From positions 1 to 42,193 of the forward strand of contig NZ_JANIBJ010000037.1 of the NCBI RefSeq assembly GCF_024505185.1: a stretch of 42,193 bases of DNA, in the 5' to 3' direction. The notes under the pieces were generated by a model. The model was not told the origin of the DNA. It saw nothing but the letters and a program-made list of their open reading frames with translations, and made no database searches. This stretch comes from Methylomonas subterranea (GTDB lineage Bacteria; Pseudomonadota; Gammaproteobacteria; Methylococcales; Methylomonadaceae). Each line of letters opens with the position of its first letter. Position 1 is the first letter of the stretch. A program made the translations under genes and the position numbers. Below, piece by piece: positions 1-42,193 of the stretch.

Positions 1-297
1 GGCCGCCACGGCCGCGCCTTTATTCAGAAGCTCTTGCTCCCGCTGCTTGGACGCTTCCAATTCACGGGTCAACTGTTCCACCTTGGCCTGCAAATCCAGT
101 ACCGACTGATCCACCACCGGCGCATTTGCGGACGACTTCCTGGCCGCGGGCGTCTGCGCGCCGGCTTCCGTCGCTCCCAGCAAAGAAGCTCCCGCCATTC
201 CCAGCACCACGCAGGCCGATAACTTCCGACGCCGGCTGATTGCATTTGGGACGCTATCCAGCCGCCCTACCCCCGTTAAATCATTTATCACTATCAC
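1..297 (-). CDS. secreted coiled-coil protein, truncated by window edge
   Basis: Only the N-terminal 99 codons are inside the window; the gene runs off the left edge. The minus-strand frame gives a basic stretch (ISRRRKLSA), a hydrophobic core (CVVLGMAGASLLGA) and a small-residue cleavage region, which together look like a signal peptide. An Ala/Ser-rich linker follows, then a charged heptad-like segment (LDLQAKVEQLTRELEASKQREQELL) that should form a coiled coil. No ATG lies in frame at the N-terminus. I chose GTG at 297; GTG at 291 is equally possible. A strong -24/-12 sigma-54 promoter at 376-391 and the tandem palindromes at 515-565 point at this gene. The architecture (signal peptide plus coiled coil) resembles the small protein at 6710-7408. 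No family can be named from this fragment. Confidence 0.6.
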   Translation of the reverse strand, partial: MIVINDLTGVGRLDSVPNAISRRRKLSACVVLGMAGASLLGATEAGAQTPAARKSSANAPVVDQSVLDLQAKVEQLTRELEASKQREQELLNKGAAVAA

Positions 298-375
298 ACC
301 TATTCCGATTTCAATGGTTGCAAACTCAAACTCACGTCTGCAAAAACACAGAGCAAGCCCGTCTGCAAGCACAAG

Positions 376-391
376 TGCAACGACCATGCCA
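376..391 (-). promoter_or_regulatory. sigma-54 (-24/-12) promoter P1
   Basis: The minus strand reads TGGCATG-GTCG-TTGCA, a near-consensus RpoN promoter with exact GG-N10-GC spacing. The expected transcript start is about 365, 68 nt before the GTG at 297. The composite palindrome at 515-565 lies 150-200 bp upstream, a normal distance for a sigma-54 enhancer. Confidence 0.75.
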
Positions 392-514
392 GTAGCGGAA
401 TAAATAACAACCATTACCATCGGGTTATTCATAGCTTATTGATTTCATGACCTTTAGCGAAAACGCACTCTGATCCTGCCTTGCAAAACTGGATGTTCAA
501 ATCCGCGAATAAAC

Positions 515-565
515 TGTTGAGCCACAGCCAACCCTTGTTGACGTGCTGACCGTATTTCAGCAATC
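515..565. promoter_or_regulatory. composite enhancer (UAS) for P1
   Basis: Half-sites TGTTG at 515 and TGTTG at 536 are followed at 547 by a site ending in TATTTCAGCA. The offsets 0/+21/+32 are those found at 5073, 12502 and 27655. The individual sites are more degenerate here than at the other loci: site 1 reads TGTTG-N9-CAACC and site 3 keeps only its right half. It faces P1 and may also serve P2, though that promoter is about 450 bp away. Confidence 0.55.
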
Positions 566-1015
566 CAGACCGTGAATTATTCCGCTATAGCCCTGTCGCA
601 GGACTCAAATGACTACTCGTTTCGCTTACTTGTGAAAGTAAAATTTGGGCGAGGTGGTCGCTTGTTGAGCAGGCGTCGGCGGCAAGGACGTATTCACGGC
701 GCTTTGTCCGGCAAGCAACCGGCGCCTGAGGGCGCTGCTTTCATGGGCTGAGGCTTCATGATCGTTAGTTTGGAGCGCGCTTCCCTCCTTATATTTTTCC
801 GCTCGACTGCATGCCAAACCCGGCCGAATGGGTAACTGCGGCATAGCAGTTCCATCAACCGAACCCCACTGGCTTGATGCCTCGCGCTTAGACTCAAACA
901 AACAGATATCCGAGGCCAGACCAACACTCATAAATACCCCGAACCACCCGAATGACGCAGCACCGGGCAGCATGAAAGTTAATAACCGCGCGGAAAAATC
1001 CGGGGTATTTAATTG

Positions 1016-1031
1016 TGGCTCGGTTATTGCT
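1016..1031 (+). promoter_or_regulatory. sigma-54 promoter P2
   Basis: The plus strand reads TGGCTCG-GTTA-TTGCT with GG-N10-GC spacing. Predicted start is about 1042, leaving a 29-nt leader before the ATG at 1071. I see no palindrome in the 200 bp directly upstream; the nearest is at 515-565. Confidence 0.6.
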
Positions 1032-1070
1032 TAAATAAACATTATCCCTTCCGTTCATCCGGGAAAAACA

Positions 1071-2495
1071 ATGACCAGTTCCAACCCCTCAATCTCTACA
1101 CCCGAAAATAATTCAACCGGCACCTCGTCATTCCGCTTGCAACAAGCCATTTTGATCGTGCTTTGCTCCGCGCTCAGCCTGTCGGCCATATCCGGCCCCA
1201 GCGTTTTCCCAACCGGCACCACCCGTTACGACCCCAGCCAAGCATATAACTCCTTCGTGCTGTTTACGGGTGGCGATAACATCGCCCACTTGATTGACCT
1301 CAACGGCAATTCGGTACATGAATGGCCCGACGCCGCCGGCCATAGCACGCTGATAGACCCTGCCTTGAATGGCGGCAAGCTGGGCCATATCTTCGTCACG
1401 CTGGAAACCACGGAAGGCAAGGGCACCGGTCTGGTGCCCGGTCAGATCAACCGGCGTATCGCCAAAACCGTGGCCGAACTGGATTGGGACGCCAAACCGG
1501 TATGGACTTTCGGCGAGAAGGCGCCTGGCGGCGCGGCGCAACAGCATCACGATTGGGCGCGGTTGCCGAATGGCAACAGCGTGATTTTGGCAAATCTGGT
1601 ACATCCGGTTAAAGGCTTTAAACAGCCCGAGGTACTGGACGATGTGATTTACGAAGTCAACCCCACCGGAGAAGTGGTGTGGAAATGGCTTGCTTCCGAG
1701 CATTTGAACGAGTTCGGCTTCAGCAAGGCTGAATTGAAGCTGGTGAAAAATGCATCCATCGCCGATTATCTGCATGTCAACAACCTTAAGGTTGTGGGCC
1801 CGAACCGCTGGTTTGCGGCCGGCGATCAACGCTTCGCCCCGGAAAATTTGTTGATCGATTCGCGCAATGCCAATTTCATCGCCATCATCGACCGCAAAAC
1901 CGGCAAAATCGTCTGGCGCCTTGGACCTCGCTATGCCGACGCCACCCTGGAAGGCCAACTGCCGCGCCACACCCCAAGACCGGTCGATCAAATCAGCGCC
2001 CAACACGACGCCCATATCATCCCCGAAGGGCTACCCGGGGCCGGCAATCTGCTGGTTTTCGACAACCAGGGCGTGGCGGGCTACCCGCCGGCCGCCGTAC
2101 CCCGAACGGGCGGCTCCAGGGTGTTGGAGATCGCCCCCATCAAAAACGAAATCGTTTGGCAATACACGGGCGAGAGTTCAGGCGGTCCGGCCTGGTCGTT
2201 CCGCAGCACGCATATCAGCGCGGCCCGCCGCCTGCCCAACGGCAACACCTTCATAGACGAAGGCCAAAGCGGCCGCTTGTTCCAGGTGACGCCGGCGGGC
2301 GACATCGTCTGGGAATATATCAACCCTTACCCGCGCACCGGCAAGGATGCGCCAACCGGCAAAACTACCGTCAATTACCAGCTTTATCGCGGCCAACCCG
2401 TGCCTTACGACTGGGTGCCGGCCGGAACGCCACATGCCGAAAAAGCGGTAATAGCGCCAGAGCTCGGCAGTTTTCACCTGCCGTCCGCGCCCTGA
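1071..2495 (+). CDS. arylsulfotransferase (ASST)-family beta-propeller protein
   Basis: A 474-residue protein with a basic/polar N-terminus and a hydrophobic segment (about residues 27-45, ILIVLCSALSLSAIS) acting as signal peptide or anchor. The rest has repeating propeller-like blades: HLIDLNGNSVHEWP near 93, VAELDWDAKPVWTF near 150, YEVNPTGEVVWKW near 195, AIIDRKTGKIVWRLG near 275, and LFQVTPAGDIVWEY near 410. The motif QHHDWARLPNGN (near 165), and later QHDAHIIPEG and RRLPNGNTFIDEG, are typical of the bacterial ASST superfamily. In characterised members these His/Asn positions line the central channel, where sulfate is moved from aryl sulfates to phenols without PAPS. The actual substrate is not known and many family members are uncharacterised. 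It follows the sigma-54 promoter P2; the ribosome-binding site (cgggaaaaaca) is weak. The inverted repeat at 2515-2660 lies just downstream. Confidence 0.85.
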   Translation: MTSSNPSISTPENNSTGTSSFRLQQAILIVLCSALSLSAISGPSVFPTGTTRYDPSQAYNSFVLFTGGDNIAHLIDLNGNSVHEWPDAAGHSTLIDPALNGGKLGHIFVTLETTEGKGTGLVPGQINRRIAKTVAELDWDAKPVWTFGEKAPGGAAQQHHDWARLPNGNSVILANLVHPVKGFKQPEVLDDVIYEVNPTGEVVWKWLASEHLNEFGFSKAELKLVKNASIADYLHVNNLKVVGPNRWFAAGDQRFAPENLLIDSRNANFIAIIDRKTGKIVWRLGPRYADATLEGQLPRHTPRPVDQISAQHDAHIIPEGLPGAGNLLVFDNQGVAGYPPAAVPRTGGSRVLEIAPIKNEIVWQYTGESSGGPAWSFRSTHISAARRLPNGNTFIDEGQSGRLFQVTPAGDIVWEYINPYPRTGKDAPTGKTTVNYQLYRGQPVPYDWVPAGTPHAEKAVIAPELGSFHLPSAP

Positions 2496-2514
2496 TCGGC
2501 ATCACAAACCACGG

Positions 2515-2660
2515 TATGGGCTTCGGAGTGCTTGGTTGAGGAGTTTTAGCGCGGGATGGTACTGTCTCCTATTCGCTCATCCCGCTTAACCTGGACGAGC
2601 TGGCTTGATCAACCGACAAGGATGTCCGGCGTCCTTTGACCAAGCACTCCGAAGCCCATA
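2515..2660. repeat. 146-bp inverted-repeat element, MITE-like
   Basis: Perfect 22-bp inverted termini (TATGGGCTTCGGAGTGCTTGGT at 2515-2536 and its complement at 2639-2660) enclose about 100 bp. Inside is a second palindrome, GCGGGATG at 2551-2558 with CATCCCGC at 2578-2585. There is no ORF of note. It could be a non-autonomous mobile element or IS remnant, and as RNA it could also end transcription from the gene stopping at 2495. Confidence 0.6.
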
Positions 2661-2861
2661 TCTTCATACGACACCAAAGATGGGGACGCGCTTCTACAAA
2701 TCGTCGATATCGACCCGGCCACTTCCAAGCCGGCAATGTAGCGATAAAACCTGAAAGCCGATGTTATCCCCACAAGCGACTGGTCTTCGTGCCGGCACCC
2801 ACGCACACAGCTCTTTAGCCGCTGGCTGTGCTCGACTGATTTACCTCAGGCAATACGCGGC

Positions 2862-2906
2862 TGTTCTGCAAACAGCCATGCAGCAACCGCTGTTCATTAC
2901 ACAGCA
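2862..2906. promoter_or_regulatory. possible activator sites upstream of the SmbP gene
   Basis: TGTTC-TGCAAA-CAGCC (2862-2877) and TGTTC-ATTACA-CAGCA (2891-2906) resemble the TGYTG-N6-CARCA palindrome with one or two mismatches. Their 29-bp spacing differs from the 32 bp seen at other sites, so this is a weaker case. Confidence 0.4.
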
Positions 2907-2958
2907 GCCCCGCCCGGCTTAAACATACAATTCTCTTGTATTTCATAGCTTTAACTAT

Positions 2959-2974
2959 CGGCACGCAAATTGAC
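2959..2974 (+). promoter_or_regulatory. weak sigma-54-like promoter
   Basis: CGGCACG-CAAA-TTGAC has a near-perfect -24 element, but the -12 element has GA in place of the invariant GC. Predicted start is about 2986, 112 nt before the ATG at 3098. It may be non-functional; I list it because of the palindromes just upstream. Confidence 0.3.
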
Positions 2975-3097
2975 TGTCTAATTTCGGCAAGATATGCCAA
3001 ACCTTTATTGCCAAAAGCGCGGTCTCGCAAGGACTGCTGCAATCCTTGAGCAATAATCGGCACTCAAGTTAATCCATCCATTTATCAGGTAAATTTT

Positions 3098-3430
3098 ATG
3101 AAAAAACATATGGCGATTTTTGCTGCACTGTTATTGTCCGCCAGCGGTGCGTTTGCCGAGGAACACGCTGTTGAAGCCTTGAAACACTCCGAGCATGCGG
3201 TTACCCATGGTAGCGCGGGGCATGCGCCGCAATTGGTGACTCACGCGGAAAACGCCCTTGGTCATGCCAAACAGGCTGAAAGTGTCGCCAGCGGCGAAGT
3301 CAAAACACACATCAGTGCCGGAATCAAATCATTGGAAGAGTCGATCGCGCATGGCAAACAAAACCATGCCGATGTGGCCGGCAAACACGCCGCAGATGCG
3401 GTGTCCCACTTCAAGGCCGCCAACGGTTAA
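3098..3430 (+). CDS. SmbP-like small His-rich metal-binding protein
   Basis: A 110-residue protein with a clear signal peptide (MKKHMAIFAALLLSASGAFA, cleavage near 20) followed by a four-helix-type sequence. Histidines recur every few residues (HAVEALKHSEHAVTHG, HAENALGHAKQ, HGKQNHADVAGKHAADAVSHF). This matches SmbP, described from Nitrosomonas europaea, a periplasmic protein that binds several Cu(II) or other divalent ions. In copper-dependent methanotrophs or nitrifiers a role in copper buffering is plausible, but no copper gene is adjacent. The ATG has a weak ribosome-binding site (caggtaaatttt). It converges with the activator gene that ends at 3708, and 277 bp with no obvious terminator separate them. 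Confidence 0.85.
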   Translation: MKKHMAIFAALLLSASGAFAEEHAVEALKHSEHAVTHGSAGHAPQLVTHAENALGHAKQAESVASGEVKTHISAGIKSLEESIAHGKQNHADVAGKHAADAVSHFKAANG

Positions 3431-3707
3431 GCAGAAACCTTGCCGCCGAGACAGTAGTCATGGTTATGCTGTTCCGCGCGGTCTACAGTGGATATTTCCC
3501 TGCCATGGATGGCAACCCTGGATCGGCCGTTGACCTTAGGTGATTTCCCGCGAAAAATCCTGCGCGGCTGCGCAAACCTCAACCAGAATCAGCACTCTCG
3601 ACTTGCCGGCCATCGGGCATACGCTTAGGCCGGGGGAATTCGTGACGATTCAGCGTCGATACGTTTTATCTGCTCGGGCGAACATTATTTCTGTTGGAGG
3701 CGTCAAT

Positions 3708-4775
3708 TCATGAAGCTATCTTCTCGGGCATCCTTCTGTGATGATTAGCCAACATGCCGTACAAGCCCAGTTTATGCCTGAGCACGTTGCGGCTGATATC
3801 CAGCATCTTGGCGGTCTGCACCTGATTTTCCTCGCAATATTCAAACGCGGTACGAATAATGGTCTCCTCTATGATATCGAAAAGCTTGGGCGGCGATTGC
3901 TCGAACAGGCGTTGCATGGCGCTTTCCAGCGACAGGGTCGATATGGCCGGGGCATGGTCTGACACCCTGACGCCGGTCAGTTTAAAATCCTCCGGCCGCA
4001 AGCGATTGCCCGGACAAACCAAAAGCGCCCGATGCACGGCATTTTCCAGTTCCCGTATGTTACCCGGCCAGTCGTAGTGCACCAACGCCAACTCGGCGGC
4101 GGGCGATAGCTTTACCTCGCCATAGCCCAGCCTTTCGGCATAGATTTTCAGAAAATGCCTGGTCAACGGCAGTATATCGCCCGGCCGCTCGCGCAATGGA
4201 CTGAGATGAATGGTGGCGACGTTGAAGCGGTAATATAAATCCGCCCGAAAATGTTGGGCCGCAACCGCTTCCTCCAGGTTGACGTTGGTTGCCGCGATGA
4301 TACGCACATCCACCGGCACCGGCTGTCTGGAGCCGACCTTGACCACTTCGCGCTCCTGCAGGACCCGCAGCAGTTTGGCTTGCAGGCCCAGAGGCAAATC
4401 GCCGATTTCATCCAGAAACAAACTGCCTTGATTGGCGGTTTCGAACCAGCCGGCCTTGGTAGCCACCGCTCCGGTAAATGCGCCTTTTTCGTGGCCGAAC
4501 AACTCGCTTTCGATCAGGCTCTCGCTGAGGGCGGCGCAGTTCAGGGCGCCAAACGTATGCTGCCCGCGCGAACTCAGTGCATGAATATGTCTGGCGACCA
4601 ACTCCTTGCCGGTACCGGTCTCGCCTATGATCAACACTGTAGCGTCACTGGGAGCGATGCGCTGGATTTGTTCCTCCAGCCGCCGCGATACCGGATCGTC
4701 GAAAACCAGGGCCGACGCGCGCACCGACTGCGCCAACGAACGGGCTTGTTGCTCGTCAAATGCCAATAAAGTCAT
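3708..4775 (-). CDS. stand-alone sigma-54-dependent activator (AAA+ and Fis HTH, no receiver)
   Basis: A bacterial enhancer-binding protein of 355 residues. A short N-terminal segment of about 25 residues precedes the AAA+ domain, which has Walker A GETGTGKE (51-58), the sigma-54 contact loop GAFTGA (98-103), Walker B LFLDEIGD (119-126), the R-finger region FRADLYYRFNV and WPGNIRELENAVHRALL. A C-terminal Fis-type helix-turn-helix follows (NQVQTAKMLDISRNVLRHKL). There is no response-regulator, GAF or PAS domain, so activity is probably set by expression level or a partner protein, as in PspF or SfnR. The sequence recalls SfnR-type activators of sulfone and sulfur-starvation genes (from memory, not searched). 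I chose the ATG at 4775 because AGGAGA lies four bases upstream; the longer TTG start at 4796 lacks this. Its own promoter region contains P3 and a composite UAS, suggesting autoregulation. Confidence 0.92.
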   Translation of the reverse strand: MTLLAFDEQQARSLAQSVRASALVFDDPVSRRLEEQIQRIAPSDATVLIIGETGTGKELVARHIHALSSRGQHTFGALNCAALSESLIESELFGHEKGAFTGAVATKAGWFETANQGSLFLDEIGDLPLGLQAKLLRVLQEREVVKVGSRQPVPVDVRIIAATNVNLEEAVAAQHFRADLYYRFNVATIHLSPLRERPGDILPLTRHFLKIYAERLGYGEVKLSPAAELALVHYDWPGNIRELENAVHRALLVCPGNRLRPEDFKLTGVRVSDHAPAISTLSLESAMQRLFEQSPPKLFDIIEETIIRTAFEYCEENQVQTAKMLDISRNVLRHKLGLYGMLANHHRRMPEKIAS

Positions 4776-4839
4776 ACAGTCTCCTAGAACTGGCAACTAA
4801 TGTGAAACGGGTCAATGCACCGATATCAAAACCGCAAAA

Positions 4840-4858
4840 CCCCGTAGCCTTGGCGGGG
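4840..4858 (-). other. small hairpin in the activator's 5' leader
   Basis: On the minus strand CCCCG and CGGGG pair around a 9-nt loop and are followed by TTTTGCGGTTTT. It lies between P3 and the ATG at 4775, so it could act as an attenuator or weak terminator, or mean nothing. Confidence 0.25.
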
Positions 4859-4933
4859 AACCGGGAAAAATCGCGGCCCGTAACCCGCACTGCAATAAGA
4901 GATTGTTCAGCGCATCACAAACCTAACATTTAA

Positions 4934-4949
4934 TGCAGCTATCATGCCA
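4934..4949 (-). promoter_or_regulatory. sigma-54 promoter P3 of the activator gene
   Basis: The minus strand reads TGGCATG-ATAG-CTGCA with GG-N10-GC spacing. Predicted start is about 4923, giving a 148-nt leader before the ATG at 4775. The composite UAS at 5073-5120 is 150-200 bp upstream. Confidence 0.65.
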
Positions 4950-5072
4950 ATAACCCCTCATCTCCTGCCCTTTTGGCCATTGCTTTTTTCCTTGGAATTA
5001 CAATCGATTTCGCCATATTTCGCGCCGTCCGCGCCATCTCCCGACCAAGACCGGCAATTTCGTTCAACGGGG

Positions 5073-5120
5073 TGTTGATATATAAACAACAACTGTTTGA
5101 CGGCTGTTGCTGTGTCAACC
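5073..5120. promoter_or_regulatory. composite enhancer (UAS) for P3
   Basis: Site 1 at 5073 is TGTTGATATATAAACA followed by ACA. Half-site TGTTT is at 5094 (+21). Site 2 at 5105 (+32) is TGTTG-CTGTGT-CAACC. The offsets match those at 12502 and 27655. It sits in the gap between the fhaC-like gene and the activator gene. Confidence 0.65.
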
Positions 5121-5144
5121 ATCGACTGCTGTCCCGCCATCGGT

Positions 5145-6713
5145 TTAAAACTCGTACGCCATGCGGAAATCGATGCGCTGCTGGCCCGGCTCCACGCTAC
5201 CCTGTTTATGAAACGGATAACCCCAGTCCAGTTCGCCGTTAAAATGCTTAAATACCTGCATGCGCAAACCCAATCCCGCCGCCGCCAATTCGGTATAGGC
5301 TTCCGTGGGCGGCAACGGGTCGTTTGTCCACAAGCCCGCCCAATCCACAAAACCCAACAGTCGCAGGTTCTGTACCGAGTCCCAATCGGCCGGCACCAGT
5401 TTGGGCGTATGCAATTCCAGCGACAGATTGACACCGTGATCGCCCAGTTGCTGAGTTTGATGATAGCCGCGCACGCTGAGCGGACCGCCGGCGGCGAATT
5501 GTTCGTTACTGATCAGGCGCGCCGAACTGGCCTGGCCAGACGCCCTGCCCTGCAGGCGAAAATCCAGCGGCAACACCTGTTGATGTTTAAAATCCGCGGT
5601 CAAATACAAAAAGTTGGGCGTGGCGTCGTTACGCTTGCTCTCAAACTCCCGCGCATCGTTACCCAGCCCGCGAACAGAGAAATGCGCCCCCAAATTCAGC
5701 GAACTGACCCTGCCCTCGCCGCGCCAAGCGCCGTCATATCCCAACAGGAAAGAGGCGTAGCTGATGGGTTGATTGTCCAACCCGTCGATATTGATGGTCT
5801 GATCGAAACTTTTGTAATCGAAGCCAACAGTCGCGCTGTGCATAAAGTCGCCGGCGTTGGACAGCGGCTTGACCAGCCGGGCGCCGTAAATGGATCCCGC
5901 CCCTAATACCGAAGCACCGCCTATGCTGATACCCAAATCGGTGTTGGAGCTGATGCCGATACCGTACATGGCCAGACGGGTATCGGCCCAGCCGGTCGGC
6001 AACACATAGGTGCCGGCCCAAACCGAAACTTCATCCGGCGCTTCCGGCGCGGTTTGATAGGACAAGGAGGCGCTGTGAAATTTCTGCCAGAGATTGTCGT
6101 AACGCAGGGAACCCACCACCCGGGTCAGAGTGGTGTTTTCCGAGTTGCGGGTATTCACTTCGACACTGCCGTGCAAGGGTAATTCGTCCTTCACCCGCAA
6201 CTCCACCTCCATCTTGCCCGGCGTGGAGCCGGCCCGAAAAATAGGCGTAATGTTGCGATCGGCCGATTGTTCCGCCAACGTACCGACTTGCGCCTGCACA
6301 TCCGGCATGTGCGGCACCCGGCCCTCGGCCAGCGCAGGCACCCCATCGCGAATCTTGCCCAGCGCGTAATAGCGCGAGCCCGTGATATGCAGGGTTTCCA
6401 CGGTGCCCTCCGTCACTTCCAGCCGCACCGCGCCATCCTTAACGTCCTGCTCCGGTATCGCCACCACCACGGTCGGATAGCCCGCCTTGCGATAGGCCTC
6501 TTCCAGGGCTTGCCTGGCTTTTTCCACATCATCGACCGTCTTGTCCGGCCCCATGAAGGGGTACACGCTACGCTCCAGGGTTTCTTCTTCCAACACGGTA
6601 TTGCCGGAGATTTGAAAATCCAGCACATCGAAAGTCGGCACGGCGTCGGCCCCTAGTCCCCGGGCGCTTTGGACCAGCATGACCAGTCCCCCCATCAGTC
6701 GCGACCATCTCAT
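5145..6713 (-). CDS. two-partner secretion outer-membrane transporter (TpsB, FhaC/ShlB family)
   Basis: 522 residues. A signal peptide of about 22 residues is followed by two POTRA-type modules (FDVLDFQISGNTVLEEETL near 28-48, then about 100-175) and a 16-strand Omp85-type barrel to the C-terminal phenylalanine (MAYEF). The conserved barrel-lid loop motif VRGY occurs in GGPLSVRGYHQTQQLGD near residue 410. Family members take an unfolded TpsA protein from the periplasm through its TPS domain and thread it to the cell surface; the obvious partner is the 3454-residue protein at 12706-23070. It is the last gene of the operon starting at 12311, and its ATG overlaps the stop of the coiled-coil gene by 4 nt (ATGA), so translation is probably coupled. 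TpsA and TpsB are usually adjacent; here five more genes separate them. Confidence 0.93.
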   Translation of the reverse strand: MRWSRLMGGLVMLVQSARGLGADAVPTFDVLDFQISGNTVLEEETLERSVYPFMGPDKTVDDVEKARQALEEAYRKAGYPTVVVAIPEQDVKDGAVRLEVTEGTVETLHITGSRYYALGKIRDGVPALAEGRVPHMPDVQAQVGTLAEQSADRNITPIFRAGSTPGKMEVELRVKDELPLHGSVEVNTRNSENTTLTRVVGSLRYDNLWQKFHSASLSYQTAPEAPDEVSVWAGTYVLPTGWADTRLAMYGIGISSNTDLGISIGGASVLGAGSIYGARLVKPLSNAGDFMHSATVGFDYKSFDQTINIDGLDNQPISYASFLLGYDGAWRGEGRVSSLNLGAHFSVRGLGNDAREFESKRNDATPNFLYLTADFKHQQVLPLDFRLQGRASGQASSARLISNEQFAAGGPLSVRGYHQTQQLGDHGVNLSLELHTPKLVPADWDSVQNLRLLGFVDWAGLWTNDPLPPTEAYTELAAAGLGLRMQVFKHFNGELDWGYPFHKQGSVEPGQQRIDFRMAYEF

Positions 6714-7408
6714 GGTTGCGCCTCGTCTTGCGGTAACGGCGATTCAGCCGGTACCGCCTCCGGTTCCGCCTCGTTGATCTCGAAAGGCGTCACTTGCAAC
6801 TGTTTGAGTTTATAGACGTAATCCTCGACCGCTACTTCGGTATCGACTTGTCCGATGCCGGTAAACGGCTCCAACTCCGCCAGTTGCGCCAGAAAGCCCT
6901 TGTCGCGGTAACTCCGCACAATCTCCAGATTGAGCTGCCGCAATTTTTGCACCTGCTCGCCACAGGTCTGCATCCATTGCTCCCGCTCCTGTACGGCCTT
7001 GACCAACAACAGATTGTCCGCGTGAATCGCCTTGGCCTTGCCGACCACGGTATTATGTTTTTCCAACAAGGCCCGCCGGCTTTGCCGCTCCTGATCCAAC
7101 TGGCTTTCAAGACCGCCGCGAACCGATTCCAGAGCGTTCTTATAATGCTCGAGTTGAGACTGCAAGGCCGGCAAACGGGCGGCACTCGCGTCCAGCGTCT
7201 GTACGCGCGCTTCCAGGTCTGCCTTTTCCGCCTGCCACTGCTGCTTTTCGGCTTGCAAGGCGGCTTTTTCCTGCGTCAACTGCCGTATCATGCCCTGCGC
7301 CTTGACGATGGCCGCGTTTCCGTCATTGGTTTTCGGCACCGCCTGCGCGACTTGCTGAGAAAGCAACATCAGTAACAGGACGACGCGAACGCTATTCACA
7401 CCATGCAT
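6710..7408 (-). CDS. periplasmic coiled-coil protein of the secretion operon
   Basis: A 232-residue protein with a signal peptide (about 1-23, ending QQVAQA). A long coiled coil covers about 30-165 (heptad-like IRQLTQEKAALQAEKQQW and similar), with one cysteine near 148. A C-terminal region (LAELEPFTGIGQVDTEVAVEDYVYKLKQLQV) precedes a Pro/Glu-rich tail. I recognise no named family. It is 11 nt from the porin stop and overlaps the fhaC-like start, so it belongs firmly to this operon. A rod-like periplasmic protein between an inner-membrane motor and outer-membrane pores could be a spacer or coupling rod; that role is inference. Confidence 0.8.
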   Translation of the reverse strand: MHGVNSVRVVLLLMLLSQQVAQAVPKTNDGNAAIVKAQGMIRQLTQEKAALQAEKQQWQAEKADLEARVQTLDASAARLPALQSQLEHYKNALESVRGGLESQLDQERQSRRALLEKHNTVVGKAKAIHADNLLLVKAVQEREQWMQTCGEQVQKLRQLNLEIVRSYRDKGFLAQLAELEPFTGIGQVDTEVAVEDYVYKLKQLQVTPFEINEAEPEAVPAESPLPQDEAQP

Positions 7409-7419
7409 ATCGCCTACCC

Positions 7420-9234
7420 CTAAAACTGCGCATTCAAATCGACATTGATGGTGTCGATGCTGTAACGCGGCCCATCGATACTGTCGGTGCTAAACCAGCG
7501 CATATTCAACCAGGCGTGCCTGTTCAGGCCATATTGAGCACCCAGCGCCCAGCCGCGGGCATCGGTACCGCCCTGATGAAATTGCGAATCGGTAAAGGCA
7601 TCCAGCACCGCATCGCGTTGAACGTAACGGTATGCCAAATTGACACTCCATTGGCCCCAGCGGCGAATTTCGGCATCACCCACATCCAGCCTGACTTGAT
7701 AGGCATTGGTACGGTCCCGCAAATCGGTGCTGGCGAAGGCGCCGTCAAACTCCCGCAAAATCCGCTGGCGATCGAAAGCCATGTTTTTGGCGTAATCCGC
7801 CGTCAACATCACATGCACAGGGTCGAAACCCGCGTAATCAAAACTGGCGGTGGCGTTAAAGACTTTGAACTCCGAGGCCAAACCGAACAAACAACCGACC
7901 GCGTCGTCGCAGCGTTGATCCTGACCAAGCCAGGTATTGGCGTCGGTAATCGCCACCATGGAGTTGCCTTTTTGCACGAACTGCGGCGCGGTCCAGTCGT
8001 TGGCGTAACTGCCGAATTTGTTTCTGCGGGCATTGACGTTTTTATACTCATAATAGGAGGCGGCAATATTGAAACGCGACTGACCGAACGCCAACCAATC
8101 GGCGCCCAATTGTCCGGCATACAGCCACTTGTCGTTGACGGAAATATCCACCTCCTGAATCGGAAACACCCCCAAGGTCATAAACACGCTGTCCGGGCTC
8201 TGCTGGCCCTGGTTGATGCCGAAACGGGCGGTGGGATTGGGGGTTTTGTAGCCGGCAAACTTGCCGCTGCCGCGGTTGAACGGCAGCCTGAAACTACCGG
8301 CCACGCCTTGAAAGCTCAAATCCGGGTCGAACACCACATCGGTGGAAACGAATGGGTTCAGGAAACGGCCGGCATAAGCGGTAAACCAACTGCTTCCTTG
8401 TCCATCCAGATAGTCGTACTTCAGATAGGCCCGGTCTATGACGAAATCGAAGGATTGTCCGGTATTGCCAAGGGACTGATCATTGGAAACCGGGCTGGCG
8501 ATATTGCTGGTCGCCAGACGCACGCCGGCTTGCAGACCGTCGGCCAGTTCGCCGTGAAAACCCAGCCGGAATCGTTCGCGGATCCGCAATCGATCGGTCT
8601 GGTTGTTCAATATGGCTTGGTTGGGATTCATGCCTACCTGTCTCAACAAACCGGCTTGCGGAGTGTTAGCGGCGCGATTGATATTCATCCAGTTGTAAGG
8701 ACCGATAAAATCACCATCGCCGCTTAATCCGCTGTTGAGAATGCCGCCTTCGTTTTCCTTGCCGTAAAACTCATCGGCAAAACGTATACGTATGTCGAAA
8801 TCCGGATGAATTGCCGCCACCCATTCCGGCAACGCGGCGGGTATGCCCCAACCCTCGGATTTGGCATCCTTTTTGACGCCGGCTATGACTTCATCCTTCA
8901 ACTCGGCACGCACCTGATCGCGAATTTCCTTTTTGACAAACTCCGGCACATAGCCGACATGCTTGACCTTGGCGGCCGGTTTTTTGCCGCTGGCGGCTTG
9001 CAACGCTTCACCCAAGGCTTCGTCCTGGGCGATTTCGCCGGCTTCCTGCTGGGCGGCGCCGACCAGGCCTTGACCTTCTTTTTGATCGATGACTCCGCGC
9101 TGCACCAGCAGATCGACCAGATTGACGAAGGTGGATTTTTTCACCTTGAGAATTTCTTCGCCGGCCTCGGCCCGGGCCGAGGGAGACAGGCCGACGGCCA
9201 GCAGAAGGCAGAGAGTTTTGCTTGCGCTATTCAT
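7420..9234 (-). CDS. putative porin (Porin_5-type) with N-terminal periplasmic extension
   Basis: 604 residues. A signal peptide ends at ARA (about 23). A periplasmic segment of about 120 residues includes STFVNLVDLLVQRGVIDQKEGQGL, the short N-terminal motif usual in this porin group. A long beta-barrel follows: FDIRIRFADEF, RLRIRERFRLGFHGEL, AGVRLATSN, DFVIDRAYLKYDYL, GRFLNPFVSTDVVFDPDLSFQGVAG, ending in DLNAQF with the terminal Phe expected of an outer-membrane barrel. Proteins of this type are annotated as putative porins without a defined substrate. Placed between TonB and FhaC genes, it might pass a substrate or form part of an outer-membrane complex. The start at 9234 has a poor ribosome-binding site; the gap to the TonB stop is 45 nt. 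Confidence 0.85.
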   Translation of the reverse strand: MNSASKTLCLLLAVGLSPSARAEAGEEILKVKKSTFVNLVDLLVQRGVIDQKEGQGLVGAAQQEAGEIAQDEALGEALQAASGKKPAAKVKHVGYVPEFVKKEIRDQVRAELKDEVIAGVKKDAKSEGWGIPAALPEWVAAIHPDFDIRIRFADEFYGKENEGGILNSGLSGDGDFIGPYNWMNINRAANTPQAGLLRQVGMNPNQAILNNQTDRLRIRERFRLGFHGELADGLQAGVRLATSNIASPVSNDQSLGNTGQSFDFVIDRAYLKYDYLDGQGSSWFTAYAGRFLNPFVSTDVVFDPDLSFQGVAGSFRLPFNRGSGKFAGYKTPNPTARFGINQGQQSPDSVFMTLGVFPIQEVDISVNDKWLYAGQLGADWLAFGQSRFNIAASYYEYKNVNARRNKFGSYANDWTAPQFVQKGNSMVAITDANTWLGQDQRCDDAVGCLFGLASEFKVFNATASFDYAGFDPVHVMLTADYAKNMAFDRQRILREFDGAFASTDLRDRTNAYQVRLDVGDAEIRRWGQWSVNLAYRYVQRDAVLDAFTDSQFHQGGTDARGWALGAQYGLNRHAWLNMRWFSTDSIDGPRYSIDTINVDLNAQF

Positions 9235-9279
9235 AATGATAAAAGTTACAGTCGTTACAATTCTTGTTTGCCATGCCCA

Positions 9280-9948
9280 TCAACCCCGCGAGACCAATCT
9301 GATCCGGACCGGTTGCGGCATATTCTCCGGCGGTGCCTTACCGATGCCGGCCCGCAGGCGGGACAAGGCATCGCGCAAGGCCTGATCGACATCGGCCTTG
9401 CCGCTGCCGCTAACCAGCTCGCTACGGCTAATTCGGCCATCCGCGCCCACCCATACGCTCAACACCACGTTGTAGTCTTCCTTCATGGCCGCGGTTCCGG
9501 CCAGAAGACTCTGCAATGCATCTTCCACTTGCCGTTTGATCTGACCGCCGTACCAGACAATGGCATTACCGCCGCCACCGCCCAGCAAGGAAGCGCCACC
9601 CTTGCGGGCCGCCAGTCCGAAACCGTCGGCGCCGGCACTGCCGTCGGCATCCAACCCCAGTTCCTCGCCCGCCGGCTCCGCGGCTTCCTCGGGGGCCGGC
9701 TCCGGTTCGGGCTCCGGTTCCGGCTCCTCGATCTTTTCCTCCTCCACTTCCGGCTCAGGCGGCTTCACTTCGGGCGGCGGCGGGGGCGGAGGCGGTTGAA
9801 TCATGGTGATCTGTTGCACCACTTTTTTGGTTTGCGGCGGGCGCTCGAATAGGTCCTGCAACAAGTAAACCGCGATCACGACTAACAGTGTCAGGGCTAC
9901 TCCCAGCAACACCGGCAGCCGGCGCAGCCATGCGTATTTTTTGTTCAT
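9280..9948 (-). CDS. TonB/TolA-like energy transducer (TPS operon)
   Basis: 222 residues. A basic N-terminus (MNKKYAWLRR) precedes one membrane helix (about 12-31) and a Pro/Glu-rich periplasmic spacer (PPPPPPPPEVKPPEPEVEEE, then EPEPEPEPEP). A Gly-rich linker and a C-terminal TonB/TolA-fold domain follow (NAIVWYGGQIKRQVEDAL to PVRIRLVSRG). TonB proteins carry proton-motive-force energy from ExbB-ExbD to an outer-membrane partner. The C-terminus has no classical TonB YP motif and reads more like TolA_C (VVLSVWVGADGRISRSELVSGSG). No TonB-dependent receptor is encoded nearby, so the outer-membrane partner is unknown. It is 170 bp from the ExbD stop, a gap with no visible gene. Confidence 0.88.
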   Translation of the reverse strand: MNKKYAWLRRLPVLLGVALTLLVVIAVYLLQDLFERPPQTKKVVQQITMIQPPPPPPPPEVKPPEPEVEEEKIEEPEPEPEPEPAPEEAAEPAGEELGLDADGSAGADGFGLAARKGGASLLGGGGGNAIVWYGGQIKRQVEDALQSLLAGTAAMKEDYNVVLSVWVGADGRISRSELVSGSGKADVDQALRDALSRLRAGIGKAPPENMPQPVRIRLVSRG

Positions 9949-10118
9949 AAATCGTTGTCTATGCGATTTTTCGCTAATTTGTGCCGCATGGGCACTCAGC
10001 CGTACCCACCTTATCCAGCTGCTACCAAACGACGTCTCATTATGGGTGGGCCGGAATAAGCCTCAGCGTTTCCGGCATGCTCCCATTCCTGCCTGCGTTC
10101 GGCGAAACCGGATGCTCT

Positions 10119-10523
10119 CTACTTGACCAGCTTCTGCGTCACCAAGCCGAGTTGCGAGATTTCCAGACGGGTGACGATGTCCAGCACCTCGATCACCTTC
10201 TGGTACTGCACGCTGGCATCGGCCTTTACCACCACCGGCAAATCCGGCACGGCGGCCTTGAACTGCGCCAGACGGGTTTCCAGTTCCTGCAGCGACACCG
10301 GATAAGTATCCAGATAAATGGTACCGTCCGGAGTGATGGAGACTGCCTTGGTTTTGGGTTTGGACAAAGACGGCGTACTGCTGGCCTTGGGCAGGTTGAC
10401 GGTGATGCCCTGCACCGTGGCGGTGGTCATGATGATGAAGACGATCAGCAGCACGTAGGCCACATCCAGCATGGGCGTGACGTTAATGTCGTCGTAAATC
10501 TTGTCGTCAATTTCGATGGACAT
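10119..10523 (-). CDS. exbD: ExbD/TolR-family proton-channel subunit (TPS operon)
   Basis: 134 residues with the standard layout: a short cytoplasmic N-terminus (DDINVTPMLDVAYVLLIVFIIM) with the channel aspartate in the membrane helix at about residue 20, then a periplasmic ExbD/TolR domain (ITVNLPKASST to VKADASVQYQKVIEVLDIVTRL). It partners the ExbB domain of the gene directly upstream, starting 3 nt after that gene's stop with a GGAGAA ribosome-binding site, which implies coupled synthesis. Confidence 0.93.
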   Translation of the reverse strand: MSIEIDDKIYDDINVTPMLDVAYVLLIVFIIMTTATVQGITVNLPKASSTPSLSKPKTKAVSITPDGTIYLDTYPVSLQELETRLAQFKAAVPDLPVVVKADASVQYQKVIEVLDIVTRLEISQLGLVTQKLVK

Positions 10524-10526
10524 GAC

Positions 10527-12311
10527 TTATTGTTCTCCGGCTTGCGCGGCGCGCATGGACAAAACCGCCAGGAACTCATCGGCGAACACTTTCATGCTGA
10601 CGGTGATCTCCTTGATGCGGGTCATTAAATAGTTGTAGCCGAACAGGGACGGTATCGCCACGGCCAGACCGGCCACCGTGGTCAACAAGGCGGCGGCAAT
10701 GCCGGGGGCGATGGCATTGATGTTGACATCGCCGGAGGCGGCGATGGTGGCAAAAGTGTTCATGACCCCGACCACGGTACCCAGCAGTCCCAAAAACGGA
10801 CCGCCAGCCACGGCGATGGTCAATAAAACCATGTTGCTGTTCAGCCGCTGCACTTCGCTGACTACCTGGGCATCCAGCTTGACTTTCAGGTAATTCCAGG
10901 CCTGCGTGCTGACCGATTGGTCGGGACTTCCCTGCAACTGCTCGAGTTCGTGTATGGCCAGATGATAGAGATGGTAAAGAGTCGAACTCTGGAAGTGGTC
11001 GTGCTTGCCCACCAGCGCCGTGAGGAAATCCGAGTCCGCCAGTTCCCGCTCTTCTTCGCTTTCTTCGTGATCCAACGCCCCCAGGCGCTTATGATCCAGC
11101 TGACGGTATTTTTCCAGAAACAGCCGGTTGTCGTTTCCGACCCGCTTGATGACCAGCGCCTTGGTGACCATTACCAGCAGCGCGATCACCAGCATGATCA
11201 TGGTCAGGGCGATGACTACCCAACCGTCCACCGTGGTGCTCTGCACGATCACCAGCAGATGGCTGTCGCCACTGTCGTTGGATTCATCCTCTCCATAGGC
11301 CATCACCGCAAAGTCAGGGCTTTGCGTCCGAAAGCTCAGTTTGATCCAGTCGGCGCTACGGGCCGTGGCGGCGATTTGCACTTCATCCAGCACGGCATTC
11401 AGGCTGTCGCCGATACGAATGTCGGGATTGAGGGCGCTCAGGCTTATATTGGCTTCCGCGACGATGCTACCGTCCAAGTACAGCGCCAATTTGTCGGTAC
11501 TCAGCACCACAGCCACATGCCGCCAATTGCCCAACCCCAGTTCGACCGGCGCGGTTTCCGCCACACCGGCATCACCCGACCAGCGAGCAGACAACGCCGA
11601 CCCTTCGATCAGTAATTCCAGACCTTTACCGGCTTGTTGCGCCGACAGCAGGCTAGCTCCAGTTTGGGCGGCTTCCAGTTTCAGCCAGCTGGAAAATGTC
11701 CAGCCCTTGCCGGGGTCGACGGCCAGTTGCGGGGCAGCCGACACCGTGATCGGTCCCGCGCCGGTCAGTTGCGCCGCCGCGCCGATGTAGCCGGCCGGCA
11801 GGATTTGCGCCTTGGAATCGGCTGCATGGCTGGCATAAGCGGTGGCATCTTGCGGCAGGGTTTCACCATCCTTGAAGTGGTAGACCAGCGCTTGCGCCAC
11901 ATCGTACAGCGACTGGCTGTTGGAGCCGTCGGGCGCGTTGGCGTTGCCGTAATACATCCAGAAATCGTCGCTGGCGATACCACCCCGCACCTGCGGTAGC
12001 TTTATCCAAACCAGGCCCATTTCACTAAAAGGGTCGACCTGCTCCACTTGATAACTCAGCGGGGTTTTATCGTCTTTCAAGAAACGCAGGTCGCGACCGT
12101 TGTCCGCCAGTTCGGCAAAATAGCCGAAATTGCCGGCGTGCAGCCTGACCAGAATGGGAAAATCACTCAGGGTTTCTTGAATGTCGGCGCCGGTTACGCC
12201 GGCATCCACCGTAACTTGCCGACGCGAATTCCAGTCGTCGTTCCACCAGGCTTGCGCCAATAGCGGAAATAGCAACCCGGCCAGCAAGGCCAAGCAAGGA
12301 TTTATTTTCAT
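10527..12311 (-). CDS. DUF2341-LamG-ExbB/TolQ/MotA fusion protein
   Basis: 594 residues. The signal peptide (about 1-21, ending AQA) is followed by WWNDDWNSRRQVTVDAG, the typical start of DUF2341 (about 22-150). Next comes a LamG/concanavalin-like jelly roll (about 190-330: GWTFSSWLKLEAAQTG, NWRHVAVVLSTDKLALYLDGSIV) and then a membrane helix near 362-388. The rest is an ExbB/TolQ/MotA channel domain with the hallmark LLTIAVAGGPFLGLLGTVVGVMNTF and GIAAALLTTVAGLAVAIPSLFGYNYL. The proton-channel subunit therefore carries a large periplasmic, probably ligand- or glycan-binding head. Ordinary ExbB has no such head. It is first in the operon and follows sigma-54 promoter P4 by 56 nt; I see no clear Shine-Dalgarno sequence before the ATG. 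Confidence 0.9.
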   Translation of the reverse strand: MKINPCLALLAGLLFPLLAQAWWNDDWNSRRQVTVDAGVTGADIQETLSDFPILVRLHAGNFGYFAELADNGRDLRFLKDDKTPLSYQVEQVDPFSEMGLVWIKLPQVRGGIASDDFWMYYGNANAPDGSNSQSLYDVAQALVYHFKDGETLPQDATAYASHAADSKAQILPAGYIGAAAQLTGAGPITVSAAPQLAVDPGKGWTFSSWLKLEAAQTGASLLSAQQAGKGLELLIEGSALSARWSGDAGVAETAPVELGLGNWRHVAVVLSTDKLALYLDGSIVAEANISLSALNPDIRIGDSLNAVLDEVQIAATARSADWIKLSFRTQSPDFAVMAYGEDESNDSGDSHLLVIVQSTTVDGWVVIALTMIMLVIALLVMVTKALVIKRVGNDNRLFLEKYRQLDHKRLGALDHEESEEERELADSDFLTALVGKHDHFQSSTLYHLYHLAIHELEQLQGSPDQSVSTQAWNYLKVKLDAQVVSEVQRLNSNMVLLTIAVAGGPFLGLLGTVVGVMNTFATIAASGDVNINAIAPGIAAALLTTVAGLAVAIPSLFGYNYLMTRIKEITVSMKVFADEFLAVLSMRAAQAGEQ

Positions 12312-12377
12312 ATCTATTATTTAAAGGATTAAAACGAAACGAGGTTGAATCCGGGCGCAACTGGCAAACACTGTTCT

Positions 12378-12393
12378 CGCAAATCGCGCGCCG
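12378..12393 (-). promoter_or_regulatory. sigma-54 promoter P4 of the TonB/TPS operon
   Basis: The minus strand reads CGGCGCG-CGAT-TTGCG. GG-N10-GC is exact, but flanking positions are less canonical than at the other sites. Predicted start is about 12367, 56 nt before the ATG at 12311. Four palindrome-type sites lie 90-180 bp upstream. Confidence 0.5.
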
Positions 12394-12458
12394 GTTCTGA
12401 AAGCGCACTCCAGCGCGACGGCTTACAAGGTAAAAGCAATATATATACCCAAAAATAA

Positions 12459-12549
12459 ACACTGTATTTCAGCAACTTAGCCCGCCACCCTGCTGAATGA
12501 CTGTTCATATATCAGCAACATGTGTTGATTTGGTGTTGATATATCAACA
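12459..12549. promoter_or_regulatory. composite enhancer (UAS) for P4
   Basis: Sites occur at 12459 (right half only, TATTTCAGCAACT), 12502 (TGTTC-ATATAT-CAGCA), 12523 (TGTTG half-site) and 12534 (TGTTGATATATCAACA, a perfect 16-bp palindrome). The steps of 43, 21 and 11 bp are near multiples of one helical turn, so all sites face the same side of the DNA. Confidence 0.7.
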
Positions 12550-12666
12550 CCGTGCTGATTTTCGGTCATCCTCCGAGCAGCCGGCGCGCCCGAAATAGTC
12601 AATAACGGGCGGCGGCATGGATTCGACGGATAAGCAAGCGATATGCCTCCCCCGGTTCGACACAGT

Positions 12667-12690
12667 CCTTCGCCCGAAACCGGGCGAAGG
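12667..12690 (-). terminator. hairpin downstream of the giant TpsA gene
   Basis: CCTTCGCCCG and CGGGCGAAGG form a perfect 10-bp stem with a 4-nt loop, 15 nt after the TpsA stop. No U-run follows on the minus strand, so it may end transcription inefficiently or protect the 3' end. Confidence 0.55.
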
Positions 12691-12705
12691 CTCCAGCCAC
12701 GCAGG

Positions 12706-15700
12706 TCAACCGCAGCCCGCCTTGCCTTCTTTAATGTCCGACACGCTGCAATCGCCGAAACCGACCACGTCGGCGGTCAGCACGGTGACGGCGGATTTTT
12801 GCTGGCCCTCCTGATTCGGCGGCTGCGCACTGTTTCCGGCTTGATCGGTCATGCCGGCCGCACGGCTGGCGCTAGTGGCGGCGCCATCGGCACCGCTGGG
12901 CACCACCGGCGCGGCCACCGCGGTCGGCACGCCGGTGGCGACACCGCTGGCCTGGATATTTGAAGCGCCTATCACCGCCGTGGCGGCAATGGTGATATTG
13001 CCGCCGCTGATACCGGCTTCGCCGGCATCCACCACCCCTTCCAACGCCGCCAGCGTCACGTCGCCGCCGCCTATGGCTTGAATGCCGCTGCCGGATATGA
13101 TGGGCGGAAATACCGTAACGATATTGCCGTTGGCATCCACCGAGGTAATCGGTTTGGGAGCGGAAAGCGCCGATTTGGCGCCCTTGCCGGCGTCGATATC
13201 GCCCTTGGACGACCAAGCCATAATGTTGCCGCCGCCCAGGGTGAACACTCGCGATTGATTCACGTTGACGTTATGCCGGGTGAAGATATTCAGGTCGCCG
13301 CCTTGCTGCACCACGATACCCAACTCGTCGGCGGCTTTTTTACCGGTCAAGCCCACATCCAGCTTGCCGCCGGGAGCCAACAGATTGATGTCGCCGCCGG
13401 CCAGGGTTTTGATGGCGCTGAATACCAAGCTGATGTCGCCCCGATAGGTTTCCCCGGGGAACAAGGCGGCAATTGCGTCCTTGCCGCGCTGGTAGGCCGC
13501 GCCGCGCTGCCCTTCCGGCGTTACCGCCGCGGCCTTGGCGGAGGCTTCCAGTTCGGCGAAGAACACCTGCAACACCAAACCCAGCCGCCGCTTTAGCTCG
13601 ATTTCGTCCAAATCGCCCATATCTTGCAGTAAGGCCGGATATTTGGCCCGATAGCGTTGAACGAAGCCGGCGATATCAATACCGGCACCGGTTCCCGCCA
13701 GCACCGAGACACTGGCACCCTCGGACGGCAAGGCCGGATTCAGGATATTGCCCACGCTTTGTATGCCGCCGGAGCTACCCAACACGACGTCCCCGCCCGC
13801 AATCACCTGCAATTGCCCCGGCCCGGAGATCCGGAAAAACTGCGGGTTGTTTTTGGTAAACACCACATTGCCGTTGGCATCGATATTGGTATCGAAATTG
13901 ATGTTGCCGCCGGCCATGATCAAGGTGGCATCCGTGGGCGACAGGTTCTGTCCATTGATCGACAGGTTGTTGATGTGCTTGCCGGCGATGAACGAAGACG
14001 CTTGCGGCAAGTGGAAAGTCGCTTCCAGACTGGCGGCAAAATCGATGCTGCCGTTCTTGGCGACAATCAATGGTCCCGTGTTATCATCCCGATGCACTGG
14101 CGTCGCGGCGTGAATGGTCAACGGCAAGGGCGAATTGGCATCCAGCAGTTCCCGCGCCAATAAAATCCCGGAAATGAAACTACCGTCCACCGCCCGTGCC
14201 GGATTAGCCATACCCGGCAGCAAGGCCGGATCGGCGTCCGACATGTTAACGCTGATTTTTCTGACCAGGCCGGACGTCAGATCCGAACCGATATTGCCAT
14301 TGGCCAACAACTGCAATTCGCCGTCGGCATGCGGAAACAAGGTCATGGCCCCGTTGATGCGCAGATCGCCGGACAACGCGGCGGCCCTCACCGTAGCCGG
14401 ATACACTAGATACTCGAAAGCGCTGCCGTCGTTGTTGGCGACGCCTTTCAGCAACTTGATCGCCTGCAGATCGTTCTCGAACAGCAGGTTGCCGGCCGTG
14501 GACAGCAAATTGACCGCACTGTCGCCGGTAAAACCGAAGAAACGGCTGTCGACATTGCTGCCCAAATCGCCGAGCACTTTTTGCTTGAGGATGGTCGGGT
14601 TGAGTGCCGTGGCCAGATGAATGTCCCGCCGCGCCTGCAGATCGAAAACCGAGTCGCCGACATCCAGCAGCACGCCGATTTTTTGCCCGGAAGCGGGGAT
14701 AGTGCCTTGAACGATGCCGCCGCCGGCTATCAGCGCCGCGCTGCCCTGGCCGGTATAAAATTCGCCGCCGACGATATCGTTGCCCGCCACCACGCGCAGA
14801 TCGCCGCCGCCGTTGATGAAGGTGCCGTTTTGCAGCCATTGCCCGGCGTCATCGATGATGCCCAGCGGTTTACCGGTGGTGGGTATCATCACCGATAGAT
14901 TGGTCACATTGCCGCCGGCCTGAACCGTGACATTGCCGCCGCCCAAGGCACCGACATTCTGGTTGAAAAAGCGGTTGGCGCCGGAAAATACCACATTGCC
15001 GTTTTCATTGACATCGATAGCGTCGAAATTACGGTCGCCGCTGACGTTGATACCCCAAGCGGTGGCTTTATTGCTGCCGCTACCGGCTTGCCATTGTCCG
15101 GCCCGTACCAGCCAGTCACTGATTTGCTGCCCGGTCTGAATACCGCTGATATTGCCGCCGGCATTCAGCGTGACGTCGCCACCCAGGGACGGAAATTCGG
15201 CCAACAAATTGGCGCCGAGGGCGATTTCCAGTTCATCCAGCAAGCCGTAGCGCAACAAGCTGTCGAGTTGTGCCGCGCCCAATCTCGCCAAGTAGGCCGC
15301 TACGGTTTCGCCGCTGTTTTGCGCCGGAATGCCCGGAATTTCGCCGTTCAACAACTGGCTACGGGTGTATTGCGCCGTGGTACCCATGGTGTAAACCGCC
15401 GCCGCGGCTTTGGCATCGCCGGCTTTGGCCACGAAGGTGATATTGCCGCTGGCCGCTATATCGATCGTTCCGGTACCGGTTCTGACCTTGACCTGCTCGC
15501 CGGCACGGCTATGCGCCAGATTGACGTTGTTGCCGGCCACCAGGCGATAACTCCAGGACAGGCCGGGCTGCAACAAATCTTGCGACAGAAAATCGCTGGC
15601 AAAGCTTTCATCTATCAACCCCTGGCCGGGCAGCGGTGTATCGGCAAAGGCGTCATTGATGGAGGCGTTGATATTCAAATCACCGCCCGCCCGCAGGGTC

Positions 15701-18700
15701 AGGAAACCCGGCAGGCTTTTGTTGCCTTGACTATCCAGATAGCGCCACTCGGAATCCCAGGCCGCATCGGCTTCCGACCAGACGCCCCGCATGAAATTCC
15801 AGTCGTCGGCCAAGGTCAAATTGCCACTGCCGCGCACTTCTATGCCGGGCAGAATCTCGAACAGACTTGCCGAACTGCCGGCCAAGGTCGGCCGATTGTT
15901 CATGAACGCGGCGGTGTCGCTGTTCCAGGTATTGATCAGGCCGCTGGTAATGTTGGAGACACCTGCATAAACCCGGGTCGCTTCCAGCGCGCTGCGCAAT
16001 GGATCGGCACCTTGCAAGGTACTGTTAATGGCGCTGACATTGACGCTGTTGCCGTCGCGACCGCTACGCAAATGCAGCGCGCCGCCGTTGCCGTTCTGGC
16101 CGCCGGAGACATCGATCAAACCGCCCGCCGCCGACAGATCCAATAACCCGCTAGCGCTGTCGTCTCGGTGCACGGTATCCAGCAGGACTTTGCCGCCGTC
16201 CGCGCCGATCGCCGTACTCTTGGCCAGAATCTGCCCGCTTGCGCCCAGCGTGATACCGTCGTGGCCGTACACCTGCACCGCACCGGCCTTGGCGGCGGAC
16301 GCATTCAAAATACCGTCGACCAGCACCTTGCCTTGCTCGGCCTCTATGGAAATCTGTCGCGCGTTCAGGCTGTCGCCGGCGGCCAGGGTAAAATCGCCCT
16401 GCCGTTGTCGGAGGCTGATGTCCTGATTAAAGCCAGCCTGATTCAATTGCCCGCTCAACGCGGAGACATCGCCCAGCGTATCGGCGTCCAGCGTAAAACT
16501 GGCCTGACGCAAACCGCTATCGGTTTGCGCGGCGCCCTTGCCGTCAATCGAGCCCCGCCAGTCGAATTGGCCTTGCGCGGCAGCGACCGTCAACTGCCCG
16601 GCATCGCTGGCTTGTTGCTCGGCGGCGATCGACTTGGCGCCGCCCAAGCGAATCTCGGCTTGCTCGGCCAGACCGACATCGCCGTTATCGGCTTTAAGAT
16701 TCACCGTGCCGCCGGCGGAATATTTCACCGCATCGGCAAAGGCCAGCGCCCGCCCGGAGACGTCGATGAGGCTGCCGGTTTGCAAGTCGATATCGCCCTG
16801 TTTGGCCCGCAGATTCAAAATACCGGACGGCAACAGAAAGCGGCCCACGCCGCCGATGGCATCGCCGGTAAGCGACCAACTGACGCCCAGACCGACCCTC
16901 GCGCTGTCCGGTACGGCATTCAACGCTGTCAAGTTCACCTGATGCCCCGTGGCATCGATTGCTGTCGTCGCGCCACTGCCGCCGCTGAAGTAAGCGGCAT
17001 TCAGATTCAGGTCGGCCGCCACTTTCAAGCTTGCCGGTGCCGCAAAACTGCTGTTGCCGCTGGCGGCATCTATGATTTGCCCAATGCCGTTGATGCCTTG
17101 GGCGGCGGTGACATTGACCGTCTGGAATCCGGTTATGCCGTAACTGCCGCTACCCAAATGAATTTCATCGGCCAGCAGATTCAAGATGCCGCTGCCGGTG
17201 CCGCTGCGCGTGCTGCTGGCCGAGCGATTGGTCAAGGTAATCGAATCGGCCCGGATGCCGGCGGCTTGGCCCGCATTGTCAAAGCCGTTGATGTTGGCGG
17301 CGGAAATCAATAACTGTTTGGCATTGAAATCGACGCCGCCGTAAATATCGAAATCGCTGCCGCTGTTAAGCTGTAGCTCGTCCAGCGTGAAATTGGTATT
17401 GCTCAATACCAAGCCCGGGGTATTGGCGGGCGCGGCGCCGATGCTGATGCGGCTGGAATTCAGCGCCAGCGAACCGCCGTTCATGTCGATATTGCCGTCG
17501 AACACGGTATTTTTGCTGGCGTCCAGCAAAGTCGAGCCGGCCGCCTTGATGCTGGCGCCGGCTTCGACGACGAGTTCGCCTTTGCTGCCGGTCACGGTTT
17601 GATCCCTGCTCACCGTCACCTGCCCGGCGGACGAAACCCGCAATAAGGCGCCATCGCTGCCGCCGGCTTGATTTTTCACCAGCAGTGTACCGCCGGCCAC
17701 GCCGGTTTTACCGTTGCTTTCGATCGATGCGCCGGCGTGCAGCCGCAATTGGTTGCTGGCCGCCAACAGTATTTCGTCACCGATCAAGCTCACATTTTCC
17801 GCCACGCTGACATCGCTGGCCGACACCGTGATGCGCTGCCCTTGCGCCTCCTTGCTGCGTTTGCCGCCCAGCAGCAGGCTGGGGGCGTCGAAATTATTCA
17901 AATCCCCGGCCAAAAGTCCAACGGTGCCGGCTGCAAGGCCTGCCAAGTCGGCGCTGCTGGCCACCACCGCCAGCTTACTGCCGGTAATGTCGACCTGGCC
18001 GCCCAAACCGCGCGTCGCCGGTGTTGCCAACAAATCGGCGGATAATTTCAGGGTGTTTTGCGCGGACAGCACCAGGCTGCCGGCATCGCGCGGCAATTGC
18101 GGCGCAGCCTGGCCGGCTTTCTCGGCTTTATCGGCAAAGAAGGCGTTGGCGAAATAATCGATAAACTGCGAACGGGTGCGGGCGATGCGGCCCGGCTCCA
18201 CGACAAAAGCCTGGGTGCGGCTGTCGCTGATGGAGGTGCCGGCCACGCCATAACGGCCGACCACCACGGCGGCTCCCGCCGTATTTGCGCTGTTCTGAAC
18301 AATATCTTGGGTACCGACTTGCGGGGTTACCAAATACGCACCGGGCAACAAGGCATAATGCGCCGGCAACAAGGTATACCAACCGGCCGCCAGTCCGCCG
18401 CCGCCATTCAGATAAACGCGGTCGCCGTTTTGCAGGCCGGTACCGGCCGACTCCAAGGGATCGAACGGCGTCAATACCGAGTTCAAACCCGGTATCAAGG
18501 CAAAACTGCCGTTGCCCGCCGCCAATACGTCATTGCTGCCGCCGGGGCCGGGAATGAATTCATAGGCATACAGATCGCCGCCGCCGGACAGATCGATTTT
18601 TGCTCCGGTTTGCAAATCCACATCCTTACCGCTCAACTGCAGATTTTTGGCCGGCGGCGTATCGATGACGATGTTGTTGTTTTGGCTGGCATCCAGGGGA

Positions 18701-21700
18701 TACAGCCAATCGGTGCCGCCGGAGCCGCGCCCGAACGGCACGACCGAACCGTTGGCGGAAACCGAAGTAAGACTGCCGGCGGCCAGTTGCAGGGCATCGC
18801 TTGCGTTTAGCGTGATGCTGCCGAACGGCGCTTTCAGGGTGCCGCGCTGATAAATATTGGCGGCATTTACCGTCAACTTGCCGCCGGCGGAAAACACCGG
18901 TGCCGCGGCGCCGGGACTGTTGAGAAAGGTGACCGCATGATTGCCGGCATCGATCGTGTAATCGGTCAGGGTGCCCGGATAAAGCTGATTGGCTTTAAGT
19001 GTCAGGTCGCCCGCCACCTTCAACTGGCCGCGAAAATCCTTTTGCGCCGCATCCAACAAACCGCGCAAGCGCAAATCGCCGCTGCTGTTCAGCGCAACGC
19101 TGCCGAAGCCGTTAAATGCCAACCCGCCGACCAATTCCAGGCCTTGGGCGTTGGCGCTAAACTGGCCGCCGCCGCTGGCATTGGGCGCCAGCTGATTGCC
19201 GACCCGGCTTTGCGAGGATCCCAGGGCGACATAGGCCGCATCCAGCCTTACTTTGCCGCCATCGGATTGCAGGCTGGGCGTGTCCAGAATGATCTGGCGG
19301 CCGGCCTTTAACGACACGTCGCCCTTGAACAAAATACCGCTGTTGTAAAGTCCGCCGACCCGCACGCTGTCGGTGGTTAATACCAGGGAGTCAAATCCGG
19401 CCTGGCCTATACGGTTGCTGTTCAGGATGGCCCTGCCGCCGAAGACCGCCGGATCGATAATCCCGCCGTCGGCCAGCCCGGCCGGAATGCTGTCCGTATT
19501 GCCAGCGGAGATTTCGATCCGGTAAGCCAGATTGGGGTTTCGGCCCGGATCGTCCGGAAACAGGCTGCCCGAGATGGGCAATTCCGGCTTGGCCCGTAAA
19601 CCTCGATCCAGGGTGACCGCCAGAGTGCCGCCGGCCGCGCCCGCCCCGCCCGCCGAGGCTTTGAGGCCGCCATCCAGCAGCATGCCCTCGCCGGCGCTCA
19701 AGTGAATCGAGCCGCCGTCGGACGCTACCTGCCGTAGCGGCCGCACCAGTTTGCCGTTAAGCAGCGCGGGAATGTTCAGCGCGGCGGAGGTGCCGGAGAC
19801 GTCGATTTTGCCTCCGGCGCGGCTGACGATATAACCGCGATTGGCGTTGAGTTCCACCGTGCCGCCGTCCCATACTTCGCCGCTGACCAGGCCCAGGCTG
19901 TCGGGCGCTTGCACGAAAGCCCCCCGCGCCAGCAAGCGGCTGCCGCTACCCAGCCAGATGCCCTGGCCGTCGAAAAAACCGGACACCACGGGCGGTATGG
20001 TTACATTCAGGGCGATATGGCCGGCCGGCGTATTGATGGTGCCGTCGACGAATATCGAGGTGGAGGAATTCAGCGTCACCGAGCCGCCAACGTCGGTTTG
20101 AATCAAGGCTCCCCGACCGATACTCAAGCTTTCCTCGGGCCGATGCGCGTTCATTTCCGCGTATGACAGGGACAAATTAACCGGTTTGCGCAAATAGGCC
20201 GGCAGGCTTACGACGCTGCTGAAATTCCGCAGATTGCCGCCGGTCGCCGCGTTGGCGGCAGCGGACGTCAATTGCCGGTTGCTTTGGCGCAGATTCAGCT
20301 GCACATTGTCGGCCACCTTCAGGCCGTAATGATTGGCGATCAGGTCGTAATCGGCAAAGCCGCCCTGGGAAAAAAAGCCGGGGTTCAGCAACAGCGGCTG
20401 GGCGTTGCCGACGCGCGCCGGCAGATCGGCGGCGCTGCCGATGACGATTTCATTGCTTTCCAGGGTCAATTTGCCGCCTTGCTGCAAACCCCAGGCGGTA
20501 ACGGAACCTTTCAGGATCAAACTGGCCGGCTGCACCCCGGCCAGATGCGTTTGTGCCCGCAAGCTGATGTCGCCGCCCTCGCCCGCCTCCACCCGGGTAT
20601 TGGCTTTCCGCCAGGCTCCGCCGTTGGCCAGAATCCGGCTGCCGGCTTCCAGGGTCAGGTCGCGTTGTTCGCTGACCAGATTCACCTGGCCGCCGGCGAA
20701 GGCAATCGGGCTCAAGCTACGGCCTTGCAAAAGATCCAGGGCATCGTTGACCCATAGGCCGCTGACGTCGATCAGGGCTTTCGAGCCCAGGGTAATGGCC
20801 GTGGGCAGTCTGATATTGTCCAGCACCACCGGATGCAGATTTACAGTACCGGACGGCGTGACGATGCTACCTTGCACATTGAAGTTACGCGCGGTCAAAT
20901 CCAGTTTGCCGCCGGCCGGCAAGTCGACCCGCGTACCTTCGGTCAACATCAGGTCGCCGTTGGTGCGCACGCTCAGATTGCGTACTCCGGAATTGCGCAA
21001 CATGCCCGGATTCAGATTCAAGGCCAGCGCTTCGGGGTTGCCGCTGTTTTTGCGCGGAATGGGATCCAGCGGCCCCAGTGCCAGCATCACCGCCCGAGCA
21101 TCGAAAGTGACATCCTGCCTGCCGAAATTGTTGCCGTTGATCAGATCGATCAATACACTGCTAGCGGCCGCCCATTGGCTGGGCAGGCGCTGCAGTTGAC
21201 CGTTGACGGTCTTGCCGTTCAAGTTGCCTTCCAGAATGGCCTCGTAAGCGTTGATTTGCAGACTGCCGCCGGCCTTGCCTTCCACATAGGCTTCGCTATA
21301 GCTTCGTTGCTCGAACAGTTTGTCGTAAGTTCGATCGGGGTCGGCTGCCTCGATGCCGAAAATCTGCCCGTTACTGACGACTTTGCTGGTGGTGATATAA
21401 CCCGCCCGATAAGCCACCGAACCGCCGGAAAAATCCAGTGTACTGCCGGCCTGGGTAATCACGTCGCCGCTGGATTTCAGTTTGATGCTGCCGCCGTCGG
21501 TGCTGCGGGCATCGATATTGCGGGCGATACGGTCCACGGCGCCCTTAATGTCCGCCACCGGGATGCTGGCGCTGACCAGCTTACCGTTTTCGTCATAAAC
21601 CAGGTTTGCGTCGCGGATATCGACCTTGACTTTCTCGGTAAACAACACCCCGTCACGCTGCAAGGGCGCGTCGCGCAATTCGTTTTTACGCAGTTCCACT

Positions 21701-23070
21701 TCCAGCACATTGCTGTCGGCTGCTTGTACGACATTTTTCACCCCGGAGACGTCGATCTTGGCGCCGTCCTCGATGAATATCCGCGCGGAGCCCTTAAGGT
21801 CAGGCGCGGCCGGATTGTCCAAGGCCTGGATGTCGACATCGCCGGATTTGGCTTCCACCAGCGAACCCTTGCGCAAAAACACCTTATGGCCGCTGATTTC
21901 TATTTTGGAATCGGGTTGTTCCTGGGCATCGATGGCGGTCAGGGTTTTGTCGGCATCCAGATCGACGCTGGTGCGGCTGCCGGCGGTCAGATTGACCGTG
22001 GCGCTGGTGCCCAGATCGTCACCCAAGGCCTGCGACCGCTTGGTCGACTTTCCTAGCAATTTGCCGCTGACCGAACTGGGAGTTTGTATACCTTCGCGCG
22101 CCAACAGGCGCACCGAACCGTTCAGTTGCACCGAGGTGGTGGCCGAGGCTATACCTTTTTGATTGACGGCGAAACCGATCAGGCTGGCATTGCCGCGCTC
22201 GGCAATGATCTTGCCGACATTGTTGACGTCACCGCCGGTGCCGACTTCCACCAACAGGCCGCGCACATCCGGATCGTCGCTGGCTTCCTGCAGATAGACC
22301 TTGTCCGTTGCCGCGGCCAGAATGGTCTGGCCGTCCGGCGTTTCAATGCTGCCGGCGTTTGTGATGCTGGGCGCCGCCAGAATCACCCGTCCGCCTTCGC
22401 CGTGGGTTTTGATGCTGGCGCCCTGTTCGACGAAAATCTGGATTTTGACCTTGTTGCCCTGCTGATCCAGCACAAACTGGCCTTGACTGTTTTTCATGAA
22501 GATTTCGCCATTGCCCTTCAGCGCGGCGGCGCTGGTGGCGAAATCGTTGTTGTTTTTGTTGAGATCGAACACCTTGGTGATACCGGCATCGAAATCCGCC
22601 TGGCTGATATTCAGCGTGCTGGCCACCAGCGCATTGACGTTGACCTGCGAATCCTTGCCGAACACAAAACCGTTTTGGTTGATCAGGTAAACCTGGCCAT
22701 TGGCGGTCAGCGCACCGAAAATCTTGCTGGCATCCTGCTGATGAATATTGTTCAACGCCACCGAGGTAGCCGACGGCTGCACGAATTCCACCCGATAGCC
22801 TTTATCGATGTTGAAACTTTGCCAATCCAGGGTGGCCTTGTTGGTGATCTGATTGATGGTCATCGATTTGCCGTTGATGGCGGCGGTAGCCTGACCGGCC
22901 GTGGTCAACGCATCGATATTGGTGGGCACCGGCAACGGCGAATCCGCGCGCGCCGACCCCAGGCCGGCCACACCGGCGAATCCGCCGGCCAGCAATATAC
23001 GTATTGCCAGAGCCAGCGGCCTGGGGTTTACCGAAAGTGCCTGAGTGGAAGGATACTGACGATTGACCAT
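12706..23070 (-). CDS. giant filamentous haemagglutinin-like protein (TpsA)
   Basis: 3454 residues in one uninterrupted frame. An extended N-terminal signal region ends at SARA (about 43). The TPS secretion domain follows (about 44-300): MTINQITNKATLDWQSFNI, GYRVEFVQPSATSVALNNI, LTANGQVYLINQNGFVFGKDSQVNVNALVASTLNIS. A very long series of beta-helix repeats comes next (recurring GG-x-L/V-x-L-N/S-A and KIDVSG-type turns). Near the C-terminus is a region typical of DUF3739-type haemagglutinins (about 3000-3330: GGNIMAWSSKGDIDAGKGAKSALSAP). The tail is Pro/Gln/Ser-rich and ends GDCSVSDIKEGKAGCG. Reading the whole sequence I find only two cysteines, both in those last 16 residues. The likely exporter is the FhaC-type protein at 5145-6713. 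Function is probably a surface filament, adhesin or matrix protein. No sigma-54 promoter is visible upstream, and the ATG has a weak ribosome-binding site. Confidence 0.93.
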   Translation of the reverse strand: MVNRQYPSTQALSVNPRPLALAIRILLAGGFAGVAGLGSARADSPLPVPTNIDALTTAGQATAAINGKSMTINQITNKATLDWQSFNIDKGYRVEFVQPSATSVALNNIHQQDASKIFGALTANGQVYLINQNGFVFGKDSQVNVNALVASTLNISQADFDAGITKVFDLNKNNNDFATSAAALKGNGEIFMKNSQGQFVLDQQGNKVKIQIFVEQGASIKTHGEGGRVILAAPSITNAGSIETPDGQTILAAATDKVYLQEASDDPDVRGLLVEVGTGGDVNNVGKIIAERGNASLIGFAVNQKGIASATTSVQLNGSVRLLAREGIQTPSSVSGKLLGKSTKRSQALGDDLGTSATVNLTAGSRTSVDLDADKTLTAIDAQEQPDSKIEISGHKVFLRKGSLVEAKSGDVDIQALDNPAAPDLKGSARIFIEDGAKIDVSGVKNVVQAADSNVLEVELRKNELRDAPLQRDGVLFTEKVKVDIRDANLVYDENGKLVSASIPVADIKGAVDRIARNIDARSTDGGSIKLKSSGDVITQAGSTLDFSGGSVAYRAGYITTSKVVSNGQIFGIEAADPDRTYDKLFEQRSYSEAYVEGKAGGSLQINAYEAILEGNLNGKTVNGQLQRLPSQWAAASSVLIDLINGNNFGRQDVTFDARAVMLALGPLDPIPRKNSGNPEALALNLNPGMLRNSGVRNLSVRTNGDLMLTEGTRVDLPAGGKLDLTARNFNVQGSIVTPSGTVNLHPVVLDNIRLPTAITLGSKALIDVSGLWVNDALDLLQGRSLSPIAFAGGQVNLVSEQRDLTLEAGSRILANGGAWRKANTRVEAGEGGDISLRAQTHLAGVQPASLILKGSVTAWGLQQGGKLTLESNEIVIGSAADLPARVGNAQPLLLNPGFFSQGGFADYDLIANHYGLKVADNVQLNLRQSNRQLTSAAANAATGGNLRNFSSVVSLPAYLRKPVNLSLSYAEMNAHRPEESLSIGRGALIQTDVGGSVTLNSSTSIFVDGTINTPAGHIALNVTIPPVVSGFFDGQGIWLGSGSRLLARGAFVQAPDSLGLVSGEVWDGGTVELNANRGYIVSRAGGKIDVSGTSAALNIPALLNGKLVRPLRQVASDGGSIHLSAGEGMLLDGGLKASAGGAGAAGGTLAVTLDRGLRAKPELPISGSLFPDDPGRNPNLAYRIEISAGNTDSIPAGLADGGIIDPAVFGGRAILNSNRIGQAGFDSLVLTTDSVRVGGLYNSGILFKGDVSLKAGRQIILDTPSLQSDGGKVRLDAAYVALGSSQSRVGNQLAPNASGGGQFSANAQGLELVGGLAFNGFGSVALNSSGDLRLRGLLDAAQKDFRGQLKVAGDLTLKANQLYPGTLTDYTIDAGNHAVTFLNSPGAAAPVFSAGGKLTVNAANIYQRGTLKAPFGSITLNASDALQLAAGSLTSVSANGSVVPFGRGSGGTDWLYPLDASQNNNIVIDTPPAKNLQLSGKDVDLQTGAKIDLSGGGDLYAYEFIPGPGGSNDVLAAGNGSFALIPGLNSVLTPFDPLESAGTGLQNGDRVYLNGGGGLAAGWYTLLPAHYALLPGAYLVTPQVGTQDIVQNSANTAGAAVVVGRYGVAGTSISDSRTQAFVVEPGRIARTRSQFIDYFANAFFADKAEKAGQAAPQLPRDAGSLVLSAQNTLKLSADLLATPATRGLGGQVDITGSKLAVVASSADLAGLAAGTVGLLAGDLNNFDAPSLLLGGKRSKEAQGQRITVSASDVSVAENVSLIGDEILLAASNQLRLHAGASIESNGKTGVAGGTLLVKNQAGGSDGALLRVSSAGQVTVSRDQTVTGSKGELVVEAGASIKAAGSTLLDASKNTVFDGNIDMNGGSLALNSSRISIGAAPANTPGLVLSNTNFTLDELQLNSGSDFDIYGGVDFNAKQLLISAANINGFDNAGQAAGIRADSITLTNRSASSTRSGTGSGILNLLADEIHLGSGSYGITGFQTVNVTAAQGINGIGQIIDAASGNSSFAAPASLKVAADLNLNAAYFSGGSGATTAIDATGHQVNLTALNAVPDSARVGLGVSWSLTGDAIGGVGRFLLPSGILNLRAKQGDIDLQTGSLIDVSGRALAFADAVKYSAGGTVNLKADNGDVGLAEQAEIRLGGAKSIAAEQQASDAGQLTVAAAQGQFDWRGSIDGKGAAQTDSGLRQASFTLDADTLGDVSALSGQLNQAGFNQDISLRQRQGDFTLAAGDSLNARQISIEAEQGKVLVDGILNASAAKAGAVQVYGHDGITLGASGQILAKSTAIGADGGKVLLDTVHRDDSASGLLDLSAAGGLIDVSGGQNGNGGALHLRSGRDGNSVNVSAINSTLQGADPLRSALEATRVYAGVSNITSGLINTWNSDTAAFMNNRPTLAGSSASLFEILPGIEVRGSGNLTLADDWNFMRGVWSEADAAWDSEWRYLDSQGNKSLPGFLTLRAGGDLNINASINDAFADTPLPGQGLIDESFASDFLSQDLLQPGLSWSYRLVAGNNVNLAHSRAGEQVKVRTGTGTIDIAASGNITFVAKAGDAKAAAAVYTMGTTAQYTRSQLLNGEIPGIPAQNSGETVAAYLARLGAAQLDSLLRYGLLDELEIALGANLLAEFPSLGGDVTLNAGGNISGIQTGQQISDWLVRAGQWQAGSGSNKATAWGINVSGDRNFDAIDVNENGNVVFSGANRFFNQNVGALGGGNVTVQAGGNVTNLSVMIPTTGKPLGIIDDAGQWLQNGTFINGGGDLRVVAGNDIVGGEFYTGQGSAALIAGGGIVQGTIPASGQKIGVLLDVGDSVFDLQARRDIHLATALNPTILKQKVLGDLGSNVDSRFFGFTGDSAVNLLSTAGNLLFENDLQAIKLLKGVANNDGSAFEYLVYPATVRAAALSGDLRINGAMTLFPHADGELQLLANGNIGSDLTSGLVRKISVNMSDADPALLPGMANPARAVDGSFISGILLARELLDANSPLPLTIHAATPVHRDDNTGPLIVAKNGSIDFAASLEATFHLPQASSFIAGKHINNLSINGQNLSPTDATLIMAGGNINFDTNIDANGNVVFTKNNPQFFRISGPGQLQVIAGGDVVLGSSGGIQSVGNILNPALPSEGASVSVLAGTGAGIDIAGFVQRYRAKYPALLQDMGDLDEIELKRRLGLVLQVFFAELEASAKAAAVTPEGQRGAAYQRGKDAIAALFPGETYRGDISLVFSAIKTLAGGDINLLAPGGKLDVGLTGKKAADELGIVVQQGGDLNIFTRHNVNVNQSRVFTLGGGNIMAWSSKGDIDAGKGAKSALSAPKPITSVDANGNIVTVFPPIISGSGIQAIGGGDVTLAALEGVVDAGEAGISGGNITIAATAVIGASNIQASGVATGVPTAVAAPVVPSGADGAATSASRAAGMTDQAGNSAQPPNQEGQQKSAVTVLTADVVGFGDCSVSDIKEGKAGCG

Positions 23071-23432
23071 GATTTTTTATACCTGAAAATTACCGGCGAA
23101 CCGGGTTAAAACCAAATTCATAACTGACCGGATACACCAAGTTACCGGTATTCGATTGCCGAGCTGGACTTGCCGGCCGGAAACGCCCATGGCTTGGGAT
23201 TCGTCCCGTAATGACTTCCGCATTCCGTTCCCTCTCCGCGCGGGAGAGAGTGGCTATAAAGGGAAATTATTGGGACGGAATCCTTGGTTGTGCCCCATAT
23301 GGGTATTCCGGCAATCCTGTAAAAACGCAAAAAAGCCGGTGCAAACGACGCGCTCCCGGCCCTGGCTCCCTGACAACAATGCCTCGACTCCGCGGCGGGA
23401 TGGGCTGCTTCCGCGGCCCATCCCGCCCAGTG
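23071..23432. other. intergenic region upstream of the giant gene
   Basis: No gene is seen. It contains the hairpin at 23394-23427 and a short palindrome CTCTCC-GCGC-GGGAGAG near 23232. I looked for a GG-N10-GC promoter facing 23070 and for the TGYTG-N6-CARCA palindrome and found neither, so the giant gene probably uses another promoter type or read-through from upstream. Confidence 0.45.
23394..23427 (-). terminator. strong hairpin after the VPxPG protein gene
   Basis: GGCGGGATGGGC pairs perfectly with GCCCATCCCGCC (12-bp stem, 10-nt loop), starting 6 nt beyond the stop at 23433. There is no U-run on the minus strand. It probably limits read-through from this gene into the giant TpsA gene. 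Confidence 0.6.
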
Positions 23433-24179
23433 TCAAGCCATGGTCTTGCGGCGGGTCACGCCGATCCAGCCCAATAACGCGGTGCCGAACAACCAAACAG
23501 CGCCGGGAACCGGCACCGCCGCCGGCGGCCCGGACAGCTGGGTGGTAAAGGCGCCGATGCTGAGCAGGTTTTTCGCGATGAAGGCCGAATTGCCCAAACC
23601 GGCCACACCGGCCACCAGTATGTTCTGCACCTTCACCGTTGCCGATTCGAGCGCATTCAGCGCCAACGCCACATCAACATTCCAGGCCGAAGTGATAAAC
23701 GGCACCCCGTTGGCCAGTTCGGCGAAACCGAAGGCATTGGTCAGCGGTTGGTTGGCGGAAAACTGCGTGGCGGCACCGTTAACGACAAACTCGCCCGAAA
23801 CGCCCACGAAGCTCGATGCCGGCGCGCTCTCGATCCGGTAATAATTGCCCTGCTCCGCCAGGCTCAAGCCGTTTAAGACGTAACCCGATTTTGCCGTCAC
23901 GCTGATTAGGGGCGTTGTGTCTGTAGTGGTAATGATGGGCGGATTATTGACCAGATTGGCCAGCGCCTCGAACCCGACCGGAGAAAACGACAGCACGTCG
24001 CCGCTGATGCTGACGCTACCGAACAAGCTATTCAACAGACTGTCGTCGAAGTGGTAGTCCACCGTCGAACCGTTCAGGACGGCGGCGTTGCCGGCCATGC
24101 TGAACAAAGCCAAACCGGCGGCCGCGCACAACCGTTTGAATTGCGCCGTAAGCGGCTGAAAATATCTGAATAAAGACAT
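23433..24179 (-). CDS. secreted protein with VPxPG (PEP-CTERM-type) sorting tail
   Basis: 248 residues. An N-terminal signal peptide (RLCAAAGLALFSMAGNAA, cleavage near 33) and a beta-rich body of unknown fold are followed by a C-terminal tripartite tail: VPVPGAVWLFGTALLGWIGV then TRRKTMA. This motif, hydrophobic helix and basic end form the PEP-CTERM/VPLPA-type exosortase recognition signal, so the protein is probably processed by an exosortase and delivered to the surface or matrix. No exosortase gene is in the window. The start has a good ribosome-binding site (GAGGGA, 7 nt). It lies between the giant TpsA gene and the substrate-binding-like gene. Confidence 0.85.
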   Translation of the reverse strand: MSLFRYFQPLTAQFKRLCAAAGLALFSMAGNAAVLNGSTVDYHFDDSLLNSLFGSVSISGDVLSFSPVGFEALANLVNNPPIITTTDTTPLISVTAKSGYVLNGLSLAEQGNYYRIESAPASSFVGVSGEFVVNGAATQFSANQPLTNAFGFAELANGVPFITSAWNVDVALALNALESATVKVQNILVAGVAGLGNSAFIAKNLLSIGAFTTQLSGPPAAVPVPGAVWLFGTALLGWIGVTRRKTMA

Positions 24180-24776
24180 AAAAAATCCCTCGTTAAATTA
24201 ACTTAAAAACCGGGCACGGCATCCCTAAGCCATGCGCGCCGGCATCCATCGGACAGCCGATGGACATACCCCGCCGCTCTCCAATGAGCGGTAACCGCCG
24301 TGCGGCGACCCCATCGGCAAAGCCGCCGCTGATGGACTGGATTCGACTCGGGGGTGAGAAGTCCGCTCTGCTGATTTATAACAAACCGGTTGCAAATTCA
24401 GTCCATCAGCCGCAACTCTGTAACCCTTTCGGGCACTAGCAAAAGGGCTTGGTGGTCGTCCCTGACCGCCCGCCCGGCGGACCCGCTTCGCCCACTCAGC
24501 GAAGCCGGCCCGGCCCGGACTTTTACGAGAGCATAAACCGGCGGTTTTCGTGGTCGCCCGCCGTCCGCTGTTCTCGTTCCGTTTTCTATCCCTATATCCT
24601 GTCGACCGTTCCCTAATCCATCCGGACTCATTCCCAAATTCCTGCCGACGCTCCAGCGTCGTTTCATGCCCATCCCTCTCAGCCGCTGCCGATGTCAATG
24701 GCGAACGAACGCAGCCGCTTCCCGCCATTGCAAACACCCTGTGCGCCCATCCTTGGGCAACAGCATCCGGAGTGAC
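24180..24776. other. 597-bp region without a convincing gene
   Basis: A 16-bp inverted repeat with one mismatch (GCTGATGGACTGGATT at 24328-24343, complement at 24395-24410) encloses 51 bp. Nearby CCATCGG-ACAG-CCGATGG (24246-24263) makes a small hairpin. A minus-strand frame at 24225-24737 is open but its product is Arg/Ser-rich, has no signal or domain, and is probably not a gene. The region may hold a repeat element or a structured leader or trailer RNA; I cannot tell which. Confidence 0.4.
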
Positions 24777-26513
24777 TTATTTCAGTTGAATCACCGTGTT
24801 GGTGGTGCCGCCGAAACCCGGATTGGCCACGCCGTTGTTGAACGCCACCGGGCTTACCCCCAGACTGGTAAAGCCGCTACTGGTGACATGGGAAAGCGGA
24901 ACGATTGGGTTAAGCGCCGTGAAGGGAATCGAGACGAAGGCGCTGGAATCGGTGGCGGTGGTGGCAAACACCCCGGATTGGCCGAACGGCAATATCGCGT
25001 TGGTGTTGACGGTTTTCGCCACCGCCACGTTGCCCAGCGCGCTGGCAAAGGCTTGCAGGGCAGCGACCTTGTCGGCGCCGATTTGCGCGGCCGGCCGGAT
25101 CAGCACTTCGCCCTCGGCCCACAAGGGATAACTGCCGTTGGCCACGTTGGCGATGGTCGGCGCCGCGCCGTCGATACGCACGTAGCGCCAGGGCTGCGTG
25201 GCGTTGGCATTGCGGTCGCCGCCGTGCAGGGCGAAGCCCCAGTATTTTCTCAGGCTGGGATTGAAGCCGCTGCTGTTGGTACCGTTCTGCCAGTCGGTCA
25301 ACAACGCATCGGTGGCATTGGCGCCGCCGGGATTTTTGGCAATCGGCGCCGTGCTGCCCGTATCGATAGCACTGAGATTGGTGGTGGCGGCTTTTGGTGC
25401 CCTGGCGCCGTCCACGTAGGGGTAACCCAGCAGTTTGGCGTAGGAAACCGCGCTGATAGCCGCGCCCTGATTCCGGCGACCGATGAAGACCTTGGTTCTG
25501 AAAGGCGCCGCCACGCCGGCGTCAGCCAACACGGTGGCATCGGTCAAGGCTACCACGCTGTCGTCTGCTGTGGTATTGGGGGTACCGTTGTTATCGATAA
25601 ACTTCACATCACCCCAATCCTTGATCTGACCGGCCAGCAAACTGGCTAAAAAGTCGCTGCTCAAACTGGGAATATAGCGTTCGTCGTCATACTTACCCAG
25701 TTTGGCCGGGTCGGTCAGGATATCTTCCGGCAACTGGCCGCTACGGGCTTGCACCACCTGCAACACCTTGTAAAAGTCCAGCGGCACGCCTATGCCGTAC
25801 ACCAGGCCGCCGGTCGGGACGCGGGCAATGTTGTTGCCGGTTAGATCAGCGCCAGTCAGATCGTTGCGCCAGTTGGCGGTCTTGGCACCGGTACTTGGTT
25901 CATTGACTTGTTCCGGGTAGTTATCGGTACCGGGTTGCAACAGGGCCGGGCCGTCCACGCCGGTAAAGCCGCCGTCCGAAAGCTGGTTTTGCACCAGGTA
26001 GTTGCTCCAGGCCGACTGGCCGGTATTGCTGCCGCTATTGGTAATGGCCGCGTTCCAGACATTGGTTTTGCCCGGCTCCAGCGTCCAGGCGCCGGCCTGG
26101 CTGGAACCCAGCGTACCGTTGGAACTGCTCAGGGAAATATCCAGGTTATCCAAGCCGATGTTGCCGGCCAGCGGCACCACGCCATAGCCGGCCGCGCCCA
26201 GCGAACGCTTGGAGATATAAATGCGCTTGCCGGCCAGACCGTTGGTCAGGGTATTTTTGCCGGTAAAGTAATAGCCCAAAAAGCGCCGACCCTTGTTGCT
26301 GCCGTCCACGTCCTGAAACACGTCCAGTGTGCCGGCTTCCGCCAGGCCGAATTTGATGGCCTCTTCGATGGCGCGGTCCTGGGCGGCGCCGCCCGAGGTG
26401 TGGATTTTGACTTCCGGCAGACCGTGAGTCCAAGGCGTCAGGGCATGCGCGGATGGCGCGGCCAGTAGCGAAACCGCCACGGCCAGCGTATTGAGTTTGA
26501 ATGATACTGTCAT
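24777..26513 (-). CDS. secreted periplasmic-binding-protein-like protein
   Basis: 578 residues with a signal peptide (LAVAVSLLAAPSAHA, cleavage near 26). The mature start (PEVKIHTSGGAAQDRAIEEAI) and later segments (RIYISKRSLGAAGYGVVPLAG; VPLDFYKVLQVVQAR; FLASLLAGQIKDWGDVKFID; RTKVFIGRRNQGAAISAVSYAKLLGYPY) resemble the two-lobed PstS/type-2 substrate-binding fold, especially the SGG/GAAQ phosphate-loop-like start and the AGQIKDWGDV segment. It is longer than ordinary PstS (about 340), with inserted loops and a C-terminal extension. No ABC transporter partner is adjacent, so it may bind a ligand at the surface or act as a structural protein. The start at 26513 has AAGGA 9 nt upstream. It follows the VPxPG gene by 69 bp and is probably cotranscribed from P5. 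Confidence 0.6.
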   Translation of the reverse strand: MTVSFKLNTLAVAVSLLAAPSAHALTPWTHGLPEVKIHTSGGAAQDRAIEEAIKFGLAEAGTLDVFQDVDGSNKGRRFLGYYFTGKNTLTNGLAGKRIYISKRSLGAAGYGVVPLAGNIGLDNLDISLSSSNGTLGSSQAGAWTLEPGKTNVWNAAITNSGSNTGQSAWSNYLVQNQLSDGGFTGVDGPALLQPGTDNYPEQVNEPSTGAKTANWRNDLTGADLTGNNIARVPTGGLVYGIGVPLDFYKVLQVVQARSGQLPEDILTDPAKLGKYDDERYIPSLSSDFLASLLAGQIKDWGDVKFIDNNGTPNTTADDSVVALTDATVLADAGVAAPFRTKVFIGRRNQGAAISAVSYAKLLGYPYVDGARAPKAATTNLSAIDTGSTAPIAKNPGGANATDALLTDWQNGTNSSGFNPSLRKYWGFALHGGDRNANATQPWRYVRIDGAAPTIANVANGSYPLWAEGEVLIRPAAQIGADKVAALQAFASALGNVAVAKTVNTNAILPFGQSGVFATTATDSSAFVSIPFTALNPIVPLSHVTSSGFTSLGVSPVAFNNGVANPGFGGTTNTVIQLK

Positions 26514-26582
26514 GGTGATGATCCTTAATTGATGCGTGAATTCCTTGCCGCCGGGCAAAGCCCAGGCGGCGGGGTAAAAACC

Positions 26583-27515
26583 TCAGGCCGCGCTTGCGCC
26601 GCCGGACTTGCGCCGGGAAACGCCCAGCAAACCAACCAATGCCGAGCCGAACAACCACAGCGCGCCCGGCACCGGCACGGCCGCCACGTTGCTGAAGGTC
26701 AGCGTGCCGTCCAGACCCAGGGTGAATTTACCCAGCGAGGTAAACTGGTTTTTGCCGTCGGCGAAGGGGTTGGTGGCCCAGATGAACTCATAATCGCCGG
26801 CGCCGTTTTTGGTCGGCACTCCCGGCAGAAAGGCGCCATCCCACCCTTTCACTTTGGTATCGTAAAACGCCACACCGTTAACAGGATCCAGCGAGGCCAC
26901 ATCAGGGTTTTCGCCTTCGGCGGCAATTTTCGAATTGACCGCCGCCAGATAGGCGCCGGTGGTGCCGACATTACTGGGGTTGATGGTCAGTATCCCCTGG
27001 TCGTTCGGATTCAGCCATGCGACACCCGGCGCGGTTACCAAGGCACCCCATTGGGTGTTGTAGGAATCGTTATACAAGCCGTCGAAATCCGGTTCCACGC
27101 CGAATTTGTCGCCGTTGCTCAGCGCCACGTTGTCGAATTCGTAACCGCCCAAGACCGACCAACGCAGGTTAGCGATATTACTGATAAAGCTGCCGAATTG
27201 GCCGAAACTGCTCAAGTTCCAGGTCAGACTGCCGGTAGCCGCCAGGGCGCTGGTCAAGGCATCGGAAAATCCGGCCGCGCCGGGTTTGTTGCCAGCGAAG
27301 TCGGCATAATTAAGTCCGGTGACGCCGGACGTGGTGGCCAGGGCCAAGTTAAGAACGAAGGTTTGCTTGGTGGTATCGTCGACCGCGCTAAACACCAAAG
27401 AACTCGGACGGGCAGTCTCCGTCGCGAAACCAAAGCCGGTGTCGATGGCCGCCGAGGCGCTGCCGGCCAGCAAGGCAAGCGAAATCGCCGAGGCGATTTT
27501 GTAAGATATATTCAT
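26583..27515 (-). CDS. secreted VPxPG (PEP-CTERM-type) protein
   Basis: 310 residues. The signal peptide MNISYKIASAISLALLAGSASA (cleavage near 22) is followed by a beta-rich, Asn/Gly-rich body without recognisable catalytic motifs. The C-terminal tail is VPVPGALWLFGSALVGLLGV followed by SRRKSGG, a PEP-CTERM/VPLPA-type exosortase signal. The ribosome-binding site AAGGTGA lies 7 nt before the ATG. The gene is preceded by sigma-54 promoter P5 and a composite UAS, consistent with what is known of sigma-54 control of PEP-CTERM genes in floc-forming bacteria (from memory). It is the first gene of a probable two-gene unit with the binding-protein-like gene at 24777-26513. Confidence 0.88.
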   Translation of the reverse strand: MNISYKIASAISLALLAGSASAAIDTGFGFATETARPSSLVFSAVDDTTKQTFVLNLALATTSGVTGLNYADFAGNKPGAAGFSDALTSALAATGSLTWNLSSFGQFGSFISNIANLRWSVLGGYEFDNVALSNGDKFGVEPDFDGLYNDSYNTQWGALVTAPGVAWLNPNDQGILTINPSNVGTTGAYLAAVNSKIAAEGENPDVASLDPVNGVAFYDTKVKGWDGAFLPGVPTKNGAGDYEFIWATNPFADGKNQFTSLGKFTLGLDGTLTFSNVAAVPVPGALWLFGSALVGLLGVSRRKSGGASAA

Positions 27516-27586
27516 AAAGTCACCTTAATGGGTAAATACAAGAGAGAAGAAGGGACGAGCGGCTTAACACCACCCTGCAACGAACA

Positions 27587-27602
27587 AGCATTTTTCTTGC
27601 CA
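27587..27602 (-). promoter_or_regulatory. sigma-54 promoter P5
   Basis: The minus strand reads TGGCAAG-AAAA-ATGCT with GG-N10-GC spacing. Predicted start is about 27576, 61 nt before the ATG at 27515. The composite UAS begins 53 bp upstream of the -24 element. Confidence 0.7.
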
Positions 27603-27654
27603 CTCTTTTCAGGCTTGTTTTTAAAGGATTTTTTGTGAATTACTTCTCATGAAC

Positions 27655-27705
27655 TGCTGATAAAACAGCAGGGTGTGCTGATTGGCTGTTGATATTTCAG
27701 CAACT
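27655..27705. promoter_or_regulatory. composite enhancer (UAS) shared by divergent P5 and P6
   Basis: TGCTG-ATAAAA-CAGCA at 27655, half-site TGCTG at 27676 (+21) and TGTTG-ATATTT-CAGCA at 27687 (+32). The arrangement and parts of the spacer (TGYTGATT at +21) repeat the array at 12502-12549. It lies between two divergent sigma-54 promoters and could activate both. Confidence 0.7.
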
Positions 27706-27873
27706 GCTGCGCTTCGGTCAGGTCCTGCTGACTATCTGCCCGGCTTTCAGCAAATTATGCGCCAACCCGCCACCCAGCAACCGGATGCGGATTCCGCCAG
27801 CACCGGCCTCGATCGCGGCGGAATCAAGACTATCGGCCCGGAACTGCCGCTCCATTTCCACAACGGACTTCGG

Positions 27874-27889
27874 TGGCACTTTTATTGCT
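27874..27889 (+). promoter_or_regulatory. sigma-54 promoter P6 of the rhodanese gene
   Basis: The plus strand reads TGGCACT-TTTA-TTGCT, the closest match to the RpoN consensus in the window. Predicted start is about 27900. The MITE copy at 27916-28067 begins only about 16 nt downstream, so the leader to the ATG at 28098 consists mostly of the repeat. Confidence 0.75.
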
Positions 27890-27915
27890 GATACCGTTCA
27901 GGCATTTCGCCTATT

Positions 27916-28067
27916 TCTACTTTGTCAGTTTCTTTAAGGAATTCGTCATTCCGGCAGGGATTGCCGGAATCCAGGCGCCATGGATGGACCGAAGCCTGCC
28001 ATCCATGGCGCTGGATGCCCGCTTCCAGGCGGACATGACGGCGGTTTTTAAATGCGACAAAGTAGAA
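27916..28067 (-). repeat. MITE copy A
   Basis: About 152 bp bounded by perfect 12-bp inverted repeats (TTCTACTTTGTC and GACAAAGTAGAA). The interior is a long imperfect palindrome (ATTCCGGCAGGGATTGCCGG; GCGCCATGGATGG with CCATCCATGGCGC). Its core is in the opposite orientation to copies at 31500-31651 and 37174-37327. It lies in the 5' leader of the rhodanese gene. Confidence 0.85.
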
Positions 28068-28097
28068 CCAACCGTCTCCGCATGAGGAACAAGACCT

Positions 28098-28888
28098 ATG
28101 AAACCTTCGAAACACGCCTTATTACTAAGCCTGGGCCTGATCAACCTGGCCGCGGCCCATGCCGACGAAACCACCGGTAACCGTTACGGCTATCCGGTTT
28201 TGTATCACTCCGAAATCAGCTCCGCGCAAGCTTGGTTGCATGCAAGCGACCGCAAATGGAATAAACACGATGACGATGACGACTGGTCCGACGACAACGG
28301 CCAAAGGCCTAGGAAGCCGGTCATTCTGGACGTGCGCCGTATTGAAGAATATGTGGCGGGCCATCCGGTGGGCAGTATCAACATTCCCTTCCCGCATGTA
28401 ACCAAAAGCCCCACCAAAGCCAATGACAATACCAGCGGTTATATCGGCTACGACATATCCGTCGATCCGGACGTCAACATCCAGGGCTCGGTCAATGACG
28501 GCACCCTCAACATTCAAAGCTTTATCGATTATGTGGAAGCAAGATTCCCCGACAAGGACCAGCCGCTATACATCCTTTGCGCCACCGGTTTCCGTAGCGT
28601 GCAGGCCGCCAACGCCTTGGCCAAATACGGCAACTCTACACCCAAGTCAGAAATATTTGGGAGGGCTACACCGGTCAATATAAGTATGCATATACCGGCA
28701 GCGTGCCCACCACGCCGTTGGTTGCATTGGACTTGAACAACGACGGCAAACTGGACGATAACGACAAGGACGGCTGGGCCTACTACCAAGGCTTGCCGAT
28801 TGAAACCAAACTGAATAAACACGATTTGTTCCAACCCTATCTGTCGCTGTACCCCAGCACAGCACACCCCGCCAAAAAGCACAAATAA
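28098..28888 (+). pseudogene. secreted rhodanese-domain protein, frameshifted
   Basis: A signal peptide (MKPSKHALLLSLGLINLAAAHA) and an Asp-rich linker precede a rhodanese domain with its N-terminal half (PVILDVRRIEEYVAGHPVGSINIPF) and the active-site loop CATGFRS near residue 161. Reading continues to KYGN and then leaves frame near 28632-28637. The original frame ends at 28736 with a nonsense tail. The other frame gives a sensible continuation, YTQVRNIWEGYTGQYKYAYTGS, then an EF-hand/dockerin-like loop DLNNDGKLDDND, ending KKHK at 28888. A single missing base in AAC-TC-TAC restores one protein of about 263 residues. Either the gene is newly inactivated or the base is a sequencing error. Intact relatives bind or transfer sulfane sulfur in the periplasm; the specific role is unknown. 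Confidence 0.8.
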
Positions 28889-29234
28889 ACCGGGCCGAAC
28901 GTGCCAGCGGGTCTGCCGAGGCAACGCCTACGGAGATGCGCGGAACGGGCTTTTTTTCAATCCGGGTTCCAACGGCATTCGCCGCGGGAACCTGTTTCAT
29001 GGCGGCCAACCGCTTCGGGTCGGCGCGGTTGAAACCCTTCCTGTTGTTCATGTCGCGCGGCACCGCTCCCCCGGTTCCGCGCCATCGCCTTCCCCGCCGG
29101 CGAAATCCTGACCGATAACCGGCGCCTCAGCCTGCATCAATTCCTTACAAGCCGGCGCCCATGGATAACATGACGACCATGGCTTGTTCCCGACGCGCAG
29201 CGGCGCGGGCCAAGTTACCAGCCGAACAGAGGGC
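28889..29234. other. intergenic region between convergent genes
   Basis: About 346 bp from the rhodanese stop to the terminator of the cytochrome operon. I see no gene, promoter match or repeat in it. Short open frames on both strands lack ribosome-binding sites and domains. Confidence 0.5.
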
Positions 29235-29284
29235 AAAAAAAAACCCGATTTCCGCCCGTTGGCGCGGGCGGCAATCGGGTTTTC
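29235..29284 (-). terminator. Rho-independent terminator of the hydrolase-cytochrome operon
   Basis: On the minus strand AACCCGATTGCCGCCCG pairs with CGGGCGGAAATCGGGTT across a 6-nt loop, followed by an uninterrupted T tract (complement of the A-run at 29235-29243). It lies about 40-90 nt beyond the cytochrome c' stop at 29323. Confidence 0.92.
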
Positions 29285-29322
29285 AAAAATCCTTACGGGC
29301 TACGAAACCCGAGGGATTTGAT

Positions 29323-29784
29323 TTACTCCCGCACCCGAATCAGATCATGACAGGATTTGCAGGTTTTACCGACTTTGCCGAATTGCTCCTTGATAGCGCC
29401 GACATCTCCGCTCGCGGCCACTTTTTGCAATTCGTTGGCTTCGGCAATGAAACCGGCCTCGATTTCCTTGACTTCGTCCTTCTTCTCAAAATACTCGACC
29501 TTCAGGCGGGACGGTTTCCAGCCCGTGCCCTCGGCACTGCCTTCGCCATACAGCCCCAACAGGCCGGAGTTGGCCACGGCGGCAACCGCATTGGCGGCGG
29601 CAACAACTTCTTCCTTGTTGAATGTTTCCGGATGGTCAACGGCCTGGGCTTTGATTTTGGCGGTGTTCCAGCCCAGAAACGAATAGGCGGATTGGCGGAA
29701 GCGGATCTGATCCTCGATCGGGCCGGCCAATGCGGCGGTTGCGGCCGCTCCCAGCACCAACCCGATTGCCAGTTTTTGTTTCAT
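29323..29784 (-). CDS. cytochrome c' / c-556-type class II cytochrome
   Basis: 153 residues. The signal peptide (MKQKLAIGLVLGAAATAALA) is followed by the four-helix pattern of class II cytochromes: QIRFRQSAYSFLGWNTAKIKAQ at the start and the haem-binding CKSCH near the C-terminus (VGKTCKSCHDLIRVRE). In cytochrome c' the haem is usually five-coordinate and binds NO or CO; c-556 relatives are six-coordinate through an N-terminal Met. I see no Met at the N-terminal ligand position (RFRQSAYSFLGW), which favours the c' type. It is the third gene after the hydrolase and cytochrome b561, 32 nt from the latter, and is followed by a strong terminator. A role in NO tolerance or in accepting electrons from the b-type cytochrome is inference. 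Confidence 0.88.
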   Translation of the reverse strand: MKQKLAIGLVLGAAATAALAGPIEDQIRFRQSAYSFLGWNTAKIKAQAVDHPETFNKEEVVAAANAVAAVANSGLLGLYGEGSAEGTGWKPSRLKVEYFEKKDEVKEIEAGFIAEANELQKVAASGDVGAIKEQFGKVGKTCKSCHDLIRVRE

Positions 29785-29816
29785 TGCATATCTCCTTGTT
29801 TTTTGGTTTGAGAATT

Positions 29817-30530
29817 TTATTGAATTTTGCCGCCGGCCTGCGCCGACTGGATTCCGGCCAGAGGCTGCAAATATTTCAGCGGATCGCCGCCCCAGACATA
29901 CCAGACCACGCTGACCGACAACAGCACACCGATAACGAAGCGCGCGATACCGACGGAAGCAACCGCTGTCGGCGCCAGGGTACCGGGTAATTTCTTTTTT
30001 CCGGTCAGCATGGGCTTGATCAGATCGTTCTTTTTCACGTGCTGATAAAAGCCGATCGCCGTGACGTGAATAGCGACCAGAATCAACAGCACATTCACCG
30101 CGCGGATATGCCAGCCGCTCAGTTTGTCGCTGAGATCCTTGTCGATCAAACTATATAAAGGCCCCTCGAAGGCGATATCGTCATTGGCGAATAAACCGCT
30201 ACCGACCAAAATCAGCAGCACGCTGAGCAAGGCCAATACCGCCAAGGCTCCCACCGGGTTATGGCCCACGCCGTGCCAATCGCCTTTTATGTAGGCGAAC
30301 AAGCGTGGCACGGTAGGGAAAAAATTGCTGAAGCGGGCGTGGGTATTGCCGATGAAGCCCCAAATCAGGCGAAATACCAGCAAGCCCAGTATCGCGCTGC
30401 CGAAGCGTGCGTGCCAGTCCGTCCAATCACCGCCTTCCTTGCCGGTCAGATAAGCTCCCAGCACGCTTAGCACCAACAACCAGTGAAACAACCTTAACGG
30501 CCAATCCCAGACATGTACTTCTACTTTCAT
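29817..30530 (-). CDS. cytochrome b561-family membrane protein
   Basis: 237 residues with five hydrophobic segments: LFHWLLVLSVLGAYLT near 14-30, FGSAILGLLVFRLIWGFIG near 46-64, ALAVLALLSVLLILVGSGLF near 95-114, NVLLILVAIHVTAIGFYQHV near 147-166, and a C-terminal helix VGIARFVIGVLLSVSVVWYVWG. Haem-ligand candidates are His in RLFHW, WHARFG, GWHIRAVN and AIHVTAIGFYQHV, the usual Ni/Fe-hydrogenase cyt-b/b561 set. Such proteins move electrons between quinol and periplasmic c-type cytochromes. I chose the ATG at 30530 because GGGAGG lies just before it. It follows the hydrolase stop by 17 nt and precedes the cytochrome c' gene, so the two haem proteins are probably partners. Confidence 0.88.
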   Translation of the reverse strand: MKVEVHVWDWPLRLFHWLLVLSVLGAYLTGKEGGDWTDWHARFGSAILGLLVFRLIWGFIGNTHARFSNFFPTVPRLFAYIKGDWHGVGHNPVGALAVLALLSVLLILVGSGLFANDDIAFEGPLYSLIDKDLSDKLSGWHIRAVNVLLILVAIHVTAIGFYQHVKKNDLIKPMLTGKKKLPGTLAPTAVASVGIARFVIGVLLSVSVVWYVWGGDPLKYLQPLAGIQSAQAGGKIQ

Positions 30531-30547
30531 GATCGCCTCCCGACGTA

Positions 30548-31441
30548 TCAACCGTCGCGCAAATAAGTGTTGAAAAATCCGATGCTTCTGTCCCAGGCCA
30601 ATTTGGCGGTGGCTGCGTCGTAGCGCGGCGTGGTGTCGTTATTGAAGCCATGCTGGACGCCGGGATAGGTGTGCGCTTCGTAATTGACCCCGGCTTTTTG
30701 CAGCGCGGATTCATAGGCCGGCCAGCCGGCATTTATCCGCTCGTCGGCGCCTGCGTAGTGAATCAGCAACGGCGCCTGGATTTTCGGTACATCTTCCGCC
30801 GCCGGTTGCGCGCCGTAAAAAGACACGCCGGCCGCCAAATCCGGAATGCGGGTTGCCAGCCAGTTGACGATGCCGCCGCCGTAGCAAAAGCCGACCGCGC
30901 CGACCTTGCCGTTGCCTTCCGGCAACTTCTTCAGTATCTGAGCCGCCGTCAGAAAATCCTGCTGATTCTTGGCTTTATCCAGTTTGGCGAATAATTCGCG
31001 CGCCTTGTCCTCGTCGCCCGGATAACCGCCCAGGGTGAACAACGCATCCGGCGCGAAAGCGATAAAGTTGTCCAGTGCCAGCCGGCGGGCAATGTCTTCG
31101 ATATGCGGGTTCAAGCCGCGGTTTTCATGAATCACCAACACAGTCGGCAATTTGCCTTGCGCATTGGCGGGCTTTACCAATAAGCCGCGGATTTTGCCGT
31201 TGCCCTTGGGCGATGGATATTCGACATAGCTGGCGGAGATGCGCGGATCGTTGCCGGCTACCTGCGCCGCCTCGGCGAAACGCGGACTCAAGGCCTCCAG
31301 CACGCCCTCCGCCGTCAAGCCCAACAAGGCGTATTTGGGTATCCTGGATAAAAAATCCCGCCGCCCGATATCGCCATGCACATATTGATCGAACAATTGC
31401 AGGGCTTCGGGATGAAAATCGTCGGCCGTTTTACGCGCCAT
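30548..31441 (-). CDS. dienelactone hydrolase-family protein with Tat-like signal
   Basis: 297 residues. The N-terminal GRRDFLSRIPKYALLGLTAEGV resembles a twin-arginine signal placed after about 27 residues, so export to the periplasm is likely. The alpha/beta-hydrolase domain (about 70-290) has HENRGLNPHIEDIARRLA, nucleophile Cys in VGAVGFCYGGG, Asp in HYAGADERIN and His in PGVQHGFNND, the Cys-Asp-His triad of carboxymethylenebutenolidase relatives. The natural substrate is unknown. It is first in an operon with cytochrome b561 and cytochrome c'. The start has an AAGGAGA ribosome-binding site. MITE copy B lies just upstream. Confidence 0.88.
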   Translation of the reverse strand: MARKTADDFHPEALQLFDQYVHGDIGRRDFLSRIPKYALLGLTAEGVLEALSPRFAEAAQVAGNDPRISASYVEYPSPKGNGKIRGLLVKPANAQGKLPTVLVIHENRGLNPHIEDIARRLALDNFIAFAPDALFTLGGYPGDEDKARELFAKLDKAKNQQDFLTAAQILKKLPEGNGKVGAVGFCYGGGIVNWLATRIPDLAAGVSFYGAQPAAEDVPKIQAPLLIHYAGADERINAGWPAYESALQKAGVNYEAHTYPGVQHGFNNDTTPRYDAATAKLAWDRSIGFFNTYLRDG

Positions 31442-31499
31442 GAAAAAATCTCCTTGATGAATGAATAAAAACAGGGGAGAAGGTGAGCAGCCTTGCTAA

Positions 31500-31651
31500 C
31501 TCTACTTTTTTACATTTAAAAACCACCGTCATGCCCGCCTGGAAGGCGGGCATCCAGCGCCATGGATGGCGGGCTTCGGTCCGTCCATGGCGCCTGGATT
31601 CCGGCAATCCCCGCCGGAATGACGAATTCCCTTAAGAATCTGACAAAGAAC
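31500..31651 (+). repeat. MITE copy B
   Basis: The same element as 27916-28067 and 37174-37327. The core CATGCCCGCCTGGAAGGCGG, the GCGCCATGGATGG palindrome and GGATTCCGGCAATCCCCGCC are shared with copy C almost base for base. The outer ends (TCTACTTT and TGACAAAGAAC) are partly eroded. It sits between the ExbD stop at 31662 and the hydrolase start at 31441, where its hairpin may also separate the transcription units. Confidence 0.8.
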
Positions 31652-31661
31652 TAAGCCGGAC

Positions 31662-32078
31662 TTAACTGCCTGGCGCGGTCAACACCGACAACTTGGTCAC
31701 GCCGGCCCGCTCGATGGAGGCCATCACCTTGGCCACGGTGCCGTATTGCACGCCGTCGTCCGCGTTCAGGTTCAGCGCCAGTTCGGGATCCGCCGCCTGG
31801 CGGTTTTTCAGCTCGCCCTCGATCGCTTCAAGCGCTATTTCCTGCTTGTCGATAAACACCTTGCCGGTCGCATCCACGCTCAGGTAGACGGCGGCCTTCT
31901 CGTCCGGCGGCGCGGTTTCGGCGGTTTTGGGCAGATTGACGTGCACGGCCTGGGTCAGCAACGGCGCGGTGACGATGAACACCACCAGCAACACCAACAT
32001 TACGTCGACCAGGGGCGTGACATTGATCTCGCCCATCACATCGTCATCGCCGCCGCCATCTTTTGTATTGAATGCCAT
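31662..32078 (-). CDS. exbD: ExbD/TolR-family protein (second TonB system)
   Basis: 138 residues. The membrane helix has the channel aspartate (GEINVTPLVDVMLVLLVVFIV, Asp near 25), and an ExbD periplasmic domain follows (VHVNLPKTAETAPPDEKAAVYLSVD to VQYGTVAKVMASIERAGVTKLSVL). Its ATG overlaps the ExbB stop by one base (TAATG), so the two are translationally coupled. It is the last gene of the tonB-exbB-exbD operon. Confidence 0.93.
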   Translation of the reverse strand: MAFNTKDGGGDDDVMGEINVTPLVDVMLVLLVVFIVTAPLLTQAVHVNLPKTAETAPPDEKAAVYLSVDATGKVFIDKQEIALEAIEGELKNRQAADPELALNLNADDGVQYGTVAKVMASIERAGVTKLSVLTAPGS

Positions 32079-32851
32079 TATGCATGCGCCTCCGTCGCGA
32101 CCAGTTCATCGTAGGAATCCTTGCCGGCGGATTTTTTACCGCCGCTGATTTCGGTCAGCTTGCTTGCCGCCGCGGCGGTGGATTTGGCGGTTGGGTTGGG
32201 AATGATGAACGAGGCTTTCAGGGCCAGATGCACGAAGTCGATGGCAAAATCGTCCAGAAAGGCCCATTGCACCTTGTTGCGGCGGATAAAAAAGTTGTAC
32301 CCCACCACGGCCGGAACCGCCACGGCGATACCCACCGCCGTTGCCACCAGCGCCTCGCCGATGGGGCCCGCCACCACTTCCAGACTGGCGGAACCCGATT
32401 TGCTGATATTAGTCAAGGCGCCCATGATGCCCCACACCGTGCCGAACAAGCCGACGAACGGGGAAATACTGCCGATGGTGGCCAGAACGGCCAGACCGCT
32501 TTCCAGGGAACCGCGTTCCTTCTGCATTTGCTGGCGCAAGCGTCTATCCAACAATTCCTGCCTATCCCAGGTATGATCCAGGTCGTGGGTGGATGCGCCG
32601 CCGTCGGTTTCGATCAGCGTCGCAAATCCTATACCGGCCACCCTGGCGGCCGGCCCCTTCTCGTCGGCCAGATGCGCCGCCGCCTGAATATTGGGCGAGC
32701 CCCAGAATTGCTTGCTGAATTTGCGATTATGGTAAGAAATCCGGATATGCTGGATCCCTTTGATCAAGATCAAGGCCCAAGTCACCACGGAAGCCGCAAT
32801 GAGTGTATCGAGCGTGCCATCGACGATGACGCTGGTTGCTATATCAGACAT
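32078..32851 (-). CDS. exbB: ExbB/TolQ-family proton-channel protein (second TonB system)
   Basis: 257 residues with three membrane segments: near 12-32 (TLIAASVVTWALILIKGI), near 127-148 (LAVLATIGSISPFVGLFGTVWGIM) and near 168-190 (IGEALVATAVGIAVAVPAVVGYNFF). The second and third carry the signature residues of MotA/TolQ/ExbB channels. Length and layout are normal for ExbB, in contrast with the fused version at 10527-12311. It starts 9 nt downstream of the TonB stop. Confidence 0.93.
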   Translation of the reverse strand: MSDIATSVIVDGTLDTLIAASVVTWALILIKGIQHIRISYHNRKFSKQFWGSPNIQAAAHLADEKGPAARVAGIGFATLIETDGGASTHDLDHTWDRQELLDRRLRQQMQKERGSLESGLAVLATIGSISPFVGLFGTVWGIMGALTNISKSGSASLEVVAGPIGEALVATAVGIAVAVPAVVGYNFFIRRNKVQWAFLDDFAIDFVHLALKASFIIPNPTAKSTAAAASKLTEISGGKKSAGKDSYDELVATEAHA

Positions 32852-32860
32852 ATGAAATCC

Positions 32861-33670
32861 TCAAGATAAATTAAAGGTAATCGGAACGGTCACGTTGCCG
32901 GCTATAGGCGTTTCGCCGCGCTTGGCCGGCACGAAGGACCATTTGTAAACGGTTTTGACGGCGGCATCGTCCAGCACTTTTTGCCCGCTGGATTTGATGA
33001 CGCTGACTTGATCTGGCTTGCCGTCGGGTTTGACATGCACCTTCATCAATACCTTGCCTTCCCAGCCACGTTCCTGGGCGATTTCGGGATATTCCGGAGC
33101 GGGATTATTCAGATAATCCGCGCCGGCCGACGGCAGGGTGATCTTCTCTTCCACCACCGGCGCGGGTGGCGCGGGCGGCGCGTAAACGGGCGCGGGCGAA
33201 GGCGGTGCATCCGAAACCACTGGTGTCTGCACGACTGGCGCCTGTTCGACGACCTTGGGTTTTGGCTTGGGTTTTTGCGGCTTTAGCGGCACCACCTTTT
33301 GCACCGGCGGAATCACGACCGGAGGCGGCGGCACAGGCTTGGGTTGCGGTCTGGCCAGGGTAATCTGAACCTTGGATTCCGCCTTCGGCGGTTCGACGAT
33401 TTCCTGCTCCAGCGACAATCGATCGAAACGATTCACCACCGTGGAATGAATCAATATCGATAAAAACCCCAATATCAGGTAATCGGCCCATTTGGCGTCG
33501 CGGTTATCGCCCGTGTATTTGAAATTTTTCAGTACGCTGCCGTCGGCGGAAGCGACCAATGGCTCCAACGCGCCGACTCCGGCCGATTGCAAGGCCAGCG
33601 AGCCCGGGGACTGCCAGTTGAGATTGCCTGGCGGTTCGAATTTTGAAAATGCGCGTAAAGGATTGCTCAT
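32861..33670 (-). CDS. tonB: TonB energy transducer (second TonB system)
   Basis: 269 residues. A longer than usual cytoplasmic N-terminus of about 62 residues precedes a membrane helix (ADYLILGFLSILIHSTVV, about 63-80). A Pro/Lys spacer follows (PQPKPVPPPPVVIPP, KPQKPKPKPKV), then a classical TonB C-terminal domain (NNPAPEYPEIAQERGWEGKV, KSSGQKVLDDAAVKTVYKWSFVPAKRG, NVTVPITFNLS). I chose the ATG at 33670 because GAGGAA lies 8 nt upstream; starts further up lack this. The sigma-54 promoter P7 lies about 215 bp upstream. The receptor it energises is not in this window. Confidence 0.92.
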   Translation of the reverse strand: MSNPLRAFSKFEPPGNLNWQSPGSLALQSAGVGALEPLVASADGSVLKNFKYTGDNRDAKWADYLILGFLSILIHSTVVNRFDRLSLEQEIVEPPKAESKVQITLARPQPKPVPPPPVVIPPVQKVVPLKPQKPKPKPKVVEQAPVVQTPVVSDAPPSPAPVYAPPAPPAPVVEEKITLPSAGADYLNNPAPEYPEIAQERGWEGKVLMKVHVKPDGKPDQVSVIKSSGQKVLDDAAVKTVYKWSFVPAKRGETPIAGNVTVPITFNLS

Positions 33671-33886
33671 AACCGTGTTCCTCATACTCATTGAATCGCG
33701 TGAATCCCTATCGCCTCGATGGGCGCATGCGCCCATCGGTCTTTATTGGATTCGTGTCGTTTAAGGGTGGCGCCGGACAAGTCAACCTTCCCGCATCTGC
33801 TTGGTGACAGGAAACGAAAAAGGCGGCACGATACGATCCACTCATCGTTCGTCAATGACTTGCTCAACGCCAACTGTTTCTGTTAA

Positions 33887-33902
33887 TGCACGGCATGTGC
33901 CA
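33887..33902 (-). promoter_or_regulatory. sigma-54 promoter P7 of the tonB-exbBD operon
   Basis: The minus strand reads TGGCACA-TGCC-GTGCA with GG-N10-GC spacing. Predicted start is about 33876, giving a 206-nt leader to the ATG at 33670. Confidence 0.6.
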
Positions 33903-34073
33903 GATTGATCGAGCCTGGAGAAAACCAAACCAAGAGATGAAGTATGTATTTGTTTTGCAATGAATTAAAGCCATTCGAGCAAGGTAATCCAACTTAGCCC
34001 GGCATCCGGGCATCAATGCATTTCCATGCCGGCTTGCTGGTATATCATCAGTTTTGAATATCCGCTGCACGCC

Positions 34074-34089
34074 TGCTGTTTGCTCAGCA
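34074..34089. promoter_or_regulatory. activator palindrome upstream of P7
   Basis: TGCTG-TTTGCT-CAGCA matches TGYTG-N6-CARCA exactly and lies about 200 bp upstream of the predicted start. A weaker TGCTG-GTATATCAT-CAG site lies at 34035. I found no partner 32 bp away. Confidence 0.5.
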
Positions 34090-34200
34090 ACAGCGGGCTT
34101 GCCGAAAATGCCGGCGCTGTGATTGGCCTGCAGCTTCCCACTTCCGCGGAACATGCAAATCCGGGGGCCGGAATAAGCCGCCCGACCCTTCCGCCAACCC

Positions 34201-35682
34201 CTAATCCACCAACGGCAAGATCAGATAATCGGTCCATTTGCGCTCCCCGCCTGCTTCATCCTCGCCGGGCAGCTGACTCTGGTTCCAGCCGCCGCCCAGA
34301 GCCTTGACCAAAGCCACGGAGGCCGCCAGACGCTGGCCCCGCAGTTGCAGCGCGGTCTGCCGGCTGGACAATTCGGCCGCCTGGGTAACGATGACGTTCA
34401 GATAGCTGACGGTACCCGCCTTGTATTGATTCTGAATCAATACCAGCGACTGCCTGGCGGCGGCAACCGCCTTGTCCTGAACCTGGGCCTCCCGCTCCAG
34501 TATGCGCAAGGCCGCCAGACTGTCTTCCACTTCCTGAAAGCCGGTCAACACGGTTTGCCGGTAGCCGGCCACGCTGGCATCGTAGGCGGCCATCGCCTGT
34601 TTGTACTGGGCATTCCTGGCGCCGCCGTCGAACAGCGTCAGCGCCACGCCGGCGGGACCCAGCGCCCAAAAGCGCTTGGCCATGGTAAACAAGGTATCGG
34701 CATCGCTGGATTGAAAGCCGTTGGTGGCGGCCAGATTCAGGGTCGGGTAATAAGCAGCCTTGGCCACGCCGATTTGGGCATTGGCGGCGGCCATGTTGCG
34801 CTCGGCGGCTGCGATGTCCGGCCGGCGTTCCAGCAGCTCGGACGGCAGGCTGAGCGGAATTTCCGGCAGTTGCCCGGCCAGTTCTAATGCGGGCAGGGAA
34901 ACTTCCGCCGGCGTCTTGCCGATCAGCACCGCGATGGCATGTTCCAGCCTGGCCCTTTGTACACCGAGATCGATAGCCTGGGCCCTTGCGGTCTCCAACT
35001 GGGTTTGCGCCTGCGCCACATCGGCCTTGGAGACCACGCCGGCGTCATAACGGTTTTGGGTGATTTCCACATTTTTGCCGAACGCCGCCAGAGTCTCCTC
35101 CAACAGCGCTTTTTGCGCGTCCAACACTTTCATTTGAAAATAACTGTCGGCCAGGGCGGCCTGGCTGGACAATATCAACGCATGCAAGGTGGCGGCACTG
35201 GCCTGGGCACTATCGATGTTGGCCTCCAGTTGCCGCCGCACCTTGCCCCACAAGTCGGGCTCCCAGGCAATGTTGACGGCCTGGCTGAACAGATTGCGCA
35301 CCCCGGACACCGCAACGCTCTGGCCGGTGGCGGCCTTGAAGCGGTTGAAGCCGCCGTTCAGCATCGCCAGCGGCAACAAGGACGCTTGCGCCGATTGCAC
35401 CAGATGTTGCGCCTGCCGGTATTGCGCTTCCGCCTGGGCAATGGTTTGGTTGGCGCCCGCCACCTGTTGCTCCAGAACATTCAATTGCGGGTCGTTGAAC
35501 ACTTCCCACCAGTTGCCGGGCAAGGCGTTATCCCTGGGACTGGCCTGTTTCCAGCCCTTGACTTCCTTGAATTCAGCCGAAACCGAGGCTTCCGGCCTGA
35601 TGTAATCCGGGCCGACCGTGCAAGCAGTCAACGGCAGGGCGAGCGAGGAACAAACGAACAGGGGATAAACTATCGGACGCAT
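34201..35682 (-). CDS. outer-membrane efflux lipoprotein (OprM/NodT/CusC type)
   Basis: 493 residues. A lipoprotein signal ends LALPLTAC (lipidated Cys near 21) and is followed by TVGPDYIRPE, the hallmark of RND-type outer-membrane factors. Two repeated coiled-coil hairpins follow (LEQQVAGANQTIAQAEAQYRQAQ; SQAALADSYFQMKVLDAQKALLEETLAAF; LLERRPDIAAAERNMAAANAQIGVAKAAYYPTL; SQAMAAY-type repeats to SVALVKALGGGW). It forms a trimeric channel from outer membrane to periplasm. The reading frame is intact, but the upstream pump gene is decayed, so it may be an orphan or serve another pump. The ATG at 35682 is 14 nt after the RND fragment's stop and has a weak ribosome-binding site. The same frame stays open upstream into the TetR remnant. 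Confidence 0.9.
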   Translation of the reverse strand: MRPIVYPLFVCSSLALPLTACTVGPDYIRPEASVSAEFKEVKGWKQASPRDNALPGNWWEVFNDPQLNVLEQQVAGANQTIAQAEAQYRQAQHLVQSAQASLLPLAMLNGGFNRFKAATGQSVAVSGVRNLFSQAVNIAWEPDLWGKVRRQLEANIDSAQASAATLHALILSSQAALADSYFQMKVLDAQKALLEETLAAFGKNVEITQNRYDAGVVSKADVAQAQTQLETARAQAIDLGVQRARLEHAIAVLIGKTPAEVSLPALELAGQLPEIPLSLPSELLERRPDIAAAERNMAAANAQIGVAKAAYYPTLNLAATNGFQSSDADTLFTMAKRFWALGPAGVALTLFDGGARNAQYKQAMAAYDASVAGYRQTVLTGFQEVEDSLAALRILEREAQVQDKAVAAARQSLVLIQNQYKAGTVSYLNVIVTQAAELSSRQTALQLRGQRLAASVALVKALGGGWNQSQLPGEDEAGGERKWTDYLILPLVD

Positions 35683-35696
35683 ACAAATACGGGTGT

Positions 35697-36221
35697 TTAA
35701 ACAGAATTGGCCGCCTGGCGGGCGGTACGATGAAAAAACGACCGGTGCAGCCACAGCCGAAACCGATCCAGGTATAGATACACCACGGGCGTGGTGTACA
35801 GAGTCAACATTTGGCTGAAAACGAGACCGCCGATGATGGATATGCCCAAGGGCTGGCGCAGTTCGGCGCCGTAACCCGTGCCCAATGCCAGCGGCAAGGC
35901 GCCGAACAGCGCGGCCAGCGAAGTCATCATGATCGGCCTGAATCGCAAAATACAAGCCTGAAAAATGGCTTCGCGGGAATCCAGCCCCTGGCTGCGCTCG
36001 GCATGCAAGGCAAAATCTATCATCATGATGGCGTTTTTCTTGACGATGCCGATCAGCAAGATCACCCCGATCAGCGCAATCAGGGTAAATTCCCGGCCGC
36101 AGGCCAGCAAGGCCAGCAAGGCGCCGACGCCGGCCGACGGCAGAGTCGACAAAATGGTCAGGGGATGAATCAGGCTTTCGTAAAGCACGCCGAGCACGAT
36201 GTAAACGGTGACTATGGCGGC
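35697..36221 (-). pseudogene. RND efflux pump, C-terminal remnant
   Basis: This frame encodes the last part of a MdtB/MdtC-like RND transporter: [38 protein letters not shown], then the TM10-12 region [72 protein letters not shown]. About 170 residues remain of a protein that normally has about 1040. The piece has no start of its own. At 36221 it joins, in a different frame, a non-adjacent piece of the same pump. No membrane-fusion (HlyD-type) gene is present. Confidence 0.85.
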
Positions 36222-36663
36222 CCTGGTCCAGCACGTCGCTGACCGCTTCGGACAACTCCGGCCGATCTTGCAAGGCCGCCACCAGCCGGCCGGTCCAGCG
36301 GTTCAGTTCTTCGCTATCCGCCCCTTCCAGCGTGAACTGGTAGGGGGTGCGTCCGAGCCGGCTTTCCAGAGTCAGGTCCTGTACCTGCCGTAGGGGCATG
36401 GCTTGGGCGCTGATGGCCAGGGTCATGATGGGCGAGTCGGCCGGGTAGCGCGTCAATTCGCTGTTGAACGCATGGCGCCATGACTCCAGGTACAAGGTTT
36501 CCTTGTCGCGAAAGTGATAATTGACCGACGCAATATTGGCACCCGCCTGCTGGCATATCTCGGCGATGGTAGTTTCCTGGTAGCCTTTTTCGGCAAAAAT
36601 ACGGCCAGCCGCCGATAAGAGCCGCTGCCGGGTACTACGCGGCTTGCTGGTAAGATTCGTCAT
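36222..36663 (-). pseudogene. TetR regulator fused to an internal RND fragment
   Basis: From the ATG at 36663 the frame gives a TetR/AcrR helix-turn-helix (STRQRLLSAAGRIFAEKGYQ, TIAEICQQAGANIASVNYHF, DKETLYLESWRHAFNSEL; about residues 8-75). Near 36400-36440 it changes without a frame break to an internal RND pump segment ([31 protein letters not shown] to [11 protein letters not shown]). The TetR effector domain, the adaptor gene and about two thirds of the pump are missing. The likely cause is deletion between a TetR-adaptor-RND-OMF operon's parts, followed by a second deletion at 36221. An assembly error is the alternative. Confidence 0.8.
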
Positions 36664-36732
36664 GCGGACTGCAATTTCCTGAGCGAGCGTGTTGGCAATT
36701 GAAACGAGGAATTCAAATCTGCATTTCAATTT

Positions 36733-36748
36733 AGCAATAAAGATGCCA
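36733..36748 (-). promoter_or_regulatory. sigma-54 promoter P8 of the TetR/efflux locus
   Basis: The minus strand reads TGGCATC-TTTA-TTGCT with GG-N10-GC spacing. Predicted start is about 36722, 59 nt before the ATG at 36663. The paired palindromes at 36800-36847 lie 78-125 bp upstream. Confidence 0.65.
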
Positions 36749-36799
36749 CATCTCAAGGCATTGCTTTTATAGTATTTTTATCGTCGACTCATGGTCGGT

Positions 36800-36847
36800 T
36801 GCTGATCAGGCAACAGCCATTAGCCGCTTGCTGCTGATCAGGTAACA
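36800..36847. promoter_or_regulatory. paired enhancer palindromes for P8
   Basis: TGCTGATCAGGCAACA at 36800 and TGCTGATCAGGTAACA at 36832 are near-identical 16-mers that start exactly 32 bp apart. The core is TGATCAGG rather than the AT-rich core of the other arrays, so a related activator cannot be excluded. The second copy abuts the start of the repeat family also seen at 42101-42193. Confidence 0.65.
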
Positions 36848-36897
36848 GTAACGCTCATGAAACCGGAGCATCGCCCCGGCAAATCAAAGACAGTCTC

Positions 36898-36972
36898 GTG
36901 GGAGCGACGCATAGTCGCGATTCGCAAGGTTATCATCGCGACTGTGCGTCGCTCCTACCATGACTTTCAGAG
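36898..36972. repeat. hairpin repeat (GGAGCGACGCATAGTCGCG family)
   Basis: GTGGGAGCGACGCATAGTCGCGA pairs with the complementary half ending in GTGCGTCGCTCCTAC, and ATGACTTTCAGAG follows. The window end (42134-42193) has the same element in the opposite orientation, and a diverged piece (GACTATGCGGCGCTCCCACC) occurs at about 37029. Similarity extends to flanking AGTAACGCTCATGAA and GCATCGCCCCGGCA, so the full unit is over 100 bp. REP-like or a MITE. Confidence 0.75.
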
Positions 36973-37173
36973 CAGGGTTCACGGAAACCCCATTTCCCAG
37001 GAAAATGAAAGGCAATAGCCGCAAGTCCCGACTATGCGGCGCTCCCACCGTGATGGGGCTTTTATGACGACCTCCGTTGGAAAAGGGGGATCGAGGGGAG
37101 ACCGTTTAAAAATCTCCCCCATCCCTCTTTGTCAAGTTGGAGAGCCATCACCGGCCATTTCGAACGTTACTAA

Positions 37174-37327
37174 TTCTACTTTGTCACTTTTAAAAAACCG
37201 TCGTCATGCCCGCCTGGAAGCGGGCATCCAGCGCCATGGATGGCAGGCTTCGGTCCATCCATGGCGCCTGGATTCCGGCAATCCCCGCCGGAATGACAAA
37301 TTCCGTTAAGAATCTGACAAAGAAGAA
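37174..37327 (+). repeat. MITE copy C
   Basis: 154 bp with ends TTCTACTTTGTCA and TGACAAAGAAGAA. The interior is nearly identical to copy B and inverted relative to copy A. It sits between the start region of the efflux locus and the 3' end of the metallo-beta-lactamase-fold gene. An open frame of 91 codons across it is only repeat sequence. Confidence 0.85.
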
Positions 37328-37377
37328 CTAATTCCGGCACGTTATTTATAACCATATCCTTAACCCCGCTTGTCCGC

Positions 37378-38832
37378 TTAATTATTGGCGCTGGTCAGTC
37401 CGATCGCGGCACGCAGATCGGCCAGAGTGACGACACGCGGCCCATGCAAGGCGGCAATCCGTTCCACATCCAGCCCCAGTTTCCGGATGTTCTGGTACAG
37501 GTTGACGCTATAGGGATTGACGGAAGCGGGCGCCGGCGCATTGGCCGCCAGCGGCGTGTACGCATCTACTTCCACCAGGATCTTCTCGGCCGGCAGATAA
37601 ACCAGTACGAAGGCATCGTTGTGGCTATTGCCGGCGATGGAGTGAATTTCGATACTGCGCTGGCCGTCGGACAACACATGCTTACCGCTGAAACTTTCGA
37701 AGCGCGCCGGTTTATGGGATTTTTCCAGGAGATCGGCTTTCAGACTGTGCGGATTGGCCCAGATCTTTGCGTAATAGCTGTCGTTGGGTTGATGGGTGAC
37801 GATGGTGGCGCCGGCGTCGACAAAGGTGCGCAAACCGCCGGAATGATCGAAATGGGCATGGGTGTTGACCAGATACTTGATCGGCTTGTTGGGCACAACC
37901 GTGTTCAGTTTGGCGATAAGGGCCCGCGACCGTTCTTCGTTCAGCGGCGCCTCGACCAGCACGATATGGTCTTTCAGTTCGATGGCGACACTGTGGTGCG
38001 TGCCGCCGGTCAGATAGAACACGCCGTCCGCCAGCTTGGTGCTGATCACGTTAACCTCCGGCGCCTTGGCGGCTTCCTGGGGGATGGAGATGTTGAGGGC
38101 CGGATTGGCCTTGACGCTGGCAACCCGTAAATCCAGTACCGGGAAGCCGCCCTGGTTGCGGACGATATGACCGGGAAACTGCACGCCGCCGAAATCCCGG
38201 TAATCGCTGTATTGGGTTTCAACCAATGTGTCGCCGAGTACGGGATTGTCGATCCAGGTTTTTACGCCGGTCAACTGATTGAGCTTGTTCAGCTTGCCCA
38301 CATAGCGGTATTTGTCGCCGAGACTGAAAGATACTTCCGTCCCATCGCCGACGGCTTCCGATTTAGCCTGATGCGCCAGCGCGGCTTTCAAAAAGCCTTG
38401 CGGTGTAGCCCAGATTTCGGCCGCGCGCTCCTCGGCCGCCGCCGGTTGCGCGGTGGGAACGGCGTTTCCCGTGGTCGGCACGTTCCAGGCCGTGCTACCA
38501 CTAATATATTGATCGACTTTCTGCTCCACCGGCGCGGGACGATTGCGGCCAGGCTCGATGATCTGGCTGCGGGTGATTTGTACCCGGGCGCTGGCGCTGT
38601 CATAGTCGATGCCGGCGGTGTAATTTTTCAGCTCGAAAGGCGGCCATGGCAAATCCGGATTCGGCGCCTGGCCGAACTGATACCAGCGGCCGCTGCCGGA
38701 AAATTCGATGGATTTGATATTGGTCGCGCCGGCCGCCTGATTCGCCAACTCCAGACTGTGCGGTTGCGAAGCGCAACCGGCCGCCGCCATTGCAATGGAT
38801 AGGCCCAAAGCTTGATATATCGTTCTACGCAT
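37378..38832 (-). CDS. metallo-beta-lactamase-fold lipoprotein
   Basis: 484 residues. A lipoprotein signal ends AMAAAGC (Cys near 20). An N-terminal domain of about 240 residues with no recognised family (SIEFSGSGRWYQFGQAPNPD to DYRDFGGVQFPGHIVR) precedes a metallo-beta-lactamase domain (about 255-480). That domain has the metal motif THAHFDHSGG (near 324), the second-shell His in IAGNSHNDAF and Asp in ILVEVDAYTP, then a terminal HGPR. The motifs look intact, so hydrolase activity is likely; the substrate is unknown. The ATG has a good ribosome-binding site (AAGGGGA). A sigma-54-like sequence lies at 38888-38903. Confidence 0.87.
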   Translation of the reverse strand: MRRTIYQALGLSIAMAAAGCASQPHSLELANQAAGATNIKSIEFSGSGRWYQFGQAPNPDLPWPPFELKNYTAGIDYDSASARVQITRSQIIEPGRNRPAPVEQKVDQYISGSTAWNVPTTGNAVPTAQPAAAEERAAEIWATPQGFLKAALAHQAKSEAVGDGTEVSFSLGDKYRYVGKLNKLNQLTGVKTWIDNPVLGDTLVETQYSDYRDFGGVQFPGHIVRNQGGFPVLDLRVASVKANPALNISIPQEAAKAPEVNVISTKLADGVFYLTGGTHHSVAIELKDHIVLVEAPLNEERSRALIAKLNTVVPNKPIKYLVNTHAHFDHSGGLRTFVDAGATIVTHQPNDSYYAKIWANPHSLKADLLEKSHKPARFESFSGKHVLSDGQRSIEIHSIAGNSHNDAFVLVYLPAEKILVEVDAYTPLAANAPAPASVNPYSVNLYQNIRKLGLDVERIAALHGPRVVTLADLRAAIGLTSANN

Positions 38833-38887
38833 GAAATCCCCTTTGTTTTTTTAGTGGGTGAATGACTCTAAAGCAAATCCATGCTTT

Positions 38888-38903
38888 AGCAAGACCCAAG
38901 CCA
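38888..38903 (-). promoter_or_regulatory. candidate sigma-54 promoter P9
   Basis: The minus strand reads TGGCTTG-GGTC-TTGCT with GG-N10-GC spacing. Predicted start is about 38877, 45 nt before the ATG at 38832. I see no matching palindrome upstream, so this is weaker than P1-P8. Confidence 0.4.
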
Positions 38904-39089
38904 GAAGCAACTCGGCGTAGATATCGACAGGGCTGGCCCGCCCTTATCGGCCCGGAAGGTTAGATCATGCGCGGCGAATATCCCGCGCTTGTGCTGGCAT
39001 GGCAACAACGATTGCTGCCGCCCTGCATGCTGCCCAGCACACCGCTGTCGCTACGGACCGGCCCTACATCCAGATAAGCGCGGTCAAAC

Positions 39090-40247
39090 CTACGCCCGTA
39101 ATTGCCGCAAGCGTTTCACCGCTTCGTGCAATGTGGCATCATCCTTGGCGAAACAAAACCGCAGCAACCGTTCGCCTTCGCTGCCGCGATAAAACGAACT
39201 GCCGGGAATAGACGCCACGCCGGTCTGCTCCAGTATCGCCAACGCGGCGGTCTTGGCATCGGCAAACCCCAAGTGTCCGATATCGGCCAACACGTAATAG
39301 GCGCCTTGCGGCACCAGTGGCGTCAAGCCCGCTTCATGCAAGCCATTGCACAGGATGTCGCGTTTGCGCTGGTAATCGTCCCGCAAATGCTGAAAATACT
39401 CCGGCGGGGCCTGCAAGCCCGCCGCCACGCCATACTGCAAGGGCGACGGAGCGCAAACGTACAGCAAGTCGTTGACCAGATTGATGGCATTGGCCAATCG
39501 GGCTTCGGCGACCGCGTAACCCAGGCGCCAGCCAGTGATGCTGAAGGTCTTGGAAAATCCCATGATGCTGACCGTGCGCTTGCCCAGCCTGTCGACCGTC
39601 GCCGGCGAGATGTGCGAGCGACCGTCATAGCTAATGTATTCGTAGATTTCATCGGAAATGACCAGCAAATCGTGCTCGTCCGCCACCCGGCCGATCAAAG
39701 CCAATTCGTCCGCGTCAAACATCTTGCCGCTGGGATTGGACGGCGTACACACCACCAAGGCCCGGGTATAGGGGCGGATTACCGCCCGCAAAGCGGCCTC
39801 ATCCAAGGCAAAATCAGGCTGGCGCAGGGTCAAGAATTGCGGTTCCAGGCCATTGAGCAAAATGGTATTCAAATGGTAGCCGTAGTAAGGCTCCATCAAC
39901 ACTATGCCGTCGCCGGGATTCAGCAACGCGGTCAATGTGGCGGCAAAAGCGCCCGTGGTGCCGCTGCTGATAACGATTTCCCGCTCCGGATCGACCGATA
40001 ACCCGTTATCGCGCAACAATTTGCCGGCAATAGCCAGCCGTAGCGGCAAAACGCCCTCCGGCGCCGTGTAAGTATTATGCCCGGCCAGTATGGCTTCGAT
40101 GGCGCCATCCCTGACCAGTGGTGGCGTTGGCAGGTCGCCCAGCCCCTGCCCCAGGTTGATGCCGCCGCGCCGTTCGCATTCGCGGCTCATCAGACGGATA
40201 TCGGACGGTTGTAACTCGGCAATTCTTTGGGCAAGCGGAAAATTCAT
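39090..40247 (-). CDS. PLP-dependent aminotransferase, class I/II
   Basis: 385 residues, a normal length. Fold-type I features are INLGQGLGDLPTP near the N-terminus, YTAPEGVLPLRLAIA, SGTTGAFAATL for phosphate binding, CTPSNPSGKMF with the substrate-contact Asn, SDEIYEYISYDG with the pyridine-contact Asp and Tyr, the Schiff-base lysine in GFSKTFSITGWRLGY, and the C-terminal carboxylate-binding Arg in ERLLRFCFA. The family includes aspartate, kynurenine and methionine-type aminotransferases; the substrate cannot be read from sequence. I chose the ATG at 40247; a TTG two codons upstream is possible. It lies 55 bp downstream of the alpha/beta-hydrolase gene. Confidence 0.92.
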   Translation of the reverse strand: MNFPLAQRIAELQPSDIRLMSRECERRGGINLGQGLGDLPTPPLVRDGAIEAILAGHNTYTAPEGVLPLRLAIAGKLLRDNGLSVDPEREIVISSGTTGAFAATLTALLNPGDGIVLMEPYYGYHLNTILLNGLEPQFLTLRQPDFALDEAALRAVIRPYTRALVVCTPSNPSGKMFDADELALIGRVADEHDLLVISDEIYEYISYDGRSHISPATVDRLGKRTVSIMGFSKTFSITGWRLGYAVAEARLANAINLVNDLLYVCAPSPLQYGVAAGLQAPPEYFQHLRDDYQRKRDILCNGLHEAGLTPLVPQGAYYVLADIGHLGFADAKTAALAILEQTGVASIPGSSFYRGSEGERLLRFCFAKDDATLHEAVKRLRQLRA

Positions 40248-40302
40248 CGGCAAAACTCTTGAAAATCAGTGAATGAAGGAGTTGAAGGGGAACGCGTTTT
40301 CG

Positions 40303-41514
40303 CTAGCGCGCAACCAAGCGGGTATCGGCAACCCCGTGCAGGGCCGCATCGATGAAACACAAAAAACCTTTTCGGTTCAAAAAACCATGATTGGGCAGCA
40401 TGTCGCGATTGATCCGCACCACCCAGTAAGGATCGTCGGCGGCGTGCATGCTCATCCGCAGCAAACCTTGTAACGCCGACGTCTGACGCCGCCCGGCCGC
40501 GAACACGCAGCGATCTTCGGCATAAGCGCTCCCGCCGGCTTCCAGGCGATGGGTGACGAAATGCGGGTAATGCCCCACCGCAGTGGTGTCGAGTTCCCAT
40601 TCGGATTGCCCAATAGGCGCCTCGCCGACCGGCTGATCGCTAGCGTAATCGGCGAACAAGGCACTTATCCGCCTGACCCGCGAAAACGAGTCCTTGGTCA
40701 GTTTGTCGGCTTCCGAGGTGGCGATGAGCAAAAGCGGCGGTTGCGGGCCGGCGCCCGCGTGGCGCCGACGATAAGCTTGCCCGGCCTCGCGCAGGTTGAC
40801 GAAACGCCGCGCTTCCATGGCTGGATTGACCAGCACCACCAGATCGCCAAAGCCTTGCGGCGGCAAGCCCCGTGAGTCTGCTTGCGCCAGCCTATCCCGC
40901 AGCAGTGGATTCAGCGCATTGAATACCACCGAGGCGCCCAGGCTATGGCCTATGGTCAGCAATGTGTTGCGCGGCTGAGCGGGGGTCTTGACCAAGGCTT
41001 CGACCTGCAGCAAAAAATCCAGCAGGGGCTGGCCGCCCACCACTTGGCTGACACGCTGCCTATCCCAGAACGTCAACAATTTCAGGTATGGCAGGTCTAT
41101 GGTTTTTCCGCGCCAGCCCACGTAAATGCCGACCACATTCATGTCGGGATTGCGCTGTTTGGCGTCCGTCAAGCTTTGTTTGAAGCGGCTGACATTCAAA
41201 TCGTCTTCATCGGCATTGTGGTTCCAGCCATGTACATACACCGTCACATACACCGGTTGCCGCTGCCGTTTTAGCAAGTGCAACAAGGCATCGGCCTGCC
41301 CGCGGTCGTAAAACCGGCCTTGATCGTCGAGTTCCACAAAGCCCAGCGTATAGCCCAACCCGTCCCCGCTTACCAGATTGGCATCGCGACAAGACTGCTG
41401 CAAATGCGCCTGGCACGGCGTTTCGCTGATATTCCTGCGAAAATACTCCGGCGCGCTGCAAGCGCCCAACAAGCAGGCCAGTAAGCCGATACAGAAGCGT
41501 TGCGGTTTGTTCAT
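40303..41514 (-). CDS. alpha/beta-hydrolase-fold lipoprotein
   Basis: 403 residues. A lipoprotein signal MNKPQRFCIGLLACLLGACS (lipidated Cys near 19) is followed by an alpha/beta-hydrolase core: YVTVYVHGWNHNADEDD (oxyanion region), MNVVGIYVGWRGK, and the nucleophile elbow TIGHSLGASVVF with catalytic Ser. The C-terminal half is less conserved (PLLLIATSEADKLTKDSFSRVRR; VGHYPHFVTH could supply the His). It resembles uncharacterised membrane-bound serine hydrolases and esterases. The ATG at 41514 has AAGGCGA upstream. It is 58 bp from the superoxide reductase gene and could be cotranscribed with it. Confidence 0.85.
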   Translation of the reverse strand: MNKPQRFCIGLLACLLGACSAPEYFRRNISETPCQAHLQQSCRDANLVSGDGLGYTLGFVELDDQGRFYDRGQADALLHLLKRQRQPVYVTVYVHGWNHNADEDDLNVSRFKQSLTDAKQRNPDMNVVGIYVGWRGKTIDLPYLKLLTFWDRQRVSQVVGGQPLLDFLLQVEALVKTPAQPRNTLLTIGHSLGASVVFNALNPLLRDRLAQADSRGLPPQGFGDLVVLVNPAMEARRFVNLREAGQAYRRRHAGAGPQPPLLLIATSEADKLTKDSFSRVRRISALFADYASDQPVGEAPIGQSEWELDTTAVGHYPHFVTHRLEAGGSAYAEDRCVFAAGRRQTSALQGLLRMSMHAADDPYWVVRINRDMLPNHGFLNRKGFLCFIDAALHGVADTRLVAR

Positions 41515-41572
41515 GTCGTCGCCTTGCCGGACGCACGCGGACACCATACACGGGTCATTGCCGCCTTGCTTC

Positions 41573-42001
41573 CTATACCTCGATGCTGTTCAACCAAAGA
41601 TCATGCTTGTTGCACACACTCAGCGCATATAGCGTGCCGCTATAGTCTTTTAGCGCATAGGTGGATAAGGGTACGCTTTCCTTACCCGGATCAAATAGAT
41701 GCTCGGCAAGAAATTTAAAATCCCTGTCCAGCAACACATGCTTGACGATGTAATGCTCGTAGCCTTTCACCTCGTGGGCGGTAAGCACCTTGACAGTCAC
41801 TTCACCGTCTGTTCGACTGACTTCGATGTTCGGCAAATGGGTGGCCTCTTTTCCCTTCCAGCGGCCCGGCGCGTCCCGTGTGTAGAAAACATCACCCGGA
41901 GGCGTTATCGCGCCGCCGGTTTCCGCCCGGGCGGCGACGGGTGCTATCAGGCCGGCGGCCGCGCCGGCCGCGCTCAAACGTATAAAATCGCGACGTTCCA
42001 T
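41573..42001 (-). CDS. superoxide reductase (neelaredoxin/desulfoferrodoxin family), Tat-exported
   Basis: 142 residues. A twin-arginine signal (MERRDFIRLSAAGAAAGLIAPVAARA) predicts export to the periplasm. The mature domain carries the His4-Cys iron site: ATHLPNIEV (His), TAHEVKGYEHYIVKH (His, His) and SVCNKHDLW (Cys and His of the CNxH motif). A glutamate (KEATH) stands three residues before the first His, near the sixth-ligand position. There is no N-terminal desulforedoxin Cys4 centre, so it is the one-iron class. It reduces superoxide to peroxide without producing oxygen. The ATG has AAGGA upstream. Confidence 0.88.
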   Translation of the reverse strand: MERRDFIRLSAAGAAAGLIAPVAARAETGGAITPPGDVFYTRDAPGRWKGKEATHLPNIEVSRTDGEVTVKVLTAHEVKGYEHYIVKHVLLDRDFKFLAEHLFDPGKESVPLSTYALKDYSGTLYALSVCNKHDLWLNSIEV

Positions 42002-42100
42002 AAACTGAGTCCTTATTGAGGTTCAATGAAGATTGATTAGTTACTCTGAAAGTCACGCGGCAACCGCCCAAAATACTAACGTCATAACGCTGTTGACTTT

Positions 42101-42193
42101 CATCTGCCGGGGCGATGCCGAGCCTTCATGAGCGTTACTCTGAAAGTCATGGTAGGAGCGACGCATAGTCGCGATTCAAAAGGCCATCATCGC
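42101..42193. repeat. hairpin repeat, cut by window end
   Basis: TTACTCTGAAAGTCATGGTAG and GGAGCGACGCATAGTCGCGA match the element at 36898-36972 in the opposite orientation. The flank 42107-42137 (GCCGGGGCGATGCC, TTCATGAGCGTTACT) matches the complement of 36848-36880. A short extra copy of TTACTCTGAAAGTCA occurs at 42041. Confidence 0.7.

Follow-up and report, generated by a model that had tools for sequence, protein, structure and literature searches.

A two-partner secretion locus of Methylomonas subterranea with its own Ton/Tol-type motor, and the TpsA tail as a candidate client

Why would a two-partner secretion (TPS) transporter be encoded together with a complete TonB-ExbB-ExbD proton motor? 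According to the available text of PMC5422565, type V export is able to proceed in vitro with no external source of energy and is powered by no electrochemical gradient; in the available part of a review (PMC8151025) its driving force is called unclear. The window analysed here, a stretch of 42,193 nucleotides, carries six minus-strand genes at 5145-12311, in the transcription order exbB-like, exbD, tonB, Porin_5, coiled coil and tpsB, all of which lie where the first-pass annotation had placed them. The giant exoprotein gene tpsA, 394 bp upstream of exbB, is a seventh partner (Table 1). From exbB to tpsB the gaps are 3, 170, 45, 11 and -4 bp; cotranscription of the six genes is plausible from this arrangement, and the 170-bp gap between exbD and tonB could leave room for a promoter.

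Table 1. Features of the locus, in window positions.
Feature	Position	Strand	Basis
tpsA, giant exoprotein, 3454 aa	12706..23070	-	TPS domain PF05860 E 2e-19; DUF3739 PF12545 E 4e-32
exbB fusion, 594 aa (DUF2341 + Laminin_G_3 + MotA_ExbB)	10527..12311	-	Pfam, alignment
exbD	10119..10523	-	PF02472 E 8e-30; transmembrane Asp kept (MLD)
tonB (TM helix, Pro-rich linker, TonB/TolA-like C-terminal domain)	9280..9948	-	PF13103 E 2e-7; AF2, Foldseek
Porin_5 outer-membrane barrel, conserved N-terminal region	7420..9234	-	PF16930 E 1e-167; alignment
Coiled-coil protein, apparent signal peptide, weakly DUF3450-like	6710..7408	-	DUF3450 E 1.3e-5, below cut-off
tpsB, ShlB/FhaC family, 522 aa	5145..6713	-	PF08479 E 2e-17; PF03865 E 2e-20
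TpsA C-terminal tail: VLTADVVGFGD, then two-cysteine segment at very end	12709..12786	-	conservation; AF2
18-bp perfect palindrome between tpsA and exbB (candidate operator)	12533..12550	.	chance expectation mean 0.00
Sigma-54 activator without obvious sensor domain	3708..4796	-	PF00158 E 1e-69

The domain content identifies a type Vb system. TpsA carries an N-terminal TPS secretion domain at residues 59-295 (PF05860, 70.9 bits against a cut-off of 33.5; also TIGR01901) and DUF3739 near its C-terminus at residues 3280-3383, and TpsB joins a POTRA domain to a ShlB/FhaC barrel, both over cut-off, its nearest solved chains by sequence being CdiB (6wim) and TpsB4 (2mhj). The TPS domain and the POTRA plus ShlB barrel architecture are held in common with the classical pairs FhaC/FhaB, HMW1B/HMW1A and CdiB/CdiA, whereas the dedicated motor, the porin, the coiled coil and the combination of DUF3739 with a conserved tail set the present locus apart. 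A further difference is found in TpsB, which lacks the FhaC-type H1 helix and linker before POTRA1, a feature that is not universal: POTRA1 begins directly after the signal peptide (heuristic linker of 13 aa), leaving no space for the plug helix.

The motor itself appears intact. The transmembrane aspartate and the channel segments are all present here, and across linked sets the aspartate was kept in 105 of 105 ExbD sequences (97 by pattern and eight by eye, some duplicates included) and the channel motif GLLGTV in 100 of 105 ExbB sequences. What had been annotated as ExbB does contain a MotA_ExbB domain, although it is not a plain ExbB, since it is fused to DUF2341 and Laminin_G_3. By score the ExbB protein is closer to TolQ than to ExbB, and ExbD is closer to TolR, although none of these scores reaches its equivalog cut-off. 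TonB has the expected transmembrane helix, Pro-rich linker and C-terminal domain, with PF13103 over cut-off and TIGR01352 at 27.2 against a cut-off of 27.1, and the AF2 model of the C-terminal domain gives an a-b-b-a-b fold whose nearest Foldseek neighbour is TolA III. The same genome carries the complete set twice, the other copy (TpsB-TpsA-ExbB-ExbD-TonB-Porin-coiled coil) being on contig 7. Contig C14, with an ExbB-like protein of 580 aa, was considered as a third copy and rejected, as no component matched there.

The association recurs. The order TpsA-ExbB-ExbD-TonB-Porin-coiled coil is kept in 51 of the 56 loci of close relatives whose flanks are long enough, so that gene order, whose lack of conservation had been named as a possible refutation, did not refute the proposal. 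Among 143 genomes of the class, from different genera, DUF3739 TpsA was found in 10 and DUF2341 in 13, including all 10 DUF3739 genomes (Fisher p 4e-13), and DUF3739 is linked with full-length Porin_5 too (Fisher p 1.5e-14). DUF2341-ExbB of ordinary size occurs in 10 of the 143, namely nine DUF3739 genomes and G104, an 85% complete genome with motor, porin and coiled coil and no DUF3739 match. In a phylum survey of 398 genomes, DUF3739 was found in 14, DUF2341 in 13 and both in 13; the remaining DUF3739 genome (G418) has no DUF2341 match, but there ExbD, TonB and Porin follow in a run behind an ExbB truncated by the contig end. In all, such motor genes could be placed in every DUF3739 genome of both surveys (10 of 10 in the class, 14 of 14 in the phylum), those of G101 and G418 at contig ends. 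Conversely, no ExbB-ExbD-TonB cluster was seen beside TpsB in the available flank of 60 other loci, at least 3 kb on both sides in 43 of them. G513 and G335 each have three DUF3739 matches and one DUF2341 match, which suggests one motor common to several TpsAs. The TpsA-motor neighbourhood is thus more than chance, and because the order recurs and the components co-occur closely, a motor dedicated to the DUF3739 TPS type is well supported. This recurring set suggests that a type of secretion regarded as independent of any energy source may exist in a powered version, and a TPS subclass that is always accompanied by a proton motor in the surveyed genomes would offer a natural test case for export energetics.

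The novelty originally seen in pairing TPS with a TonB motor was overstated, since the accessible text of PMC2729926 reported the same set in 2009 for Pseudomonas aeruginosa PUMA3 (pdtB-exbB2-exbD2-tonB4-PA0696-PA0697) and its relatives. The PUMA3 locus (pdtA, phdA-pdtB-exbB2-exbD2-tonB4-PA0696-PA0697) encodes TpsB-ExbB-ExbD-TonB-porin and a further protein, as here, where TpsB, ExbB, ExbD, TonB, porin and coiled coil all occur together; judged from position only, PA0697 would be the coiled-coil protein. The two differ in that tpsB stands last here and first in PUMA3, and that a sigma-54 activator lies near the present unit; a Pfam scan of 24 window proteins gave no sigma, anti-sigma or STN match of the VreAIR type. 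In G265 (locus L229) a Phd-like gene, recognised by eye, precedes TpsB-ExbB-ExbD-TonB-Porin-coiled coil. The TpsB of this genome shares 98% identity with a Pseudomonas sp. protein and about 74% with P. aeruginosa TpsBs over 90%, and its TpsA tail carries the motif described below. The PUMA3 set was called "still uncharacterized" in 2020, in the excerpt available. A mutant of PA0695, the tonB homologue, was reported to be as virulent as the wild type in zebrafish, in the accessible part of PMC2729926, but this result does not discriminate, because tpsA and tpsB mutants were likewise as virulent as the wild type.

If the motor is dedicated, what does it act upon? The first-pass annotation had named the FhaC-like pore or the porin as client, a proposal for which the sequences gave no clear sign: by eye, TpsB has no conserved TonB-box-like motif from its signal peptide to POTRA1, and the conserved porin N-terminus looks helical. 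The C-terminus of TpsA is the sole conserved strand-like candidate client that we found; it is new here and was not among the clients first proposed. Linked TpsAs end in a disordered linker followed by a conserved strand-like peptide, roughly LSVEVLGFG, and a pattern for this motif, composed after inspection of linked tails, matched 53 of 73 linked TpsAs and none of a small control of 13 unlinked ones, against an internal background of 32 in 6800 60-mers. The linked sample leaves out the G101 TpsA, which is truncated by a contig end, and a pair of duplicate tails, and the unlinked one leaves out L148 (masked letters); the 20 linked tails that miss the broader regex mostly look like variants by eye. 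Across the phylum the motif was present in 16 of 18 tails, three of them near-identical. In the AF2 model of the C-terminal fragment the linker (residues 134-173) has a pLDDT below 50 and the tail is not packed on the beta-helix, leaving the idea that it is the last beta-helix strand unsupported; the tail itself is modelled at modest confidence and not as a strand, and a Foldseek search with the model gave nothing useful. By sequence the peptide seems to resemble a TonB or TolA box, and may be compared with the predicted mature N-terminus of TolB from the same genome (GLTIEITKG), a likeness that is weak alone because V-x-V-x-G is a generic strand pattern. Moreover, a strand at the C-terminus may be a general means of anchoring TpsAs, since four unlinked ones also carry such a strand (L133, L143 and L128 have a different hydrophobic one, about LFVVDGGI, close to their ends, and L142 has YDVILDSGVD near its end). 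The DNA pattern of the tail has two further matches in the same genome, on contigs C3 and C16. The two-cysteine ending, which we take to be akin to an HMW1-like loop, was rejected as a common feature, its pattern occurring in only 24 of 76 linked TpsA ends. The term DUF3739 did not occur in the literature searched.

Our argument builds on the gene content and order, the close co-occurrence, the intact motor residues, the TonB/TolA-like fold and the conserved TpsA tail. The reading that we favour, tentatively and at somewhat less than even chances, is a TPS system that has a Ton/Tol-type force transducer of its own, acting on the TpsA tail. TpsB without the usual plug helix would export the beta-helical TpsA, which would stay attached through the disordered linker and the terminal peptide kept in the periplasm; the TonB C-terminal domain would dock on that peptide by strand addition, after the model of TolA III on the TolB N-terminus and of TonB on TonB boxes. 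The ExbB-ExbD proton motor would then pull the tail, in a direction that we presume, and so hold the adhesin, put it under tension, release it or finish its export, with the Porin_5 barrel and the coiled coil as dedicated accessories that would serve in the outer membrane and periplasm respectively. More speculative is the general form, a recurrent type of TPS in which inner-membrane energy, not TpsB gating or folding alone, would drive display, tension or release through a TonB/TolA-like transducer gripping a C-terminal box on the adhesin. The conserved tail makes a concrete prediction on the motor client. If this is true, TonB-type motors would join SiiAB in the handling of surface proteins; should it prove wrong, the tight grouping of these genes still points to a module that has been overlooked in environmental bacteria and Pseudomonas.

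SiiAB of Salmonella is a Mot/Exb/Tol-family proton channel encoded with the giant adhesin SiiE, dispensable for secretion into the medium and needed for polarised-cell invasion, according to the available text of PMC12607715. It may offer an analogy, and with a confidence that likewise stops short of even we suppose that a motor on the TpsA tail would work much as SiiAB does for SiiE. The differences are that SiiE is a type I and not a type Vb substrate, that SiiA binds peptidoglycan and that no TonB-like transducer appears in the portion of that account at hand (PMC12607715). The Vibrio TonB2 system (TtpB-TtpC-ExbB2-ExbD2-TonB2-TtpD) is likewise a TonB system with extra parts, including the leucine-zipper TtpB2, in the available part of PMC6957404, but it serves siderophore uptake, and the DUF3450 likeness of the present coiled coil is weak (25.1 bits against a cut-off of 32.6; weak matches at E 0.01 or better in nine of 22 homologues).

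An unlikely alternative is that TonB acts on TpsB, opening or resetting the pore of a gated or energised FhaC-like transporter. TonB-linked TpsBs are separated from the rest by a single branch (28 of the 86 rows, SH-aLRT 100; rows L181 and L175 dropped, and about a dozen fragmentary or weaker POTRA_2 matches left out), tpsB adjoins exbB in most distant genomes examined, and linked TpsBs mostly lack H1 and linker, so that another gate may be needed: heuristic linker medians are 28 for linked TpsBs (n=18, outliers 84 and 103) versus 56.5 for unlinked ones (n=52). The eight nearest motor-less TpsBs, however, have a median of 19 (one at 70) and mostly lack H1 too, so H1 loss does not track the motor and was rejected as a mark of TonB linkage. 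Furthermore, the residues from signal peptide to POTRA1 vary and are low in complexity, and inspection by eye of the alignment and the N-terminal listing found no conserved TonB-box-like motif there.

Rather improbable, too, is an energised Porin_5 channel that imports or exports a ligand while the co-regulated adhesin binds the same ligand or surface. The porin follows TonB in 64 of 67 loci, its N-terminal region is conserved, and the Pseudomonas relative is phosphate-regulated in the available portions of PMC5422565 and PMC4971064. The confinement of full-length Porin_5 to 11 of 143 class genomes, the 10 with DUF3739 plus G104, nevertheless sets it apart from general uptake porins; where the set is split, porin and coiled coil sit near tpsA in G010 and alongside tpsA and tpsB in G403, in neither case with TonB, and no TonB-box-like strand is seen by eye in the alignment of the N-terminus.

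We consider it improbable to a greater degree that motor, porin and coiled coil act as a Tol-Pal-like stabiliser, bracing the envelope or reshaping it locally round a very large export complex without pulling directly on either TpsA or TpsB. The TolQ/TolR-like motor parts and the TolA III-like domain agree with this, and TolA III binds short strands, but neither TolB nor Pal is matched in the unit and the genome's own tolB lies on contig C5. Equally doubtful is mere co-inheritance or co-regulation, in which the motor would work for TonB-dependent receptors encoded elsewhere: 20 PF00593 receptor barrels are present in the genome, none of them on the window contig, so that the absence of a receptor first noted holds for this contig and not genome-wide, but the window contains another, separate TonB-ExbB-ExbD set (31662-33736) and the association holds outside the class too (G290, G335, G403).

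The sigma-54 activator is a possible regulator of the unit; no sigma-54 promoter consensus was matched within one mismatch in the tpsA-exbB gap, a scan for promoters and terminators gave no useful signal, and close homologues of the activator follow tpsB in four relatives (L044, L045, L048, L061). A second copy of the palindrome in that gap, with two mismatches, lies at 5072-5089 upstream of the activator gene, and related copies occur in several relatives.

The window is contig 37 of a 4.4-Mb genome in 104 contigs, where a minus-strand gene run encodes TpsA, an ExbB fusion, ExbD, TonB, a Porin_5 protein, a coiled-coil protein and TpsB, followed by a sigma-54 activator. The spacing is 394 bp between tpsA and exbB, 3, 170, 45, 11 and -4 bp from exbB through tpsB in gene order, and 348 bp from tpsB to the activator gene. 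TpsA, a giant DUF3739 exoprotein, has its closest named relatives in Methylococcaceae and Methylomicrobium, and the ExbB fusion carries a big additional N-terminal portion with DUF2341 and a LamG-like domain. The motor residues are intact, and contig 7 of the same genome holds a second full set (TpsB-TpsA-ExbB-ExbD-TonB-Porin-coiled coil).

Coordinates of features in the window
Feature	Position	Strand	Remark
TpsA	12706-23070	minus	
TonB Gly/Asp-rich motif	9595-9660		TonB residues about 97-118
Perfect palindrome GTGTTGATATATCAACAC	12533-12550		inside the tpsA-exbB gap
Near copy of the palindrome	5072-5089		upstream of the sigma-54 activator gene
Another TonB-ExbB-ExbD set	31662-33736		more canonical, ~20 kb off, adjoining an outer-membrane efflux-type gene
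Single 851-aa ORF	34201-36756		TetR_N match near start, outer-membrane efflux protein match near end
Small metal-binding protein SMBP (PF16785)	3098-3430		near the arylsulfotransferase-like gene
Arylsulfotransferase-like gene	1071-2495		

An association between two-partner secretion (TPS) and motor genes is already known, having been reported for the Pseudomonas aeruginosa PUMA3 cluster and its relatives. Llamas 2009 (PMC2729926) reports that the PUMA3 regulon includes genes for TPS, exbBD and PA0696, examines a mutant of the tonB homologue PA0695, and describes PUMA3 clusters of other bacteria as associated with TPS, ExbBD and PA0696 homologues, and a further study has phdA, pdtB, exbB2D2, tonB4 and PA0696-PA0701 transcribed from one promoter (PMC4971064). 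A TPS review (PMC5422565) contains no occurrence of "exbB", a paper of 2025 (PMC12505986) treats the DUF2341 and DUF3450 appendages of Exb/Tol-type proteins as unknown, and DUF3739 is not named anywhere in the literature searched.

Co-occurrence was investigated in a class survey (143 genomes, each of a different genus) and a phylum survey (398 genomes, 213 genera), with G000 and G107 occurring in both samples. DUF3739 was found in 10/143 class genomes, all of them among the 13 with DUF2341 (Fisher p = 4e-13). An ordinary-sized DUF2341 ORF (~590-730 aa) matching this ExbB was present in 10 of these 13, namely nine DUF3739 genomes and G104 (9/10 vs 1/133, p = 1.9e-12); the other three ORFs were of 1632 aa (G101), 1093 aa (G067) and 4506 aa (G128). 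Full-length Porin_5 (>450 bits) was restricted to 11/143 class genomes, the 10 DUF3739 genomes plus G104 (p = 1.5e-14), with weaker matches only (<=118.5 bits) in 8 further genomes. In the phylum survey DUF3739 occurred in 14 genomes, DUF2341 in 13 and both in 13; in the sole exception, G418, ExbD-TonB-Porin come after an ExbB truncated at a contig end. Motor genes were thus found in 10/10 class and 14/14 phylum DUF3739 genomes, including runs at contig ends (G101, G418); the G101 run, at another place than its DUF2341 ORF, starts with an ExbB end at the contig edge, followed by ExbD-TonB-Porin-coiled coil. The 1631-aa DUF2341 ORF apart from that run (L250; G101:C82, 1-4894) gives a partial match to the ExbB-fusion profile.

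Gene order was compared in the best 80 of 580 relatives of the ExbB fusion, from one scan of genome contigs, a sample biased to close relatives because its loci were picked as nearest to the fusion. Among loci with enough flank, the fusion is followed by ExbD in 74/74 and TonB in 71/71, porin and coiled coil stand in the expected place in 64/67 and 62/62, the end of TpsA lies directly upstream of ExbB in 59/69, and the full order TpsA-ExbB-ExbD-TonB-Porin-coiled coil is kept in 51/56. Among the ten loci without a TpsA end directly upstream, TpsA lies at a greater distance upstream in four (L082, L092, L097, L120), L046 has a TpsA start on the opposite strand, and in five (L056, L060, L063, L108, L111) TpsA was not found within the available flank. 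In seven close relatives TpsB comes after the coiled coil, and elsewhere it precedes tpsA or stands before exbB; distant genomes mostly show TpsB-ExbB-ExbD-TonB-Porin(-coiled coil). The set is split in two genomes: G010 has porin and coiled coil 3.7 kb beyond tpsA, apart from ExbB-ExbD-TonB, and G403 has TpsB, porin and coiled coil adjoining tpsA, with the trio on a different contig. Trios without nearby TpsB or porin exist as second trios of G136 and G119. The latter (L030, L031; G119:C3, ~154000-157600; DUF2341-ExbB, ExbD, TonB) adjoins type II secretion-looking genes and a 214-aa protein matching the N-terminal part of TpsA.

Specificity was assessed with 60 other TpsB loci from the class-survey POTRA_2 matches, about a dozen matches being omitted. 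None of the 60 has an ExbB-ExbD-TonB cluster adjoining TpsB within the available flanks, which reach at least 3 kb on both sides in 43/60 and on one side or both in 56/60. A lone ExbD- or ExbB-like match occurs in 2/60 (L156, near the edge; L175, ~2 kb from TpsB and near a contig end), and a longer stretch of L174 has an ExbB/ExbD pair ~19 kb from TpsB. In a tree of 86 TpsBs (quick search, no bootstrap), the 28 linked TpsBs, meaning those from a motor-bearing locus or genome (not adjacent to the motor in G010, G036, G101 and G136), all fall on one side of a branch with SH-aLRT 100. Taken together, we consider it very probable that the motor serves DUF3739-type TPS. Motor-less sister loci L174, L177 and L141 have genes with a FecR-like start, judged by eye, directly downstream of tpsB.

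The first-pass annotation had named the FhaC-like pore or the porin as possible clients of the motor. In classical TpsBs the plug helix H1 sits between signal peptide and POTRA1. This segment, measured from heuristic signal cleavage, has a median length of 28 in linked vs 56.5 in unlinked TpsBs, and is also short (median 19) in the eight nearest unlinked ones. The N-terminus of the porin is conserved and looks helical (EELLKLRNTT..NLI..LV.QGV), with no strand box seen in it by eye, and the porin has one more conserved segment.

In TonB, a strongly conserved Gly/Asp-rich central motif (LGLDAEG.AG.DGFGL.ARKGG) separates the TM helix and Pro-rich linker from a C-terminal a-b-b-a-b domain. The best Foldseek matches of its model were TolA III with TolB peptide (E 7.5e-4), TonB domains following at E 5e-3 and weaker; query TM-scores were low because much of the model is disordered. 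TolB binds TolA III by strand augmentation, akin to TonB and TonB boxes, according to the accessible part of a review (PMC7391070). In the host's TolB, GLTIEITKG follows the signal peptide, and its apparent likeness in pattern to the TpsA tail may serve as a lead.

Past DUF3739, TpsA continues with a linker of low conservation, which leads into a conserved peptide. This peptide, in its typical form LSVEVLGFG(D/E), starts 8 residues from the end in 16/57 core-pattern tails. The strict pattern [VI].[VI].G.G occurs in the last 45 residues of 45/73 linked and 0/13 unlinked TpsAs (background 1.9% of internal 45-mers) and a broader one in 53/73 and 0/13 (32/6800 internal 60-mers); both were composed after the linked tails had been seen, and the contrast is therefore descriptive. 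Phylum-wide, 16/18 tails match, some from genomes outside the class, three being near-identical and L219 read from a wrong starting point yet containing the motif. In an AF2 model of the last 200 residues (alignment of 56 sequences), strands extend across the DUF3739 part, residues 134-173 have pLDDT <50 and the tail is unpacked. Close to the ends of four unlinked TpsAs (L133, L143, L128, L142) there are different hydrophobic strands, an argument against tail-TonB specificity. That the tail is the motor's handle is put forward as a tentative reading, slightly short of even chances: the tail would be retained in the periplasm and bound by TonB, and the mechanism would further assign a direction to the motor force and roles to porin and coiled coil. 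Longer tails in L210, L211, L213, L215 and L224 have a second strand-like motif (~VQVLGAGAL) some 30-40 residues past the first.

Copies of the GTGTTGATATATCAACAC palindrome have a chance expectation of none, and similar sites (2-4 mismatches) occur in five relatives, four of which have the activator gene. The 851-aa ORF is either an odd fusion or has a mis-called start.
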